Assembly: GCA_900316005.1 (NCBI GenBank)
Contig: ONBH01000011.1
Span: forward strand, 1-64,000
DNA length: 64,000 nt
DNA from: an uncultured Bacteroidales bacterium
GTDB lineage: Bacteria; Bacteroidota; Bacteroidia; Bacteroidales; Paludibacteraceae
Direction: 5' to 3'
This document shows positions 1 to 64,000 of the stretch, piece after piece. The position numbers and the translations under genes are program-made. Every line of letters begins with the position of its first letter. Within the stretch, counting starts at the first letter, position 1. The notes beneath the pieces are model-generated. The model did not search any database. It was not told the DNA's origin and saw nothing but the letters and a program-made list of their open reading frames with translations.

Positions 1-27
1 GTTCTTTATCCATATGCATTTAAAATT

Positions 28-72
28 AGGATTTGTAATCGGCTGCAAAATTACAACTTTCCTACAAATCCT
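28..72. repeat. 10-bp inverted repeat at the left edge
   Basis: AGGATTTGTA at 28-37 is the exact reverse complement of TACAAATCCT at 63-72. The arms flank a possible leftward promoter (46-77), so this could be an operator for a gene lying beyond the window. Function is inferred only from position. Confidence 0.4.
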
Positions 73-77
73 ACAAT
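46..77 (-). promoter_or_regulatory. Possible leftward Bacteroidales promoter
   Basis: Read on the minus strand, TAATTTTG (46-53) matches the -7 element TAnnTTTG and ATTG (74-77) is a 3/4 match to the -33 TTTG, 20 bp apart. It would drive a gene beyond the left edge. It is weaker than the other promoters called here. Confidence 0.4.
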
Positions 78-152
78 ATGCATTTTAATGGATGGTTACG
101 ATAAAGCGACATTTTTGTTTAAATACATTTTCCATAATAAGTTGATTTTAAG

Positions 153-314
153 TTAATATATTTTGTTATGTTTAGCCTTGCGCGTATACTTCTTCTTATT
201 CTTATACATGTTGGAATGACATATAGGTTTTCCGTATAAAGCAATTTCAGCTTCTCTGCTCTGCTTTCTCGCAGCCTTTAAGGCAAGTAATATGTCATTG
301 TTTTTGTTAGTCAT
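153..314 (-). CDS. Small basic hypothetical protein (53 aa)
   Basis: Encodes a 53-residue, strongly basic peptide with a helical N-terminal part (residues 7-27, rich in Ala, Leu, Lys and Glu) followed by the segment LYGKP and a Lys/Arg/Tyr-rich tail. The start at 314 is preferred over in-frame ATGs at 344 and 332, because a good promoter at 342-373 would begin transcription near 335, downstream of or too close to those codons. It resembles short uncharacterised Bacteroidales proteins with an ALKAARK...SREAEIALYGKP pattern, but that is from memory. No catalytic motif, signal peptide or membrane segment is visible. It is separated from the WYL operon by the terminator at 416-460, so it is an independent unit. 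Function unknown. Confidence 0.5.
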   Translation of the reverse strand: MTNKNNDILLALKAARKQSREAEIALYGKPICHSNMYKNKKKYTRKAKHNKIY

Positions 315-341
315 ATTCGTTCCATTTTTCATTTGATGCTG

Positions 342-373
342 CAAAAGTACTGCTTTATTATCACATGGCCAAA
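342..373 (-). promoter_or_regulatory. Promoter of the 53-aa ORF
   Basis: On the minus strand TTTG (370-373) and TACTTTTG (342-349) are separated by exactly 20 bp, a full match to the Bacteroidales -33/-7 consensus. Predicted transcription start is near 335. Confidence 0.65.
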
Positions 374-415
374 TTTTCGTAGGTTCACTTTAATAAAGAA
401 CCAATAATAGCATAA

Positions 416-460
416 AAAAGGCGATTATTTGGCTGTTTTGGCCACAAATAATCGCCTTTT
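416..460. terminator. Strong bidirectional terminator ending the defence operon
   Basis: Perfect 16-bp inverted repeat, AAAAGGCGATTATTTG (416-431) against its complement (445-460), with a 13-nt loop. It has A/T tracts on both sides, so it can work in both directions. It lies 36 bp past the WYL gene stop on the minus strand. Confidence 0.85.
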
Positions 461-495
461 ATAAAAAAATCGACACGTATCAGTTATTGAAAATG

Positions 496-1680
496 CTATT
501 GCGTTTTAGGAACCAATTCGTACAGCTCTGCCATACGTTTTATCACTTCGTCTCGGAAATAACGTAAAAGATCCGGTTCACCCATTATTTGTACTCCATG
601 GCCAAAGGATAACACTTTGCCAACGAATTCGTAGTTCAGTTCAACATGTAACTCAAATTCACCATATTCTCCATCAGTATACTGTCCATATTCAGTAACT
701 ACAACTTGAGAAGGATGGAGTTTTTTTGTTTGAATTAAATGGTACACATTATAATTTAGAGCGCGTAGGCGCGCCGTATACACGCGCGCATCGTTTCTGT
801 TTTGTGGATTATTAAGATTCTGATGCGTTACACCGATAATATTAGCGAAATAAGTGGAGTATCTATTTGCAGGCGCCTTACGATAAGATTCCGCAGTAAC
901 AACTATGGGCGTAGTTTGAATGCGATCTATAGCAATGTTACAAAACGGTGCATCAAATTCAGCCCCAAAGGAGGTTGTCTCCCCAAATAATTGCCATCGT
1001 CCATTAAATTCACGTAAAAATTGCGGATGGAATACGATGTCGGAATAATATTGCCCCTTTAGGTTACAATAATCAAATTGGAGAACCTCTTGATGGATAA
1101 TAGCCTCATATAGTCTCGGTAACAAATTGAGATTACGTAACTCGGGATTAACATCTGCTTTGATACATTGAGTAGAACGTCGTTCCTTGATATCTAACAG
1201 GTCTTTCGTATTACGAAGAAAATAATCGGTCCAAACTCTCGGGATCAAGCCATCTAAGTCTTGGCAGAACTGAACATATCGCTTGATACTCTGAATGGCT
1301 TCTGCATCTCGTAGTTCTTTTAATGGATCATTGCCGAAACGCAAGTCATAGCGTATAGCCTTGCCCTTTTGTTTTCCATCTTCAATAATGCATTCCGGAT
1401 GTCCCGTTTTTGAACGAAGCATATCTACTACCAATACCCATGTCTTTTTTAGAGTATTGTTTAAGGGACGAGTTCGGTCATCCGTGGAATAAGATTTTTC
1501 AGGCCATTCACGGCGGTATCCTTTGATATCCGGATGTAATTCAATATAGTTCGGCCATATCGCTTTTAATACTTCTGCGTATCGCACCCAATCGCCCCCC
1601 ATGAGACGAGCATATAATTCACGGAAGCAAAGCGACATGTCTGTCCGACCGGAGAAATAATCTTCACGTTTACGTGGCAT
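496..1680 (-). CDS. WYL-domain transcriptional regulator
   Basis: A 394-residue protein: an N-terminal winged-helix-like region (about 1-110), a helical middle, a WYL domain at about 185-270, and a C-terminal extension ending at a FRDEVIKRMAELY-like helix. The WYL core shows the F-x-Y strand (LQFDYCN), the HPQFL strand and GRWQLFG, in place of the usual GRWYLIG, so the namesake WYL triad is modified. WYL regulators bind ligands, often nucleic acids or nucleotides, and commonly control phage-defence loci (CapW/BrxR type). Here it is the last gene of the minus-strand operon, 43 bp after the ATPase-HEPN gene and before a strong terminator, as expected for an autoregulator. The region is AT-rich. 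DNA target and ligand are not known; palindromes at 7449-7472 and 9531-9542 are candidate sites. Confidence 0.8.
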   Translation of the reverse strand: MPRKREDYFSGRTDMSLCFRELYARLMGGDWVRYAEVLKAIWPNYIELHPDIKGYRREWPEKSYSTDDRTRPLNNTLKKTWVLVVDMLRSKTGHPECIIEDGKQKGKAIRYDLRFGNDPLKELRDAEAIQSIKRYVQFCQDLDGLIPRVWTDYFLRNTKDLLDIKERRSTQCIKADVNPELRNLNLLPRLYEAIIHQEVLQFDYCNLKGQYYSDIVFHPQFLREFNGRWQLFGETTSFGAEFDAPFCNIAIDRIQTTPIVVTAESYRKAPANRYSTYFANIIGVTHQNLNNPQNRNDARVYTARLRALNYNVYHLIQTKKLHPSQVVVTEYGQYTDGEYGEFELHVELNYEFVGKVLSFGHGVQIMGEPDLLRYFRDEVIKRMAELYELVPKTQ

Positions 1681-1723
1681 AATTATTATAATTTTTATGC
1701 GTGCACTTCCTCTTAAATATCGA

Positions 1724-3295
1724 TTATTTAGCCTCCCATTCAGAGATGGTCCTGATAATTATTTTGCAGTATTCTGTAGCTTTGAGAATTTGGTCTTGAG
1801 AAATGAATTCACGATTATTATGTGCCATGGGATTTCGAATATCAGCTAAGAAGTTGAATTCTTCTGCCCAGTCTTTCTTTTGCCCAGTAAATACTTTACC
1901 GAACCAATTCCAATCTATAGCCATAAAAACATTATACATGTCGCGAGTTAAAGTATAGTCAATTAGATTTGAACTGGCACTTGGGAATATGCGTTTACTT
2001 TTTTCTCTAGTATCCTTTAACCGATTAAATTGCTCTAGCCAATTCGAGTCTCTAAATCCGATATTATTCTCATATTTAGCGACAATCTCTGTTTCCCAAT
2101 CGGCGTGGAATGTCTCTTTTATATATATTTTGATTAGCTCGCGCATCTTCTTTTCGGTTTCAGTCCAGAGAGGCCAATATTCAACATTCGTTATGAAATT
2201 TTGATCGATTAGTTGAGTAAAATAATCCGAGAAGCAAATATATGAACCTTGCTCTATTTGTGCACCGACTATCCGTCCAAGTACATTTAGTTTGCTTTCT
2301 TTGTCAACTATTCTAATAAATTCGTATTTTAGTAATTTTTCTTCATCAATTGTAGAAACATCATAGACTGGACCAAGTATTAATTGAATAGCTTTGTCAA
2401 ATATTTTTTCGTATTCTAATGTGTTAATTATAGATTTTAATTGATTCCATAACTCTAATCGTATCTCTGCGACAATGTCGTTTGAATTATCTTCAAGATT
2501 ATATGTATTTGTTCGATAGCAATAATCGTTAAACAAATCCAACAAAAATGGGTGCCTACCGACATAGTATTCAACTTTATCTTTATATGATGATGTAAAA
2601 TTGTACGATGCCACTCTATTCCAATATAATCTAATATCGTCATCATCAAACATTCCTAATCTCAAATCCATGAATGTCCCAGAGAAGTCCGAAATAGCGC
2701 CATCCTTTGCTTCTATTTCCTTTATTGTTTTTCTTGAGCATGTCACAAGACATAATTTAGTATCTGGATTATATGAAAGTTCTCTTAGAAGCTGAAATTC
2801 TGCCACATCAAAAATCTTTCGAACACTATCAAACTCATCAAGGATGTATATGATTTTATATCCAAATCTTTTTACTATTTGGAAAAATCTATAGATGGAA
2901 AGTTCAAAAGTATCATCATCGAGCGTTGCCAATTCCATAACTAAGGAATCAGCATATTTGAAATATTTTTCGTCGCTAAATGACATTTTCATCTCATCAT
3001 GCAACTTCATAATTAGTAGAGAAAAAAAACTTCTAGCGTCTTTATAACTGCCACATTGAAAAAATATCGGTATGCATTTCTTTGCTTTTAATTCGTTTTC
3101 CTTTAACATTATTCCCTGCCAAGCAAGACTCGATTTTCCAATACGGGGCAATCCAATAATTGCCAAATTTCCATAATTATCTCCCAAAACGCGCTGCGTG
3201 ATGGTTTCAAGGGCTTTTTTACGCCCCACAAATCTTTGACCTGATACTATAGAGCCAAAGTCTGCAAAAGGATTATTTAATGTTTCAGTAGCCAT
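1724..3295 (-). CDS. STAND-like ATPase with C-terminal HEPN-type RX4H domain
   Basis: A 523-residue cytosolic ATPase. After an N-terminal NPF...GQRFVGR entry motif (8-25) comes Walker A GLPRIGKSS (48-56), Walker B IIYILDEFD (148-156) and the HPFLLDLFNDY helix (about 248-258) typical of archaeal-ATPase/STAND proteins. The C-terminal ~110 residues are helical and end with RNPMAH at 487-492, which fits the RX4-6H motif of HEPN ribonucleases, in a context resembling Swt1-type HEPN domains. The start codon lies inside the 3' end of the upstream gene (19-bp overlap), so the two are translationally coupled and probably partners. I infer a sensor ATPase that triggers an RNase; neither activity is shown by sequence alone. 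The alternative is a HEPN domain acting only in assembly. Confidence 0.7.
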   Translation of the reverse strand: MATETLNNPFADFGSIVSGQRFVGRKKALETITQRVLGDNYGNLAIIGLPRIGKSSLAWQGIMLKENELKAKKCIPIFFQCGSYKDARSFFSLLIMKLHDEMKMSFSDEKYFKYADSLVMELATLDDDTFELSIYRFFQIVKRFGYKIIYILDEFDSVRKIFDVAEFQLLRELSYNPDTKLCLVTCSRKTIKEIEAKDGAISDFSGTFMDLRLGMFDDDDIRLYWNRVASYNFTSSYKDKVEYYVGRHPFLLDLFNDYCYRTNTYNLEDNSNDIVAEIRLELWNQLKSIINTLEYEKIFDKAIQLILGPVYDVSTIDEEKLLKYEFIRIVDKESKLNVLGRIVGAQIEQGSYICFSDYFTQLIDQNFITNVEYWPLWTETEKKMRELIKIYIKETFHADWETEIVAKYENNIGFRDSNWLEQFNRLKDTREKSKRIFPSASSNLIDYTLTRDMYNVFMAIDWNWFGKVFTGQKKDWAEEFNFLADIRNPMAHNNREFISQDQILKATEYCKIIIRTISEWEAK

Positions 3296-6200
3296 TCTTG
3301 GAACAATTTTACTTGAATTTTATAATTGTTATCACTTTTAGTCTCGAGAACTTCGCGATTACATAAATCGTTAATTATCGCAGTTTCTTTATTCTTGTCG
3401 ACAAAAACATCAATATCAGCACGATTGCAGTAGCCAATGTTTTTAGCTCGTAGTGCAATTTGACGCAATACAGAAAGAACATCTTCTTCCGCATATTCCT
3501 GTAAATCGTCAGATTCTTCTCCGGCACGAATAAGATTGTCAAACTTATCTTCCTCAAGAGCATCCGATCCCTCAATAAATGAACGAGCGACTTCGTTTAC
3601 ATCCGCTTCAGTTACACTTATAGATTTGTTATTATTCATAAAGTCAACCAATCGAGAGCAGAATATTTGGATGTAATATGGATTACGTGAAGTCCATTCA
3701 ATAATCCGTGATACTGCATCACCAATGTATCTCGAATGACCATTCTCATCAAGAATAGGTTTCTCGATTAATGCTCTAGCCGGCTCTTCTTTTAGATATG
3801 TCAGCCGCATGTCTTGTATAACGCCAAAAGCATTGCGAGCGTAATCTTCTTTTTTAAACGAAGGTACAACATCCTGCCCGACAAGGACAACCGAGAATTG
3901 CGCTCGTTCATTTTGTGTTATGGCCTTCCATTGTTTCATTATAGACGGAGATATATTACCTTTCTTAATTCCAGAATATAGATATGTAAACTCATCAATC
4001 ATAACGACCAGATTCTTATCTTCCCATCCTTGTGTTTGCTTACATAATAATTTGAAATTTATCATATACTTTGAGAATGTGTTTAAGGGATTTTCTTCAT
4101 CTTCTTCCTTAAAGTCTTTAACGGTTGGAATATCAAAATTGGGAATCTGCTTTCCATCCAGTGCCATAAAGTATAGTTCTTGTTTAATTGAATATAGTAT
4201 TTTATAATAAAAGGATGCTTCATTCAAATTTTTAAGAATCTCTCCCAAACTAAAAAACACACAAAACGTTTTCCCTGTATTAAGAAGACTTTGTTTAAGA
4301 TGCAACATAACAGAAGATTTTCCACTCCGCTTTTGACCGTAGATAATAATTTGTTTTGATGGAGATTTAATGATTGCATCTACAATATTCTCTATTTCTG
4401 TTTCACGGCCATAAAACATTTTTGAATTAAGAGGTACTGGACCGCCATCCGCAAGTGGAGCATACGGATTTTCAATAGGAGTAAATTCTTCTTGAGAGTA
4501 TAGTTTTAATGATAATTGATTTGAAATTTGTTTTATATCTCCTCCGCTTTTATAATTGCACAGAATTGTAACAGCAGCAGCCTTCTGTTGGATCACATTT
4601 TCTTCGACTTCTAATTGAAGTTTAAAGATATGAGATTCACCACCTTCGATTGCATTATATAGGATATCGTCAGATTTAATTTGTTTAATTCCGTTATTCT
4701 CATCAATATAAAGGGACACTTCTTTGATTGGAGAGGAATCCTTATGATTTGACAATTCAACTTGGATGTTTACTAGTCCATTAGCATCAACAACAGTTTG
4801 TTCAGAAAGGAGCTTGATAGAAATTTTAGGCACACTCATACGAACAACTTCACTGAATGATTTTTCTAGAAGACATTCTATTTTATCAAGCATTGGAAGC
4901 AATTCTTCATATGATAGTTTTGTAGGAGCAGTTTTAATATCGGCTACAAGTTGATTGATTTGACCATATGCATTATTTATATTTGTTTCCTTATTTCTAT
5001 ATCCTGAGGATTTTAAATAAGTGCCGATTGCTGGCGCAATATTGCTTATTATATAATTAAGATGATTTATGTCAAGCCAGCACATCCATTCTTTATTGAT
5101 GTTATCTAAAGACAATAGTTGTCGATATAAATCATCAAGATTTGAAGTATTTGAAACGTTTCGAATGGTTGCCACAACCTTTTGGTTATAAAGTAATAAT
5201 TTTTCTCGAGCACTATTCCACGCATCAGTAAACGTTTCTTTGGTTGGCTTTTGATTAACCGAAATTCCAATTGTATTCAATGCCCGTAATGCTTTCGTTT
5301 GATACTCTAAATTAGAATATAATAAAGAAGATATGTTTGCAGCAATCGCTCTGTTGTATATACACATGTACAAAATATTAATCCACCATTTAATATCCAC
5401 GTTTGTTCCAATAGAATGTTTTAGAGCAGTATTTACAGGCACATGCTGATTTGTTGCTTGTAATAAACCGTTATAATCATAGATTTGTGTTAATAAATAT
5501 ATGGCCACATTCTGAGCATTATTATCGTAGTTTTCTTCCAGGGAGAAGGCCTCATTGTAATAAAAGCGAATAACATCTAAGGGACTATTGTCCACTATAT
5601 GTGTTGTGGCCATATCGATACAATATCTTGCTAAAACAGTTCTTAATTGCGATGTGTTTTCCGATTCTACATCTTGCATAAGTTTAGCCTCCGTCAATAG
5701 GTACGGAGCCCTATCTTTTGCTCTACCTCCTAATTTTTCAATGATACTTCTAATACCACTTAGTGTTTTTTCATCAAACTGCCCAGAATCCTTTATTTTA
5801 ACACCCGCATATTCTGTATATTCTTCCAATGTTTGTTGAATATACTTACTAAAGCCACCACTCGTTAATGACTCAAAATGCGTAGCAGATATAACTTCTT
5901 GTATATTTGCTTTATTTTCGGATTCAATTGCAGCTTTCAGTTGTAAGGCCCAAATGTTCTCAGGATCAAGTTCTAACGCAGTCTCAACTGCCTCAAGTGC
6001 TTTCACAATATCTTCAATTTGAACATAAACAGCAGCCATTTTGCGCAACAGTTGAATGCGTTTATTATTATCTCGTTTTATTTCTTGTTCTTCTAATAAT
6101 TCTCTTGCCACTTCAAGGTATTTGTTATAATCTTGAATAGCAGAATATAGATTTTCGAGATAATAAAGCGTGGATATATTACGCGGCAAATCTTTACGGT

Positions 6201-7353
6201 GCTCTAAAAGGAGCGTTACTACGTCTTCTCTATAGTTATTGGAGTTTTCACCTCCTTGCTTATAGAGTTGTGCGTACAACATGCCCAAATCTTTAATTGA
6301 AGCCTCAAGCTTTTCTCCTGCCTTGATTGCTTGCGTATAGTATTCAATGGCTTGGGAATATTTTTTGGCAAGGTGACATTCTTTGGCTTGATTATATAAG
6401 TTAGAATCTCGTTTTGTTTTAGAGGGAAAATTTCTAGGTTTTATACCAATATGAGTGTTTTTAATAGTTTCTTTTAACTCATTTGCAGCAAAATTCTCCG
6501 GGTATTCATCAAGGATGTGGTCTAACACGCGAACAGCGTGTCTAAATTCTTCTATATTTATGAGTTTGTTGGCTAATTGTATTAACTCTTTAACCGTATT
6601 TGGACGATGTATTGTTATTGCCGAATTTCCACGCTCACTTCCTTGTATTGAATATATAACATGCATATGTAGCATAGATTGAACAGTTTTATCTATGCTA
6701 CTATCAATTATTTGGTTAAAGGAGAAAAAAACATCTTTTCCAGTCTTGGCGTCTCTTATAAAGCCATAATTTCGATTTGGGCAGACCAATTTTACTTCTC
6801 CAATAGCAGGTACGAATTTGTTGTTTTGGACAATATGTTCGTCTTCCACCAATACTCGAAGTTCTCCTAAATCTTTAAAAGAAACAGTAGATTTATTGTT
6901 CTTAGTAGGGGTCATAGTTATTTTTTGCGCTATGCCAGCCGAATTTTTCTTTGATGCTCCTGAAATAGCATCCAAATCAATTTTACCTACGATTTTAACT
7001 CCTGGTAATTTTGGAGAAGCAATAGAATCAGTTATTGGAGTGCTTTGGGATTTAATAGTAACTGACGTTTCGGCGCCGACTCCGTTTTCTATGTGAGTAT
7101 CTACAACTTCCGTTTCTTCGACAATCTCTTTAGTGTCATTAATTGTCTGTTCAATTATAGGCGTCACATTAGACCCTATCGTAGGCGGATTTGTTATTTC
7201 AGAATCCTTCTTGACAATAATTGTTTGACCAGTCCTAATCGCAATCAGATCTGGCGTAATTTTAACAATAGAACCCGAATATTTCGACTCTCCACATTCT
7301 ATGGAGATATAATCACCCGCCTGAACAAAGTCTATGATAAAATCAAGATACAT
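3277..7353 (-). CDS. Cold-shock-like / TPR / STAND-type ATPase, 1358 aa
   Basis: A very large multidomain protein. Residues ~8-52 look like a small beta-barrel; ~55-160 is low-complexity; ~185-250 is a cold-shock/OB-like domain (NYGFIRD...KDVFFSFNQI, the pattern of RNA- or ssDNA-binding CSDs). TPR-like helical pairs run ~255-480, then a long helical region to ~845. A beta-rich Ig-like stretch (~850-965) leads to NPYAPL...FYGRETEI and a P-loop ATPase: Walker A GQKRSGKSS (~1003-1011), Walker B LVVMIDEFTYL (~1113-1123), STAND helix NPYYIQIFCSRL (~1224) and a C-terminal winged-helix-like tail. It has its own promoter (7412-7443) and overlaps the ATPase-HEPN gene. No signal peptide or membrane segment. 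I infer a nucleic-acid-sensing oligomerising NTPase; I do not recognise the full architecture. Confidence 0.7.
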   Translation of the reverse strand: MYLDFIIDFVQAGDYISIECGESKYSGSIVKITPDLIAIRTGQTIIVKKDSEITNPPTIGSNVTPIIEQTINDTKEIVEETEVVDTHIENGVGAETSVTIKSQSTPITDSIASPKLPGVKIVGKIDLDAISGASKKNSAGIAQKITMTPTKNNKSTVSFKDLGELRVLVEDEHIVQNNKFVPAIGEVKLVCPNRNYGFIRDAKTGKDVFFSFNQIIDSSIDKTVQSMLHMHVIYSIQGSERGNSAITIHRPNTVKELIQLANKLINIEEFRHAVRVLDHILDEYPENFAANELKETIKNTHIGIKPRNFPSKTKRDSNLYNQAKECHLAKKYSQAIEYYTQAIKAGEKLEASIKDLGMLYAQLYKQGGENSNNYREDVVTLLLEHRKDLPRNISTLYYLENLYSAIQDYNKYLEVARELLEEQEIKRDNNKRIQLLRKMAAVYVQIEDIVKALEAVETALELDPENIWALQLKAAIESENKANIQEVISATHFESLTSGGFSKYIQQTLEEYTEYAGVKIKDSGQFDEKTLSGIRSIIEKLGGRAKDRAPYLLTEAKLMQDVESENTSQLRTVLARYCIDMATTHIVDNSPLDVIRFYYNEAFSLEENYDNNAQNVAIYLLTQIYDYNGLLQATNQHVPVNTALKHSIGTNVDIKWWINILYMCIYNRAIAANISSLLYSNLEYQTKALRALNTIGISVNQKPTKETFTDAWNSAREKLLLYNQKVVATIRNVSNTSNLDDLYRQLLSLDNINKEWMCWLDINHLNYIISNIAPAIGTYLKSSGYRNKETNINNAYGQINQLVADIKTAPTKLSYEELLPMLDKIECLLEKSFSEVVRMSVPKISIKLLSEQTVVDANGLVNIQVELSNHKDSSPIKEVSLYIDENNGIKQIKSDDILYNAIEGGESHIFKLQLEVEENVIQQKAAAVTILCNYKSGGDIKQISNQLSLKLYSQEEFTPIENPYAPLADGGPVPLNSKMFYGRETEIENIVDAIIKSPSKQIIIYGQKRSGKSSVMLHLKQSLLNTGKTFCVFFSLGEILKNLNEASFYYKILYSIKQELYFMALDGKQIPNFDIPTVKDFKEEDEENPLNTFSKYMINFKLLCKQTQGWEDKNLVVMIDEFTYLYSGIKKGNISPSIMKQWKAITQNERAQFSVVLVGQDVVPSFKKEDYARNAFGVIQDMRLTYLKEEPARALIEKPILDENGHSRYIGDAVSRIIEWTSRNPYYIQIFCSRLVDFMNNNKSISVTEADVNEVARSFIEGSDALEEDKFDNLIRAGEESDDLQEYAEEDVLSVLRQIALRAKNIGYCNRADIDVFVDKNKETAIINDLCNREVLETKSDNNYKIQVKLFQEWLLKH

Positions 7354-7411
7354 AACTCTTATTATGGATTTAAAGTATTTGCATTCAACTTTGACATATT
7401 TAAATTTGGTG

Positions 7412-7443
7412 CAAAGATACTACAAATTTTTGACTTGTGCAAA
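7412..7443 (-). promoter_or_regulatory. Internal promoter of the defence operon
   Basis: Minus-strand TTTG (7440-7443), 20-bp spacer and TATCTTTG (7412-7419): a perfect Bacteroidales promoter. It would start a transcript near 7405, about 50 nt before the 1358-aa protein, and allows that gene, the ATPase-HEPN gene and the WYL gene to be expressed apart from the helicase. Confidence 0.75.
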
Positions 7444-7448
7444 TTTTT

Positions 7449-7472
7449 GTATCATTTTTCAAATTTTGATAC
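7449..7472. promoter_or_regulatory. Candidate operator next to the internal promoter
   Basis: GTATCA (7449-7454) and TGATAC (7467-7472) form an inverted repeat just upstream of the -33 element. The 10-mer ATTTTGATAC (7463-7472) recurs at 9817-9826, upstream of the other operon promoter. Assignment to the WYL regulator is a guess. Confidence 0.3.
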
Positions 7473-7545
7473 GGTTAGTTCTGTTTTTTCAGTTACAATT
7501 TTACCTAAACAGCCGGCATATTGAGTGCAGCCAAGCAAATCCTTC

Positions 7546-9375
7546 TTACAGAGGCTGAACTAGAGGATGCTCTAGCAAGTTTATTAACGAATTAAACTTG
7601 TCCGGATGCTCTGATTTCCCAATAGAAGATAAAATACAGGATTTATTACCTACCATAAAAAGTTTACAACGAGCACGGGAGACTGCCACATTAATCTTAT
7701 TTGCATTGTATAAGAAATCAACAAGGTCAGATGCATAATCACAATTACCAGCAGTAAATGAGAAAAATATTATATCGCGCTCTTGTCCTTGCATGCGATC
7801 TATTGTCTCAACAACAGGAATTTCATCCATTAAGGCATATAATTTTCTGCGAATCAAGGCACATTGTGCACGAAACGGGGCTATGACAGCTATTTGATCA
7901 GTAGAGACATGATGCCTATTAATATATTCATCTATAAGACCGGCGATATATTCCGCTTCTTCTTCCGATGAGCATGTTCCCATATGCAAAATATCCTTAA
8001 AAAAGACCGATTGACTATTTATCAACAAATACTCATCGTCATGTTGCGCTAAAGTGCGATTAGGAAATTTAGATTGTAGAGTTCCATCATAGAAAGAGTC
8101 TGATACCAATTGACAAATCTGAGCATTCATGCGATAAGACTGATCTAGTGTCACGCAGTTATAATCGCGATATAAAGCTTGAAATATAGATTGCTGTAGA
8201 AACTCCGGATGTTCTTTGTACGAACATATAGGAGGTAATTGCTTATGATCACCTACGAGAACAACATAATCAGCTTTTTGCGTTGCCATTAGAGCAGTAG
8301 GTATCGTCATTTGCCCCGCTTCATCAATTATAAGAACATCTGCTTCTAAACCTGACGCACGCGTATATAAAGTTTGGGGCGTAACTCCTATTATCCACCG
8401 GTTAATATTACTCTCACCTTCTTTTGCAAATACATTTACATTGGGATAAGGAAGGTTTTGGACACTAATCTCTTCACCCTTAAACTCATAGTTCAAACCA
8501 TCTGTTTGGTATTCTTGCCCTATTTTGAAAACTGGCAGATGTAGAGTGTTTATTGGGCTCTGGTTCTCTTCTGATGGCGTTACTTTATACTTTTTAGGGT
8601 CAAGGTCATATCTCTGTGCAATAGACTTATGAATCTTACATAACACGTTATTGATCGCCATGTGATTAGGGCTACTGATTAACACCCTATTTTGATACAT
8701 TAACAGCAAGATAGCAATTATAGCTATAACAAAAGTTTTTCCGGTCCCCGGAGGACCTTGTATTAGTGAGTATTCTTGATTAGAAACAGCCTCTATAATA
8801 GCTCTGTGTTGAGATGAGGTCAATTCTACATTTAAACTTTCACATAATTCTAAAAGCAAACTCTCTAATTGTGGAAATTCTCCAAATTTCAAGCTGGGAA
8901 TTTCGTTAATAACACTAAGCCATTGTTCTTTCCGCTCATTATTCGAAACGATAAAACTATTATTAATATCACTACTATCAAAATACCATGAATCAATGGT
9001 ATACTCTGAGTTTGTATCAATTATCGACGAATTTACGACCTTAGCTAAAATCACATAGTTACTACCTATCTCCACAATGGGACTGCCCATGCCTCTTACC
9101 TTTTCCCAACCTATAGGTGCATTCTTGGTCAATAGAACATAATCTCCAACCTTAAAGTCAGAAATATTCTTGTCGAAAGTAAAACGAAATAAGTGCCCTT
9201 TATTTCTATTATATTCACTAAATTTCACATCAAAACGCAAACCGGCTATGCACTTGCGTTTTTTAACACGCTCCTCTACGGGTAGCATATAATATTCGTT
9301 TATATCCTTCCTCTTTTGTTCATTCTCATTCAAGAGAAATGAATAGATATCTTCTGTAGAAATATATTTGTCCAT
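7546..9375 (-). CDS. SF1 helicase, UPF1/DNA2-like (AAA_11/AAA_12)
   Basis: A 609-residue superfamily 1 helicase with a full motif set: Walker A GPPGTGKT (207-214), Walker B LIIDEAGQ (348-355), motif III VGDHKQLPP (374-382), motif IV QSYRM (412-416), motif V TIDRMQGQE (524-532) and motif VI VAVSRAR (563-569). The N-terminal region (~45-135) is beta-rich, like the RNA-contacting 1B barrel of UPF1/IGHMBP2. Such enzymes unwind RNA or DNA 5' to 3' using ATP. It has no fused nuclease or kinase domain, unlike Mokosh-type or Zorya-type proteins as I know them. It is the first large gene of the minus-strand operon; a 192-bp gap with an internal promoter separates it from the next gene. The exact system role is inferred from neighbours. 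Confidence 0.85.
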   Translation of the reverse strand: MDKYISTEDIYSFLLNENEQKRKDINEYYMLPVEERVKKRKCIAGLRFDVKFSEYNRNKGHLFRFTFDKNISDFKVGDYVLLTKNAPIGWEKVRGMGSPIVEIGSNYVILAKVVNSSIIDTNSEYTIDSWYFDSSDINNSFIVSNNERKEQWLSVINEIPSLKFGEFPQLESLLLELCESLNVELTSSQHRAIIEAVSNQEYSLIQGPPGTGKTFVIAIIAILLLMYQNRVLISSPNHMAINNVLCKIHKSIAQRYDLDPKKYKVTPSEENQSPINTLHLPVFKIGQEYQTDGLNYEFKGEEISVQNLPYPNVNVFAKEGESNINRWIIGVTPQTLYTRASGLEADVLIIDEAGQMTIPTALMATQKADYVVLVGDHKQLPPICSYKEHPEFLQQSIFQALYRDYNCVTLDQSYRMNAQICQLVSDSFYDGTLQSKFPNRTLAQHDDEYLLINSQSVFFKDILHMGTCSSEEEAEYIAGLIDEYINRHHVSTDQIAVIAPFRAQCALIRRKLYALMDEIPVVETIDRMQGQERDIIFFSFTAGNCDYASDLVDFLYNANKINVAVSRARCKLFMVGNKSCILSSIGKSEHPDKFNSLINLLEHPLVQPL

Positions 9376-9530
9376 TACGATAATGAGTTATTCTTGTTAA
9401 TAATCGATGATAAGTCAAAGTTGTTAAATTTTCTATTTCCTTATAATAAATAAAGGCCTATCCAAACCATCACGATATTCGGAGAAACATAGATACTGCC
9501 TACTCTTTATCGGATTGTCTTATCTCACGT

Positions 9531-9542
9531 TCGTTCGAACGA
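9531..9542. promoter_or_regulatory. 12-bp perfect palindrome in the helicase leader
   Basis: TCGTTCGAACGA is a perfect palindrome between the 42-codon ORF and the helicase start. It may be an operator or a remnant; no recognisable promoter lies beside it. Confidence 0.3.
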
Positions 9543-9591
9543 TTATTTCAACACGCTCAACAATTCGCCTGATTAGTTCATTTTTTCAATC

Positions 9592-9720
9592 TCATCGTAA
9601 GCTTAATTCTCTTTCGCGCTTATCGACAGCTGCCATCCATTCTTGCTTGAGGTTCATAGTCGCCAATAAGGCAGCTCTGAACTCCGCATCAGAATACTGT
9701 TGAAATCGAGCCTGTTCCAT
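9592..9720 (-). pseudogene. 42-codon ORF, possible relic of a longer coiled-coil protein
   Basis: The first reading frame after the operon promoter (9754-9785). It encodes 42 charged, helical residues starting MEQARFQQYSDAEFRAAL and stops at TGA (9592-9594). In the same frame, one codon past a second TGA, coding-like sequence continues (NELIRRIVERVEIIV, to about 9525). A shifted frame between them reads DEIEKMN. This pattern suggests a ~70-residue helical protein broken by small indels; a short functional leader peptide is also possible. There is no homologue I can name. It is followed by a 216-bp gap to the helicase. Confidence 0.4.
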
Positions 9721-9753
9721 AGTGCTATTGGGTTAAATTTCCATTATCGCCTG

Positions 9754-9785
9754 CAAAATTACAAAAAAAAATTCATATATGCAAA
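9754..9785 (-). promoter_or_regulatory. Main promoter of the defence operon
   Basis: Minus-strand TTTG (9782-9785), 20-bp spacer, TAATTTTG (9754-9761). It is the only consensus promoter seen upstream of the helicase and would transcribe the 42-codon ORF first, with a start near 9747. Confidence 0.7.
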
Positions 9786-10309
9786 AAAATATCACCAAAT
9801 TTGGCAATTTTAGCATATTTTGATACATTATGGTTCGATATTTGGTTCTCTTGCTTCCGGATGCAAAAAAATTCGCAGATATCTTGCGAAATCTGCGAAA
9901 TCTGTATCGTTTCTAAGATTAAATGTGTATTGAAATTGATATTTATATGCAAATAAAACGTCAAAATTTGCATAAAAAATCTTACCAAACTATCTTATTT
10001 TGCAATTTTCTGCAATTTTAACCGTCTTATTTTGCATATTTCGCAACTCTAAACTGCACAAAATCGGAATTTCTCATTTTCTAAACTGCATAAAAATACT
10101 ATTGCAACAAGAGGAAATACTGTGGTTCTTCGGGCGAATTACCGAGGTTCATCGAACCAATCTCGCATCATACTAATACCTATAATATACTATGTATATT
10201 ATCCTGTGATTTTGACACTCTTAACAGCAACCGGTTCTCACAATACGTCGGGAACCGGAGCCAAATGGTATTATTTTATCTTACTTCCGACATAAGATGC
10301 TCTAAAACA
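9786..10309. other. AT-rich intergenic region with short direct repeats
   Basis: No convincing gene between the two divergent promoters. TCTTATTTTGCA occurs at 9993-10004 and 10025-10036, and TCTAAACTGCA at 10048-10058 and 10080-10090; both pairs are offset by 32 bp. CCGGTTC (10231-10237) and GAACCGG (10252-10258) form a stem-loop without a T-run. These may be remains of a degenerate repeat or protein-binding sites. Confidence 0.45.
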
Positions 10310-10341
10310 TTTGTGTATGTCAAAAAAAAGCAGTACCTTTG
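10310..10341 (+). promoter_or_regulatory. Promoter of the secreted adhesin-like gene
   Basis: TTTG (10310-10313), 20-bp spacer, TACCTTTG (10334-10341): a perfect Bacteroidales promoter. It gives a leader of about 65 nt before the ATG at 10413. Confidence 0.8.
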
Positions 10342-10412
10342 CACGCTTTTTGATAATATACCATAAAAAAAATGCAATATAATATCATCCAAAACACAAA
10401 AAAAAACAACGA

Positions 10413-13382
10413 ATGAGAAAACTTTTTTATCTGCTTGTAGCGGCGATCTGCTGCACGAGCATGCAGGCTCAGCTAATCGATGAGAGTTTCGAAGGAGCCC
10501 AGTTCCCACCCAACGGATGGACCAGTATTGACAATGACCAGTATTCGCTATGGCGACGCATTTCGAAAGATGACAATCCGACGCTGGACGTCTATGATGG
10601 CAGAGCGTGCGCTGTTATACCCGGTTCGTACGGCACCACCAACTATCTGATCACGCCCTGTCTGCGTCCCCAGACCGGCGAGACGCTGCATTTTGCCTCG
10701 CGCATCAAAGAGTACGCCTCGCAAGGCATGCTCAAGATTGAGGTTTCCACGACCGGAACAGACGCTGCTTCGTTTACCGAGATTGCTTCGTATTCGACAT
10801 CCTCCAGAGCAGAAGGTCATTTGCCGAAGAGCGAATGGCAGGTATTTGACGTGGACCTGAGTGCATACATTGGTCAGCGCATCTTCGTGGCATTCCACCA
10901 GGTGGGCGAAGCGGATCAGATTTACCTGGACAAAGTGCATGGCATCACGCTGGCAGGTGACGCTTCGTGCGAAGCTCCCCACAGCCTGACGGTCAGCAAC
11001 CTGACTTCGTCGGGCGCTACCATCACCTGGACCGGTGATGCAACGCAATACCAGTATATCTGCCTGCCCGCAGACCAGACTCCGGACTGGAGTGCTGCTA
11101 CGACCATCAGCACCAACACGGTAACGCTGAGCGGCCTGTTTGAGGCTACGGCATACGCCTTCTACGTACGCTCTTACTGCTCGGCAGCGGAACAGAGTCT
11201 TGCGCCCAAAACCGTGTTTAAGACACCCTGCACGCCGATGACTATTCCGTACGTGCAGGACTTCTATCGTCACCCCACAGGTGTCGTAGAGCCCGAATGC
11301 TGGACGGTAGCCTCCCCCACTCCGCAGGTATGGGTAGTAAGCACCAAGACCTACGACGATGAAGGAACCGGTACACTGGTGCGCGCTTCGGAGCATATCT
11401 ACGCCTCCGGTGGTGCAGCAGGCACGGAACAGACCTTCGCCATGCCGGCTATGGCAGCACGGTTGGACACCTTAGAGGTAGCCTTCGACTACAAGCACAG
11501 CTATATCGGCGAGCAATATGGCGTATTAGCCATAGGCTATATGACCAATCCGGCGGACGCCAACACCTTCGTAGCCATAGACACGCTGCCGCAGGTGGAC
11601 ACCATGACCCATGTCATCTGCCCGCTGACAGCCATGCCGGCTGACGCACCCTTCATAGCCTTCCGCTTTGCAGGTGGCACCAGCAGTTTCAACGGCGTAT
11701 CGATGGATAACTTCGTCGTAGCACCTATCGGACACTCAGACGAGTTCACACCCGAAGAAATCATCGACGATGCCAACGCATATCTATTAGGCCAGACCTA
11801 CTGCGAGGCACAAGTATCATGGTATTCGTACAATGCCGAGGCCTTTGCTATCGGTCTGTTTGATGCCACCAGACAACAGCTGATAGCAGGTATCGTCGTC
11901 ACCACCGGCGAGTGCGACCGCTTCGCCTACGAAGACGGCATCACCTTCTCGGAATACGAAGACCCCGACAACCATTACTACTGCTCCACCAAGTGGATAC
12001 TGAATGTGGACGAGTCAGGCCTGTCTAAAGGTGCGGCATGGGACAGCTGCGTCATCAATATAGGTACTGCGCGCACGCCTGCGTTGGGTCTCAAACCCGG
12101 CAGTTACCAAGTGCAGATTTATGCCTACGACGTTGTCAACAACGAGATGGATACACTCTTGGGTACCGTTCCGTTCACGCTCAGCGAGAAGAAAGTGACC
12201 AACCTGCAAGCCACGCTATCGACAGACTTGACCAAAGCTACCATCACCTGGGTAGAGCCGGAGTTGGCAAACGGCGAGCGACTCTATGTCAGCGTTCGCG
12301 CAGGCGAGACGGTTGCTTACGACAACTACGAGACCACCGATATCGCCACCTCGCCGCTGGTAGTGGATGTACTGAACGGCAAGTCGTATCAAGTGAGCGT
12401 CGTGGTTATTGACCGCCAGAAGAACCCGCTGGGCGAAGAGGTCAGCTGCGCGTTTACCGTAGGCACGAATAACTACGAGCCGCGCAATCTGCATGCCGAA
12501 GTATTTGGTGGCGACAACGTGACCTTCTCATGGGAGGCAACGACCCAAGCCGACTTCTACGAGCTGGCTCTCTACTGCGACGGCGCTTATTACACGACGC
12601 TGAATGTTCGTTCGATTCCCAAGACGACCACCATGCCGCAGGATGGCACCTGGTCATGGACCGTACAGGCCTTTACCAAAGGCACCAACGGCAAGTACTT
12701 CCCCGCCAGCGAAATAGTCCGCGGTAATGACTTTGTATCACAAGGTGCTCCGATTCCGGATGATGCCATCAAACTGGATGTATGGGGTATGGAAGCTGCC
12801 TATCTGGATAAGGCAAGCGGTTATTATCAGGAGGGCAAGCACGGCTGGATGGTGATGTTCGCCACGGGCGAGGAAGGTTCGGTCGGCTACCCGATGCCGT
12901 GGTTCCTGATTTACACGGAGAAAGAGAGTGCTATCTCAGGCGTATATAACGTATCACGCGAGAACATCGATTTGGAGAGCACCTATCTCAATACCAACGG
13001 CACGCAGGCGGGCTGTATCATGGCGACCGATGCCGAACTGAGACTGCAGTTCGACGGCTACGATGAGGAGATGGCCGAAGCCGGCTACCGCTACGCGTAC
13101 TACACCGGTAAGTTCCGCCTGGTAGGCGAAGATGGCAAGACATATGTAGGCAACTTCCTGGAGCTGTTCTGCAACTCGTACAACTGGTCCACCTACTCAT
13201 CCAGTGTGCGCGACCACAAAGGTATGTGGGATGAAGACCCCACGCAGCAACCGCCTCAAGACGGTTTGGAGGATGTTGTGCTTGACAGCGATGATGCTAT
13301 CCGCAAGATGATTCTCAACGGACAGTTGTACATCATCCGCGGCAAAGCCATCTACAACATCCAGGGTCAGCAGGTACGATAA
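10413..13382 (+). CDS. Secreted multidomain adhesin-like protein (cleaved-adhesin and FN3 modules)
   Basis: A 989-residue exported protein. A signal peptide (1-19, MRKLFYLLVAA...MQAQ) is followed by a jelly-roll module (~22-170: IDESFEGAQFPPNGW, then a YLITPCL strand) of the cleaved-adhesin/choice-of-anchor type, an FN3 domain (~180-265), a second jelly-roll (~275-430) and further FN3-like domains (~590-790). The last ~30 residues (NGQLYIIRGKAIYNIQGQQVR) match the short C-terminal tail common on Bacteroidales secreted proteins (NG..YI...G..YN..GQ.V). Related modules bind carbohydrate or act in surface attachment, for example in Porphyromonas gingipains. No protease catalytic site is visible. 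It is a single-gene unit with its own promoter and terminator. Substrate unknown. Confidence 0.75.
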   Translation: MRKLFYLLVAAICCTSMQAQLIDESFEGAQFPPNGWTSIDNDQYSLWRRISKDDNPTLDVYDGRACAVIPGSYGTTNYLITPCLRPQTGETLHFASRIKEYASQGMLKIEVSTTGTDAASFTEIASYSTSSRAEGHLPKSEWQVFDVDLSAYIGQRIFVAFHQVGEADQIYLDKVHGITLAGDASCEAPHSLTVSNLTSSGATITWTGDATQYQYICLPADQTPDWSAATTISTNTVTLSGLFEATAYAFYVRSYCSAAEQSLAPKTVFKTPCTPMTIPYVQDFYRHPTGVVEPECWTVASPTPQVWVVSTKTYDDEGTGTLVRASEHIYASGGAAGTEQTFAMPAMAARLDTLEVAFDYKHSYIGEQYGVLAIGYMTNPADANTFVAIDTLPQVDTMTHVICPLTAMPADAPFIAFRFAGGTSSFNGVSMDNFVVAPIGHSDEFTPEEIIDDANAYLLGQTYCEAQVSWYSYNAEAFAIGLFDATRQQLIAGIVVTTGECDRFAYEDGITFSEYEDPDNHYYCSTKWILNVDESGLSKGAAWDSCVINIGTARTPALGLKPGSYQVQIYAYDVVNNEMDTLLGTVPFTLSEKKVTNLQATLSTDLTKATITWVEPELANGERLYVSVRAGETVAYDNYETTDIATSPLVVDVLNGKSYQVSVVVIDRQKNPLGEEVSCAFTVGTNNYEPRNLHAEVFGGDNVTFSWEATTQADFYELALYCDGAYYTTLNVRSIPKTTTMPQDGTWSWTVQAFTKGTNGKYFPASEIVRGNDFVSQGAPIPDDAIKLDVWGMEAAYLDKASGYYQEGKHGWMVMFATGEEGSVGYPMPWFLIYTEKESAISGVYNVSRENIDLESTYLNTNGTQAGCIMATDAELRLQFDGYDEEMAEAGYRYAYYTGKFRLVGEDGKTYVGNFLELFCNSYNWSTYSSSVRDHKGMWDEDPTQQPPQDGLEDVVLDSDDAIRKMILNGQLYIIRGKAIYNIQGQQVR

Positions 13383-13408
13383 GGCTTTTTAAGCGACACA
13401 ATTCCCTT

Positions 13409-13443
13409 CCCCACTCGGCACAGAAACCGGGTGGGGATTTTTT
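13409..13443 (+). terminator. Rho-independent terminator of the adhesin-like gene
   Basis: CCCCACTCGG (13409-13418) pairs with CCGGGTGGGG (13427-13436) with one mismatch, followed by a T-run to 13443. It lies 27 bp past the stop codon. Confidence 0.85.
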
Positions 13444-13505
13444 ACGGACATACTGCCATTTTCGGAATCTTTTTGCAAAAGGGCTGCACCCCTATTTTGC
13501 CGTGT

Positions 13506-13571
13506 ATGAGGGCATACTTATGCGAACATAAATACCCTCATTCCCGACAAAATATAGAGTATATACTCTAT
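13506..13571. promoter_or_regulatory. Operator candidates of the AbiE-type locus
   Basis: An 18-bp perfect palindrome, ATAGAGTATATACTCTAT (13554-13571), lies 23 bp upstream of the -33 element. Further upstream ATGAGGG (13506-13512) and CCCTCAT (13535-13541) form another inverted repeat. Toxin-antitoxin operons of the AbiE type are autoregulated through inverted repeats, so these are plausible binding sites. Confidence 0.5.
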
Positions 13572-13594
13572 TTTTGCAAAAAAGGTTCCGAAAA

Positions 13595-13626
13595 TTTGCG
13601 TATGTGCAATTTTTGTTGTAAATTTG
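13595..13626 (+). promoter_or_regulatory. Promoter of the AbiE-type operon
   Basis: TTTG (13595-13598), 20-bp spacer, TAAATTTG (13619-13626). The 49-bp stretch 13590-13638 is 45/49 identical, without gaps, to 33803-33851 in front of recQ. Confidence 0.8.
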
Positions 13627-13644
13627 CAGGCTGAATTGAAATTT

Positions 13645-13950
13645 ATGCCAAGCGAGACATACATAGCACGGCTGTCACCCTATTTATTTTGGGACATGGA
13701 CCGCCAACGGGTGGACGCGGAACGCAACTCGCGCCACTTGATTCAACGTGTATTGGAATATGGCAATCTGGATGATTGGCGGCTTACGCGCGACTATTAC
13801 GGAATGAACCGTGTGGTTAGTGAATGCCAACAACTCCGTAGCCTCAATCCCAAGTCGCTGGCTTTTATTTGCGCAGTATCCGACACTAAAAAAGAAGACT
13901 ACAGATGTTATCACTTCAGACAATCCTTCCCAACACTCTGGAACTCTTAA
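13645..13950 (+). CDS. DUF6922-like protein, probable antitoxin partner of AbiEii
   Basis: A 101-residue cytosolic protein beginning MPSETYIARLSPYLFWDMD. The pattern LSPYLFWD(M/V)D...RHLIQRVLEYG...DW.......YG...V........RSLNPKSL matches my memory of the DUF6922 family, which is common in Bacteroidota directly upstream of AbiEii/AbiGii nucleotidyltransferases. The ATG at 13645 is chosen because the predicted transcription start is near 13633 and an earlier TTG (13624) lies inside the promoter. The 3' end overlaps the toxin gene by 46 bp, implying translational coupling. I infer the antitoxin or regulatory role from pairing; a DNA-binding domain is not obvious. Confidence 0.7.
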   Translation: MPSETYIARLSPYLFWDMDRQRVDAERNSRHLIQRVLEYGNLDDWRLTRDYYGMNRVVSECQQLRSLNPKSLAFICAVSDTKKEDYRCYHFRQSFPTLWNS

Positions 13951-14522
13951 AGACACTATCCGCCAGAGAAGAAATGCAGCAGATGAGATTGGTCGGAGGA
14001 ACGGCTCTCGCGCTGCAATACGGACATCGTCAGTCTGTAGATTTGGATTTTTTCGGCAAGATGCCATCGGATCAAGAGACAATCGCTGATATGCTGGACG
14101 GACTCGGGACCTATACGACACTAAACCGTTCGTCCCACATTTGGCAAATTGTAGTAAACAGTATCAAGGTGGACTTTGTGGACTACAGCCGATACCAATG
14201 GATAGACCAGCCGATTTGCGAACAAGGTGTTGTACTCGCCTCTGATAAAGATATCGCTGCAATGAAAATCAATGCGATTGAAGGGCGAGGCAGCAAAAAA
14301 GACTTTATCGACATATACCTGCTTTTGCAACACTATAGTTTGGCAGAAATTTTGAACTTTTACAAACAGAAGTATCCTGATTTTTCAGAATACCGAGCAT
14401 TGCGAAGTCTGGTTTATTTTGAAGACGCCGAACCGCAAGAAATGCCGACTATGTTTATTGCTGACACCTGGGATTCAATGAAGGAGTGCATCGTAGAAGC
14501 GGTAAAGCAATACCAAAAATAG
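13905..14522 (+). CDS. AbiEii/AbiGii-type nucleotidyltransferase toxin
   Basis: A 205-residue member of the DNA polymerase-beta-like nucleotidyltransferase fold used by AbiEii toxins. It shows the glycine pair and metal-binding acidic pair, GGTALALQYGHR...VDLDF (G31, G32, D46, D48), and the downstream basic motif GSKKDFIDIYLLL (~125-137), with an upstream DIAAMKINAI helix. AbiE systems give phage resistance by abortive infection; related enzymes modify tRNA or other RNAs with nucleotides. It is co-transcribed with, and overlaps, the DUF6922-like gene, and lies 25 bp upstream of pheT. Whether an accessory toxin-antitoxin pair sitting on the pheT transcription unit affects pheT expression is unknown. 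Length is at the short end for the family but complete motifs are present. Confidence 0.8.
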   Translation: MLSLQTILPNTLELLKTLSAREEMQQMRLVGGTALALQYGHRQSVDLDFFGKMPSDQETIADMLDGLGTYTTLNRSSHIWQIVVNSIKVDFVDYSRYQWIDQPICEQGVVLASDKDIAAMKINAIEGRGSKKDFIDIYLLLQHYSLAEILNFYKQKYPDFSEYRALRSLVYFEDAEPQEMPTMFIADTWDSMKECIVEAVKQYQK

Positions 14523-14547
14523 AAAGAATATAATTTGAACAAAAGAT

Positions 14548-17064
14548 ATGAATATTTCGTACAAGTGGCTGAAGCGCTATCTCTCGCTAACGGATGATGC
14601 GGAGAGCGTGGCAAAGATTCTGACTTCGATAGGATTGGAAGTCGGGACATTGGAGACAAGAGAGTCCATCAAAGGCGGACTGGAAGGTTTGGTAGTGGGT
14701 GAAGTAGTGAGCTGCGTTCCCCACCCCAACAGCGACCACCTGCATATCACCAAGACGCGTCTGAAAGAGGGCGAAGAACCCGTTCAAATCGTATGCGGCG
14801 CCCCGAACGTAGCTGCCGGCCAGAAGGTCATCGTGGCTACCATCGGTACACGTCTGTATCAGGGCGATGAGTCCTTCGTCATCAAAAAAGGCAAGATACG
14901 CGGCGAGGAATCGTTAGGCATGATCTGCGCCGAGGATGAGATAGGCGTGGGTACCTCGCACGACGGTATCATGGTGCTGCCCGCAGATACGCCCGTAGGC
15001 CTGCCCGCCAAAGAGTATTTCCATCTGGAGAGCGACACCATCATCGAGGTGGATATCACGCCCAACCGTTCGGACGCCGCCAGCCATTACGGTGTGGCAC
15101 GCGACCTGTATGCTTACTATGTAAGCAAATCGAAAATTGAAAATTTAAAATTGAACATTGAATTGACGAAGCCGAACGTGAGTGCGTTCAAGGTTGCGAG
15201 CAATGCCCTGCCTATCAGCGTGCGTATTGACAATATGCAAGCCTGCCCGCGCTATTCGGGCGTGAGCATCAAGGGTGTGACGGTGAAGGAGTCGCCCGAC
15301 TGGCTGAAGAACAGCCTGATGGCAATCGGCCTGCGGCCTATCAATAATATCGTGGATGTGACCAACTTCGTGCTGCACGAGAACGGTCAGGCGCTGCACG
15401 CCTTCGATGCCGACAAGATCAAGGGCAACCAAATCATCGTGAAGAATGCCGAGGAGGGTCAGAAGTTTGTGACCCTGGACGGTGAAGAACGCACCATGAC
15501 GGCTGCCGACCTGATGATTTGCAATGCAGAAGAGCCGATGTGTATTGCCGGCGTCTTCGGCGGCAAAGAGAGCGGCGTGACGGAGGAGACGAAGAATGTG
15601 TTCCTGGAGTCCGCCTACTTCGATCCCGTCAGCATTCGTAAGACCGCCCGCCGTCATCAGTTGAGCACCGATGCCTCGTTCCGCTACGAGCGCGGCTGCG
15701 ACCCCAACAACACGATGTACGTACTGAAACGCGCAGCGTTGCTCATTCAGGAAGTAGCCGGTGGCGAAGTAGCCATGGAGCCTGTAGATGAAGGAAAGAC
15801 GGCGTTTGACTTCTTCCCCGTGACATTGGATATCCGCCGCGTCAATGCCCTCATCGGTAAGGAGATAGGCGAAGATATCATCCGCACGATACTGCAAGCC
15901 TTGGAGATACGAATCGAACGCGAAGAGGGTCCCGTATGGCAGATAGCCGTGCCGCCTTACCGCGTAGATGTACAGCGCGAGTGCGACGTAGTGGAAGATA
16001 TTCTGCGTATCTACGGCTATAATAATGTAGAGTTCCCCGAGAAACTGAACAGCAATCTGTCGTACAATCCGAAGCCCAACCCCGTAGCCCTACAAACGCG
16101 TATCTCGGAGCAGCTGACGGCACAGGGATTCTATGAGATCATGAATAACTCGCTGACGAAGGTGTCGTACTACCCGGGTGAGTGGTTAGATAGCTGCGTG
16201 CAGGTGAAGAACCCGCTGAGTCAGGACTTAGGCGTGATGCGTCAGACCTTGCTCTTCGGCGGACTGGAAAGCATCCAACGCAACGCTAACCGCAAGAATG
16301 CGGACCTGAAGCTATACGAATTTGGCAACTGCTACCATTACGACGGTTCGCGCTTATCGGTTCTCGGTTCTCGCGCTTCGGAAACCAATCAACCTATTGC
16401 TCCTATTCAGGCATACTCTGAGGAGCCGCACCTGGGCCTATGGGTAACGGGTAAGAAAGAGTTGGTATCGTGGTTGCGCCGCGAGGAAGAGAGCAGTTTC
16501 TATCAGCTTCACGCGTATGTGAACAACGTGCTGCGCCGCCTGGGCGTGAACCTGGACCGCTGCACGCTGGAGCCGCTGGCTGACAGCCATGAGCGTCGGC
16601 TCTATAGCGATGGTCTTGTCATCAAGGCACAGAACGGAAAGGAGCTCGGTTTCATGGCCATCGTAGCGCCGACGGTACTGAAACAGTTCGACCTGAGCAA
16701 CCCCGTCTATTATGCCGACCTGGACTGGAAACAGCTGCTCAAGCAGAACAAACAATATAAGCCGATCATCGAAGATCTGCCTAAGTTCCCGGAGGTAAAG
16801 CGCGACTTTGCACTACTGGTGGATAAACAGGTTGACTTTGCCGCCCTGGCTCGTACAGCCTTTGAGACGGAGAAGAAACTGCTGAAGAACGTCTATCTGT
16901 TTGATGTGTATGAGGGTAAGAATCTGGAGGAAGGCAAGAAGTCGTACGCGCTGTCCTTTATCCTGCAAGACAAGGAGAATACTCTCAAAGACCAACAGAT
17001 TGATACCATCATGAGCCGTCTGCAAAAAGCGTTTGAGGAGAAGTTCGGCGCAAAACTAAGATAA
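14548..17064 (+). CDS. pheT: Phenylalanyl-tRNA synthetase beta subunit
   Basis: The 838-residue beta chain of the (alpha-beta)2 enzyme that charges tRNA-Phe. Domain order is canonical: N-terminal MNISYKWLKRYL, an EMAP-like tRNA-binding OB fold (~40-150, GLVVGEVVSCVPHPNSDHL), B3/B4 editing domain (~210-395), B5 (~405-480), the catalytic-like core (~490-700) and the FDX-ACB anticodon-binding domain (~745-838). Two in-frame heptanucleotide arrays are unusual: 15136-15163 (residues ~197-206, reading IENLKLNIEL) and 16344-16378 (residues ~600-611, reading GSRLSVLGSRAS). Both fall where loops would be expected. No pheS is adjacent. The gene ends in TAA directly followed by another heptad array. Confidence 0.95.
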   Translation: MNISYKWLKRYLSLTDDAESVAKILTSIGLEVGTLETRESIKGGLEGLVVGEVVSCVPHPNSDHLHITKTRLKEGEEPVQIVCGAPNVAAGQKVIVATIGTRLYQGDESFVIKKGKIRGEESLGMICAEDEIGVGTSHDGIMVLPADTPVGLPAKEYFHLESDTIIEVDITPNRSDAASHYGVARDLYAYYVSKSKIENLKLNIELTKPNVSAFKVASNALPISVRIDNMQACPRYSGVSIKGVTVKESPDWLKNSLMAIGLRPINNIVDVTNFVLHENGQALHAFDADKIKGNQIIVKNAEEGQKFVTLDGEERTMTAADLMICNAEEPMCIAGVFGGKESGVTEETKNVFLESAYFDPVSIRKTARRHQLSTDASFRYERGCDPNNTMYVLKRAALLIQEVAGGEVAMEPVDEGKTAFDFFPVTLDIRRVNALIGKEIGEDIIRTILQALEIRIEREEGPVWQIAVPPYRVDVQRECDVVEDILRIYGYNNVEFPEKLNSNLSYNPKPNPVALQTRISEQLTAQGFYEIMNNSLTKVSYYPGEWLDSCVQVKNPLSQDLGVMRQTLLFGGLESIQRNANRKNADLKLYEFGNCYHYDGSRLSVLGSRASETNQPIAPIQAYSEEPHLGLWVTGKKELVSWLRREEESSFYQLHAYVNNVLRRLGVNLDRCTLEPLADSHERRLYSDGLVIKAQNGKELGFMAIVAPTVLKQFDLSNPVYYADLDWKQLLKQNKQYKPIIEDLPKFPEVKRDFALLVDKQVDFAALARTAFETEKKLLKNVYLFDVYEGKNLEEGKKSYALSFILQDKENTLKDQQIDTIMSRLQKAFEEKFGAKLR
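15136..15163. repeat. In-frame heptad array inside pheT (first)
   Basis: Four 7-bp units, attgaaa-atttaaa-attgaac-attgaat, between the tRNA-binding and editing domains. The units resemble the intergenic attgata and gatttaa arrays of this window. Confidence 0.6.
16344..16378. repeat. In-frame heptad array inside pheT (second)
   Basis: Five 7-bp units, cggttcg-cgcttat-cggttct-cggttct-cgcgctt. The cggttct unit is the same heptad found in argS, pepP and the giant secreted gene. Confidence 0.65.
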
Positions 17065-17108
17065 GGATAATTGATAATTGATAATTGATAATTGATAATT
17101 GACATTTT
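17065..17108. repeat. Intergenic heptad array pheT/prfC
   Basis: Tandem attgata units (about five) start a few bases after the pheT TAA and run almost to the prfC GTG start. Every unit carries TGA, so stops occur in all three forward frames. Confidence 0.8.
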
Positions 17109-18650
17109 GTGTTAAATAACGCGGAACAACAAGAGATACTCAGGAGGCGGACATTTGCCATCGTCAGCCACCCCGATGCCGGTAAGACGACCCTGACAGA
17201 GAAGCTGCTGCTATACGGCGGAGCCATCCATGTGGCGGGTGCCGTCAAGTCGAATAAGATCAAGCGCACGGCTACGTCAGACTGGATGGAGATAGAGAAA
17301 CAGCGTGGCATCAGCGTAGCGACCTCTGTCATGGGCTTCGACTACGCTTGCAGTCCTTCGTCCCCTACAAATCAAGTTTCGTCAGGGGCTCCGATAACCT
17401 ATCATATTAATATTCTGGACACCCCGGGTCACCAGGACTTTGCGGAGGACACATTCCGCACGCTGACGGCAGTGGATTCGGTCATCATTGTCATCGACTC
17501 CGCCAAAGGTGTCGAGACGCAGACACGCCGCCTGATGGAGGTATGCCGCATGCGCAAGACGCCCGTCATGGTCTTTATGAACAAGATGGACCGCGAGGGT
17601 AAGGACCCCTTTGATTTGATGGACGATGTAGAACAGGAATTGGGCATACACGTGACCCCCGTCACCTGGGCGCACGGTCAGGGTGTGAAGTTCGAGAGCG
17701 TCTTCTACATCGATCACCCCGACCAACTCAACGAGAAGGAGCAAGCGGATATGGAACTGATTGAAGGTGTCTATCCGAAGTTTGACCGCGAGGCGTATCT
17801 GGCGGGCGACTTGGCCCCCGTCTTCTACGGTTCGGCATACAAGACGATAGGCGTGGAGGAGCTGCTGAAGTTCTTTGTGGAGAACGCCCCCTCGCCGCTT
17901 CCCGTCGAGGCGGTAGAACGCAGAGTGGATCCGATGGAAGAGGGTTTCACGGGCTTCTGCTTCAAGATACACGCCAACATGGACCCGAACCACCGTTCGT
18001 GCATCGCGTTCTTCAAGATATGCTCGGGCAAGTTCGAGCGCAACGTCTATTACAAACATGTGCGCAAGGATCAACAGATGCGTTTCTCGGCGCCGACCTG
18101 TTTCATGGCGCAGAAGAAAGAGACCGTCGATGAAGCTTATGCGGGCGATATTGTGGGTCTGCCCGACACGGGTAACTTCAAGATAGGCGACACACTGACA
18201 TCGGGCGAGAACCTGCATTTCAAGGGCTTGCCGTCTTTCTCGCCGGAGATGTTCAAGTATATTGAGAACGCCGACCCCATGAAGCAGAAACAGTTGGATA
18301 AGGGCGTTCATCAGCTCATGGACGAGGGTGTGGCACAGCTATTCGTAAGCCAACTGAACGGCCGTAAGATAATCGGTACCGTGGGTCAACTGCAATTCGA
18401 GGTCATCCAGTATCGCTTGGAGCACGAGTACAACGCCAAATGCCGCTGGGAAAATATGGCGATGTACAAAGCCTGCTGGATAGAGTCGGACGATGAGGAA
18501 GAATTGGCCCTATTCAAGAAACGCAAGGCCCAATACCTGGCCTACGACAAGGATGGGCGCGATGTGTTTATGGCCGATAGCGCGTATGTGCTGAGTATGG
18601 CGCAGAACGACTATAAGAAAATCAAATTTCACTTCAAGAGTGAATTTTAG
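17109..18650 (+). CDS. prfC: Peptide chain release factor 3
   Basis: A 513-residue translational GTPase that recycles RF1/RF2 from the ribosome. Visible elements: G1 SHPDAGKTT (~19-27), a switch I region RGISVATSVM, G3 DTPGHQDF (from ~104), G4 NKMD (~158-161), followed by EF-G-like domains II and III to the end, close to the usual ~525 residues. The start is GTG at 17109; the preceding array offers no better codon. Between F-D-Y and the NILDTPGH strand the G domain holds about 16 extra residues (~81-97, SPSSPTNQVSSGAP) compared with the E. coli protein as I remember it. They are encoded by an inverted-repeat-flanked stretch at 17350-17397. The insertion sits on the loop between beta-strands 2 and 3. 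Confidence 0.92.
   Translation: MLNNAEQQEILRRRTFAIVSHPDAGKTTLTEKLLLYGGAIHVAGAVKSNKIKRTATSDWMEIEKQRGISVATSVMGFDYACSPSSPTNQVSSGAPITYHINILDTPGHQDFAEDTFRTLTAVDSVIIVIDSAKGVETQTRRLMEVCRMRKTPVMVFMNKMDREGKDPFDLMDDVEQELGIHVTPVTWAHGQGVKFESVFYIDHPDQLNEKEQADMELIEGVYPKFDREAYLAGDLAPVFYGSAYKTIGVEELLKFFVENAPSPLPVEAVERRVDPMEEGFTGFCFKIHANMDPNHRSCIAFFKICSGKFERNVYYKHVRKDQQMRFSAPTCFMAQKKETVDEAYAGDIVGLPDTGNFKIGDTLTSGENLHFKGLPSFSPEMFKYIENADPMKQKQLDKGVHQLMDEGVAQLFVSQLNGRKIIGTVGQLQFEVIQYRLEHEYNAKCRWENMAMYKACWIESDDEEELALFKKRKAQYLAYDKDGRDVFMADSAYVLSMAQNDYKKIKFHFKSEF
17350..17397. repeat. In-frame insertion-like segment in prfC
   Basis: About 48 bp with CCCCT (17362-17366) and AGGGG (17384-17388) as short inverted arms, encoding ~16 low-complexity residues not present in typical RF3. 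Boundaries are estimates from the protein comparison. Confidence 0.5.
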
Positions 18651-18832
18651 TTGAGTGTTGAGAGTTGAGTGTTTAGTGAAGTTGAGTGCAGTTGAAAGTT
18701 GAAAGTTGACAGTTGACAGTTGACAGTAAACTATAATCTCTAAACTGCGCTAAACACTAAACTCTAAACGCTAAACTCTAAGTCGAGTGTTGCTAACAAA
18801 ATTGTAAATTGTAAATAATTAAATTGTAAATA
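18651..18832. repeat. Intergenic repeat tract prfC/nupG with two halves in opposite sense
   Basis: The tract begins inside the prfC stop (TAG|TTGAGTG). The 5' half is gttgagt/gttgaga/gttgaca heptads; the 3' half is ctaaact/ctaaaca heptads, then attgtaa units. GUUGAGAGU and ACUCUAAAC can pair at 8 of 9 positions, so the RNA could fold into a long imperfect hairpin. No gene is visible in it. Confidence 0.75.
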
Positions 18833-18837
18833 ACGTT

Positions 18838-20112
18838 ATGAAGAACAGAGCATTGCAAATTCGCCTCATCGTGATGAACTTCTTGGAGTTTGCCGTATGG
18901 GGAGCGTACCTTACTTCCATGGGCACATACCTCTTCAAACATGGTATGGGTCAGCATATCGGATGGTTCTACTCCATTCAGGGTGTTGTCAGTCTCTTTA
19001 TGCCCGCGCTGATGGGTATAGTAGCCGACCGTTGGATTCAAGCGCAAAAAACCCTCAGCCTTTGTCATATGTTAGCAGGTGTGCTGATGTGTGCAGCAGG
19101 CTTGTACGCCTTCACAGCCGGTGATGCGGTAGAGTTTAGCACACTCTTTACGCTCTATTCTTTCTCTGTAGCCTTCTTCATGCCGACAATAGCACTAACG
19201 AACTCGGTTGCCTTCAATGCCCTGGTGAAAGCGGGCATGGATACAGTAAAAGACTTCCCGCCTATCCGCGTGTTCGGTACAGTGGGATTTATCGTAACGA
19301 TGTGGTGCATTGACCTGTTGGGATTCCAATCGACACCTTGGCAGTTTGTGGTCAGTGGCGGCCTGAGTATCCTACTGGCCGTCTATTCGCTCACGTTGCC
19401 CGCATGCGAGATTAGCAAAGACAAGGGTGACGTAGATTTGGTAGAGGCCTTGGGTCTCAAAGCATTCCGGCTCTTCAAGCAGAAAAAGATGGCATTGTTC
19501 TTCGTTTTCTCGATGATGTTGGGTATGTGCCTGCAGGTGACCAATTCCTATGCCAACCCATTTATCACATCGTTTGGCGCCATTGAAGAATTTGCAGATA
19601 CCTTTGGCGTACAGCATGCCAATATTCTAATCTCAATCTCACAGATTTGTGAGGCACTCTGCATCCTGGCTATCCCGTTCTTCCTGAAGAAGTTCGGAAT
19701 AAAGAATGTGATGCTGATGGCTATGTTTGCGTGGGTATTCCGCTTTGGTTTCTTCGGTGCAGGCAATCCGGGTTTCCCGGGCGTGCTGCTCTTCATACTG
19801 AGCTGCATCGTCTATGGCTTTGCTTTTGACTTCTTCAATATATCGGGTGCGTTGTACGTGGATCAGGAGACCGAACCGGCACAGCGGTCGAGTGCACAAG
19901 GTTTGTTTATGATGATGACCAACGGCTTGGGTGCTACCATCGGTACGCTCGCAGCGCAGGAGGTAGTCAATCGCCTGGTGTTCACACAAAGCGAACCGAT
20001 GGCTGTATGGGCGGGCTGGCAACAGGCATGGTATATTTTCGCCGCGTTTGCGCTGGTAGTTGCTATCGCATTCTGGATTTTCTTCCCCAAAACGCCGGTG
20101 AAAAATAGTTGA
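18838..20112 (+). CDS. Nucleoside:H+ symporter (NupG/XapB family MFS)
   Basis: A 424-residue inner-membrane transporter with about 12 hydrophobic segments and no signal peptide. The N-terminus (RLIVMNFLEFAVWGAYLTSMGTYL) and the segment GIVADRWIQAQK between TM2 and TM3 are typical of the nucleoside:H+ symporter branch of the MFS, including E. coli NupG and XapB. The C-terminal half carries FDFFNISGALYVDQE and S-A-Q-G-LF, also family-like. It should import purine and pyrimidine nucleosides with protons. The gene stands alone between two heptad tracts, so no catabolic partners identify the substrate; xanthosine versus general nucleosides cannot be told apart. Confidence 0.82.
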   Translation: MKNRALQIRLIVMNFLEFAVWGAYLTSMGTYLFKHGMGQHIGWFYSIQGVVSLFMPALMGIVADRWIQAQKTLSLCHMLAGVLMCAAGLYAFTAGDAVEFSTLFTLYSFSVAFFMPTIALTNSVAFNALVKAGMDTVKDFPPIRVFGTVGFIVTMWCIDLLGFQSTPWQFVVSGGLSILLAVYSLTLPACEISKDKGDVDLVEALGLKAFRLFKQKKMALFFVFSMMLGMCLQVTNSYANPFITSFGAIEEFADTFGVQHANILISISQICEALCILAIPFFLKKFGIKNVMLMAMFAWVFRFGFFGAGNPGFPGVLLFILSCIVYGFAFDFFNISGALYVDQETEPAQRSSAQGLFMMMTNGLGATIGTLAAQEVVNRLVFTQSEPMAVWAGWQQAWYIFAAFALVVAIAFWIFFPKTPVKNS

Positions 20113-20211
20113 GTGTTGAATGTTGAGAGTTGAGTGCAGTTGAATGTTGATAGTTGACAGTAAACTATAATCTCTAAACTGCGCTAAACACTAAACTATA
20201 AACTCTAAACT
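20107..20211. repeat. Intergenic repeat tract nupG-like/gldF
   Basis: Starts in the stop codon (AGTTGAGTG) with gttgagt/gttgaat heptads and ends with ctaaact/ctaaaca units. It shares the segment around aaactataatctctaaactg with the tract at 18651-18832, so the two are related copies. Confidence 0.8.
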
Positions 20212-20877
20212 ATGTACAAAAAGGAGTTAGGATATTATTTTGCGACGCCTGTAGCGTATATCGTGGTGGGGTTGTATCTCGTGGCGGTGAGCCTGTTTCT
20301 GTGGGTGATACCCGGCGAGTGGAACATCGTGGAGTCAGGCTACGCGCAGTCTGACGGGTTGTTTCAGCTGAGTCCGTGGTTTCTGATGCTACTCTGCCCT
20401 GCCCTGACGATGCGTCTCTTTGCCGAAGAACGGCAGACAGGCACCTGGAATCTGCTGATAGCCAAGAAGATACCCGTATGGCGAATCGTGCTGAGCAAGT
20501 ACATGGCAGCCTGGACACTGACCGTCATAGCCATCCTGCCCTGCGTGGTGCATTACTTTCTGGTGTCGGCGATCGCCGAACCGGTAGGTAATGTGGATGG
20601 AGCACAGTTTGCGGGGTCGATGATCGGGCTATTGTTCCTGAGTATGAGTTTTACGGCAATCGGCCTCACGACTGCTTCCATGACACGAAGCCAGATAGTA
20701 GCGTTCATATTAGGTACTGTCGTGAATTTTGTACTATACTGGCTGCTGATACAGAGTCACTACACCAGCATATCGCGCGGCGTGATAGACCTACGGGATG
20801 TGGTATTCTTCCTCAGCGTAGCCGCTATCGGCATCATCCTTACCATCGTTATCATTGAAAGAATAACTAAAAAGTAA
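20212..20877 (+). CDS. gldF: GldF-like ABC-2 permease
   Basis: A 221-residue inner-membrane protein with about six transmembrane segments. The N-terminus (KKELGYYFATPVAYIVVGLYL) and the block GLFQLSPWFLMLLCPALTMRLFAEERQTGTW...LLIAKKIP match the ABC-2 permease family that includes GldF, the gliding-motility-associated transporter subunit. In flavobacteria GldA/GldF/GldG support gliding and type IX secretion; in non-gliding Bacteroidales the role is unclear. GldG, which usually follows GldF, is absent here: the next gene is a phosphodiesterase 23 bp away across a heptad array. The protein may pair with subunits encoded elsewhere. Confidence 0.78.
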   Translation: MYKKELGYYFATPVAYIVVGLYLVAVSLFLWVIPGEWNIVESGYAQSDGLFQLSPWFLMLLCPALTMRLFAEERQTGTWNLLIAKKIPVWRIVLSKYMAAWTLTVIAILPCVVHYFLVSAIAEPVGNVDGAQFAGSMIGLLFLSMSFTAIGLTTASMTRSQIVAFILGTVVNFVLYWLLIQSHYTSISRGVIDLRDVVFFLSVAAIGIILTIVIIERITKK

Positions 20878-20902
20878 TTCTTAATTCTTAATTTTTAATT
20901 GT
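20876..20902. repeat. Short heptad array gldF/phosphodiesterase
   Basis: After the gldF TAA: ttcttaa-ttcttaa-tttttaa, ending at the next start codon (aattGTG). Each unit ends in TAA. Confidence 0.7.
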
Positions 20903-21395
20903 GACAAAGATCGGCTTATTATCGGATACGCACGGTTACCTGGACCCGCGGGTACTGGAGCATTTCAGCAATTGCGATGAGATTTGGCATGCCGGTGATA
21001 TCGGCAGCGAAATGGTACTGCAACGCCTACGGGAGTTTCGCCCCACGCGCGCCGTCTATGGCAACATGGATTCGGGCGATGTACGGTACTCGCTGAGCGA
21101 GTTCTACCGCTTCCGCGTAGAGGAGGTTAATGTGCTGATGACCCATATAGGTGGTTATCCCGGGCACTATAATCCGTGGCTGCTACCGATGTTTAAGAAA
21201 GAGACTCCAAACCTATTTGTGTGCGGACATAGTCACATTTTGAAAGTACAATATGATACGACCTGGAATATGCTCACCATGAACCCGGGCGCGGCAGGCA
21301 AACAGGGATGGCAAACGGTACAAACCCTGCTACGATTTGCCATTGACGGCAAGGAGATTAAAGACCTGGAGGTCATTGAATTGGATAGAAAGTAG
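20901..21395 (+). CDS. YfcE/MJ0936-type metallophosphoesterase
   Basis: A 164-residue calcineurin-like phosphodiesterase with all metal-binding blocks: SDTHG (8-12), WHAGDIGS (D-x-x-x ligands, ~32-39), GNMD (~55-58), THIGGYPG (~83) and CGHSH (~112-116). Enzymes of this class hydrolyse phosphodiesters with Mn or similar metals; physiological substrates are mostly unknown. The start codon is GTG at 20901, directly at the end of a heptad array. It probably shares a transcript with gldF. About 60 bp past its stop begins a separate promoter with no coding gene downstream. Confidence 0.85.
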   Translation: MTKIGLLSDTHGYLDPRVLEHFSNCDEIWHAGDIGSEMVLQRLREFRPTRAVYGNMDSGDVRYSLSEFYRFRVEEVNVLMTHIGGYPGHYNPWLLPMFKKETPNLFVCGHSHILKVQYDTTWNMLTMNPGAAGKQGWQTVQTLLRFAIDGKEIKDLEVIELDRK

Positions 21396-21456
21396 CAAAA
21401 AAGTAGCACTTTGATGCAAAAAAAGCGCATTTGTGTTATACAACATACCAAAATGT

Positions 21457-21487
21457 TTTGCAAATTGAGAAAAAAGCAGTAATTTTG
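21457..21487 (+). promoter_or_regulatory. Promoter of a putative small RNA
   Basis: TTTG (21457-21460), 19-bp spacer, TAATTTTG (21480-21487). Predicted start is about 21494. No open reading frame follows on this strand before the terminator. Confidence 0.65.
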
Positions 21488-21493
21488 CACCGT

Positions 21494-21572
21494 AATCGAA
21501 ACAACACAATCTTTTTTGTACCTTAAAACAGACTAATACCTGGAAAAACAGACGTCGTGAGACGTCTTTTTT
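21494..21572 (+). ncRNA. Putative ~80-nt small RNA
   Basis: Bounded by a consensus promoter and by a hairpin with a T-run (21550-21572). It has no ATG and no plausible short ORF. It matches no RNA family I recognise and ends just before the 3' end of the opposing fRMsr gene, so it could also be a terminated read-in blocker. Confidence 0.4.
21550..21572. terminator. Bidirectional terminator (small RNA / fRMsr operon)
   Basis: AGACGTC (21550-21556), loop GTGA, GACGTCT (21561-21567), then T6 on the plus strand; on the minus strand the stem is followed by TGTTTTTCC. It closes both the putative small RNA and the minus-strand operon ending at 21578. Confidence 0.8.
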
Positions 21573-21577
21573 CTTGA

Positions 21578-22042
21578 TTATAGTAACGTAGCCAATTGTT
21601 CCAGGTATTCTTGGTCAATAGCGTCAAAGGTATTGAGTTCAGCGCTATCAATATCCAAGACGGCAAAGACTTGGCCGTGACTGAAGAAGGGCACGACGAT
21701 CTCGCTTTTAGAGAGGCTGGAACAAGCTATGTGTCCGGGGAAAAGATGTACATCGGGCACGATGATCGTCTTGGATTGAGCCCAAGCCGTTCCGCATACG
21801 CCTTTATTAAAGGGGATACGCGTGCAAGCGATGGGTCCCTGGAATGGTCCGAGCACCAACTCCCCCGCTGTGGCAGGGTCGTCAGTGTTCGGAACAACGC
21901 GGTAGAAGCCCGTCCACCAGAAGCCAAAGGTCTCGTGCAAGACGGCAACCATGTTTGCCATGTTTGCTATCATGTCAGCCTCGCCGGAAAGGAGCGATCG
22001 GATCTGGGGCAGGACAGATTGGTATTTTTCTTCTTTGGTCAT
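21578..22042 (-). CDS. msrC: Free methionine-(R)-sulfoxide reductase (GAF domain)
   Basis: A 154-residue single GAF-domain enzyme that reduces free methionine-(R)-sulfoxide, protecting the cytosolic methionine pool from oxidation. The three family cysteines are visible: C73 (GPIACTRIPF), C83 (KGVCGTAWAQ) and C107 (HIACSSLSKSEIVVP), together with the WTGFYR strand and the closing VLDIDS motif. It is the last gene of a minus-strand trio with ferritin (17 bp upstream) and a PH-like protein, which fits an oxidative-stress and iron-handling unit. Length agrees with the usual ~150-165 residues. Confidence 0.9.
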   Translation of the reverse strand: MTKEEKYQSVLPQIRSLLSGEADMIANMANMVAVLHETFGFWWTGFYRVVPNTDDPATAGELVLGPFQGPIACTRIPFNKGVCGTAWAQSKTIIVPDVHLFPGHIACSSLSKSEIVVPFFSHGQVFAVLDIDSAELNTFDAIDQEYLEQLATLL

Positions 22043-22059
22043 CTTGAGAAGAAAGAGAC

Positions 22060-22581
22060 TTAGGCTTTTGCAGCAAGCGGCGAGGGTGTCGAATAAACGC
22101 GAGCAGCCAGTTCCTGATCCAGGACATACAGACCATAGCTGTTACCGTCTAACATCTTGAGCTTGTTGATAATCTCAACGGCGTTCTCTTCTTCCTCAAC
22201 CTGCTCGTCAATAAACCATTGGAAACGGCTCTGCGAGGCATAGTCTTTCTCCTCAACAGCGATGTGCATGAGGTTGTTGATGAGCGAAGTAACATGTTGC
22301 TCGTGCTCGTAGGTATGCTCAAAAGCTGCTAAGGGCGAATCCCACTCCGTCTGAACGGCATCGATAGCCTTGAGTAGCACACGACCGCCACGGCTGATGA
22401 GGTAGTTATAGAAAATCTGTGCATGGTCTTGCTCCTCCTTAAACTGGATAGCAAACCAGTTTGCCATGCCGGTATAACCCTTGTCCTGGCAATAAGCAGA
22501 CATACTCAGATACAGATAAGCCGACCACATCTCGGCATTGATTTGGGCGTTAATAGCGTCCTCTAAACGTTTAGAAATCAT
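22060..22581 (-). CDS. ftnA: Ferritin (non-haem, FtnA type)
   Basis: A 173-residue four-helix ferritin forming the 24-subunit iron-storage shell. Ferroxidase ligands are in place: E17 (QINAEMWSAYLYLS), E50 and H53 (KEEQDHAQIFYNYL), E94 (EHTYEHEQHV) and the later ...FQWFIDEQVEEE helix. It oxidises Fe(II) and stores Fe(III) in the cytosol. It sits between a PH-like gene (26 bp upstream) and msrC (17 bp downstream), probably transcribed from the promoter at 22904-22935. The C-terminal extension (LDQELAARVYSTPSPLAAKA) is slightly longer than in E. coli FtnA. Confidence 0.93.
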   Translation of the reverse strand: MISKRLEDAINAQINAEMWSAYLYLSMSAYCQDKGYTGMANWFAIQFKEEQDHAQIFYNYLISRGGRVLLKAIDAVQTEWDSPLAAFEHTYEHEQHVTSLINNLMHIAVEEKDYASQSRFQWFIDEQVEEEENAVEIINKLKMLDGNSYGLYVLDQELAARVYSTPSPLAAKA

Positions 22582-22607
22582 AATTTTATAATTTATAGAT
22601 GGTTGAT

Positions 22608-22883
22608 TTACGAAAGTAATTGCAGTATTTGCTTGGCATCAGCGCGCGTGAAGCCTTGCGCATGGATAGTCTGGCTGCCCTTGCTCTCAATGACTATATC
22701 GCCGAAGAGCAAATGCATAGAGACGTTCACAGAACCGATACGCTCGCGCATGATAACCGATTGCTCGTAGCCGATGACTTTGCCTTTGTAATAGGTTACT
22801 TTGTCATCATCGATGATTATTTTATCCGGGAAAATGGCATTCCCATTGCCTGAAATTCGGCTTGCTGCAAATGTATAAGTCAT
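22608..22883 (-). CDS. PH-like domain hypothetical protein
   Basis: A 91-residue protein predicted to be mostly beta-strands ending in a single helix (TRADAKQILQLLS), the layout of bacterial PH-like domains. The strands include KIIIDDDKVTYYKGKVIGYEQ, RIGSVNVSMHLLFGDIVIES and QTIHAQGF. No signal peptide, membrane segment or catalytic residues. It is the first gene of the unit with ferritin and fRMsr and has a consensus promoter 21 bp upstream of its start. PH-like modules bind lipids or proteins; nothing here shows which. Function unknown. Confidence 0.65.
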   Translation of the reverse strand: MTYTFAASRISGNGNAIFPDKIIIDDDKVTYYKGKVIGYEQSVIMRERIGSVNVSMHLLFGDIVIESKGSQTIHAQGFTRADAKQILQLLS

Positions 22884-22903
22884 AGTAATTTGTATTTACG
22901 TTG

Positions 22904-22935
22904 CAAAAATACTGTTTTTTTGCGATATATGCAAA
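22904..22935 (-). promoter_or_regulatory. Promoter of the PH-like/ferritin/fRMsr operon
   Basis: Minus-strand TTTG (22932-22935), 20-bp spacer, TATTTTTG (22904-22911): full consensus. The short leader leaves little room for regulatory structure. Confidence 0.78.
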
Positions 22936-22959
22936 TATTTCAGCAGAAAAAATCAAAAA

Positions 22960-22982
22960 AATCCGCAATTAGGATGCGGATT
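22960..22982 (-). terminator. Terminator of the Spy-like gene
   Basis: AATCCGCA (22960-22967) and TGCGGATT (22975-22982) form a stem; on the minus strand it is followed by a U-rich run. It lies ~20 bp past the stop at 23002. Confidence 0.75.
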
Positions 22983-23001
22983 TTAGTGATTGGGTTAGAA
23001 T

Positions 23002-23469
23002 TCATCGGGGTTCCATTACCGGAGCCGGTCTATGGTGCCGCATAGCGGGATGGTGGTCATGGGATTCATTGAGTTGAAGCACTTTCTGAACTTGACGGGC
23101 ACTAAGGTCTTTGCGGAACTTATCATAGAACTTAGTTTGTAAGTCAACGAACTTCTTTTTGCACTCAAAACGCTGCTTCGCCAGTTGATCTAATTCAGCA
23201 TCGGTAAGTTCCTTGCCTTGCTCGACCATTTTCTTCGCCTTCTTAGGGAAGAGTTTTTCCTTAGCGGCTGCGTACTCGCGGAATGTGACGGCAAACTTCT
23301 GGGCTTGCTGCTCGCTCAGCATCAGTTCCCGGCTAAGGTGTTTAATCTGAAGTTCTACCTTTTCTTCGTTACTAAGCGGCTTACCTGCCACACGTTCTTT
23401 CTGTTGTTCTTGCGCGCTAATGTTAACCGCAAGAATGGCACTAAGGGCCAGAATCAAAATCTTTTTCAT
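23002..23469 (-). CDS. Periplasmic Spy/CpxP-like helical protein
   Basis: A 155-residue exported protein with signal peptide MKKILILALSAILAVNISAQ and a mature part that is all helical and highly charged. The LTXXQ-like pattern (LMLSEQQAQKFAVTFREYAAAKEKL, about residues 50-74) and a second LSARQVQKVLQL near the end fit the Spy/CpxP family of periplasmic chaperone or sensor-inhibitor proteins. The C-terminus is His-rich (HDHHPAMRHHRP), which suggests metal binding. The start at the MKK methionine (23469) is preferred over one five codons earlier because it begins the signal peptide. No adjacent two-component system. It is a stand-alone gene with its own terminator. Confidence 0.65.
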   Translation of the reverse strand: MKKILILALSAILAVNISAQEQQKERVAGKPLSNEEKVELQIKHLSRELMLSEQQAQKFAVTFREYAAAKEKLFPKKAKKMVEQGKELTDAELDQLAKQRFECKKKFVDLQTKFYDKFRKDLSARQVQKVLQLNESHDHHPAMRHHRPAPVMEPR

Positions 23470-23576
23470 ACTTGTTTCCTCCATAATTTTTATAGATTCA
23501 CAATGGTACTTACAAACATCGTGCCAAACGGATTTTCACCCACAAAACGTGCGCAGAAAAACTTTTCGGCATAGCA

Positions 23577-24614
23577 TCATACTCTCTTGCCTTTCGCGGC
23601 GCGCGCGAGTTCGTATGAGTTAAAGAGATTTTGCCAGATGATATACGCAGCCGGGCCAATAAGGGCGAGTGGCGTCAGGTACATCTGCGCCATCCATACC
23701 GCCAAAGAGGTGTTCTTCTGCCCAAAAGCCTGTCCGGCGGTGATGCGCGAGATACCCGCCTTGTCGGTAGGCACGGCAGCAGGATTGATGACTATATCAC
23801 GGTAGTCCTTGCCGTGGGAGGAAGCCGGGAAACGGAAGCCAATCCAATGACCTAACTTATACTGCATGACGCAGGATATGAGTGCGCCAATACAGAGGCC
23901 GAGAACCGTCCATATAGAATAACGGGCTGAGAGAAGCGTCTCGGTAACGCCACCCATCAGCACTACCAGGGAGAGCGCCCAGACATAGAACGGCATAGAC
24001 GCCCAAAAAGGCGTGAGTCGGAAATCATAGTCCTCGGCGAGGCGGAAGACCGATTCGGAGAGATGGTAACGATGTTTCTGCACCGCATTATACACCAAGC
24101 GCAAACCCCATGCAGCGATGAAAGGGCCTAAGAGAACCGTACTGACTTTCTGCAGGATGAGCCATCCGGCTTGCCAAAATGAGAGGTCTGCCGCGGGGTT
24201 AACATAGGGGAAGAAAAGGGGGACAATGAGCGAAGTGACGAAATTGGAGAGCAGGGTGAAGGTGGTGAGGTTCTGAATACTGCCACCTAATTTGCCGGCT
24301 ATGATGGGTGCAGCTGTTGCCGTAGGCATGAGGAAACAGAGCATCAGGCCCTGGGCCAAAGGTTCCGAACCAAGAGTGTGAAAAAGCAGCCAGGTGAGAA
24401 AACTCAGCACCAATTGAACCGCCAAGACTACCCAATGCCATACGCGCAGACGCAAGTCGAGAGGGTTAATCTTGCAGAACGTGAAGAAAAGCATGAGGAA
24501 AAGTAGGGGCGCAAGCAGAAACTGCACATGGATAAACACGCGCCAGAAGACCACCCCGATAATCATCGCTACGGGGAGGGCAAATTCATCTATTCGCTTC
24601 TGCCACGTACTCAT
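23577..24614 (-). CDS. Bile acid:sodium symporter (BASS)-family transporter
   Basis: A 345-residue inner-membrane protein with about nine or ten hydrophobic segments. The motif-like stretch LMLCFLMPTATAAPIIAGKLGGSIQNLTTFTLLSNFVTSLIVP, with its Pro/Ala break helix and SNF, fits the BASS/ACR3 superfamily of sodium-coupled organic anion transporters. The start ATG at 24614 overlaps the upstream SDR stop as ATGA, so the earlier in-frame start (24713) is rejected. The substrate is unknown; plant and bacterial members carry pyruvate, pantothenate, bile acids or glucosinolates. It ends a HAD-SDR-BASS operon, whose enzymes do not identify the substrate. Confidence 0.72.
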   Translation of the reverse strand: MSTWQKRIDEFALPVAMIIGVVFWRVFIHVQFLLAPLLFLMLFFTFCKINPLDLRLRVWHWVVLAVQLVLSFLTWLLFHTLGSEPLAQGLMLCFLMPTATAAPIIAGKLGGSIQNLTTFTLLSNFVTSLIVPLFFPYVNPAADLSFWQAGWLILQKVSTVLLGPFIAAWGLRLVYNAVQKHRYHLSESVFRLAEDYDFRLTPFWASMPFYVWALSLVVLMGGVTETLLSARYSIWTVLGLCIGALISCVMQYKLGHWIGFRFPASSHGKDYRDIVINPAAVPTDKAGISRITAGQAFGQKNTSLAVWMAQMYLTPLALIGPAAYIIWQNLFNSYELARAAKGKRV

Positions 24615-25417
24615 TTGGATTGCGACAAGCCAAACATCGGCAGACGCTTCATCGCGATGCGGACCAACCAATACGGCAGATGATTGATGATGGGTACGAT
24701 GATGTAGTTCCACGGTCCGGGCATGCAGCGTTGGCGTTTGGTACGGAAGAGCACCTTCAGCGCACGACGCACGAGGCGTGCGGGCGGCATGGTGATGCCT
24801 ACGGCACGCAAGATGGCGGCAAACTTATCGCCAAAGGGCAAGAGGCCGGTGTCTGTAGAGCCGGGCGTGAGCGCCAGGACATGGATGCCGAAGGGACGCA
24901 ACTCGAAATTGAGCGCCTTGGAGAAGGAGAGTACGTAGGCCTTGGTAGCATTGTAGCACACGATACTGGGCATCGCCATCCATGCCGACATGGACGACAT
25001 ATTCAGTATATAGCCTTTGCAGCGGGTACGCATGTCGGCGGCAAAGAGGCGGGTGAGTTTGGTAAGGGCTACCATATGGAGCATGAGCATCGTCTCCGTC
25101 TTCGCGACAGGCGTATCGCAGAAGGGCTGGAAGATGAGCATGCCGGCATTATTGATGAGTACCTCTACCACCATTTCGTGCTGCTTGGCAAATGCATAGA
25201 TTTGTTCTGCGGCATCAGCTGCTGCCATATTGAGGCAGAGCGACTCAGCGAGAACGTGGTAGGTGTCGCTTATCTCGCGGGCAAGGTCTGCGAGTTCCTT
25301 CTCCTGATTGCTGACCAGGAAGAGGTTGTAATTGTAGTCACGCGCGAGGGTGATAGCATACTGACGGCCGATGCCACCGGAGGCGCCGGTGATGAGAGCC
25401 CAGGGTTGATTTGTCAT
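24611..25417 (-). CDS. Short-chain dehydrogenase/reductase
   Basis: A 268-residue classical-type SDR. It has the NAD(P)-binding TGASGGIG (10-17), the structural INNAG motif (~92-96), the catalytic serine in NMSSMSAW (~142-149) and the YNATK catalytic Tyr/Lys pair (~160-164). The C-terminal part carries a hydrophobic stretch (PGPWNYIIVPIINHLPYWLVRIAMKRL), suggesting membrane association as in steroid or lipid SDRs of the HSD17B12/KAR type. It lies 5 bp after the HAD gene and overlaps the BASS transporter by 4 bp. The pairing with a BASS transporter hints at a lipid-like or steroid-like acid substrate, but this is only inference. Confidence 0.85.
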   Translation of the reverse strand: MTNQPWALITGASGGIGRQYAITLARDYNYNLFLVSNQEKELADLAREISDTYHVLAESLCLNMAAADAAEQIYAFAKQHEMVVEVLINNAGMLIFQPFCDTPVAKTETMLMLHMVALTKLTRLFAADMRTRCKGYILNMSSMSAWMAMPSIVCYNATKAYVLSFSKALNFELRPFGIHVLALTPGSTDTGLLPFGDKFAAILRAVGITMPPARLVRRALKVLFRTKRQRCMPGPWNYIIVPIINHLPYWLVRIAMKRLPMFGLSQSK

Positions 25418-25422
25418 ATCTA

Positions 25423-26043
25423 TTATAGGTGTAAGAGGTTTCTTAGTTCGTTACGCCAGGAAGTATCCGTAGCGTGCAGGGTGAGGAAGCCATGACGGCG
25501 CCCTTCTTCAATATTAGGCAGGAGGTCGTCAACATAGACGGTCTCTGCGGGCAGGATGCCCGCCTCGCTGATAACCTGCAAGTAGCAGCGGGGATCGGGT
25601 TTCGAAAGGTGCATCTCGTTGGAGAAGAAGAGCCTTTTCGCGGGCCGGAGTTCGGGGCAGCATTGGTGCACCCATTCCACGTGCATCTCGTTGATATTAC
25701 TGAGTACATAAATGCTGTAGCCGGCAGCATGGATGTCGCGCAGAAGTTGTTTGTTCACCTCGGGAATTCCGAGCAGCATGGCGAACCAGGCATCGCGCAC
25801 CTGCTGCTCGGTGGTGCCGGGAAGGCAGACGGAGAGGATGGTACGGATGAAGTCGGGGGTGGATATATCGCCGGTTTGGTAGCGGTCGATAAGTTCCGAA
25901 TCGTGTCCGCCCAAGAGGCCTTGCGCCGTGATAGGTGCGGAAGCATCATGAAGCTCTACAAGGCTATGAAAGGCATCAAGCGTGCGGCGCACATCGAGGT
26001 CAACCAATACGCCGCCAAGGTCAAATAATACGTTTTTAATCAT
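25423..26043 (-). CDS. HAD-superfamily hydrolase (subfamily IA)
   Basis: A 206-residue HAD phosphatase. Motif I is DLGGVLVDLD (8-17) with D8 as nucleophile; motif II is YVLSNINEMH (~107-116); motif III lysine lies in LSKPDPRCY (~147-155); motif IV is YVDDLLPNIE (~170-179). The DLGGVLVDLD variant is typical of the YihX/epoxide-hydrolase-like branch, where glycines replace the second aspartate region. D-to-G at the usual DxD second position (D-L-G) is notable and occurs in several phosphatases. It is the first gene of the HAD-SDR-BASS unit. No promoter was seen in the 25 bp between it and the terminator of the sus-like operon, so read-through may supply it. Substrate unknown. Confidence 0.85.
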   Translation of the reverse strand: MIKNVLFDLGGVLVDLDVRRTLDAFHSLVELHDASAPITAQGLLGGHDSELIDRYQTGDISTPDFIRTILSVCLPGTTEQQVRDAWFAMLLGIPEVNKQLLRDIHAAGYSIYVLSNINEMHVEWVHQCCPELRPAKRLFFSNEMHLSKPDPRCYLQVISEAGILPAETVYVDDLLPNIEEGRRHGFLTLHATDTSWRNELRNLLHL

Positions 26044-26068
26044 AAGAGCATACGATAGATAGACAGAG

Positions 26069-26093
26069 AAAAGGAGGCACGAAGCCTCCTTTT
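26069..26093 (-). terminator. Terminator of the sus-like operon
   Basis: AAAAGGAGGC (26069-26078) pairs perfectly with GCCTCCTTTT (26084-26093) around a 5-nt loop. It sits between the SusE-like stop (26118) and the HAD start (26043). Confidence 0.82.
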
Positions 26094-26117
26094 CAGGAAT
26101 TAAAGGAATTGAGAAGA

Positions 26118-27059
26118 TTACTCCTCACCACCTTCTTCTTCGTCAGCGCAGACGTTCCAACGATAGGTCTCAGCATCGCTGTAGTCAACGGTCACGTTGA
26201 GGTCTTTGCCAAGAACATTGTTGGGCACACCTTTCCACTGCTTCGTAGGATCTTCCTCTTCTTCATCGAAGTATTGGATTTCCTTGTCCCAGCTACCTAC
26301 GCCACGAACTTTCCATTCAGCGTTCTCGGTAGCGGTAATAGTAGCTGTGTAGGTGTTGTTCTCACCGGCTACAAGGGCAACGGTCTTGTCATCAGCCCAG
26401 CCGCAGAAACTACCAATGAGCTCGATATCAAAAGGCTCATCGCAGAACTCAGGAACAATCACGGTGATGTTGTAGTCTTGAGGAGTAGCGCACTCGGAAC
26501 CCTGCCATCCACCGATGGTCACGTAAACGAGACCCTCGCCGAAAATTGCGATGTTACCGTCTTTGTCACGACCATTGTCAGCAGTGCTGTAGTCTTCGTT
26601 AACAGTCCAGTTAACGAACTGACCTTCCCACGAACCGTCGTCGGTATAAATCAAGCAAATCTTACCAGCCAGCAGCGTACCGTCACCCCAAGGCTCAGCA
26701 CCGAGTTTGTAGGTAGCAGCGAACCAACCATCGAAGCCTTCAATTTCCTCGAAGACGATGCAATTATCAACATCAGCAGGACCGTCCTCACCCAGGTATT
26801 GGTTAGCACCAGTCCAAGCAATACCGTCAACCGTGCCTTTGAAAGCGATACCATTGCACTCGGTACCCTTGGGGATGTTGATAACGAAAGTTACATAGCC
26901 AGCCTCAGGAGCATCTATCTCGGGGATGTCATCGACCACAGTGGTATCTGTACCGGGAGTGGGCGTGGGAGTTGGCGTGGGAACGGGATCATTGTTCTTC
27001 TTACAACCTACCATTGCGATGGTAGCAACAGCCATAAAGGCTAAAAAGAATTTCTTCAT
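26118..27059 (-). CDS. SusE/SusF-like surface glycan-binding lipoprotein
   Basis: A 313-residue lipoprotein: signal peptide with lipobox MVGC (Cys19), a Pro/Thr linker (~27-41), then two beta-rich domains. The first (~50-200) includes aromatic strands such as GWFAATYKLGAEPWGDGTLL; the second (~205-300), FDIELIGSFCGWADDK...YTATITATENAEWKVRGVGSWD, resembles the starch-binding modules of SusE/SusF and other outer-membrane glycan binders. The C-terminus is acidic (DEEEGGEE). It is the last gene of the MFS-SusC-SusD operon, 59 bp after susD. It probably captures oligosaccharides at the cell surface. A starch or malto-oligosaccharide ligand is likely from the family resemblance and the SLC45-like transporter, but not proven. 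Confidence 0.72.
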   Translation of the reverse strand: MKKFFLAFMAVATIAMVGCKKNNDPVPTPTPTPTPGTDTTVVDDIPEIDAPEAGYVTFVINIPKGTECNGIAFKGTVDGIAWTGANQYLGEDGPADVDNCIVFEEIEGFDGWFAATYKLGAEPWGDGTLLAGKICLIYTDDGSWEGQFVNWTVNEDYSTADNGRDKDGNIAIFGEGLVYVTIGGWQGSECATPQDYNITVIVPEFCDEPFDIELIGSFCGWADDKTVALVAGENNTYTATITATENAEWKVRGVGSWDKEIQYFDEEEEDPTKQWKGVPNNVLGKDLNVTVDYSDAETYRWNVCADEEEGGEE

Positions 27060-27118
27060 ACTTTTTTTGTTTTTAGTTAATTAAAAGGGTTAATAATAAG
27101 TTTTGTACTTATTTGGGA

Positions 27119-28774
27119 TTAATATCCTTCGTTCTGGGTCAGGCCACCGGCTACGATGTCGGACTCGGGGATAGGATATACATTAAATTTCTTGTCGAGG
27201 GTAACGAGACCTTGCTCGCTGGTGTTACCGCCGCGGCCTTCCCAGTGGTAGTCAGCCGTGGGTCCGGCGAACTTGCCAAAGCGTACGAGGTCAATACGGC
27301 GACGACCTTCGGCATAGAACTCGCGGCACCACTCATCCAGAAGGAAGTCGAGGCTGAGGGTGAAGGGAGTGGTATTGTTAGCGCGGTCACGCAGAGCTTG
27401 AATGGCGTTGGCAGCCTCGGTGGTGTTACCCAGACGGAACTGAGCCTCAGCATAGGTCATATATGCTTCGCCTACACGCATGAAGGGGATATCGGTGTCG
27501 GGGAACTGCGTTCCGTGAGGAATGACGGTGATATCTTCGCCCAGGGGGTTAGCGATATAACGTCCGGTCCATTTCAGCATAGACCAACCATCGTAGAACT
27601 CGCCCATATTACCACGTGTTACGAGTGAGTCAGCCAGCAGGGTAGTATCAGCTTTGACAACGGGTTTGCCGGTATTGAGCTTCGAGCAGAGGATAGCGCG
27701 GTCATCACCGAGGATACCGGGCATATCGAACTCGTTGTAGAGCGTGGTACCGGTCAGGCTCACGTCGATGAACTTATCCACGAACTCGGGTGTGCAACGG
27801 AAGCCGGCCCAACCCTCGGAGGTAGCGGGGTTAACATAGACGGTTTTGTCGCGGCAACCGGCAACGAGGAAGGTAGAACCACCCCAGCATTGTGCGTTGA
27901 TACCATCCTGATAGATGATGAGCAGACCTTCGCCCGAGGGGCCACCCATGACGCGATAGTTGTCGCCCATGAACATCTCCTGATAGGGAGAATAAACGCC
28001 ACCGGTGCTAACGGTATGGAGTTTGTGGGGACCATCCATCACCTCCTTGGCATACTGTGCAGCCAGGTCATAGTGAGCAGTACCGGTATAGACCTCAGCA
28101 TTGAGGTACATACGAGCGAGCAACATCTTGGCGGCATACTGGTCAACACGGAAGTCGTTGATACGGGTAGCAGGCAGGATAGCCTCGAGCTCCTTGAGTT
28201 CAGCCTCCAGCCAGTTGTAGAGTTCTACGCGGGTGTATTGGGGTTTCTTCTGCGCATTAACCTTATCGGAGAAAGGCACGGAGCCGAACATATCGAGCAG
28301 GTAGTAGTAGTTAAATGCACGGAGGAAACGAACCTCAGCGATTTGGTTAGCGCCATCACCATCAGCAGTTGCGTTCTCGAGGAAGTGGTTGCAGAGTGTG
28401 ATGTTGAGGTAGAAACGGTAGTACAGACCCTGAACAAGTTGGTTCAGCGAGTTCCACTTGATGGTACGAATCTCGGGCAGTCCGGGGTCGTTCCAGGGGA
28501 TCCAGCACTCATCGGTGGGGAACTCCTGAAGCTCCCAGATCATGCGGACAAATGCGGAAGTACCTTCATCAATATCGTCCACGTCACCACTACCGGCAGG
28601 GCCTTGCTGGCCTGTGAGGGCGAGGGTGGCATAGCACTTGGTGAAGATAGCATCCTGGTCGAAGGTCATTATCTTGTTTTCATCCTTGGGGGTAACATTC
28701 AGGTCTTTTACGCAAGACGTCAGCAGGAATGCGCCAAGAACAGAACAAAACGCGAATTTACTAATATTCTTCAT
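27119..28774 (-). CDS. SusD/RagB-family outer-membrane lipoprotein
   Basis: A 551-residue surface lipoprotein that acts as the lid of the SusC transporter and binds glycans. Lipoprotein signal peptide with Cys21 (LGAFLLTSC), N-terminal TPR-like helices (IAEVRFLRAFNYYYLLDMFGSVPF is a hallmark SusD block) and C-terminal block FPDTDIPFMRVGEAYMTYAEAQFRLG...LLDEWCREFYAEGRRRIDLVRFGKF, all standard. The ATG at 28774 is chosen over an upstream in-frame GTG because AAAGGAG lies 9 bp before it. SusC ends 26 bp upstream. The long insert YQEMFMGDNYRVMGGPSGEGLLIIYQDGIN is the usual variable glycan-facing region. Confidence 0.94.
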   Translation of the reverse strand: MKNISKFAFCSVLGAFLLTSCVKDLNVTPKDENKIMTFDQDAIFTKCYATLALTGQQGPAGSGDVDDIDEGTSAFVRMIWELQEFPTDECWIPWNDPGLPEIRTIKWNSLNQLVQGLYYRFYLNITLCNHFLENATADGDGANQIAEVRFLRAFNYYYLLDMFGSVPFSDKVNAQKKPQYTRVELYNWLEAELKELEAILPATRINDFRVDQYAAKMLLARMYLNAEVYTGTAHYDLAAQYAKEVMDGPHKLHTVSTGGVYSPYQEMFMGDNYRVMGGPSGEGLLIIYQDGINAQCWGGSTFLVAGCRDKTVYVNPATSEGWAGFRCTPEFVDKFIDVSLTGTTLYNEFDMPGILGDDRAILCSKLNTGKPVVKADTTLLADSLVTRGNMGEFYDGWSMLKWTGRYIANPLGEDITVIPHGTQFPDTDIPFMRVGEAYMTYAEAQFRLGNTTEAANAIQALRDRANNTTPFTLSLDFLLDEWCREFYAEGRRRIDLVRFGKFAGPTADYHWEGRGGNTSEQGLVTLDKKFNVYPIPESDIVAGGLTQNEGY

Positions 28775-28800
28775 AACTTTATCTCCTTTCACGATTATAA

Positions 28801-31800
28801 TTAGAATTGCAGGCTAACACCGAGAACCGTAGTCATGCTACGCGGATAGATGTTATTGTCTATACCGCCGGAGATTTCGGGGTCAAGTCCTTTGTAAGGT
28901 GAGATAACAAACGGGTTTTGAACCGTTGCATAGATACGCGCATTGAGTTTATTCTTGGTAACCTTTTCATTGAAGGTGTAACCGAGGGTTATATTGTCGC
29001 AGCGCAGGAACGAAGCATTCTCCACGAAGTAGTCAGTAAGGAACCAGTCGCTGAAGGCCTTGCCGTCAACGTATTCATTCTTGGTAGCATCCCAAACGAG
29101 GTCCACCATTCCGTCAGACTTCATGCCGCTCCAATAGGTATCGTAGGCTTTGCGGGTGAGGCCGAAGTAGCCACCGTTGAGGTTGGTATATACGTTGTCG
29201 GGAGCCACATTGTAGATAGTACCTGCCAGGACGCCATTATATACATAGTTGCCAATGGATACACGGAAGCTCATACCGAGGTCAAATCCGTAGAACTGGA
29301 ACTTGGTCTGGAAGCCCATGGTAACAGGTGCCATGGGGCACTTGTACATATAGCGGTCTTCGCCGTTAACCTGACCGTCTTTGTTGCGGTCAACAGCATA
29401 GTACATGGTGTTGCCCTGTGCATCGGTACCCTTGCGGGTCTCGTATACATAGAAGGTGCTGGCAGCATAGCCTACCTTATGGGCCTGGATGGTTCCACCG
29501 GTACCGGTGCTGATACCTCCGGTGGGAACATAATAGGTCGAATCGTTGTCAGAAGCGTTAAGCTTGGTGATGCGGTTCATGTTCCAGGTGAAGTTGTAGG
29601 TAAGATCCCACTTGAAGTTCTTGCGGTCGATAGCGACAGCATTGAGCGAGAACTCGATACCTTGGTTGTAGAGCGAACCGATGTTGCTGACCACTTTGTT
29701 GCGGAAGTTAGCGCCTGCAGGTACATTCACCACGTTGATGAGGTCATTGGTAACACGATAGTAGTAGTCCAACGAACCGGTCACGCGGCTATTGAGGAAA
29801 CCGAAGTCAAGACCGGCGCCATAGGTAGTGGTTTTCTCCCAGGTCAGTTCGGTATTGACGGCATCAGGACGATAGTGGTAGTAGAGAGGAAGGCCATCGG
29901 CATCCTTTACTTGGGTACCAGTACCATCAAAAACGGCTTTGCCATTCTCATCATAATAGAGGTAGTTGTCACCACCTACAGGATAATAAGCACCCTTCTG
30001 GCTAACATAATACGTAGCGAAGTAGGGATAGTCACCCTGACCGATTTCCTGCTGACCGGTGATACCGTAGTTGAGACGAAGCTTCAACTCGGAAACGGTA
30101 TTGTTGTCACGCAGAGCGGAGAAGGTCTCCTTCATCTTCCAACCCACGGCAACAGAGGGGAAGTAGCCCCAGCGGTTGTCTTTGTGGAAACGAGACGAGC
30201 CGTCAGCACGGAAGGTAGCGGTAAGCATGATCTGGTTCCAACCTGTCCAGTTCAAGCGGCCGAAGAACGATACGAGGTAGTTCTCCGTCATCCACTTATA
30301 CTGCGAACGGGTATCATCCTTCATCTGACCGGCCTTGGGGTTGGGCGTACCGTCGGACTTCAGCGAATTGGTAGGATAAACGCCCCAACCGTCGCGTGAG
30401 CCGTCGCGATAGAAGTGCTGCCACTCATAGGCTGCCATGATGTCGAAGTGTTGTCCGGCATCTTCCCAGTCCTTATAATACTGCGCGTACGCGGTAAAGA
30501 GGAGATTATACTTGCGGTTTTTCTCCCAGCCTTCCCATCCGGTATAGTGGTTAGAGAAGGAATAGGGGCTGATGGATGTTACCTGTTTCGTTTCAGTATA
30601 GTCCGCACCGAAGTTAGCGTGCAGGCGGAGGTCTTCGAATCCGTGGATCTTATAGTCAGCCTCCAGGTTACCTACGAACGAACCGGCGTTGGCATTGTAG
30701 TTCTCATGTTCAAGAGCTGCAACGGGGTTACCGGTCGTGTTGCGGTTAACGGTATAGGGCCAAGCCTTATCGGAATAGTTCGAACGAGCGGCACGCTGGT
30801 AGTAGCCGCCGAACCAGTTGTCGGCAATCTCTTGCTCGGTCATGATGACGCCGCCGGCACCTTTAACCGTAGCGGGTTGACCCGTATAGCGGGTAGCGTT
30901 ACCACCATAAACAGGCTGAGTGGGGTCCATATTCAACGCAGCACCGGTCACGCCGGGAGCATAATGGTTGTGAATGTACATACCCTTAGCGTTGAGGTTG
31001 AAGGTGAGGTGCTTGTTGAGGAACGAGGGATTCAGGTTCATCGAAGCCGTAATACGATGCTGTGCGTCGGTCTTAACGACACCATTGCTCATGGTATAAC
31101 CCAGCGAGAAGCGGTAAGGCATATTCTTCACGCCACCGGTTACCGAGAAGTTATGGTCGGTAGAAACGGCTGCGCGGTAAACCTCATCTTGCCAGTCGGT
31201 GTTATAGAGGCCGAGCCATTGGGTCTTGTCATTACCGTGGCCGAGGGTCTTGGCGTAGTCGCGGATGTCGTTACCCGATAGGGTCTCCAGACGGTTCACG
31301 AGAGTTGCCAAAGAGACGTTACCTTCGTAAGAGAATTTGGGTTTCTGGTTCTGTGCACCTTTCTTGGTGGTGATGATGATCACACCGTTAGATGCACGGC
31401 TACCATAGATGGCGGTAGCGGAGGCGTCCTTGAGCACCGTGAAGGTCTCGATATCGGAGGGGTTCACCATCGAGAGGGCGTTAGACATACCGGTCAGGAG
31501 GTTGTTATCCATAGCCAGACCATCGATAATGATAAGGGGGTCATTGGATGCGGCAAGAGACGAACCACCACGGATACGAATGGTAGCACCATCACCGGGA
31601 CGACCGGAGTTGGAGGTCACGTTCACACCAGCCACTTTACCGGAAAGCATGTCGGTAGCGGTAGTGTTGAGACCTTTGTTCATCTCGTCGGGTTTGATAG
31701 CGGTAACAGCACCGGTGGCGTCGTTTTTCTTAACCACACCGTAGCCGACCACGACCACTTCGTCGAGAAGCTCGGAGTCTTCACCCAGTTGAATACGCAT

Positions 31801-32055
31801 GTTCGCAGCGGCAGCCAGTTCCTGTGACTTATATCCCATATAGGATATCTGGAGCACAGCACCAGGTTGTACCTCGAGAACGAAGTTACCATCGAAGTCG
31901 GTAATAGTACCGTTGGTAGTACCCTTTTCAATGACGTTGGCGCCAATGATAGGTTCACCATTCGATGCATCCAAAACAACACCTGACGCAGTCTGAGCCA
32001 TGATAACAGAACTCATGGTCAGCAGAGCGAGGAGAAGGAATAAGGCTTTCTTCAT
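28801..32055 (-). CDS. SusC/RagA-family TonB-linked outer-membrane transporter
   Basis: A 1084-residue TonB-dependent receptor. Signal peptide (1-20), carboxypeptidase-regulatory-like domain (~22-95, SGVVLDASNGEPIIGANV), SusC signature DEVVVVGYG (~97-105), plug domain (~110-235, with IRIRGGSSLAASNDPLIIIDG) and a C-terminal beta-barrel ending in the aromatic-terminated VLGVSLQF. It imports oligosaccharides across the outer membrane with SusD. It lies in one unit behind an SLC45-like MFS gene (37 bp upstream) and before susD. No anti-sigma or hybrid two-component regulator is adjacent, so regulation of this locus must come from elsewhere. Confidence 0.95.
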   Translation of the reverse strand: MKKALFLLLALLTMSSVIMAQTASGVVLDASNGEPIIGANVIEKGTTNGTITDFDGNFVLEVQPGAVLQISYMGYKSQELAAAANMRIQLGEDSELLDEVVVVGYGVVKKNDATGAVTAIKPDEMNKGLNTTATDMLSGKVAGVNVTSNSGRPGDGATIRIRGGSSLAASNDPLIIIDGLAMDNNLLTGMSNALSMVNPSDIETFTVLKDASATAIYGSRASNGVIIITTKKGAQNQKPKFSYEGNVSLATLVNRLETLSGNDIRDYAKTLGHGNDKTQWLGLYNTDWQDEVYRAAVSTDHNFSVTGGVKNMPYRFSLGYTMSNGVVKTDAQHRITASMNLNPSFLNKHLTFNLNAKGMYIHNHYAPGVTGAALNMDPTQPVYGGNATRYTGQPATVKGAGGVIMTEQEIADNWFGGYYQRAARSNYSDKAWPYTVNRNTTGNPVAALEHENYNANAGSFVGNLEADYKIHGFEDLRLHANFGADYTETKQVTSISPYSFSNHYTGWEGWEKNRKYNLLFTAYAQYYKDWEDAGQHFDIMAAYEWQHFYRDGSRDGWGVYPTNSLKSDGTPNPKAGQMKDDTRSQYKWMTENYLVSFFGRLNWTGWNQIMLTATFRADGSSRFHKDNRWGYFPSVAVGWKMKETFSALRDNNTVSELKLRLNYGITGQQEIGQGDYPYFATYYVSQKGAYYPVGGDNYLYYDENGKAVFDGTGTQVKDADGLPLYYHYRPDAVNTELTWEKTTTYGAGLDFGFLNSRVTGSLDYYYRVTNDLINVVNVPAGANFRNKVVSNIGSLYNQGIEFSLNAVAIDRKNFKWDLTYNFTWNMNRITKLNASDNDSTYYVPTGGISTGTGGTIQAHKVGYAASTFYVYETRKGTDAQGNTMYYAVDRNKDGQVNGEDRYMYKCPMAPVTMGFQTKFQFYGFDLGMSFRVSIGNYVYNGVLAGTIYNVAPDNVYTNLNGGYFGLTRKAYDTYWSGMKSDGMVDLVWDATKNEYVDGKAFSDWFLTDYFVENASFLRCDNITLGYTFNEKVTKNKLNARIYATVQNPFVISPYKGLDPEISGGIDNNIYPRSMTTVLGVSLQF

Positions 32056-32092
32056 CGTAGTGATAATAAATTAGTTATTAGAATAGGATTAA

Positions 32093-33439
32093 TTATTTTT
32101 CTTCCTTGATAAGCATCACGCAGAGAGCTCCGATACAGAGGAGCACGCCAGCGGTAACGAGCATCATCACCTGACTTCCGCCGCATATATATTTAAGGAG
32201 TAGCCCGCCGCAGAGAGCTGCTACGATTTGGGGGACGCAGATGGTGCAATTGAACAGACCGAGGTAATACCCCATATTGCCGCCCTTGATAGCGTTGGTC
32301 ACGATGGTAAAGGGCAAGGCAAGCATGGCAGCCCAAGCGGCGCCGATGAGGGCATAACTAAGCCAGAGGACATATTGATTGGTGACGAACATCGTGGACA
32401 TAAAGCCCAAACCACCCACCACGAGGGAGATGGCATACGCACCTTTGTTGCCGAACCAATGTTCCAGTTTGGGCAGGAAAGCCGCCCAGAGCAGCGAGCC
32501 GACAGCCTGCACGCAGAAGACGAGTCCGACCCAGTTACCGGCATCCTGGAAGGCGACGTCGGTTGCACTCACGCCGTCCCAGCCGAAGCATTGGGTAGCA
32601 ATAGCACCATTGGAGTAGGTCCACATATACATAAATGCTGCCCAGCAGAAGAACTGCACGAGTCCGACGGTCCAGAAGGCAGAGGGAGCCTCCCTGAGGA
32701 GCTGGATGAAGCCCTTGTCGTCTTCGGCATTGGCGTTGGCTTTGGTTTTGTCGATACCGTGGAACTCGGCGTATTCCTCGGGGTTCAGCTCCTTGACGGT
32801 CATGAAGGTGTAAAGCGAGCAGAGGATAAGGATAGCTGCGCCGATATAGAACGACCATTTCACGGAGTTAGGGATAACGCCCTCGGGAGCCGTGTTGGCG
32901 ATACCAATCCATGTGAAGAATATGGGGAAGAGGTAACCTACGACCGAACCGGCGTTGCAGAGCGCGGACTGGATGGCATAGGCAGTACCCTTCTGTTCCT
33001 CGTTGACCATATCCCCGACCATCATCTTGAAGGGCTGCATGGCGATATTGATGCTGGTATCCAGGAACATGAGGCTGAAGAGCCCGAACCACATAGCTGC
33101 ATTCAGGCCGAGGAAAGCCGACTGCGCAAAGGTAAAGTCACCTGCGTTCGGCAAGAGCAGCATAACAGCCACGGCGATGAGTGCACCCACCAAGAGGTAG
33201 GGTTTGCGGCGGCCGAGACGGTTCCAGGTCTTGTCGCTGTACTTACCCACCAGCGGCTGCACGATCATTCCCATCAGCGGGGGGAGAATCCAGAAGAAAC
33301 TCAGCTGGTGCGGATCGGCACCTAAGGTGGCGAAAATACGGGAAATATTGGCACTCTGCAAGGCATAAGCAATCTGCACCCCAAAGAAGCCAAAACTCAG
33401 ATTAAAGAGTTGTCCGAATGACAGGTTTCGTTTTTCCAT
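32093..33439 (-). CDS. MFS sugar transporter, SLC45/GPH-like (possible maltose transporter)
   Basis: A 448-residue inner-membrane protein with ~12 transmembrane segments. The N-terminal MEKRNLSFGQLFNLSFGFFGVQIAYALQ followed by RIFATLGADPHQLSFFWILPPLMGMIVQPLVGKYSD and TWNRLGRRKPYLL is typical of Bacteroidota SLC45-like sugar transporters often found with sus-type genes. The ATG at 33439 fits the promoter at 33462-33493; an earlier in-frame start would lie upstream of that promoter. It heads the operon with SusC, SusD and a SusE-like protein, giving a full uptake path from cell surface to cytosol. Malto-oligosaccharide is the favoured substrate by family; no glycoside hydrolase is encoded nearby. 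Confidence 0.8.
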   Translation of the reverse strand: MEKRNLSFGQLFNLSFGFFGVQIAYALQSANISRIFATLGADPHQLSFFWILPPLMGMIVQPLVGKYSDKTWNRLGRRKPYLLVGALIAVAVMLLLPNAGDFTFAQSAFLGLNAAMWFGLFSLMFLDTSINIAMQPFKMMVGDMVNEEQKGTAYAIQSALCNAGSVVGYLFPIFFTWIGIANTAPEGVIPNSVKWSFYIGAAILILCSLYTFMTVKELNPEEYAEFHGIDKTKANANAEDDKGFIQLLREAPSAFWTVGLVQFFCWAAFMYMWTYSNGAIATQCFGWDGVSATDVAFQDAGNWVGLVFCVQAVGSLLWAAFLPKLEHWFGNKGAYAISLVVGGLGFMSTMFVTNQYVLWLSYALIGAAWAAMLALPFTIVTNAIKGGNMGYYLGLFNCTICVPQIVAALCGGLLLKYICGGSQVMMLVTAGVLLCIGALCVMLIKEEK

Positions 33440-33461
33440 ATTATAATAACAAATTTGGCTG

Positions 33462-33493
33462 CAAAGATACAACAATTTTCTGACATGAACAAA
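33462..33493 (-). promoter_or_regulatory. Promoter of the MFS-SusC-SusD operon
   Basis: Minus-strand TTTG (33490-33493), 20-bp spacer, TATCTTTG (33462-33469): full consensus, leader about 15-20 nt. Confidence 0.8.
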
Positions 33494-33807
33494 ATTTTTC
33501 TGACATTTTTTCAAAAAATCAGTTACTTTTCGCATTTTTTGTCAAAAAAAAGTATCCATTTTACGAATTCGGGATAAAAACCGCATACCAGTCGGAAGGA
33601 TATTTTTCGGGAAAAGCGGCTCTCGGAATTGGTTCGAGAATGGCTCGGGATTTCTTCGGGAATGGTTCGGTGAAGTCGGAGAAAGATTTCGGCTTATTTT
33701 TGGGCTGTTTGCGGGGAAATGAGAGGCTTCAGACGAGATAAAAACAGCCGAAGGAAAAGACGAGAAATGATAAAAAAAGCTTTTTTCTAAAAAAAGTTGC
33801 GTGAAAA
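33494..33807. other. Intergenic region upstream of recQ, no gene seen
   Basis: No coding sequence is supported in either strand. It contains imperfect repeats of a GAATGG(C/T)TCGG-like motif (about 33620-33675) and A/T tracts. It separates the divergent sus-like and recQ promoters. Confidence 0.5.
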
Positions 33808-33839
33808 TTTGCATATGTGCATTTTTTGTTGTACCTTTG
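33808..33839 (+). promoter_or_regulatory. Promoter of recQ
   Basis: TTTG (33808-33811), 20-bp spacer, TACCTTTG (33832-33839). The surrounding 49 bp are nearly identical to the AbiE promoter region. Its leader holds nonamer-like units (ccggaaaat, acggagaat, ccggaaagt). Confidence 0.8.
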
Positions 33840-33943
33840 CAGGCTGAATTGGATAATCCGGAAAATACGGAGAATCCGGAAAGTCCGAAAAAACGATAGG
33901 AATAAGAATACCTTAAAATATACGTAAGCCGATAAATACAAAC

Positions 33944-36127
33944 ATGTCGAGACATGATGAACTAATTGCTGCTTTGCAGCACCATTTTGGGTTTGACTCT
34001 TTCAAGGGCAACCAGGAAGCGATTATCAACAATGTGATGGACGGGAATGACTCGTTCGTATTGATGCCGACAGGTGGCGGTAAGAGCCTTTGCTATCAGC
34101 TGCCTTCGCTACTGATGGACGGTATGGCAATCGTCATCAGCCCGCTGATTGCACTCATGAAGAACCAGGTAGATGCCATGCGCAACTACTCGGAAGAGGA
34201 CGGCGTAGCCCACTTTATCAACTCGTCGCTGAGCCGCCCCGAGATAGCCAGTGTGAAAGAGGATGTGCTGGCGGGCAAGACGAAGTTGCTGTATCTGGCA
34301 CCCGAATCACTCAATAAAGAAGAGAATGTAGATTTCCTACGCGGCGTGAAGATTTCGTTCTACGCCGTAGACGAGGCCCATTGTATATCTGAGTGGGGTC
34401 ATGATTTCCGTCCGGAGTACCGCATGATTCACTCCATGACAGAGCGCATCGGTCGCGCCCCCATCATTGCCCTGACGGCCACGGCTACGCCCAAAGTGCA
34501 GCACGACATACAAAAGAACCTCGGCATGCTTGACGCTAAGGTATTCAAGTCATCGTTCAACCGTCCGAACCTGTACTACGAAGTCATACCAAAGACCGAA
34601 ACGGTGGAGAAAGACCTGATCCGCTACATCCGTTCGATGGACGGCAAATCGGGTATCGTATATTGCCTGAGCCGCAAGGAGGTGGAGGAATTGGCTGAGA
34701 CGCTAAGGGTGAATAATATCTCGGCTCTGGCTTACCACGCGGGTATGGATTCGGCTACGCGTACCGCCAACCAGGACGCCTTCCTGATGGAAAAAGTACA
34801 GGTCATCGTGGCTACCATCGCCTTTGGTATGGGTATCGACAAGCCGGATGTGCGTTTTGTGGTGCATTACGATATACCGAAGTCGCTGGAGGGCTACTAC
34901 CAGGAAACGGGTCGCGCCGGTCGTGACGGAGGCGAGGGGCAATGTATCTGCTACTATAGTCCGAAAGATATTGAGCGTCTGCGTAAGTTCCAAATCGGCA
35001 AGCCGTTGGCGGAGCAGGAGATAGCTAACCAGCTGCTCTTTGAGACGCAGAGTTATGCCGAATCGCCTATTTGCCGCAGGAAGTTGCTGCTTCACTACTT
35101 CGGCGAAGAATACAACCAGGAGAACTGCGGACATTGCGATAACTGCAAGAAGCAATACCGTCTGGAAGACGAAAGCGAGATACTGTCTATCGCCCTGGAG
35201 ACCCTGCAACAGATCGGCGAGCACTTCAAGGCAGAGCATATCGTGGATATTCTGCACGGTAACGAGACCGCAGCTGTGCTAAGCTACAAGCACAACGAAC
35301 TGGAGAACTTCGGCGCAGCCGAGGATGTGGACGAGAATATCCTGCATGCCATTCTGCGTCAGGCGATGATTGAGCGTTATATCAAACGCGATGTAGAGGC
35401 ATACGGCGACCTGAAGATAACGGCAGAGGGTCGCAGATACATGAAGAAACCTATCCGCTTTGAGGTGCCCATTGAGATTCACGATGAGGAGGAGGAAGAG
35501 GTTATTGCCGCCAATATGGTGGGTAGTGCCGCAGCCGACGAGGTGCTCTATTCGATTCTGAAAGACATCCGCAAGAAACTCAGCAAGAAGATGGATGTAC
35601 CGCCATTCGTCATCTTCCAGGACCCGAGTCTGGAGGCGATGGCTACGTCGTACCCCATTACCATCGAGGAACTGCAAAACATACCGGGCGTGGGTGCCGG
35701 CAAGGCCAAACGCTACGGCGAGGAGTTCCTGCGCGTCATTAAGGAATACGTGGAGGAGAACGAGATTATCCGTCCGGAAGACCTGCGCATCAAGACCGTC
35801 GCCAAGGATTCCGCCCGCAAGATAAGCATCATTCAGGCTATTGACCGCCGCGTGGCGCTGGACGATTTGGCCGAATCGAAAGGTATGTCGATGGAAGAGA
35901 TGCTGGAGGAGATAGAGGCCATCGTCTATAGCGGAACGAAACTGAATATCAGTTACTTTATCAAGGAAGTGGTTGACCCCGACGAGATAGAAGAGATTGA
36001 AGACTACTTCAAGCACGCCGAGAATGACAACATCAAATTGGCGATGCAGGAATTGGGAGAGGATTATTACGACGAACTGCACGTACGGTTGGTACGCATT
36101 AAGTTCCTGAGTGAACACGCCAATTAA
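33944..36127 (+). CDS. recQ: ATP-dependent DNA helicase RecQ
   Basis: A 727-residue 3'-5' helicase for recombination and fork repair. Walker A MPTGGGKS (~41-48), DEAH box (~143-146), SxTATATP, motif V-VI QETGRAGRDG, the RecQ zinc-binding cysteines (CRRKLLLHYFG ... CGHCDNC, ~377-402), the RQC winged helix (~405-520), an HRDC domain (~553-610, with EELQNIPGVGAGKAKRYG) and a C-terminal helical tail related to HTH_40. It is somewhat longer than E. coli RecQ because of the tail, as is usual in Bacteroidota. The leader is about 95 nt. It is followed by a heptad tract and rimO. Confidence 0.95.
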   Translation: MSRHDELIAALQHHFGFDSFKGNQEAIINNVMDGNDSFVLMPTGGGKSLCYQLPSLLMDGMAIVISPLIALMKNQVDAMRNYSEEDGVAHFINSSLSRPEIASVKEDVLAGKTKLLYLAPESLNKEENVDFLRGVKISFYAVDEAHCISEWGHDFRPEYRMIHSMTERIGRAPIIALTATATPKVQHDIQKNLGMLDAKVFKSSFNRPNLYYEVIPKTETVEKDLIRYIRSMDGKSGIVYCLSRKEVEELAETLRVNNISALAYHAGMDSATRTANQDAFLMEKVQVIVATIAFGMGIDKPDVRFVVHYDIPKSLEGYYQETGRAGRDGGEGQCICYYSPKDIERLRKFQIGKPLAEQEIANQLLFETQSYAESPICRRKLLLHYFGEEYNQENCGHCDNCKKQYRLEDESEILSIALETLQQIGEHFKAEHIVDILHGNETAAVLSYKHNELENFGAAEDVDENILHAILRQAMIERYIKRDVEAYGDLKITAEGRRYMKKPIRFEVPIEIHDEEEEEVIAANMVGSAAADEVLYSILKDIRKKLSKKMDVPPFVIFQDPSLEAMATSYPITIEELQNIPGVGAGKAKRYGEEFLRVIKEYVEENEIIRPEDLRIKTVAKDSARKISIIQAIDRRVALDDLAESKGMSMEEMLEEIEAIVYSGTKLNISYFIKEVVDPDEIEEIEDYFKHAENDNIKLAMQELGEDYYDELHVRLVRIKFLSEHAN

Positions 36128-36227
36128 GTTGAGAGTTTTTTTTGTTGAGTGTTGAGAGTTGAGAGTTGAGTGCAGTTTAAAGTTTATAGTTGAGAGTTTT
36201 TTTGTTGAGTGTTGAGAGTTGAGAGTT
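36125..36227. repeat. Intergenic heptad tract recQ/rimO
   Basis: gttgagt/gttgaga heptads in two blocks separated by T-runs (8 and 7 T) and a gtttaaagtttata segment. It begins at the recQ TAA, and its last unit supplies the TTG start codon of rimO. Confidence 0.8.
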
Positions 36228-37596
36228 GAAAAGAGAGCGGATTGATATTGTGACTTTGGGGTGCTCAAAGAATCTGGTGGATACCGAGCGCCTGATGGCG
36301 AGGCTGGAGAGTCTCGGTTATCGTTGTGCTCACGACCCCGAAGTGGCAACCGGCGAGATAGCCGTCATCAATACCTGCGGATTCATCGGCGACGCCAAAG
36401 AGGAAAGCATTAACACCATTCTGCAGTTTGCGGAGCGAAAGACACAGGGCGAACTGAAACGCCTGTATGTCATGGGTTGCCTGGCAGAACGTTACCGCAA
36501 AGACTTGGAAGCCGAGATACCCGAGGTGGATAAATGGTTTGGGAAGTTTGACTACCTGAACCTCATCGAAGAATTGAAAACCCCACCCCAACCCTCCCCA
36601 CAAAGGGAGGGCTTGCAAGCGGGATGTCAGCCGCGGGTGCTGACAACGCCAAGGCATTATGCGTATCTGAAGATTTCGGAGGGCTGCAACCGGATGTGCT
36701 CGTATTGCGCCATACCGCTCATCACAGGCAGACATACGTCCGTGCCTATGGAGGAGTTGATACGGGAAGCCGAGTGGATGGCCGGACAGGGAGTGAAGGA
36801 ACTGAACGTGATTGCACAGGATCTGAGTTCGTACGGACTGGATTTGTATAAAAGGCATCAGTTGCCGGAATTGATCAACCGTTTGGCAGATATAGAAGGC
36901 ATAGGCTGGATACGTTTGCATTACGCCTACCCGACCGATTTCCCCTACCCCATACTGGATGTGATGCGCGAGCGGGAGAATGTATGCCGATATCTGGATA
37001 TCGCCCTGCAACATGCTACAGACTCTATGTTAAGTAAGATGCGCAGGCATATCACGCGCGCGGAACAAGACCGGCTGCTGGATACGATACGCACGAAAGT
37101 GCCGGGTATATGCCTACGAACGACATTATTGGTTGGCCATCCGGGCGAGACGGAAGCGGATTTCCGCGAGTTATGCGAGTGGGTAGAGCAACAGCAGTTT
37201 GACCGCTTGGGCGCATTTGCGTATTCCGAAGAAGACGGAACCTATGCTGCCAAGCACTACAAAGACGACATACCGGAGGAAGTAAAGCAGGAACGCGTGG
37301 CAGAGATCATGCGCATCCAGCAAGCTATATCTGCCCGGAAGATGGCGAGTCAGGTAGGAAAAGTACTGCGTGTACTAACCGACCGCCGAGAAGGCGATTA
37401 TGTCATCGGTCGCACGGAGTTCGATTCGCCGGAGGTGGACTGCGAAGTGCTGATTACGGCCCCCACTCCCCGTGGAAAGAAGACACCCGCCGGCCCCCTG
37501 GGGAAGGGAGAGATACGGATTGGAGAGTTTTATGATGTAAAGATAGAACGAGCAGAAGAATTTGATTTATACGGGAAACTATGGAGCAAAAAATGA
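36226..37596 (+). CDS. rimO: Ribosomal protein S12 methylthiotransferase RimO
   Basis: A 456-residue radical-SAM enzyme that methylthiolates the conserved aspartate of ribosomal protein S12. N-terminal MTTase [4Fe-4S] cysteines lie in LGCSKN (C13), NTCGF (~C48) and MGCLAERY (~C86). The radical-SAM triad is CNRMCSYC (C154, C158, C161), and a C-terminal TRAM domain follows (~375-456). The only in-frame start near the conserved N-terminus is TTG at 36226, within a heptad repeat. Two proline/glycine-rich in-frame insertions are unusual: residues ~118-142, just before the radical-SAM domain, and ~412-429, within TRAM. Both are encoded by GC-rich palindromic DNA. The 3' end overlaps the HU-LysM gene. 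Confidence 0.92.
   Translation: MKRERIDIVTLGCSKNLVDTERLMARLESLGYRCAHDPEVATGEIAVINTCGFIGDAKEESINTILQFAERKTQGELKRLYVMGCLAERYRKDLEAEIPEVDKWFGKFDYLNLIEELKTPPQPSPQREGLQAGCQPRVLTTPRHYAYLKISEGCNRMCSYCAIPLITGRHTSVPMEELIREAEWMAGQGVKELNVIAQDLSSYGLDLYKRHQLPELINRLADIEGIGWIRLHYAYPTDFPYPILDVMRERENVCRYLDIALQHATDSMLSKMRRHITRAEQDRLLDTIRTKVPGICLRTTLLVGHPGETEADFRELCEWVEQQQFDRLGAFAYSEEDGTYAAKHYKDDIPEEVKQERVAEIMRIQQAISARKMASQVGKVLRVLTDRREGDYVIGRTEFDSPEVDCEVLITAPTPRGKKTPAGPLGKGEIRIGEFYDVKIERAEEFDLYGKLWSKK
36579..36650. repeat. In-frame GC-rich palindromic insertion in rimO (first)
   Basis: CCCTCCC (36592-36598) pairs with GGGAGGG (36605-36611), and GTCAGC (36627-36632) with GCTGAC (36640-36645). It encodes about TPPQPSPQREG plus a short Gly/Cys stretch between the MTTase and radical-SAM domains. 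The first hairpin is of the same kind as the tandem array at 50982-51101. Confidence 0.6.
37459..37512. repeat. In-frame GC-rich insertion in rimO (second)
   Basis: About 54 bp of C- and G-runs (CCCCCACTCCCC ... GGCCCCCTGGGGAAGG) encoding APTPRGKKTPAGPLGKG inside the TRAM domain. Boundaries are approximate. Confidence 0.5.
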
Positions 37597-38915
37597 GTTG
37601 GACGCAGCTGCGAAAGGCTGTATGTGAAAAAACCGGCATGCGCGAAAAGGATATCAATGTGCTGCTGCGTGCATGGTTGAATAGCATGAAAGAGGCGCTT
37701 GCACGCGGAGAAGAAGTGCATCTGAGCCGATTAGGAACCTTCTGGATGCAAAAGACGGCTCCGCGCAAGAGTGTGGATGTAACGACGGGCGAGGAGATTC
37801 TCATCGGTGAATCGGAGCGGCTCAGTTTTGCTATGTCTGCAGGTCTGAGAGAACAGGTCAACGCTGTAAAGTCGCCCCGCCTCATCGCCGGAAACGACCC
37901 CATACGCAAATTAGGCGAGCAGGCCAACGAGATTATTGATATACTGGCAGATTTGGGACAGGAACCGAATACGTCCGCTGCCCACACAGAGGAAGAGCCG
38001 GAAATGCCGGAAGAACCGGAAAGTCCGGAAGAGCCGGAAGAGCCGGAAGAGCCGGAGATGCAGGAAGAGCCGGAAAGCCCGGAAAGTCCGGAAAGTCCGG
38101 AAAAGCCGGAAATTCCAGAAGAGCCGGAGATTCCAGAGATTCCAGAAAAGCCGGAAGAACCGGAAATTCCGGAAAGTCCGGAAAAGCCGGAAGAGCCGGA
38201 AAAGAAAGAGAGACACACTACCGTAGAAAAGAAACGGCCACTATGGGTAACGGCATTGCTGACCCTGATTGTATTCCTATTGCTGCTGCTCTTTGGCGTA
38301 CTGTTCTTCCAACGACAGTTGGTAAAATGGGTAGATATGCTGCATGAGAAGACAGAGCTTACGGAAAAGCATCATTCGCCTAAAAAACCGGCAAGCACGA
38401 CTATACCTACAACAACCGAAAGTACAACAACGGCTCAAGAAACTGCAGCAACCCCGAAAGCAGGAACCCAGGAGCCTGAACTCAAAGGAACTGCAATCAA
38501 AGAAGTAGAAGTCCATAAAGCGGAAGCCCAACAGACTGAAGCCAAGAAAGCTGAAGCTAAGAAGGCAGAAGCCACAGAGGCTGTAGCTGCCAAGCCCGCA
38601 AAGGCAGAGCAGCCCGCAAAGGCAGAGCAGCCCGCAAAGACTGCGAAGGATGAGAAAGCATGGGACGGATATATTGGGACTGTGAAACTGGCGGAAGGAA
38701 GCCGACTGGCTCTATTGGCAGACCGGTATTACGGCGAACGGGAACTTTGGGTGTACATATTCGAGGCTAACCGCGACCATATCAAACACCCCAATGATGT
38801 GCCCATCGGTACGGAGATACGTATTCCACGGCTGAAAGCAGCGTATTCGGATCTATCCAAACCCGAAAACCGTGCACGCGTAGAGCAAATGGCACAAGAG
38901 TATTTGAACCTTTAG
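37593..38915 (+). CDS. HU-like DNA-binding protein with membrane anchor and LysM-like domain
   Basis: About 440 residues. N-terminal HU/IHF-like domain (~1-95: MSWTQLRKAVCEKTGM...LNSMKEALARGEEVHLSRLGTFWMQKTAPR), a Glu/Pro repeat region (residues 136-204, exactly 23 tripeptides from 207 bp of nonamer repeats), a basic patch, one transmembrane helix (~216-240), an Ala/Lys/Glu-rich spacer with KAEQPA repeats, and a C-terminal LysM-like domain (~360-415: LAEGSRLALLADRYYGERELWVYIFEANRDHI). With the HU part cytosolic, the LysM part would lie in the periplasm facing peptidoglycan, so the protein may tether DNA to the wall. HU-LysM fusions exist in Bacteroidales; function is not established. The start at 37593 gives an ATGA overlap with rimO; 37581 is an alternative. 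Confidence 0.78.
   Translation: MSWTQLRKAVCEKTGMREKDINVLLRAWLNSMKEALARGEEVHLSRLGTFWMQKTAPRKSVDVTTGEEILIGESERLSFAMSAGLREQVNAVKSPRLIAGNDPIRKLGEQANEIIDILADLGQEPNTSAAHTEEEPEMPEEPESPEEPEEPEEPEMQEEPESPESPESPEKPEIPEEPEIPEIPEKPEEPEIPESPEKPEEPEKKERHTTVEKKRPLWVTALLTLIVFLLLLLFGVLFFQRQLVKWVDMLHEKTELTEKHHSPKKPASTTIPTTTESTTTAQETAATPKAGTQEPELKGTAIKEVEVHKAEAQQTEAKKAEAKKAEATEAVAAKPAKAEQPAKAEQPAKTAKDEKAWDGYIGTVKLAEGSRLALLADRYYGERELWVYIFEANRDHIKHPNDVPIGTEIRIPRLKAAYSDLSKPENRARVEQMAQEYLNL
37998..38204. repeat. 23-copy nonamer array in the HU-LysM gene
   Basis: 207 bp = 23 units of ccggaaNNN-type nonamers (for example ccggaagag, ccggaaagt, ccagagatt). Because nine is a multiple of three the frame is kept, giving repeated P-E-x tripeptides. 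The same ccggaaagt unit occurs in the recQ leader (about 33855-33885). Copy number is likely to vary between strains. Confidence 0.85.
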
Positions 38916-38927
38916 CATATAGATTTC

Positions 38928-41717
38928 TTGGAAGAAAACGAAGAATATATCGTTATAGAACGGGCTCGGACACACAATCTGAAGGATGTGTCGGTAGCGA
39001 TACCTCGGAATAGTCTGACGGTCATATCGGGTGTAAGTGGTAGCGGCAAGTCATCGCTGGCGTTTGACACCCTATATGCCGAGGGGCAGCGTCGGTACGT
39101 AGAGAGTCTGAGTGCCTACGCTCGGCAGTTCTTGGGGCGCATGCAGAAGCCGGATGTCGATAAGATAGACGGTATTCCGCCTGCGATAGCTATTGAGCAG
39201 AAAGTGACGTCGCGCAACCCGCGTTCGACGGTAGGCACCGTGACGGAGATATACGAGTACCTGAAGTTGTTGTACGCGCGCGTGGGTACGACCGTTTCGC
39301 CGGTCAGCGGCAAGGAGGTAAAACGTCACACGCCGGGCGATGTAGTAAAGGCGCTGATGGATAGGGCGGATGGCGAACGGGTGTTACTATTGGCGCCTAT
39401 ACACCTGAAAGCGGGGCGGACCCTAAGTGAGCAACTGAAAGTATGGCAGTCGGAAGGTTTTGCGCGCTTATATCAGACTGATACCAACGAGGTCATCCGC
39501 ATAGCGAACCTCATTCAGGAAGAGGGGGATATAGACAGTCAGGACCTCGGTAGTGAGAATCTGTATCTGTTAGTTGACCGTGTGGTAGCAGACGGCGAGC
39601 AGACAACGGCTAACCGCTTTGCGGACTCGGTGCAGACGGCATTCTTTGAGGGCGACGGTTCCTGTGCGCTGATATGCCGTCCGGGCGAGGCGGATAGCGA
39701 ACGGCTGGATTTCTCGATTCGCTTCGAGGCAGATGGTATCACGTTCATGGAGCCTACGGAGCATCTGTTTGACTTCAATAATCCGTTAGGCGCGTGCCCA
39801 CGGTGTAACGGCTACGGCAACACCATCGGTATAGACCCCGATTTGGTTGTGCCGGATAAATCCAAAACGATATACGAAGGAGCCATTGTATGCTGGCGAG
39901 GCGAGAAGATGAGCCTCTGGAACGAGGAGTTGATCATGCACGCCTCGGAATTCGGATTCCCGATACACACACCCTATTACGCCCTGACGCCCGAACAGAA
40001 ACAGCTACTCTGGACGGGTAATGAATACTTCCGCGGGCTGAACGACTTCTTCGAAGAGTTGGAGACCAAACAGCACGGTAAGATCCAATATCGCGTGATG
40101 TTAGCACGTTATAAAGGTAAAGCCCAATGCCCGCTATGCCAAGGGTTGAGGCTCCGCAAGGAGGCAGGCTACGTGCTCTTCAAGGGGAAAGCTATCACGG
40201 AGTTGATGACGCAGTCGGTGAACAGGTTGTCGGAGTGGTTTGCAGGTCTGGAGTTAACGAAGCGTGAGCAGGAAGCCACGCGTCAGTTGCTGCCCGAGAT
40301 ACGCAACCGCTTGCAGTTTATGCAAGATGTGGGTCTGGGTTATCTGACCCTGAACCGCCTGAGTTCGACCTTGTCGGGCGGCGAGAGTCAGCGTATCAAC
40401 CTGGCTAAGAGTCTGGGTAGCAGTCTGGTGGGGTCGCTCTATGTGCTGGACGAACCGAGTATCGGTCTGCACCCGCGCGACACCCAGCGCCTGATACATG
40501 TGCTGAAGGAGTTACGCGACCTGGAGAACACGATTGTGGTGGTTGAGCACGACGATGACATCCAGCGTGCGGCGGACTACTCCATAGAGGTAGGTCCGGC
40601 GGCGGGACGCAACGGCGGCGAGATAACCTATACGGGTAAGCCGCGTTGGGAGAAATTCACCTACAACGTTCCTCGCCATCGGCGCAAATGGAACAACTAC
40701 ATCGAGGTATGCGGCGCTACGGAGAACAACCTGAAGAACCTGGATGTGAAGTTTCCGCTGAACGTGCTGACGGTTGTGACGGGTGTGAGCGGCAGCGGCA
40801 AGTCGTCGCTGGTAAGCAAGGTGCTCTACCCTGCCCTGAAGAAATACTACGGCGGCACGGCAGAACGAACGGGTGACTACAGCATGCTGAAGGGTTCGCT
40901 GCACCTGATACAGGATGTGGAGTTTGTGGACCAGAACCCGCTGAGCCGTTCGTCGCGGTCTAATCCCGTGACGTACCTGAAGGCCTACGACGAGATACGC
41001 AAACTATTCTCGGAGCAGCAGCTCAGTCGTCAGATGGGCTTCACGCCGGCGCATTTCTCGTTCAACACCCCCGGCGGCCGCTGCGAAGAGTGCCAGGGCG
41101 AAGGTGTACGGCGGGTAGAGATGCAGTTCATGGCGGATATCGTGTTGGAATGCGAACATTGCCACGGCAAACGGTTCAAACCGGATGTGCTGGAGGTCGA
41201 ATACCGCGGTAAAAGCATCTTCGACATACTGCAGATGACGGTGGACGAAGCGATCGCCTTTTTCAGCGAAGACAATGCCTGCAAGCGCATCGTGCAACGC
41301 CTGAAGCCGCTGCAGGATGTGGGTATCGGCTATGTGCAGTTGGGGCAGTCCAGTTCGACCCTGTCGGGCGGCGAGAGTCAGCGTGTGAAGCTGGCGTCGT
41401 TCCTGGCGGAGACAGACACAAAAGCCAGGCTGTTCCTATTCGACGAACCCACCACAGGTCTGCACCACAAAGATGTGACGATACTGATGCAAGCGCTCAA
41501 CAAACTTATCGAACGCGGTCACAGCATCGTGGTCATCGAGCACAACCCCAGTCTCATTTTGGCAGCAGACCATGTGATAGACCTGGGTCCGGAAGGCGGC
41601 AATAAGGGCGGCGAGATCGTATGCGAAGGCACGCCGGAGGAGGTCATGGCCTGCAAAAAGAGCTATACGGGTGAGGCGCTCAGAAGAATTCCGGAGAGCG
41701 AAAAACTGATGATTTAG
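38928..41717 (+). CDS. uvrA: Excinuclease ABC subunit A
   Basis: A 929-residue damage-recognition ATPase of nucleotide excision repair. Two ABC modules: Walker A GVSGSGKSS (~31) and again (~618), signature LSGGESQR (~482 and ~811), and Walker B LDEPSIGLHP and FDEPTTGLH. Zinc-site cysteines are CPRC (~289), CPLC (~401) and CEEC...CEHC (~719-745). The start is TTG at 38928 (EENEEYIVIERARTHNLKD), 12 bp after the HU-LysM gene. Length is typical. It is followed by a heptad tract beginning at its TAG. Confidence 0.95.
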   Translation: MEENEEYIVIERARTHNLKDVSVAIPRNSLTVISGVSGSGKSSLAFDTLYAEGQRRYVESLSAYARQFLGRMQKPDVDKIDGIPPAIAIEQKVTSRNPRSTVGTVTEIYEYLKLLYARVGTTVSPVSGKEVKRHTPGDVVKALMDRADGERVLLLAPIHLKAGRTLSEQLKVWQSEGFARLYQTDTNEVIRIANLIQEEGDIDSQDLGSENLYLLVDRVVADGEQTTANRFADSVQTAFFEGDGSCALICRPGEADSERLDFSIRFEADGITFMEPTEHLFDFNNPLGACPRCNGYGNTIGIDPDLVVPDKSKTIYEGAIVCWRGEKMSLWNEELIMHASEFGFPIHTPYYALTPEQKQLLWTGNEYFRGLNDFFEELETKQHGKIQYRVMLARYKGKAQCPLCQGLRLRKEAGYVLFKGKAITELMTQSVNRLSEWFAGLELTKREQEATRQLLPEIRNRLQFMQDVGLGYLTLNRLSSTLSGGESQRINLAKSLGSSLVGSLYVLDEPSIGLHPRDTQRLIHVLKELRDLENTIVVVEHDDDIQRAADYSIEVGPAAGRNGGEITYTGKPRWEKFTYNVPRHRRKWNNYIEVCGATENNLKNLDVKFPLNVLTVVTGVSGSGKSSLVSKVLYPALKKYYGGTAERTGDYSMLKGSLHLIQDVEFVDQNPLSRSSRSNPVTYLKAYDEIRKLFSEQQLSRQMGFTPAHFSFNTPGGRCEECQGEGVRRVEMQFMADIVLECEHCHGKRFKPDVLEVEYRGKSIFDILQMTVDEAIAFFSEDNACKRIVQRLKPLQDVGIGYVQLGQSSSTLSGGESQRVKLASFLAETDTKARLFLFDEPTTGLHHKDVTILMQALNKLIERGHSIVVIEHNPSLILAADHVIDLGPEGGNKGGEIVCEGTPEEVMACKKSYTGEALRRIPESEKLMI

Positions 41718-41788
41718 AGTTGAGTGTTGAGAGTTGAGAGTTGAGTGCAGTTGAGAGTTGAGAGTTAATAGTTGATAATTGACATTTT
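41716..41788. repeat. Intergenic heptad tract uvrA/capD-like
   Basis: Begins at the uvrA TAG with agttgag/tgttgag heptads and ends in ttgataattgacatttt, like the pheT/prfC tract end. Confidence 0.8.
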
Positions 41789-43726
41789 ATGAAACATAAG
41801 TTACTGAAAGAGTTAAAACAGTCGGATATATTTTCGCACTTATCGTCGCTGGGTTATCTGCCCCGCTGGTGCGTACTGCTGCTGGACCTGATGACCTGCA
41901 GCTTAGGATACTGGCTCAGTATCTGGATTGGCAGCAGCCTGTTTCACTACCAGCCAACGGGGGTTGTTATTTCGCCCATAGGCCAATATGGTATTCTGAT
42001 AGCCGTGCAGGCGGTTTGTTTTTGGCTCTTTCATACCTACTCGGGCATACTGCGTTACTCCACCTTTATCGACACGCTGAAGGTGCTGTCGTCGGTTGTG
42101 GTATGCAGCATGACGCTACTGTTGACCAACATCGTATGGCAGTTGGCTAATAGCGAGAAACTATTCATGAACACAGCGCTGATACTGTATATCTTTGTGA
42201 CCTTTGTGCTGTTGTTCTGCATCCGCGTGGGTGTCAAGACGCTCTACGAGAGTATTCGTCAGGCGGCTATCTCGGGTCCGAAGGTACTGATTTACGGCAC
42301 CAAGACTGCCGGCATCGCGATAGCCAAGATGCTGATGGCCTCGGGCAACACACCTTACCATCCGGTTGGGTTTATAGATGACAAACGCGAGGAGAGGAAG
42401 TACAAGTTGTTAGGGATGCGGGTGCATATGCTGGACGAAGAACTGTTTGAGCGCATGCGTTCAAACCATATTCAGCACGTCATCATCTCGCCCTTGAAGA
42501 TGAAGGAGTTGAATCCGGCTAAAGACCTAACGGTATTCCTGGAGCACAACATCAAGATACTGACGACCCCCTCATTCACGACCTACAACGAAGAAAGCAC
42601 CAAATCCGTCATCGGGCGAATTGATTCCATCCGTATTGAGGATCTATTGGAACGCGAGACCATACGTATCAACACCGAGAACGTGAGCAAGGTGCTGAAG
42701 AACAAGGTGGTACTGATCTCCGGCGCGGCGGGCAGCATCGGTCAGGAGATCGTACGGCAGGTGCTGAACTACGAGCCGCGTGCCGTTGTGCTCTTGGAGC
42801 AGGCCGAATCGCCGCTTCACGACCTGACGTTGGACCTGAAGAGCCAAGTACCGAATGCGGTACTGATACCCTGTATCGGTAATATCCGGGAACGGGAACG
42901 CGTCGAAGAGATCTTCAGCGAGTTCCGGCCGGATGTAGTCTATCATGCCGCTGCCTACAAACACGTACCGCTGATGGAAGACCACCCCAACGAAGCCATT
43001 CATGCCAACGTGATGGGCACCAAGAACATGGCGGATATGTCAGTCAAGTACAAGGTAGAACGGTTTGTGATGATATCTACCGACAAAGCCGTCAACCCCA
43101 CCAATGTCATGGGGGCCTCTAAGCGCATCGCTGAGATGTACGTGCAGGCGCTGAACAAGGAGACGAACGATACACTATTCATCACCACGCGCTTCGGCAA
43201 CGTCTTAGGGTCGAACGGCAGCGTGATTCCCTACTTCAAGAAACAGATACAGAAGGGCGGCCCTGTCACCGTGACACACCCCGATATCATCCGCTACTTC
43301 ATGACAATACCCGAAGCCTGCACGCTGGTGTTGGAGGCATCGGTGCTCGGTAACGGCGGCGAGATATTCGTCTTTGACATGGGTAAGCCCGTCAAGATTC
43401 TGCACCTGGCGGAGAACATGATTCGCCTGGCCGGCTACACACCGTATCAGGATATCCAAATCACCTTTACAGGTCTCAGACCGGGCGAGAAACTATACGA
43501 GGAGTTGCTGAACCAGAAGGAGACAACCCTGCCTACCGAGAACGAGAAGATTATGATTGCCCGCGTGCGGGAATACCCATTTGAGGAGGTGAGCAAGGGG
43601 ATTGACGAACTCATCAGGTTGAGTTACGAGGGCAAACCGTTTGAGACGGTACGAAAGATGAAAGAGTTGGTACCCGAATTCAAGAGCATGAACTCGGTGT
43701 ACCAGAAACTGGACGCTAAGATTTAA
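41789..43726 (+). CDS. Membrane nucleotide-sugar 4,6-dehydratase (CapD/WbpM/PglF type)
   Basis: A 645-residue enzyme with four or five N-terminal membrane segments (~25-150), a first Rossmann domain (~165-290, LIYGTKTAGIAIAKM) and the SDR catalytic domain starting with LISGAAGSIGQEI (~307-319). Catalytic-region blocks are VYHAAAYKHVPLMEDHP, MISTDKAVNPTNVMGASKR (the T-D-K and M-x-x-x-K variant used by this family instead of YxxxK) and TRFGNVLGSNGSVIPYF. Such enzymes convert UDP-GlcNAc to a 4-keto-6-deoxy sugar, the first step to diNAcBac, FucNAc or QuiNAc of surface glycans. Together with the following transferase it opens the polysaccharide cluster. Confidence 0.9.
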   Translation: MKHKLLKELKQSDIFSHLSSLGYLPRWCVLLLDLMTCSLGYWLSIWIGSSLFHYQPTGVVISPIGQYGILIAVQAVCFWLFHTYSGILRYSTFIDTLKVLSSVVVCSMTLLLTNIVWQLANSEKLFMNTALILYIFVTFVLLFCIRVGVKTLYESIRQAAISGPKVLIYGTKTAGIAIAKMLMASGNTPYHPVGFIDDKREERKYKLLGMRVHMLDEELFERMRSNHIQHVIISPLKMKELNPAKDLTVFLEHNIKILTTPSFTTYNEESTKSVIGRIDSIRIEDLLERETIRINTENVSKVLKNKVVLISGAAGSIGQEIVRQVLNYEPRAVVLLEQAESPLHDLTLDLKSQVPNAVLIPCIGNIRERERVEEIFSEFRPDVVYHAAAYKHVPLMEDHPNEAIHANVMGTKNMADMSVKYKVERFVMISTDKAVNPTNVMGASKRIAEMYVQALNKETNDTLFITTRFGNVLGSNGSVIPYFKKQIQKGGPVTVTHPDIIRYFMTIPEACTLVLEASVLGNGGEIFVFDMGKPVKILHLAENMIRLAGYTPYQDIQITFTGLRPGEKLYEELLNQKETTLPTENEKIMIARVREYPFEEVSKGIDELIRLSYEGKPFETVRKMKELVPEFKSMNSVYQKLDAKI

Positions 43727-43775
43727 GATTTAAGATTTAAAATTTAAAATTTAAGATTTAAAATTTAAGATTGCT
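43722..43775. repeat. Intergenic heptad tract capD-like/transferase
   Basis: Seven units gatttaa/aatttaa starting in the stop codon (AAGATTTAA) and ending at gattg before the TTG start. It is the cleanest heptad array here; each unit ends in TAA. Confidence 0.85.
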
Positions 43776-44834
43776 TTGTTGACCTTCTTTTATAACCATC
43801 CCTATTTGATTGGCCTGATAGCGTTTGCCTTAGGCGCGCTGTTTATGCCGGTGGTGCTGCGCGTGGCCAAAACCAAGCATTTTGTAGTGCGCCCCAATAA
43901 ACGCATGAGCCATACGGGTGAGGTGCCCAATATAGGCGGACTGGATATCTGCTTCTCGTTCCTATTGACATACCTGATTTTTGAGTTCAATACCCTGCAG
44001 CAGTCCCAATTCCTACTGATTGGTGTGTTTGCCATCATGATGGTAGGGTTTGTGGATGACATCTTGATTCTACCGCCCCTGCCTAAGTTACTATGCGAAC
44101 TGATTGCCGGCGTGGCGCTCATATCGTTTGCAGACATACGGTTGACCCATCTGCATGATTTTCTGGGCATCGAGGTGCTGCCGGAGGTGTGGTCGTACGT
44201 GCTTTCCTTCTTTGTGTTGGCGGCTATCATCAATGCCTTCAACCTCATCGACGGTGTTGATGGCTTGGCATCGGGTCTGGGCATGCTGTATTGCAGCTTC
44301 TTTGCCACCTGGTTCTACCTGGCGGGCGATGGTCCGTGGTGCATACTGGCTATCTGCCTGGTGGGTTCACTGGCGGTATTCTTCTGCTACAACGTCTTTG
44401 GCGGCACCCGCACCAAGATATTCATGGGCGACTCGGGCAGTCTGCTGGTCGGCTACATGCTGACGGCTTTTGTATTCCGCTTCTGCGAGCAGAACGCCTA
44501 CCACCTGGTGCCCGAATGGCTGCATATGAGCGCAGCACCGGCGGTAGCCATCAGCGTGCTATCGATACCCATCTTCGACACCCTGCGCGTCAGTCTGGCG
44601 CGTATCAAGAATAAGAAATCGCCCTTTCAGCCCGATAAGAATCATATACACCACCTGCTGCTCAATACCGGGCTGAATCATATCCAGACCACCGCCGTGC
44701 TGCTATGCGTATCGGTGCTGCTGATCGGTATCGGCATCGTGGGTAGGAACTGGAACATGCTACTGCTGGTAAGCGTAGATGCACTCATCTGCGCAGCGTT
44801 TACATTGCTGGTAAAATTAAAAATTAAAAATTAA
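43776..44834 (+). CDS. Polyprenyl-phosphate sugar-1-phosphate transferase (WecA/TagO-like)
   Basis: A 352-residue membrane enzyme with ~10-11 transmembrane segments. Signature loops of the MraY/WecA family: VDDILILPPLPKL (~91-103), NLIDGVDGLASG (~156-167), GDSGSLLVGY (~217-226) and HIHHLLLNTGL (~289-299). It transfers a sugar-1-phosphate from a UDP-sugar to undecaprenyl phosphate at the inner leaflet, starting glycan synthesis. The start is TTG at 43776, right after the array. The last residues (KLKIKN) are encoded by the first units of the next heptad array, so the C-terminus has been rewritten by the repeat. Confidence 0.9.
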   Translation: MLTFFYNHPYLIGLIAFALGALFMPVVLRVAKTKHFVVRPNKRMSHTGEVPNIGGLDICFSFLLTYLIFEFNTLQQSQFLLIGVFAIMMVGFVDDILILPPLPKLLCELIAGVALISFADIRLTHLHDFLGIEVLPEVWSYVLSFFVLAAIINAFNLIDGVDGLASGLGMLYCSFFATWFYLAGDGPWCILAICLVGSLAVFFCYNVFGGTRTKIFMGDSGSLLVGYMLTAFVFRFCEQNAYHLVPEWLHMSAAPAVAISVLSIPIFDTLRVSLARIKNKKSPFQPDKNHIHHLLLNTGLNHIQTTAVLLCVSVLLIGIGIVGRNWNMLLLVSVDALICAAFTLLVKLKIKN

Positions 44835-44868
44835 GAATTAAAAAATTAAGAATTGAATTGCTGCCGAG
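44814..44868. repeat. Heptad array overlapping the transferase C-terminus
   Basis: aaattaa/gaattaa units begin inside the coding sequence, supply the TAA stop and continue to just before the ABC-F ATG. Confidence 0.75.
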
Positions 44869-46644
44869 ATGATTAGTGTGGAGCATTTGACCATAGAATT
44901 CTCGTCGCGTCCGGTGCTGGACGACATCTCGTTCTTGGTGAATAACCGCGAGCGAGTGGCACTGGTGGGTAAGAACGGCGCGGGCAAGACAACCCTACTG
45001 CGTCTCATAGCCGGCGAACAGGAGCCTACGAGCGGTGCGGTGCGCAGGGACAAAGACCTGCGTATCGGCTATCTGCCGCAGATCATGCTGCACCGCGATG
45101 ACAAGAACGTACTGGACGAGGTCTTGCAGGGCAATGACGACGCACGACAGAAAGCAGAGGCCGACCGCACCCTGACGGGTTTGGGTTTCGAACGCGAAGA
45201 CCTGACGCGACCCTGCAGCGAGTTCTCCGGCGGCTGGCGCATGCGTATCGAGTTGGCTAAGATTCTGCTGCAGCACCCCGACCTGCTGCTACTCGACGAG
45301 CCCACCAATCACCTGGATATCGAGAGTATTCAATGGCTGGAAGACTTCCTCCGCCAGAGTCAGGCAGCAGTACTGTTGGTGAGCCATGACCGCGCCTTTC
45401 TGGATAACGTCACCACCCGCACCATCGAGATAACACTGGGCAGGATATACGATTATAATGTGCCCTACTCGCAGTTCGTACAACTGCGTCAGGAGCGCCA
45501 CGAGCAGCAAGTGCGCGCCTACGAGAACCAGCAAAAGATGATCGCCGATACCGAGGCATTCATTGAGCGATTCCGCTACAAAGCCACGAAGGCGGTACAG
45601 GTGCAGAGCCGCATCAAGCAGCTGGATAAGCTGGAGCGGCTGGAGGTGGACCTGGAGGACACCAGTAGGCTGAATCTGCGTTTTCCGCCTGCACCCAGAA
45701 GCGGCGATTTCCCCCTTATCATCGAAGACTTAGCCAAGACCTACCCGGGTGCCGAACGCCCCGTCATATCCGGCGTCACGCTGACACTCCGTCGCGGCGA
45801 GAAGGTGGCGTTTGTGGGTAAGAACGGCGAGGGTAAGACGACCTTAGTGCGCTGCATCATGGACCAGCTGGATTACCTGGGCACCCTCAAGATCGGGCAT
45901 AACGTGCGCATCGGCTATTTTGCGCAGAACCAGGCCTCGCTGCTGGATGAGAACAAGACGGTCTTTGAGACCATTGACTATGTGGCAACGGGCGATATTC
46001 GCACCAAGATACGCGACATACTGGGCGCATTCATGTTCGGCGGCGAAGCGTCGGATAAGAAAGTTAAGGTTCTCAGCGGCGGTGAGCGAAGCCGCCTGGC
46101 AATGATCCGTCTGCTGTTAGAACCCTGCAACCTGCTCATACTCGACGAGCCGACCAACCACCTCGACATGAGTTCGAAGGACGTACTGAAGGCTGCCCTC
46201 AAGGCTTTTGACGGCACGCTTATCTGCGTCAGTCACGACCGCGATTTCCTGGACGGGCTCGTAGAAAAAGTCTATGAGTTCGGCGGCGGTAAGGTGCGCG
46301 AACACCTGGGCGGTATCTATGACTTCCTGAGGAAAAAGAAGATGAATAATCTCCATGAATTGGAGATATCTAGGACGCCTAGTACGCCTAGGAATCCTAG
46401 CACACCTAGTGGAGCCGTCGACTACGCCGCCCAGAAAGCCGAGGCCGCAGCGCGACGCAAACGCGAGAAACAGATAGCCGATACCGAGGCGGAGATTGCC
46501 CGTCTGGAACAGGAACAAGCCGCACTGGAGGCCCTACTCGCGCTGCCGGCTAACCAGACGCAAGCCAACTTCGAGCAATACGAACACATCAAACACGAGA
46601 TTGAAAAAAAACTATACGAATGGGAACTATTGTCCGATATCTGA
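44869..46644 (+). CDS. ABC-F family ATPase (translation/ribosome-associated)
   Basis: A 591-residue soluble tandem ATPase without membrane segments. First Walker A GKNGAGKTT (~34-42), signature FSGGWRMRI, Walker B LLLLDEPTNHLD; the inter-domain linker carries FIERFRYKATKAVQVQSR, the region that reaches the P-site tRNA. Second Walker A GKNGEGKTT (~316), signature LSGGERSRLAM, Walker B LILDEPTNHLD. The C-terminal coiled coil (~530-591) follows a variable linker containing a nonamer-encoded STP/SRTP stretch (residues ~501-515). It is most like the Uup/YdiF/EttA branch, so it probably acts on stalled ribosomes. Its 3' end overlaps the next gene by 25 bp. Confidence 0.88.
   Translation: MISVEHLTIEFSSRPVLDDISFLVNNRERVALVGKNGAGKTTLLRLIAGEQEPTSGAVRRDKDLRIGYLPQIMLHRDDKNVLDEVLQGNDDARQKAEADRTLTGLGFEREDLTRPCSEFSGGWRMRIELAKILLQHPDLLLLDEPTNHLDIESIQWLEDFLRQSQAAVLLVSHDRAFLDNVTTRTIEITLGRIYDYNVPYSQFVQLRQERHEQQVRAYENQQKMIADTEAFIERFRYKATKAVQVQSRIKQLDKLERLEVDLEDTSRLNLRFPPAPRSGDFPLIIEDLAKTYPGAERPVISGVTLTLRRGEKVAFVGKNGEGKTTLVRCIMDQLDYLGTLKIGHNVRIGYFAQNQASLLDENKTVFETIDYVATGDIRTKIRDILGAFMFGGEASDKKVKVLSGGERSRLAMIRLLLEPCNLLILDEPTNHLDMSSKDVLKAALKAFDGTLICVSHDRDFLDGLVEKVYEFGGGKVREHLGGIYDFLRKKKMNNLHELEISRTPSTPRNPSTPSGAVDYAAQKAEAAARRKREKQIADTEAEIARLEQEQAALEALLALPANQTQANFEQYEHIKHEIEKKLYEWELLSDI
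46351..46413. repeat. In-frame nonamer array in the ABC-F gene
   Basis: Five 9-bp units (tctaggacg, cctagtacg, cctaggaat, cctagcaca, cctagtgga, 46369-46413) encode S/P/T-rich tripeptides; a CTCCA/TGGAG hairpin (46351-46365) precedes them. The design matches the HU-gene nonamers but with a different core. Confidence 0.7.
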
Positions 46645-47786
46645 TTCATTTCTTGCTCTACGGCAATACCGAAGCAGCAGAACAGGTGGCGTACACCGCC
46701 AACGAAGCCGAGTGGCCTCGTTACAAAGCCGTCATCGTGCCTTCCGGTCATCTGGGCGGCAAGTTGGTGCAGCCTGATTTCGGATCGGTCGTTGTGGAGC
46801 ACCCCGATGCTGCACCCAAGACGGCTGTGATACGCACCGATATCGTGTATAACGCCTTTTTCTTCCTCTCGCGCGCCGAGGAGCTACTGACCGACAAACG
46901 CGATGAGCATGGTCGTTTTGCCGCGCGCTATTCCGTCTTGGGCGAGAAGAACAGGCTGAATATCCCCCTCGTGGATGAGTATGCGCGCATACTGATGAAA
47001 GCCATGGAGTTGGACTTACCGACCCCCGGTTGGCACAAGATTTGGCTGACGCACGATGTAGATACCATCGCCCACTACCGGCACCTACGCGGCTTTATCG
47101 GCGGCGTGCTGCGCGGGCAGAAGGATCTGGCATGGGCAGCACAAAAAGATATCCGCAGAGACCCCGCCTACACCTTCCCATGGCTGATAGAACAAGACCA
47201 AGTGCTGCAAAAACAACTTGGCGACCGGGTGCAGCCCCTCTATTTCATCAAGCACACCCGCGGCCGTGGGTATGACTACCCGCAGTACGACTTGCGCAAG
47301 CGCGACTACCGATACCTGGAGAAACGGCTGCGCCGATCGGGCGCCGAGATAGGTCTGCACAGCTCGTACTACGGCGACATCATCGACCCCATGCCGCTGC
47401 ACCGTAGTCATTACCTGCGCTGCGATATTGACCAGATGCAGCGTCTGGCTGACGCCGGCGTAACGGATGATTTCACCATGGGTTTTGCCGACCGAGCCGG
47501 TTTTCGCCTGCAGACAACGCGCCCCGTGCGCTGGATTAACCCCAAGACCATGCAGCTGACACCACTGACGCTGCACCCCCTGACCGTCATGGATTGTACG
47601 TTATCGAACGACAACTACATGAACCTGCCCGAAGACGAGGCTTACTTCCTCTGCCAGCAACTGTTCGACAAGGTGTACCAGTACCACGGCGAGTTGGTGC
47701 TGCTCTGGCATAATCATATCCTGTCGAACGGCAGTTACCACCGTACGCTGTATCCCGAACTACTGCAACATATCTTAGCACAATGA
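46620..47786 (+). CDS. Polysaccharide deacetylase-like protein
   Basis: A 388-residue cytosolic protein. After an N-terminal mixed alpha/beta region (~1-130, resembling the DUF7033-type domain found with these enzymes) comes a NodB-like core: WLTHDVDT (~140-147, the metal-binding HD(V)D motif), then PLYFIKHTRGRGYDY and EIGLHSSYYGD (~245), and the closing LLWHNHILS (~365) with conserved His. These fit metal-dependent carbohydrate esterases of family CE4 or their relatives. It overlaps the ABC-F gene by 25 bp and the GT4 gene by 4 bp, so it belongs to the glycan cluster. I infer deacetylation of a lipid-linked or nucleotide sugar; the exact substrate is unknown. Confidence 0.72.
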   Translation: MGTIVRYLIHFLLYGNTEAAEQVAYTANEAEWPRYKAVIVPSGHLGGKLVQPDFGSVVVEHPDAAPKTAVIRTDIVYNAFFFLSRAEELLTDKRDEHGRFAARYSVLGEKNRLNIPLVDEYARILMKAMELDLPTPGWHKIWLTHDVDTIAHYRHLRGFIGGVLRGQKDLAWAAQKDIRRDPAYTFPWLIEQDQVLQKQLGDRVQPLYFIKHTRGRGYDYPQYDLRKRDYRYLEKRLRRSGAEIGLHSSYYGDIIDPMPLHRSHYLRCDIDQMQRLADAGVTDDFTMGFADRAGFRLQTTRPVRWINPKTMQLTPLTLHPLTVMDCTLSNDNYMNLPEDEAYFLCQQLFDKVYQYHGELVLLWHNHILSNGSYHRTLYPELLQHILAQ

Positions 47787-48988
47787 CCCCCAAACGCCTA
47801 TTACTACTGACTGACGCACCGGCACCGCCGCTCTATACGCCCCGCATGCGCTACCTGGTTCGGTATCTGACGAACCGAGGATGGGAATGCACCGTGGCGA
47901 GCGAGACGATGCCCGGTGTGGACTTTCAGTTTGCAGCCTGCCGTCATCTGCGCTACGCATACTATACAGAGGGTCACCGCCTGCGCAACGCGCTACGACG
48001 CCTCATGGACTGGCAGTGGCTACTGAAAGAACAACTGTTCGCACGCTGGCTAAGGCAACAAATAGCCGGTGAGCACTATGACTGCCTGCTCTGCTCCACC
48101 TTCAATCTCTTTCCGCTGCCCACTGCTGCACAGATAGCCCGCGAGGCGGGCATACCGCTCATAGCCGATCTGCGGGATATCGATGAGCAATGGGGCGAAG
48201 CCTCTTTTACGCAGCGAAAGGTACCCGAGGGACTGAAGCCGCTCTTCCGCCTCTATCGCCGGCGGGCTGTGCGCCTGCGCAACCGCGCCTTAAAACAAGC
48301 GGATGTCGTCACAACCGTTTCCCCCTGGCACCAAGCAGTACTGCAACGGCTGCACCCGCGGGTGGAACTGATATACAACGGCTTTGATGAAGAGCTTTTT
48401 CAACCTACCCGGCAGCAGACCGACACCTTCCGCATCGTCTATACGGGTCGCATCTACGACTTCGCGCTGCGCAATCCGGATCTGCTCTTTCGCGGCCTAC
48501 AGCAAGTGGATAAGAACAAACGGGTACAAGTCGATTTCTACTGCGAGGAGTCGCAACACCTCGCCTTAAGGCAAATGGCAGAGAAATATGGCGTGGATTC
48601 AAGCCTCCATTTGCACCATTTCGTTGCGAACGATGCCGTTCCCGCCTTGCTTTCGCAAGCATCCATCTGCCTCATACTGACCAACCGCGCCGGCGACAAC
48701 GGCCCGCACGGCATCCTCACCACCAAGTTCTACGAGGCGCTGGGCATGCAGAAACCCATCTTGTGCGTGCCGAGCGACCATGACTGCCTCAGCGAAGTCA
48801 TCCGGATGACCAACGCCGGACTGGCAGCCGATACACCGGAAGAGGTGGCTACGTTTATCAACGCCCAATACGACGAATGGCTCAGGCAGGGTTACACCCG
48901 CCAGCCGGTACGCAATAAGGAATTGTTTAACCGCCAAAAACAAGCCGAGCAGTTTGAAAGTCTGTTCTGTCATAGTGCCCATTTATAA
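47783..48988 (+). CDS. Glycosyltransferase family 4-like protein
   Basis: A 401-residue GT-B enzyme. N-terminal Rossmann start LLLLTDAPAPPLYTPRMRYLVRYLTNRGWECTV is the acceptor domain. The C-terminal donor domain shows RIVYTGRIYDF, then HHFVANDAVPALLSQASICLIL and TKFYEALGMQKPILCVPSDHDCLSEVI, where FYEALGMQKPIL is the E-x7-E-like nucleotide-sugar site. It should transfer a sugar to a growing surface glycan. It overlaps the deacetylase-like gene (ATGA) and the GT2 gene (35 bp). The acceptor and donor cannot be told from sequence. Confidence 0.85.
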   Translation: MTPKRLLLLTDAPAPPLYTPRMRYLVRYLTNRGWECTVASETMPGVDFQFAACRHLRYAYYTEGHRLRNALRRLMDWQWLLKEQLFARWLRQQIAGEHYDCLLCSTFNLFPLPTAAQIAREAGIPLIADLRDIDEQWGEASFTQRKVPEGLKPLFRLYRRRAVRLRNRALKQADVVTTVSPWHQAVLQRLHPRVELIYNGFDEELFQPTRQQTDTFRIVYTGRIYDFALRNPDLLFRGLQQVDKNKRVQVDFYCEESQHLALRQMAEKYGVDSSLHLHHFVANDAVPALLSQASICLILTNRAGDNGPHGILTTKFYEALGMQKPILCVPSDHDCLSEVIRMTNAGLAADTPEEVATFINAQYDEWLRQGYTRQPVRNKELFNRQKQAEQFESLFCHSAHL

Positions 48989-49712
48989 TGCCGAGCGGTA
49001 TCTAAGCGAGTGCATCCGGTCGCTTATCTCGCAGACCTACACCGACCTGGAGATTCTGCTCATCAACGATGGCTCAACCGATAGCAGTGCTGCCATCGCC
49101 TCGCGTTACGCACGCAGAGACTCGCGTATCGTGCTGCAGGGCACCCTCAATCGCGGGCAGGCAGCAGCACGCAACACCGGTCTGGAGTTGGCTACCGGCG
49201 AGTGGGTGCTGTTCGTAGATGCCGACGACTACCTCGCGCCGGACTGCATCGCCCGGCTCATCGCAGCCATCGGCGATCGCGACGTACTACAATACGGCTA
49301 CCACGTTGTTACGGAAGACGGTAAGTCCCTCTACAAGCAGATTCCATGGCACCCGTACCTACTGACGACCCCCTGGAGCCGGTTGTACCGCCGCGCCTTC
49401 CTGGACCGCAACAGGCTACGTTTTCCCGTCGGGCATATATACGAAGACGTGCGCTTCAGCATGATGCTTTGGGCCGCTCGTCCCCGACAGCGAATCTTGC
49501 CCTATATCGGGTACTACTACCGCCGAAATGCCGGTTCGACCACCTCACGCCGCCATCGCCATGAAGAGGAACTGCTCTACCGCGACTTACGAACCATCGG
49601 CAAAGGTTTCCGTATGTGGCTACTGCGCTGCTACACCCTATGGCGGCTGAAATTCCATTTCCGGAAAGCACCCTATTACCCCGAACCATCTAATACACCC
49701 TATAAACCATGA
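48954..49712 (+). CDS. Glycosyltransferase family 2
   Basis: A 252-residue GT-A enzyme. VIVPIYNAERYLSECIRSLISQTYTDLEILLINDGSTD (6-43) is the classic nucleotide-sugar binding block, and VLFVDADDYLAPDC contains the DxD-like metal site. The C-terminus is basic with a hydrophobic segment (MWLLRCYTLWRLKFHF), suggesting peripheral membrane attachment. The TTG at 48954 is chosen because later in-frame starts would cut the first beta-strand; it lies inside the GT4 gene. It overlaps the next gene by ATGA. It probably extends the same glycan as the GT4. Confidence 0.88.
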   Translation: MKVCSVIVPIYNAERYLSECIRSLISQTYTDLEILLINDGSTDSSAAIASRYARRDSRIVLQGTLNRGQAAARNTGLELATGEWVLFVDADDYLAPDCIARLIAAIGDRDVLQYGYHVVTEDGKSLYKQIPWHPYLLTTPWSRLYRRAFLDRNRLRFPVGHIYEDVRFSMMLWAARPRQRILPYIGYYYRRNAGSTTSRRHRHEEELLYRDLRTIGKGFRMWLLRCYTLWRLKFHFRKAPYYPEPSNTPYKP

Positions 49713-50983
49713 CAAACACCGAGATTTTAAACCTGTTGCACCGCGAGGTTGTGCCCGCCATCGGCTGCACCGAACCCATCGCCGTTGCACTCTGCGTGGC
49801 AAAAGCACGCGAGCAATTAGGCTGCGAGCCCCAAGAGATACATGTCTATCTCAGTAAAAACATCTATAAGAACGCCCTCGCCGTAGGTATTCCGAACACC
49901 GGTATGACGGGTCTGCCTATCGCCATCGCCCTGGGGGCTACCATCGGCAAGAGTTGCTACGGTCTGGAGGTGCTGCGCGACGCCGACGACCGCGCAGTAC
50001 AGTATGCCAAAGAATATATGGAACGCGTACCCGCGAAGATAGATGTGGACTATCAAGCGCCCGATGTGCTCTATATCCGTGCCATCGTACGCGCCGACGG
50101 CCACGAAGCCGAGGCAACCATCCAGCACGAGCACACCCATTTCGTCACCTCAACCGAGTCCCCAGAACCCATCCCCCCCTTTGAAAGGGGGACGGGGGGA
50201 TTGGATAACCAAGAACTCACCCTCCGCGAGGTGTATGACTATGCGCTGACGGTTAATCCGGCGGATGTAGCCTTTCTGCTGGACGGCGCCAAGATGAATA
50301 AGGAAGCAGCCGAACAATCATTCCGCGGCGCTTACGGTCACGGTCTGGGACGCCTGCTGCATGACGGAGCCTCATCGACGCTCTTTGGCGACACGGCGTT
50401 CACCCATATCCTCGCCTACACCTGCGGCGCCTGCGATGCCCGCATGTCGGGCGCCATGGTGCCCGTTATGTCGAATAGCGGTAGCGGCAATCAGGGCGTG
50501 AGCTGCTCGCTGCCCGTCTATATCTACGCCTTAGAGCACCATGTGAGGGACGAACAACTGCTGCGCGCGCTGACCATTTCCAACCTGACGGCTATCTATA
50601 TCAAGCAGTCACTGGGACGGCTGTCTGCCCTCTGCGGCTGCGTGGTAGCCAGTACCGGTTCCGCCTGCGGTATCACCTACCTCATGGGCGGCGGATACGA
50701 GGAATTGACCTATGCCATCAAGAATATGATTGCCAACATATCGGGCATGATTTGCGACGGAGCCAAACCCGGCTGCGCGCTCAAGGTCACCTCGGGCGTA
50801 GCTACCGCCGTACTATCCGCCACACTCGCCATACAGCATGCCCACGCCGACAACTCCGAAGGTATCGTAGAGGAGGATATCGACCGCACCATACACAACC
50901 TCACCCGTATCGGTCGCGACGGCATGAGCCGAACAGATGACCTAATATTGGATATCATGACCCATAAGAAAATGGAGAATTGA
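49709..50983 (+). CDS. L-cysteine desulfidase / L-serine dehydratase-alpha-like (UPF0597, CyuA-type)
   Basis: A 424-residue cytosolic Fe-S enzyme. Blocks seen: AIGCTEPIAVALCVAKA (17-33, with the catalytic/cluster Cys), NTGMTGLPIAIALGA, TCGACDARMSGAMVPVMSNSGSGNQGVSCSLPVY (~241-273), LCGCVVASTGSACGITYLMGGG (~310-331) and ICDGAKPGCALKV (~347-359). The family breaks down L-cysteine to pyruvate, sulfide and ammonia (CyuA/YhaM) and is related to serine dehydratases. It follows the GT2 by a 4-bp overlap, an unusual place for a catabolic enzyme. Between residues ~151 and 166 an in-frame palindromic insertion encodes SPEPIPPFERGTGGL. Confidence 0.85.
   Translation: MTNTEILNLLHREVVPAIGCTEPIAVALCVAKAREQLGCEPQEIHVYLSKNIYKNALAVGIPNTGMTGLPIAIALGATIGKSCYGLEVLRDADDRAVQYAKEYMERVPAKIDVDYQAPDVLYIRAIVRADGHEAEATIQHEHTHFVTSTESPEPIPPFERGTGGLDNQELTLREVYDYALTVNPADVAFLLDGAKMNKEAAEQSFRGAYGHGLGRLLHDGASSTLFGDTAFTHILAYTCGACDARMSGAMVPVMSNSGSGNQGVSCSLPVYIYALEHHVRDEQLLRALTISNLTAIYIKQSLGRLSALCGCVVASTGSACGITYLMGGGYEELTYAIKNMIANISGMICDGAKPGCALKVTSGVATAVLSATLAIQHAHADNSEGIVEEDIDRTIHNLTRIGRDGMSRTDDLILDIMTHKKMEN
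50160..50204. repeat. In-frame G/C palindrome in the cyuA-like gene
   Basis: CCCCCTTT (50175-50182) and AAAGGGGG (50184-50191) form a near-perfect palindrome around one base, followed by ACGGGGGGA. It encodes a Pro/Gly-rich insertion and resembles one unit of the array 50982-51101. Confidence 0.65.
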
Positions 50984-51101
50984 AGCCCCCCTACCCCCTA
51001 AAGGGAGGGAAGCCCCCCGGCCCCCTAAAGGGAGGGAAGCCCCCCGGCCCCCTAAAGGGGAGAAAGCCCCCCGGCCCCCTAAAGGGGGAGGGGAAAAATG
51101 G
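50982..51101. repeat. Tandem 27-28 bp GC-rich array, four copies
   Basis: Four copies of a unit like gaagccccccggccccctaaaggg begin inside the cyuA-like stop codon (TGA). Each unit contains a CCCCTAAAGGG-type palindrome. It is the tandem form of the palindromes found singly in rimO and the cyuA-like gene. Confidence 0.85.
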
Positions 51102-51109
51102 AAAATGGA

Positions 51110-51148
51110 ATTTTAAATTTTAAATATTAAATATTAAATCCTAATCAT
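51110..51148. repeat. Heptad array before the EF-hand gene
   Basis: attttaa-attttaa-atattaa-atattaa-atcctaa directly precedes the ATG at 51149. Each unit ends in TAA. Confidence 0.7.
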
Positions 51149-52831
51149 ATGTATAATTTCACTTTTGCCAACGTGGGTGGTAGTACCCGCGTGAAGATTC
51201 AGTCAGGCGATGACATCCGTCACCTGGGCGAACTGGATCAAAAGATGTGGACAGTACTTTCCTGTCCCTGTCACGGACTGGAGATTGACGAGCGTTCGCT
51301 CAATCTCATGGACGCAGATGGCGACGGTCAACTGCACGTAACCGAAGTCATCAAAGCTGCCGAATGGCTCAGCACCGTGCTCAAGAATCTGGACACCCTC
51401 TTCCTCGCTACCGATCGCGTGGATAAGGACAACATCCTGGACCCCGACCTGCGTGCCATCGCCGACAAACTGCCCGAGGCTACGCTCAAAGCCCTGGATG
51501 AGATGCTCGCCACCATCACCGTGGAGGAAGAAAAGGCTCCCGAAGCCCCCTACCCCGCTAATGTCATCGCAGCCTACAAGGCTAAGAAGGAGGAATATGC
51601 CGCCTACTTCGAGCAGGATAAACTGCAGCAGATAGGACTGACCGTTATCCCCGAAGAGACACCCAAGCCCGGTATGAAAGAGGCTGAGTTCCTGGAGATG
51701 GGCACCAAGATTGCCGAATGGGAAGCTGCCGTTGAGGGCGTCAACCAGCGCAACACCGCTGCCTGGGATGCCAAACGCGGCGAATACGAACCGCTGCGTA
51801 AGTTACTGCTGCTGCACCGCGACTTTGTGACCCTGCTGCACAACTTCGTCACCTTCGAGCAGTTCTACCGCGTCAATGCCGATGCCATCTTCCAGGCCGG
51901 TACCCTCGTCATCGACCAGCGTGCCTGCCACCTGACGCTCATAGCCAAAGAGCTGCCCAAACTCGATGCACAGGCACCTGCCAGCAATATGTTCCTGGTG
52001 TTCTGCGACTGCAAAAACAAGAAACTGAACAAGACGCTGCAGATCGTAGCAGCGGTAACCATGGGTGAAATCAACAGCCTCTATGTAGGCAAGAACGCCA
52101 TCTTCTATGACCGCCATGGCAACGACTACGATGCCACCATCACCAAGATTATCGACAACCCCATCTCCATCCGTCAGGCATTCTGGACCCCCTACCGCAA
52201 GTTAGCGAAGTGGGTTGAAGAGTTACTCAACAAACGCGCGGCCGAGAAGGACGCCAAGGCATTCGAAGATATGAAGACCAAGACGGACGCCGCACTCACC
52301 ACTAAGACCGAAGAGCCTATCATCACCAAGCAACAGGTTTTTGATATCGCTAAGTTCGCCGGTATCTTTGCCGCCATTGGTATGGCATTAGGCATGATTG
52401 GTTCGGCACTCGCCAGCATAGCCGCCGGTATGGCATCCTTGTTATGGTGGCAAATTATCATCGTCTTCGTTGTCATCCTGCTGGTGATATCCGGTCCGTC
52501 GATGATTATGGCTTGGCTCAAGCTGCGCAAACGTAACCTGTCGCCCGTACTGAACGCCAACGGCTGGGCTGTCAATGCCGACAACCTCATCTCCATCCCC
52601 TTTGGTGCTACGCTGACCGAACAGGTTTCCTTCCCGCTGGTCAAGCTCAACGACCCCTTTGCCAAGAGCGGCATGGATCCCTGGAAAAAATGGGCGATTG
52701 CCATCGTCTGCATCTTAGCAGCAATAGCAATCGCCGTCATTGTGCTCCGTACCACCGGTGTCTTCGGTGGCGAAGAGGCTACATGCGTTCAGGCATCTCA
52801 ATGCCTAACAGACTCATTGCAGAACCAATAA
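51149..52831 (+). CDS. EF-hand-containing membrane protein of unknown function
   Basis: A 560-residue protein I do not recognise. Residues 55-66 (DADGDGQLHVTE) form a textbook EF-hand calcium loop, followed by helix VIKAAEWLSTVL. A long helical, Glu/Lys-rich part (~90-385) has no signal peptide. Three membrane segments follow: ~398-418 and ~424-450 (GMALGMIGSALASIAAGMASLLWWQIIIVFVVILLVI) and ~513-532. A short loop between them contains NANGWAVNADNLISIPFGATLTEQ. The large N-terminal part probably faces the cytosol. No promoter is clear; repeats fill the gap upstream. The 3' end overlaps the convergent argS gene by 53 bp, so the last ~17 residues are antisense to the argS C-terminus. Function unknown. 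Confidence 0.7.
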   Translation: MYNFTFANVGGSTRVKIQSGDDIRHLGELDQKMWTVLSCPCHGLEIDERSLNLMDADGDGQLHVTEVIKAAEWLSTVLKNLDTLFLATDRVDKDNILDPDLRAIADKLPEATLKALDEMLATITVEEEKAPEAPYPANVIAAYKAKKEEYAAYFEQDKLQQIGLTVIPEETPKPGMKEAEFLEMGTKIAEWEAAVEGVNQRNTAAWDAKRGEYEPLRKLLLLHRDFVTLLHNFVTFEQFYRVNADAIFQAGTLVIDQRACHLTLIAKELPKLDAQAPASNMFLVFCDCKNKKLNKTLQIVAAVTMGEINSLYVGKNAIFYDRHGNDYDATITKIIDNPISIRQAFWTPYRKLAKWVEELLNKRAAEKDAKAFEDMKTKTDAALTTKTEEPIITKQQVFDIAKFAGIFAAIGMALGMIGSALASIAAGMASLLWWQIIIVFVVILLVISGPSMIMAWLKLRKRNLSPVLNANGWAVNADNLISIPFGATLTEQVSFPLVKLNDPFAKSGMDPWKKWAIAIVCILAAIAIAVIVLRTTGVFGGEEATCVQASQCLTDSLQNQ

Positions 52832-54584
52832 CTCGGGCTACACAGTCTGAGAGCACGATACGAAGACTCCGCTTGGCGGGGTCTTCTTCGTTTAGGATGG
52901 AGTAGTCGTGGTAGAACGAGTTGAAGTCGCAGGCTACGTTATAGGCATACGCGGCTATCTGGGCGGGCGAGAAATCTTCACCTGCCTGACGCACCGCAGC
53001 GGGGTATTCCGTCAGGCGCTGAATCAGCGTTAGCTCTTTCTCCTCGAGCCCGATAACCGATAACCCAGAACCGAGAACCGAGAACCGAGAACCGATAACC
53101 GAGTCCCCTGCCTTACGCAGCACCGACTGTATGCGGGCATAGGTATATTGGATGAAGGGCCCTGTATTGCCGTTGAAGTCGATAGACTCATCGGGGTTGA
53201 AGAGCATGTTCTTGCGCGGATCGACCTTCAGGATGAAGTATTTCAGCGCACCCATACCCACCTTGCGGGCTATCTCGTCGGCCTCAGCCTCGGTGATATC
53301 GGGCAGGGTGTTGACTTTGTCGCGGGCTATCTCCTTGGCGTCGCGCACCATGGCATCCATCAGGTCATCGGCATCGACCACCGTGCCCTCGCGACTCTTC
53401 ATCTTGCCGTTGGGCAGTTCGACCATGCCGTACGAGAAGTGGACCAACTCCTTGCCAAAGGGGAAGCCTAACTTATCCAGCAAGAGCGACAGCACCTTGA
53501 AGTGATACTCCTGCTCGTTGCCCACGACATAGACCATCTTGTCGATGGGATAGTCCTTAAAGCGCAGTTTGGCGGTACCGATATCCTGCGTCATATAGAC
53601 GCTGGTGCCATCCTGACGGAGCAGCAGTTTCTCATCCAGTCCGTCGCCGGTCAGGTCTGCCCATACCGAGTTATCGGCGCGGCGGTAGAAGATGCCCTCC
53701 TGCAGGCCGCGCTCTACTTCTTTCTTGCCCTCTAAGTAGGTATTCGACTCGTAGTAGATCTTATCGAACGCTACGCCCAAGCGGCGGTAGGTCTCGTCAA
53801 AGCCGGCATAGACCCAGTTATTCATCTTCTCCCACAGGGCGCGAACCTCGGGGTCGCCTTGTTCCCATTTCAGCAGCATCGCCTGCGCTTCCTTCATCAG
53901 CGGAGCCTCGCGCTTGGCGGTGTCTTCGTCCATGCCCTGCGCCATCAGTTGCTTGATCTGAGCTTTGTACTCTACGTCAAAACGCACGTAGTAGTCGCCG
54001 ATGAGGTGGTCACCTTTCTTGCCGCTGGACTCCGGTGTCTCGCCCTGCCCGAACTTGAGCCAGGCGAGCATCGACTTGCAGATATGAATGCCGCGGTCGT
54101 TCACGATATTGGTCTTGACCACCTTCCAGCCGTTCGCCTCCTGTATCTTAGCGATGGAATAGCCCAAGAGGTTGTTGCGCACGTGGCCGAGGTGCAGGGG
54201 TTTGTTGGTGTTGGGCGACGAGTACTCGACCATCATCAGGCGGTTGTTGGCGGGCCATGTTCCGTAGGCGGGGTCTGCATGGATAGCTCCCAGCTGCGCG
54301 ATCCACCAGGCGTCGGCGATGCTCAGGTTCAGGAATCCCTGCACGGCATTGTACTTGGCGATGAGTTGCTGAGAGTTTGCCATCAGCCATTCGCCTATTT
54401 CCTGCGCTACCATCTGCGGGGCTTTGCGGGCAGCCTTCACAAAGGGGAAGACCACGACTGTCATGTTGCCCTCAAACTCGGCACGAGTCTTCTGCAGCTG
54501 TATCTGTTTCTCATCCGCCTCAATGCCGTACAGCGCCTTCACCGCCGCACCGACATAGTGGCTTAATTGTTGTTCCAGTGTCAT
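52779..54584 (-). CDS. argS: Arginyl-tRNA synthetase
   Basis: A ~600-residue class I synthetase charging tRNA-Arg. N-terminal Arg-S add-on domain (~1-95), HIGH-type motif HLGH (~129-132, in SSPNTNKPLHLGHVRNN), KMSK-like KMKSREG (~393), and C-terminal DALR anticodon-binding helices (~480-600, ending SDCVARVIGSAMSLLGI). The ATG at 54584 overlaps the pepP stop (ATGA) and is preferred over an in-frame ATG four codons upstream. An in-frame heptad array (53051-53099) inserts about DSVIGSRFSVLGSGLSVIG at ~494-511, in the loop before LEEKELTLIQRL of the DALR domain. The gene overlaps the convergent EF-hand gene at its 3' end. Confidence 0.94.
   Translation of the reverse strand: MTLEQQLSHYVGAAVKALYGIEADEKQIQLQKTRAEFEGNMTVVVFPFVKAARKAPQMVAQEIGEWLMANSQQLIAKYNAVQGFLNLSIADAWWIAQLGAIHADPAYGTWPANNRLMMVEYSSPNTNKPLHLGHVRNNLLGYSIAKIQEANGWKVVKTNIVNDRGIHICKSMLAWLKFGQGETPESSGKKGDHLIGDYYVRFDVEYKAQIKQLMAQGMDEDTAKREAPLMKEAQAMLLKWEQGDPEVRALWEKMNNWVYAGFDETYRRLGVAFDKIYYESNTYLEGKKEVERGLQEGIFYRRADNSVWADLTGDGLDEKLLLRQDGTSVYMTQDIGTAKLRFKDYPIDKMVYVVGNEQEYHFKVLSLLLDKLGFPFGKELVHFSYGMVELPNGKMKSREGTVVDADDLMDAMVRDAKEIARDKVNTLPDITEAEADEIARKVGMGALKYFILKVDPRKNMLFNPDESIDFNGNTGPFIQYTYARIQSVLRKAGDSVIGSRFSVLGSGLSVIGLEEKELTLIQRLTEYPAAVRQAGEDFSPAQIAAYAYNVACDFNSFYHDYSILNEEDPAKRSLRIVLSDCVARVIGSAMSLLGIEMPERM
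53051..53099. repeat. In-frame heptad array in argS
   Basis: Seven 7-bp units: cgataac, cgataac, ccagaac, three cgagaac, cgataac. In the argS reading direction these are GTTATCG and GTTCTCG, which lack stop codons in any frame. Confidence 0.85.
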
Positions 54585-56437
54585 ATTGCTTTGCATTTTT
54601 CTTTGAGCCACGCGGCTTCCTCGGCGTTGAGGCGCGGAGCTACTTCGTTATATACTTTCTGGTGGTACGCGTTGAGCCATGCGCGTTCCTGCTCGGTGAG
54701 CATGCTCATCTCAATGAGGCGTGTGTCGTAGTAGCATAGCGTGATGGTCTCGAACTCGTAGTACTGTTCGCCCGTGGTGCGCGACGACAAGCCCGTGGCC
54801 GGAATGGTCACCACCAGGTTCTCGATACGGATACCGTATTCGCCCGTGCGGTAGATACCGGGTTCATCGCTGAATACATTTCCCTCGCGGATGGGGTTGG
54901 TGTTATTGTCGGTGCGGATATTAGCCGGTCCCTCATGGCAACCCATGTAGTGGCCCACGCCGTGGCCCGTGCCGTGGCCGTAGGTGATACCTTCGTGCCA
55001 CATATACTGGTGCGCCAACACGTCTAACTGATTGCCGCGTGTACCCTTCGGGAAGCGAACCTGTGCCAGGGCTATATGGCCTTTGAGTACCAGGGTGTAG
55101 TCGCGTTTTACGGCTTCGGGTATGGGTTGCTCGCTACCGATCCAGACGGTGCGGGTGATATCGGTGGTTCCATCCAGGTACTGCCCGCCCGAGTCTAACA
55201 GCAGTACGCCGTCGCCCTCGATACGGGCGCAGTTGTCGGGCGTAGCGTGGTAGTGCACAATGGCTCCGTTACCCTTCCAGCCGGCTATGGTGCAGAACGA
55301 GTCATCCGTGTAGTTCTTGCCCTGACTGCGGAAGTCGGTCAGTTTCTCAGCGAGCGTTATCTCGGTCTGCGGCGTACGGAGCGCCTCGGTCTCGAGCCAG
55401 CGGAAGAAACGGGTCAGTGCCACGCCATCGACCTTCATCGCCTCGCGTTCGCCGGCAATCTCCGTGGCGTTCTTGACCGACATCATCACCTGCACGGGGC
55501 TGGGGGTCGCATTCACGCGGCGCGTCACGGCGGGGTTGATAGCTTCGTACAAAGCCTCGTTCACGCGGTTGCCGTCGTAGAGCACACCCTCGGATGCGAT
55601 GGTACGGAGGTATGCGAACACATCGCCGTATTCATGGATGGTCACCCCTATTTTGCTCAGGTACGCGCGGGCGGCGTCATCGAGCTTGCGGTGGTCGATG
55701 AATAGGTTGCAAGCCGCCTTCTCCACCACGACATAAGCTATCACGCACGGTGTGTAGTCCACATCCGTTCCGCGCACGTTCAGTAGCCAGCCTATCTCGT
55801 CCAGCTCCGCGATGACGCAGGCATCGGCACGCCGTTCTGCCAAGGCCTCGCGTACGCGCTGCAGTTTCTGCGCCACGCTCTCGCCGGCATACTGCTCGTC
55901 GTAGGGCAGCAGTTTGTTCATGGGTATCTCGGGGCGGCCTTCCGTCCAGATAGGGCCTATCAGGTCCAGCGAGCGCAGACTGAGTCCGCCGTCCTCCAGT
56001 TCCTCGCGCAGCTTGCGGTAGCCGTTCACCGAGTACATCTCGGGGTTGACACCGATGGTGATCGGTTCTCGGGAGAGACGGCAAGGAATGCCGTCTCTAC
56101 AGGTGGCCACGGTTCTCGGTGCTCGGATAAGCCAGTCGGTGATGCTCGGGCAATCGACATCGCTCTCGCGCATCAGTTCCACGGTGGTGCCTTGCAGCTC
56201 GGCTTCGGCCTGCAGGTAGTAGCGGCTGTCGGTCCAGAGCAGGGCTCGGTCGGTAGTGATGACGGCAGTACCCGTCTCGCCCAAGAAGCCGGTTATCCAC
56301 GACATCTCCGCCCAGTGCGGAGCCATATACTCACTGGCGTGCGGGTCTGTGCCCGGCACGATATAGGCGCTAAGGCCCTCTTTTTTCATCAGCGCACGCA
56401 GCGCTGCCAATCTCTCTATAATGGTCATCTTTTTCAT
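54581..56437 (-). CDS. pepP: Xaa-Pro aminopeptidase (M24B, aminopeptidase P)
   Basis: A 618-residue three-domain enzyme: two creatinase-N-like domains (~8-150 and ~165-320) and a C-terminal pita-bread catalytic domain (~330-555). Metal ligands are visible in LLLDSGGQYLDGTTDITRT (Asp ~414 and ~425), GHGTGHGVGHYMGCHEGP (His ~490) and FSDEPGIYRTGEYGIRIENL (Glu). It removes N-terminal residues preceding proline in the cytosol. Length agrees with the long, eukaryote-like type common in Bacteroidota. Residues ~105-125 (RTVATCRDGIPCRLSRE) come from an in-frame heptad/palindrome insertion. It is upstream of and overlaps argS; nadC precedes it. Confidence 0.92.
   Translation of the reverse strand: MKKMTIIERLAALRALMKKEGLSAYIVPGTDPHASEYMAPHWAEMSWITGFLGETGTAVITTDRALLWTDSRYYLQAEAELQGTTVELMRESDVDCPSITDWLIRAPRTVATCRDGIPCRLSREPITIGVNPEMYSVNGYRKLREELEDGGLSLRSLDLIGPIWTEGRPEIPMNKLLPYDEQYAGESVAQKLQRVREALAERRADACVIAELDEIGWLLNVRGTDVDYTPCVIAYVVVEKAACNLFIDHRKLDDAARAYLSKIGVTIHEYGDVFAYLRTIASEGVLYDGNRVNEALYEAINPAVTRRVNATPSPVQVMMSVKNATEIAGEREAMKVDGVALTRFFRWLETEALRTPQTEITLAEKLTDFRSQGKNYTDDSFCTIAGWKGNGAIVHYHATPDNCARIEGDGVLLLDSGGQYLDGTTDITRTVWIGSEQPIPEAVKRDYTLVLKGHIALAQVRFPKGTRGNQLDVLAHQYMWHEGITYGHGTGHGVGHYMGCHEGPANIRTDNNTNPIREGNVFSDEPGIYRTGEYGIRIENLVVTIPATGLSSRTTGEQYYEFETITLCYYDTRLIEMSMLTEQERAWLNAYHQKVYNEVAPRLNAEEAAWLKEKCKAI
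56062..56126. repeat. In-frame composite repeat in pepP (heptads around a palindrome)
   Basis: GTTCTCG heptads at 56065-56071 and 56112-56125 flank a perfect 10-bp inverted repeat, AGAGACGGCA (56074-56083) and TGCCGTCTCT (56089-56098), with a 5-nt loop. It looks like a palindromic element inserted within a heptad array. Confidence 0.75.
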
Positions 56438-56548
56438 TTACTATTTTGTCATTTACTATTTGTTCATTTATTTGTTCATTTTGACATTGAATCAAATGGT
56501 ACATAAATGGTACATGGTAAATGAACAAATGGTACATGCTTTTGTCAA
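56438..56548. repeat. Intergenic repeat tract nadC/pepP
   Basis: Irregular repeats: catttac/tatttgt/tcattta units, then three copies of aaatggtacat. No gene or clear promoter. It fills the whole gap between nadC and pepP. Confidence 0.65.
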
Positions 56549-57406
56549 TTATTTCACGGCTTTGAAGCTCATATCCAGCGACTTGACGCTGTGCGTCAGG
56601 GCGCCAACAGACACATAGTCCACGCCTGCCAGGGCATAGGCACGGATGGTATCCAGTGTGATGCCGCCGCTGGACTCGATCTCGATATACTTGCCGCCGT
56701 AGTCACGGATGATCTTCACAGCCTCAGCGGTGCGCTCGGGTGTGAAGTTATCCAGCATGATGCGGTCGGGAATGCCGGTAGCGAGTGCCTCGCGTATCTC
56801 CTGCTCGTTGCGGGTCTCAATCTCGATACGTAGGCTGAGGTTCTTAGCGCGGCAGTAGTCGCGTGCGCGTTGCAGCGCATTGGTGATGCCGCCGGCGAAG
56901 TCCACATGGTTATCCTTCAAGAGAATCATATCAAACAGCCCGATGCGGTGGTTCATACCGCCGCCGATACGCACGGCTTCTTTCTCCAGGTAGCGCAGTC
57001 CGGGCGTGGTCTTGCGGGTGTCGAGCACATGGCAACCGGTGTCGGCTATGAGGCTCTGGTAGCGGTGGGCGGTCGTAGCGACGCCCGACATACGCTGCAT
57101 GATATTGAGCATGGTGCGCTCGATCTGCAGCAGGCTCAGTTCTTTGCCGGTGACGCGGAACGCCACATCGCCGGGTTTGACGGCGTCGCCGTCATGCAGC
57201 AGTTGGTCCATACGGCATTCGGGGTCGAAGTACCGGATGATTTCCTTCGCCACCTCAACGCCGGCGAGTATGCCGGTGTCTTTGATGAGTAACTGCTGGC
57301 AGCCCATCTGTGTGGGCGGGATGCAGCACAGTGAGGTGTGGTCACCTTCGCGGATATCCTCCTCAAACCAGATCTTAATCAGCTTTCGCAACTCTTCTCT
57401 TTCCAT
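56549..57406 (-). CDS. nadC: Nicotinate-nucleotide pyrophosphorylase (quinolinate phosphoribosyltransferase)
   Basis: A 285-residue enzyme converting quinolinate and PRPP to nicotinate mononucleotide, CO2 and PPi in de novo NAD synthesis. The N-terminal beta domain (EDIREGDHTSLCCIPP) is followed by the barrel with RTMLNIMQRMSGVAT, DTRKTTPGLRYLEKEAVRIGGGMNHR, MILLKDNHVDFAGG, EIETRNEQEIREAL, IMLDNFTPE and ESSGGI...GVDYVSVGALTHS, which hold the conserved Arg, Lys and Asp substrate contacts. The ATG at 57406 starts MEREELRK; an in-frame upstream start lies in repeat sequence. Neither nadA nor nadB is adjacent. It may be co-transcribed with the CDF gene upstream across a heptad tract. Confidence 0.95.
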   Translation of the reverse strand: MEREELRKLIKIWFEEDIREGDHTSLCCIPPTQMGCQQLLIKDTGILAGVEVAKEIIRYFDPECRMDQLLHDGDAVKPGDVAFRVTGKELSLLQIERTMLNIMQRMSGVATTAHRYQSLIADTGCHVLDTRKTTPGLRYLEKEAVRIGGGMNHRIGLFDMILLKDNHVDFAGGITNALQRARDYCRAKNLSLRIEIETRNEQEIREALATGIPDRIMLDNFTPERTAEAVKIIRDYGGKYIEIESSGGITLDTIRAYALAGVDYVSVGALTHSVKSLDMSFKAVK

Positions 57407-57421
57407 ATATATAATAAATAT

Positions 57422-57490
57422 CAACTATCAACTGTCAACTATCAACTGTCAACTATCAAATATCAACTGTCAACTATCAACTATCAACTA
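57422..57490. repeat. Heptad array CDF/nadC
   Basis: Ten units of caactat/caactgt/caaatat. On the coding (minus) strand they read ATAGTTG/ACAGTTG, and the first unit contributes the TAG stop of the CDF gene (57488-57490). Confidence 0.88.
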
Positions 57491-58372
57491 TACGCTCGGT
57501 TCCATGTGTATTGATACATAGCTCTCCTCGCCAAAGCGCTCACGGATACGCTGCTCGATCTCGCTGGAGCGGTCGTGGGCTTCACGCAGCGTCATATCCC
57601 CATCCATGCGTACGTGTACATCTACCGCTATATGATTGCCGATACGCCGTGTGCGCAACTTGTGCGGGTCTTCCACACCGTTGACCGACAGGATCAGCTG
57701 CCGGATTTCCTGCTCCGTCTCTTCGGGCAGCGAGCCCTCGGTCAGTTCCGCCATGCTTCCGCCTATCAGTTCTACCGCGGTATGCACCAGCATCAGTCCG
57801 ACGATGATACCGGCTATCGGGTCGAGCACCGTCCACCGGCTGCCCAGCAGCAGCGCGCCGCCGATACCGATGGCAGCACCGATGGACGAGAGGGCGTCGC
57901 TGCGGTGGTGCCACGCATTGGCGACCATAGCCTGCGAATCGAGCGCTTTGCCTCGGCGGATGGTGTACCAGAACAGTGCCTCCTTCATCACAATCGATAT
58001 CAACGCTGCCCATAGTGCTATCTGCCCGGGCGCTGCCAGGTCTTCGCCACGCAGCCAAGCCGAGAGTTTCTGCCCGCCGTTAACGATGATACCGATGGCT
58101 ACCCCCATCAGGCCGATGGCAATCAGGAACGAGGCGATCGTCTCGTATTTGCCATGACCATATTCGTGTGTCTTATCTTCGGGTTTGCTGCTGATACGCA
58201 CAAAGACGATGACCAGTATATCCGTCAGAAAGTCTGATAGCGAGTGCACGGCGTCCGCCACCATGGCGGTGCTATGCCCGACGATACCTGCCACAAACTT
58301 AAAGGCCAGCAGCAGGGCGTTCACCACACTACCCACCAGCGTCACGCGGTATATTTCCTTTTCTCTGCTCAT
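57488..58372 (-). CDS. Cation diffusion facilitator (CDF) metal efflux transporter
   Basis: A 294-residue inner-membrane antiporter with six transmembrane segments (about 10-210) and a C-terminal cytosolic domain (~215-294). Metal-site residues are in VADAVHSLSDFLTD (TM2, D-x-x-x-D) and AWHHRSDALSSIGAAIG (TM5, H-x-x-x-D-like HRSD). The C-terminal part (VEDPHKLRTRRIGNHIAVDVHVRMDGDMTLREAHD) is the usual dimerisation domain. It exports Zn, Fe, Mn or similar divalent ions in exchange for protons, and the H-D site favours Zn. The ATG at 58372 follows the promoter at 58425-58456. The stop codon lies within the heptad array. Confidence 0.9.
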   Translation of the reverse strand: MSREKEIYRVTLVGSVVNALLLAFKFVAGIVGHSTAMVADAVHSLSDFLTDILVIVFVRISSKPEDKTHEYGHGKYETIASFLIAIGLMGVAIGIIVNGGQKLSAWLRGEDLAAPGQIALWAALISIVMKEALFWYTIRRGKALDSQAMVANAWHHRSDALSSIGAAIGIGGALLLGSRWTVLDPIAGIIVGLMLVHTAVELIGGSMAELTEGSLPEETEQEIRQLILSVNGVEDPHKLRTRRIGNHIAVDVHVRMDGDMTLREAHDRSSEIEQRIRERFGEESYVSIHMEPSV

Positions 58373-58424
58373 ACAATTCCATCTTTTGGGGGCGTAAGGA
58401 TACGCCAACAAATCTTTTCGGGTG

Positions 58425-58456
58425 CAAAGATACAACTTTTTTTTGACATACGCAAA
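58425..58456 (-). promoter_or_regulatory. Promoter of the CDF gene
   Basis: Minus-strand TTTG (58453-58456), 20-bp spacer, TATCTTTG (58425-58432). The -33 element overlaps the A-tract/T-run of the upstream terminator. Confidence 0.8.
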
Positions 58457-58485
58457 AAAAATCGCCCTTTCGAGCGATTTTTTTT
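58454..58485 (-). terminator. Terminator of the giant secreted gene
   Basis: Perfect 12-bp stem (A8TCGC at 58454-58465 with GCGAT8 at 58474-58485), 8-nt loop. On the minus strand it gives a T-run right after the stem. It overlaps both the stop codon of the secreted gene and the CDF promoter. Confidence 0.85.
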
Positions 58486-61400
58486 AGTAATTCAGCACCT
58501 TGTGGGCGGTGTTGTTGACGCGTACGACGTATCCGGACTGATGGAAGAGCGGCATGGTGAACTCGGTACCGGTGGAGATGGTCTTGCAGAGCAGCTGCCC
58601 CGTAGCCGTATAGACCGCAAGGTCATCGCCCGGAATCAAGCCGCGCACATAGAGCGTGCCATCAAAGGCATAGACTATATACTGACGGTTGCCCTTGTCG
58701 TCGGTCAGGGGGAAGCCGCCGATACGGACGGCAAAACGCGTGTTGCACGTGCCCGGCTCGAGCGAAACGGTATAATCCTGCTCCAGCAGGTTGGTGAAGC
58801 GGTTGCGCTGCTTATCAATGAGCCATACGTAGCCGTAGCCCTCAAAGGCCTCGGGTTCGGGCAGGTGGAAGGTGTAGTCGGTTATCGGTTCTCGGTTATC
58901 GGTTCTCGGTTCTCGGTTTTGGGTTGGGATGGAGATGCCGAGCGGGATATCCACCTCGGTAGGAGCAGCGCCCAGTAGCGAGAGTTGGGAACTAAAGCGG
59001 TGGTCGAGCAGGTAAATCGATGCGACGTCATCCGCCATATGCCATTTTACGCCATCACGCCCATAGGCATATTCTACTCGCTTGTCGGCTGTGGAGTCAG
59101 GTATAATCATCAGATTATCCATGATACTCGTGGGCTCGGTCACGCTCTCATAGCGAGCCGGAGAGCCGGCAGGAGAGCCATCAGCAACGGGGCGCGCTCC
59201 TACGAGGCAGATAATAGGCCGTGGTACGCGTTCATTGTAGCTATAGAGGGGCAGGTGGAAATAGATATCCTCGGTATCGCTACGCGTAGCGGTCTGAGTG
59301 AGGAACGCATTACCCATGGAGAGGGTAGAGCCTCTATCCCACGAACGCGAGGTGTAGATCTGGTCGCGGACTTTGATATATTCTCCGGCGCCGTCCATTT
59401 GGTAGAAGACGTGGGGTATGTGCATCTGTCGGAGGAAGTTGCCCTCATTGAGGATGGTATCCGTACGGTAGTCGGATACAAGCCAGGGCAGTCCCTTCAT
59501 ATTCCAGCCCATATCCTCGAGTCGGGTGAAGTTGAGGGCAGCTCCGGAACCGGCTTCGCGGTTATCGTAGCGCTTGAGCGGCACGAGTTTATCGGGGTCG
59601 CCCGTCTCCTGATAGACATACCTACCCTGCTTTGCGGCAAAGGCGGTGAAGCGCAGCACGGTGTCCGTTACGTCTTCGCCAAAGTCCATGAGGTAGCCAT
59701 CCGTAGCCGTGCGGTTGAGCGTGTCTATCGGGATCCAGAGCGATGAGTTCTCAGACTGGAAGACATAGTCCTTAGCGGAACGCGCCACACCGTTGTACTG
59801 ATAGGTACTGAAGCTGAAGGGCGAGGCAAGGATAATGAGCGAGTCCTTGGATGTATTGTAGTGCGTGACGCTGATGTTAGCCACGCTGTAGTTGAACGGG
59901 AAGGCGGTCATGGAGTAGCGCTGGTTGGTAAAGCGTTTCTCGGCCGCGAGGTAGTTGAGCTGCACCTTGTGTCCGTTGCCGAATAAGGAGGCACCGGATT
60001 TGAGCAACATATAGCCGGGAGAGAGGATGATAGCGTCGTTATTGAAGTCGACGAAGTCCGTTTCGCTGGAGGCATACTGCAGCGTGACGGCGCTGCTGTC
60101 CATGAGATAGCAGACAGAGCCCGGGTGCGGGTACATGTTACCGCCGTAGTGGGTGAGGAAGGCGCACTTCTTGAGGGCAGGATTAGACTCCAGGTGGTTC
60201 TCACGGTTGGTGAGGGCGGTGAGTTCGACCACGGTCTTGGGTTCGATTCTCCAAGTCTCAAAGGCACCTATATCGACCCTACCGCCAATCTTACGGGGGT
60301 TGCCCAGTATGTCGCGGTCGTAGCGGAAGGCGATGGTGCTGTCGTTGACATAGTCATCGAAGAGTTCAGGCAGGGCATTATCTGCCGTACCGGCATTGAT
60401 CAACCGGCTGTGTTCATGCAGCTGGAAGTTCAATATGGGTGACTCCTTCAGATACGCGGGTGTAGCATAGGGCAGTCGGTCGGTAAAGTAGCGCGCGAAG
60501 CAGTGCAAGGTGTCACGCTGTCCGAAGAGTGTATTCTGTACAGCGCCAGCGGCGGCCTCCGTTGCGTCGAGGGGTGTGACGTCCTCGTTCGTAGCAATGA
60601 TGGTATTATTGAGCGACAGACCGTGCTCTCCTACTTTGACGATGGCGGCTGCGGAGTCGTTATAAAGGAGGTTGTTATAGAGCAGTCCTCGTGCGGCATT
60701 GACAACCGGTTCGTCAATTACCGTATTGTCGGTGATGAGACAGTTACGGAGCGTTGACATCTCGTTATTGAGGATAACGGGTGATTCGTGCATCTTTGTA
60801 CCCGGGTTCGTGATTACGAATCCGTCGAGGAGGAATCCGGTCTCGAAATTATCACCCTCCATATGAATCAAGTTGATACGGGTGGGGGTGGCATTCGGCG
60901 AAGCGACTCCTGTAGAGGATGCGCGGACGTAGTTAACGAAGCGCTGGCATTCGGCATTGGTGAACTGCTTCAAATCCGGGTCTATTGCCGCTGTGTCATT
61001 GAAGTTATTGGGCAGCGAACCATAGACGAACACACCATCGCGCGCATGTATCTCCGTATGCTCATTGTTGTTGTAGGAACCTTTGACAAAGACGTATGCT
61101 TTACGATCCTCTCTGGTCGGGTCCGCCTGACGCAGATAGGTATAAACGGCGGCTGCATCGATGGCGTTTTGCAGTTGTCCCTGTCCGAAGGGATGCTCCC
61201 AAGAGGAACCGTCTCCGGCGGAGGTAAAAGGCAAGTTGGGTTGCACGTAGAGCACGCGTTGGAGCACCGCCAGACATTCGTAGGCTCCACGCTCCATTCC
61301 GTCCCCTGACAGACGCGGTTTAGCCGCGAGGTCGGAGTCATTTACCAGTATCGTTGGGCCCATCGTGTACGAAACGGATTTGAAGCCGTTGGATCGTCTC

Positions 61401-64000
61401 CAGTACCGTACCGGTCCGCCATCATCGGGATAGGTGCGGAAGAAGACGCGGTCACGATAGACAGCCTGATTTGCCATGTTTTGGGTCATCAAGGACGGGT
61501 TAAGACGGAACGAACGCTCGCGGCGTTGCTCCGAGGTAGAAGCCGTTACATAGGGTAGTACGAAGCCCGGTCCGCCGAAGATATCATTGTTGGTCGTCAC
61601 GAGGCTGTCGTTGCCCCACGGGTCCTCACCGGCTTGCATGAAGCATCCCCATACGGCATTATTGGTCATACGGTTTTCTATACCTTCGCGGGTTCGGTTC
61701 TCCGCCTTGTCCCATTGGTCGGACGCACCCATCTGGAGCTGGACAAGGGTATCGTTATTCAGGTCGTCGAGCCAGATGAGGGAGTTGTGCACCTCGCTAT
61801 TTTCCGACTCGAGGCGGATATGTCCGTCATTGAGCGCGGAGGTACAGTTGATGATCGTTACATTGTTGGGCACATCTCCCAAGTCGTTTTTTTCGGTCAG
61901 TATATCATAGGTACGCGCATAAACCGGTGCTCCGGCATTGGAGTGGAAGAGCGTGTTGACAATAAGGGATGAACCGCCTCCGTGATCAATACGCACCGCA
62001 GGAGAACGCTCCTCCTGGGACACGCCGTCACGTGCGCCGTTATCCATGAAGATACAATTGGAGAGCGTAAGCTTGGGCAAGGTCACTTTGACGCCGTCGA
62101 TCAGTGCGGAGTCAGGATGCAGCGCTTTGGTAAAGTCCGGAGAATAGGCTCCGTCATATTCCTCATAGCGGCGTTGCCAACGATAATAGATAGCGGCACC
62201 ACCCTTCTTGGACATCAGACCTCCCTGGTTGTTATAGCCGCCCACATCGGAAGACGGGTCCTTCGTCGAATAGGGATTGATGAATGTGATACCGTCAAAG
62301 ACGATTGGAATCACGACGCTGTCGCGCGAGGTATATTCACCCTGCCAGTTCGCCTGTACCATTTGTCTGGTCATATCTTCGACGATGAAGAGCTGGTTGC
62401 GCTGCGCGGCCGTACCGGTATTGGGCATCTCGATGATGGTCGGGTGCGCTTGCGGGTCGCGCGGTGCGCCCTTTACGTCGAAGCTATAGCCGCCGAGGAA
62501 GGTAAGGCTATTCACTCCGTAGTCATAGTCCGCCTCGGCACTATCCGGCAACAGCGGCTCCAGCGTATTGGAACTGATGATGAACGCACGGCGGTTATCA
62601 ATCACATTACTCGGCGAGAAGGTGCCTCCCTCGTCGTCGCCCAAGAAACAGATATATTTATCATGGTTGTTATGGGACGACATCAGCCGGTCGATAGCCG
62701 TCTGGAGGTCGGTGGTAGGCGTCTCCCAGGTGAGGCCGTCGTGGCGGATCGGGTCTTTGGTCTTGGTCGCTACCCACATGGTATCGATCTCCTGACCCTT
62801 GATATCCAGTTGCACATATTGGTACTCGTAGATACCTATGTCAATATAGACATCGGTCTCACCGGTTTTCGGGTGTTTGGAGATACGATCCATGTTGCCG
62901 GATACCTCATCCTCGCTGGTTGTACGGGAGTACGCCATGTAATACTGGTCCTTGATAGGCAGCGGGGCGTTGACATTTGACATATAGGCGCCGTATCGCT
63001 TGGAGTACCAGTTATAGATGGATCCGAGCGGATGCTGTACATTATCAAAGGTAGCGATCGGCAGACCGCGGACAGGGAGTACGCTCCACTTGGTACAGGT
63101 ATCTTCTCCAACAGCAATATTCGCCGCCGCAAGAGCTGCTTCGAATGTATCGAATTGTTGTTTGCCCGTATAGCGGGTAAGGAAGTACCCGACTCCACGG
63201 GTGACGGTCTGCTTGAGGTGCCCCCAACCCTGGTCGGTCGTCAGGTTCATACGGGCGAGCAGCCAGTCGGCGTTCTGCATGTAACCATCGATACCGGCGA
63301 TGAAGGACGGTTGTTTGAAGTTCGGACCGTCGGTCGCGGTATTGATCGGGTTGATCAGCGTGTTGTTATTGCCATGGACGTAGCTAAAGAGAGTATCGTA
63401 TATCTCTACCGGGAAACCATGCACTGTCTTTGTACGAACCGGTTTCTGACGCGGATCCACGAAATGACGCTGCTCATCTCTCGTCAAGAGGTATCCCTCC
63501 GACGTCGGCTTCATACCGGTAGGACCATAGGTCTTACGATAGGAGCAGAAATAGAGTCCCTCCACCAAGTCACCCTGCGCACGCAGCTCGGCGAGTTTGT
63601 CCGTCACCATGGTATTGAACGTATCGTTCTCGGCTGCATAATGGGTATAGAGGCTGTCGTACTCATGGAAAAGTTTCTCGTATTTATCCCATTCTACCGG
63701 GTCGTAGTGGAAGACACCCTTGCGAGAACCTTTGTAGCGGGTATTGAAGTCATTAATCGTTTGTGCCGAAGGCGGTACGATATAATCCAATTCATCCAGA
63801 TTATCCACCTCGAATACCTCATTACCCCAGAAGATGGTATTGAACGCAAACTGCTTCTCTTTCGCGTCGTCTCCATATTCATTATTAGGGGTGAAGTTAT
63901 AGATAGCAGGGTACGCCACCGCCTTGTTCTTCATAAAGTGGCAGTTGACCACACGCAAATAACTCTGGGTAGCAGCCGATATCACACCTGCAAATCCCTG
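58484..64000 (-). CDS. Giant secreted protein with T9SS-type C-terminal sorting domain (5' end outside window)
   Basis: At least 1838 residues; the frame is open through base 64000, so the N-terminus is missing. The visible part has repeated beta-helix-like stretches (ANEL/NCLITDNTVIDEPVVNAARGLLYNNLLYNDS, SIVNTLFHSN, NNTIIATNEDVT) and DUF1565-like blocks such as GSSWEHPFGQGQLQNAIDAA and GLTWETPTTDLQTAIDRLM, which mark parallel beta-helix or polysaccharide-lyase-like surface proteins. The last ~60 residues (LYVRGLIPGDDLAVYTATGQLLCKTISTGTEFTMPL...GYVVRV) match the type A sorting domain of type IX secretion. An in-frame heptad array lies at ~1695-1708. No catalytic residues are recognised. A surface or secreted role, perhaps glycan-related, is inferred. 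Confidence 0.75.
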   Translation of the reverse strand, partial: QGFAGVISAATQSYLRVVNCHFMKNKAVAYPAIYNFTPNNEYGDDAKEKQFAFNTIFWGNEVFEVDNLDELDYIVPPSAQTINDFNTRYKGSRKGVFHYDPVEWDKYEKLFHEYDSLYTHYAAENDTFNTMVTDKLAELRAQGDLVEGLYFCSYRKTYGPTGMKPTSEGYLLTRDEQRHFVDPRQKPVRTKTVHGFPVEIYDTLFSYVHGNNNTLINPINTATDGPNFKQPSFIAGIDGYMQNADWLLARMNLTTDQGWGHLKQTVTRGVGYFLTRYTGKQQFDTFEAALAAANIAVGEDTCTKWSVLPVRGLPIATFDNVQHPLGSIYNWYSKRYGAYMSNVNAPLPIKDQYYMAYSRTTSEDEVSGNMDRISKHPKTGETDVYIDIGIYEYQYVQLDIKGQEIDTMWVATKTKDPIRHDGLTWETPTTDLQTAIDRLMSSHNNHDKYICFLGDDEGGTFSPSNVIDNRRAFIISSNTLEPLLPDSAEADYDYGVNSLTFLGGYSFDVKGAPRDPQAHPTIIEMPNTGTAAQRNQLFIVEDMTRQMVQANWQGEYTSRDSVVIPIVFDGITFINPYSTKDPSSDVGGYNNQGGLMSKKGGAAIYYRWQRRYEEYDGAYSPDFTKALHPDSALIDGVKVTLPKLTLSNCIFMDNGARDGVSQEERSPAVRIDHGGGSSLIVNTLFHSNAGAPVYARTYDILTEKNDLGDVPNNVTIINCTSALNDGHIRLESENSEVHNSLIWLDDLNNDTLVQLQMGASDQWDKAENRTREGIENRMTNNAVWGCFMQAGEDPWGNDSLVTTNNDIFGGPGFVLPYVTASTSEQRRERSFRLNPSLMTQNMANQAVYRDRVFFRTYPDDGGPVRYWRRSNGFKSVSYTMGPTILVNDSDLAAKPRLSGDGMERGAYECLAVLQRVLYVQPNLPFTSAGDGSSWEHPFGQGQLQNAIDAAAVYTYLRQADPTREDRKAYVFVKGSYNNNEHTEIHARDGVFVYGSLPNNFNDTAAIDPDLKQFTNAECQRFVNYVRASSTGVASPNATPTRINLIHMEGDNFETGFLLDGFVITNPGTKMHESPVILNNEMSTLRNCLITDNTVIDEPVVNAARGLLYNNLLYNDSAAAIVKVGEHGLSLNNTIIATNEDVTPLDATEAAAGAVQNTLFGQRDTLHCFARYFTDRLPYATPAYLKESPILNFQLHEHSRLINAGTADNALPELFDDYVNDSTIAFRYDRDILGNPRKIGGRVDIGAFETWRIEPKTVVELTALTNRENHLESNPALKKCAFLTHYGGNMYPHPGSVCYLMDSSAVTLQYASSETDFVDFNNDAIILSPGYMLLKSGASLFGNGHKVQLNYLAAEKRFTNQRYSMTAFPFNYSVANISVTHYNTSKDSLIILASPFSFSTYQYNGVARSAKDYVFQSENSSLWIPIDTLNRTATDGYLMDFGEDVTDTVLRFTAFAAKQGRYVYQETGDPDKLVPLKRYDNREAGSGAALNFTRLEDMGWNMKGLPWLVSDYRTDTILNEGNFLRQMHIPHVFYQMDGAGEYIKVRDQIYTSRSWDRGSTLSMGNAFLTQTATRSDTEDIYFHLPLYSYNERVPRPIICLVGARPVADGSPAGSPARYESVTEPTSIMDNLMIIPDSTADKRVEYAYGRDGVKWHMADDVASIYLLDHRFSSQLSLLGAAPTEVDIPLGISIPTQNREPRTDNREPITDYTFHLPEPEAFEGYGYVWLIDKQRNRFTNLLEQDYTVSLEPGTCNTRFAVRIGGFPLTDDKGNRQYIVYAFDGTLYVRGLIPGDDLAVYTATGQLLCKTISTGTEFTMPLFHQSGYVVRVNNTAHKVLNY
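58881..58922. repeat. In-frame heptad array in the giant secreted gene
   Basis: Six units: gttatcg, gttctcg, gttatcg, gttctcg, gttctcg, gttttgg. In the gene direction it encodes an N-R-E-P/T-D-N-R type stretch just before the sorting region. The units are identical to those in argS. Confidence 0.85.

Follow-up and report, generated by a model that had tools for sequence, protein, structure and literature searches.

AVAST (Avs) systems respond to an infection cue through a STAND ATPase that carries helical repeats, and act through a nuclease effector. A survey of HEPN domains lists Swt1-like HEPN domains fused to STAND-ATPase, TPR and S1 modules, with Npun_F6454, MED222_16016 and Desac_1927 as examples (Anantharaman et al. 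2013, PMC3710099, Table 1). Type IV CoCoNuT systems combine an NTPase carrying cold-shock domains (CSDs) with HEPN and helicase partners, and are predicted to target RNA (PMC11090510). Here we analyze an operon that encodes an SF1 helicase, a STAND ATPase, an ATPase-HEPN protein and a WYL-domain protein, and compare it with these and other described systems.

Layout and transcription signals of the locus

The window, that is, the whole 64-kb stretch of DNA analyzed, starts at the end of contig C12 in a 2.27-Mb genome of 56 contigs. Four minus-strand ORFs, all present and intact, lie at 496-1680, 1724-3295, 3277-7353 and 7546-9375 and are read in the order helicase, STAND, ATPase-HEPN, WYL. The STAND gene shares 19 bases with the HEPN gene, which is 43 bases away from the WYL gene, and the helicase-to-STAND gap measures 192 bases. 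G+C content is 32-39% across the AT-rich first 10 kb and 44-61% from 10.3 kb on, a contrast drawn inside the window that agrees with the preliminary description of four large minus-strand genes more AT-rich than their surroundings. That description also placed promoters at 9754-9785, ahead of the helicase gene, and at 7412-7443, between the helicase and STAND genes. Both sites, on the minus strand, match the Bacteroidota -33/-7 pattern exactly (TTTG-N20-TAnnTTTG for the first), a pattern with 13 occurrences in the window where 0.67 would be expected, a count that none of 100 shuffles reached. Because the second promoter lies between the helicase and STAND genes, the STAND, HEPN and WYL genes can be transcribed without the helicase, and these three probably also form a transcription unit of their own. 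The strong terminator earlier proposed past the WYL gene, at 416-460, fared less evenly: a hairpin with flanking T/A runs, listed without a strand, is visible in the sequence and is a likely terminator, but is missing from the list produced by a simple terminator scan. No Rfam family was found in positions 1-14600.

Several smaller features surround the operon. A short minus-strand ORF (MEQARFQQYSDAEFRAALLATMNLKQEWMAAVDKRERELSLR, about 9594-9722) follows the first promoter and precedes the helicase gene; it could be a leader or what is left of a gene. In the stretch from the WYL gene to the contig end, a basic 53-aa ORF (MTNKNNDILLALKAARKQ..., 156-314, minus strand) has a Bacteroidota promoter at 342-373. 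On the plus strand, a Cleaved_Adhesin/fn3 protein (10413-13382) adjoins the island, and an AbiE-like pair at 13595-14522, about 4 kb from the operon, consists of a DUF6922 protein and an AbiEii nucleotidyltransferase (2.8e-14) and has a Bacteroidota promoter of its own at 13595-13626.

Two homologous ATPases and their variable partners

The STAND protein (3277-7353, minus strand, 1358 aa) is a P-loop ATPase of the ATPase_2/nSTAND type. Its P-loop, GQKRSGKS, occupies residues 1006-1013, and the motifs GQ.R.GKSS and IDEF are invariant in its homologues. Pfam returns ATPase_2 above cut-off (2.8e-8) and TPRs, with the CSD just below cut-off (3.5e-5). The predicted domain order is Sm-like (residues 1 to about 48), CSD (185-249), TPR (254-491), helical solenoid (503-839), beta domain (844 to about 950) and an ATPase with a winged-helix-like end (957-1358). 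One helix and five strands are predicted for the first 48 or so residues (local pLDDT about 56-70), and in homologues this segment matches Hfq_1/Hfq-related, RimP-SH3 and LSM families weakly but consistently, from which we infer that the modeled N-terminal domain is Sm-like. The CSD and Sm-like assignments are each weak singly; together with the TPRs they are predicted to be the RNA-binding parts of the protein. A fold search with this front returned TPR superhelices only, with the Sm-like and solenoid parts outside its matches, and a sequence search against solved structures returned only TPR proteins and generic P-loop enzymes. Where the preliminary description cast both the helicase and the cold-shock/TPR protein as sensors, we retain the Sm-like/CSD/TPR front as the likely sensor, probably of RNA as far as its domains indicate, and assign the helicase an accessory place. 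Relatives of this front occur in other settings. A stand-alone 489-aa protein (L018, 6828-8297) resembles only the Sm-CSD-TPR front (27%), and a protein at 331-4254 of L050 has an Sm-like front in common with the STAND protein of L015 (52% over 66 aa), a different middle, a diverged STAND domain and no HEPN partner that we could see.

The adjoining 523-aa protein (1724-3295, minus strand), the predicted effector, joins an ATPase (P-loop GLPRIGKS, residues 48-55) to a C-terminal Swt1-like HEPN domain. The match to HEPN_Swt1 (PF18731) reaches 3.2e-6 and 27.8 bits against a cut-off of 27.5, whereas that to ATPase_2 is weak. The RX4-6H catalytic motif reads RNPMAH at residues 487-492, and R487, N488 and H492 are invariant in ten homologues. 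In an AlphaFold2 model the ATPase part matches ORC/Cdc6 and RdrA folds, with the HEPN domain hardly covered; the same model found nothing below 1e-3 among viral structures. Pfam and motif evidence thus bear out the earlier reading of a helicase, two P-loop ATPases, an RX4H motif and a WYL domain in this operon. The two ATPases align along their whole length (hhalign 97.6%, 4.6e-12) and are therefore homologous, which suggests that the pair arose by an old duplication.

A scan of 84,980 genomes with the STAND protein, together with order, class and family samples, gave 17 loci to be counted (the window, L015, L019-L031, L048 and L049; L016 and L023 are identical in sequence). Inspection of these loci reveals an ATPase partner adjacent and on the same strand in 16 of the 17, the exception being Okeania L024. 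The pair spans six phyla (Bacteroidota, Chloroflexota, Poribacteria, Actinomycetota, Pseudomonadota and a UASB270 bacterium). Thirteen of the 16 partners carry HEPN with an intact RX4H motif (e.g. RNPLAH, RNPEMH, RNGIAH, RNPMVH), the partner in L027, HEPN included, having been located by tblastn. Partner-ATPase distances mirror STAND-ATPase distances (r = 0.95, 15 pairs, 0 of 5000 permutations), a correlation that shows joint inheritance of the pair, not interaction. That is to say, judged by its conservation, the unit is the pair of STAND and ATPase-HEPN genes and not the set of four. The earlier proposal that all four genes form one system is rejected, since only the pair recurs outside this genome.

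HEPN is absent from the partners in L023, L026 and L028, of which the last two are from related Streptomyces. These two share a caspase gene and a small partner just downstream (L026 4739-6243 and 13130-14601; L028 12920-14376), 73-84% identical between them. The Streptomyces locus that keeps HEPN, L027, has no match to this caspase. Across these three Streptomyces there is no more than a hint of effector exchange.

The helicase (7546-9375, minus strand, 609 aa) is an SF1 enzyme of UPF1/IGHMBP2 type with intact GPPGTGKT, DEAGQ, GDHKQLPP and VAVSRA motifs and matches to AAA_12 (1.3e-34), AAA_11 (2e-25) and TIGR00376 (5e-53, below model cut-off). Four loci have a helicase next to the pair or its operon, and these helicases are of two kinds: UPF1-like in the window and G809, RecD/PIF1-like in L015 and L019. 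G809 belongs to the family of the window genome, and its genes run STAND, ATPase-HEPN, a 2037-aa S1-Sacsin protein, helicase. Another neighbor is seen in G1086, where an NYN nuclease with the effector-associated domain EAD11 lies just upstream of the pair and a SIR2_2 gene further on. The nearest family homologue of the window helicase (40%) is interrupted and stands alone in G828. From these occurrences the helicase appears to be an accessory to the pair, variable in kind and often absent.

The WYL-domain protein (496-1680, minus strand, 394 aa; Pfam WYL 1.7e-4, at cut-off; PADLOC WYL 5.4e-13), a shared accessory or regulator, is related to proteins encoded in many genomes of the family, with 30-41% identity to the closest. 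These closest relatives keep company with defense genes: one in L090 lies beside an AbiP2 reverse transcriptase (2.7e-119), a retron-type reverse transcriptase and PDC-M29A, one in L087 beside a PDC-M28-like protein and one in L088 beside a methylase/HATPase hybrid. Because the defense genes differ from one relative to the next, the WYL family marks defense loci without belonging to one system. In Bacteroidales it marks several kinds of such loci, which offers a handle for finding more. Two further observations concern these loci. All three contain a PIF1-like helicase and two small proteins that resemble each other (L087 10682-13750, L088 1255-4327, L090 3082-6255), beside a WYL gene and differing defense-like cargo, in what looks like a defense hotspot. 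The N6-methylase-like/HATPase hybrid of L088 (5102-8780) lies beside a receiver-like protein and two WYL genes and matches no recognized system. Of the co-occurrence expected at the outset, then, adjacency of the pair is upheld, while the helicase is often absent and the WYL gene goes with several defense operons.

Distribution, proposed function and alternatives

The STAND gene is rare. Among 393 genomes of the order, 4 have it above threshold, its own included, and one of these four matches in the CSD-TPR part alone. The family sample yields 2 in 150, and the 12 sampled congeners none. In the four congeners that were read, the island is missing from the segment upstream of pheT. A HEPN-seeded search of the phylum at E 1e-20 returned only its own genome. 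No homologue was detected in viral contigs searched with STAND and HEPN alignments and with single proteins, or in 50,697 phage records searched with one STAND query, and plasmids gave one distant STAND match and none for the HEPN protein. The best reading of the low G+C, the absence from congeners and the patchy distribution is that the operon is a horizontally acquired, accessory element. Its surroundings vary from genome to genome. In L015 phage genes (portal, structural and tail) lie within a few genes of the operon, a TraI-type gene is near the pair in L031 and OLD-TOPRIM and caspases are near it in Streptomyces, while in L020, L022, L025, L029 and L030 the neighbors are ordinary housekeeping genes.

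Distant relatives match the ATPases only, and weakly; even so, their tandem ATPases are linked to a known defense enzyme, type I restriction-modification (R-M). On an Acinetobacter plasmid (L043), one operon holds a WYL gene, HsdR, a fusion of HsdM, HsdS and STAND, and an ATPase partner that showed no HEPN domain; Minicystis L038 is similar in gene order. The fusion itself (L043, 6301-10272) is a single chain of HsdM methylase, HsdS specificity and STAND ATPase.

We favor anti-phage defense of the abortive-infection type, acting through HEPN RNase activation by a tandem-ATPase, RNA-sensing switch, as the reasonably probable explanation, which leaves the defense operon first proposed as the best reading of the locus. 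Gene content, domains, conservation of the pair and its motifs, ATPase homology, patchy distribution and the company of the WYL family, all computed here, are the basis of a model in which the RNA trigger, co-assembly, RNase activity, anti-phage function and the helicase and WYL roles are proposed; its steps after domain assignment draw on the known behavior of STAND and HEPN families. At the core, two homologous ATPases of the STAND/ORC type would form a two-subunit switch. The large subunit would use its RNA-binding front (Sm-like, CSD, TPR/solenoid) to detect an infection-specific RNA or RNA-protein state, and ATP-driven co-assembly with the small ATPase would bring the HEPN domains together as a dimer. 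Once activated, this dimer may cleave tRNA, rRNA or mRNA and so halt both cell and phage. The helicase could remodel nucleic acid or present it to the sensor, and the WYL protein may act as a ligand-responsive regulator of the locus. We count for defense the RNA-binding theme (CSD, Sm-like, S1-Sacsin and SF1 helicase in G809, NYN-EAD11 in G1086), the AbiEii toxin-antitoxin genes near the window operon, the WYL relatives beside AbiP2 and other reverse transcriptases, and the distant type I R-M fusions with WYL. Against it we count the housekeeping neighbors at some loci, the lack of phage or viral copies in the collections searched and the three partners that miss HEPN.

Of the alternatives, the likeliest is a chance stack in an acquired island, where a helicase on its own, the two ATPase genes and a WYL gene simply came to adjoin. 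The separate promoter of the STAND, HEPN and WYL genes, the solitary helicase homologue in G828 and the occurrence of WYL with other systems favor such a stack, yet the genes share a strand and tight spacing, the pair again has a helicase beside it in L015, L019 and L048, and WYL is also present in L043; we regard it as somewhat unlikely. It concerns the make-up of the operon and can be compatible with a defense function of the pair. Improbable in our judgment is a switch for stress or RNA quality control, in which stalled or cold-structured RNA is sensed and host RNA is trimmed by HEPN in the manner of a chromosomal toxin module. In its favor, the CSD, the Sm-like and S1 partners, the UPF1-like helicases and an RNase-E neighbor all belong to RNA metabolism, and some loci have housekeeping neighbors, but the gene is too rare and patchy within the order and among congeners to sit easily with that role, it occurs in the company of phage genes and R-M, and its WYL belongs to a defense-associated family. 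Self-protection of a phage or mobile element by superinfection exclusion or addiction is very unlikely: the copy near phage genes in L015 and the TraI-type gene in L031 point that way, whereas no copies were found in the phage and viral collections searched and most copies show no phage genes nearby.

Within the defense reading, we tentatively suggest, with rather more doubt than confidence, a widespread but rare class of immune switch that carries sensor and executioner on two paralogous STAND ATPases, with both ends exchangeable. The sensor would be Sm-CSD-TPR or, in the distant relatives, HsdM-HsdS, and the executioner HEPN or, in two Streptomyces, an adjoining caspase. If the favored defense model is correct, the mostly one-chain Avs-type sensors would be joined by an immune switch of two STAND subunits with an RNA-sensing front, and cold-shock and Sm-like domains would be tied to infection sensing. 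At about 5.6 kb, the pair is small enough for direct cloning.

Comparison with described systems

In keeping with the preliminary description, which recognized no named system, Pfam, NCBIfam and PADLOC 2023 gave no specific match for the set or the pair, and searches of the PMC literature found no description; later or other publications may include one. On the effector side the only PADLOC match is PDC-M34B (3.8e-10 for the L022 protein, 0.0097 for that of the window). Of the STAND domain, the best PADLOC match is Mad8 of MADS (1.5e-8), confined to the generic ATPase part. The window operon contains no other Mad gene and no methylase; the distant R-M-fused relative in L043 resembles MADS in having a methylase and a WYL gene. 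RADAR is approached through RdrA (8hr8), whose fold matches the ATPase of the HEPN protein at the general ORC/STAND level (Z 13.0, 273 residues, rmsd 5.1), and the RdrB deaminase is missing here. The 609-aa helicase lacks the full-length architecture of Mokosh MkoA (models of 1112-1607 positions): the helicase part alone matches (346-602 against 793-1098 of 1112), and the rest is missing. CoCoNuT systems are distinguished by a McrB-type GTPase and McrC, and no McrB or McrC domain was found in the four operon proteins.

AVAST shares the STAND ATPase with this locus and differs in that the sensor front is here Sm/CSD/TPR and the effector lies on a second ATPase; no Avs model is among the matches up to E 0.1 in the 2023 PADLOC library. 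The Swt1-like HEPN fusions of PMC3710099 belong to this HEPN family and likewise contain a STAND ATPase, TPRs and RNA-binding OB-fold parts, and RNA-level defense has already been proposed for them. As listed in that survey these parts are fusions, whereas here the sensor parts and HEPN are carried on two homologous ATPases encoded side by side. If the three listed proteins prove to be single-chain relatives, the novelty would lie in the split into two homologous ATPases. The parts are known, and their arrangement is apparently undescribed.
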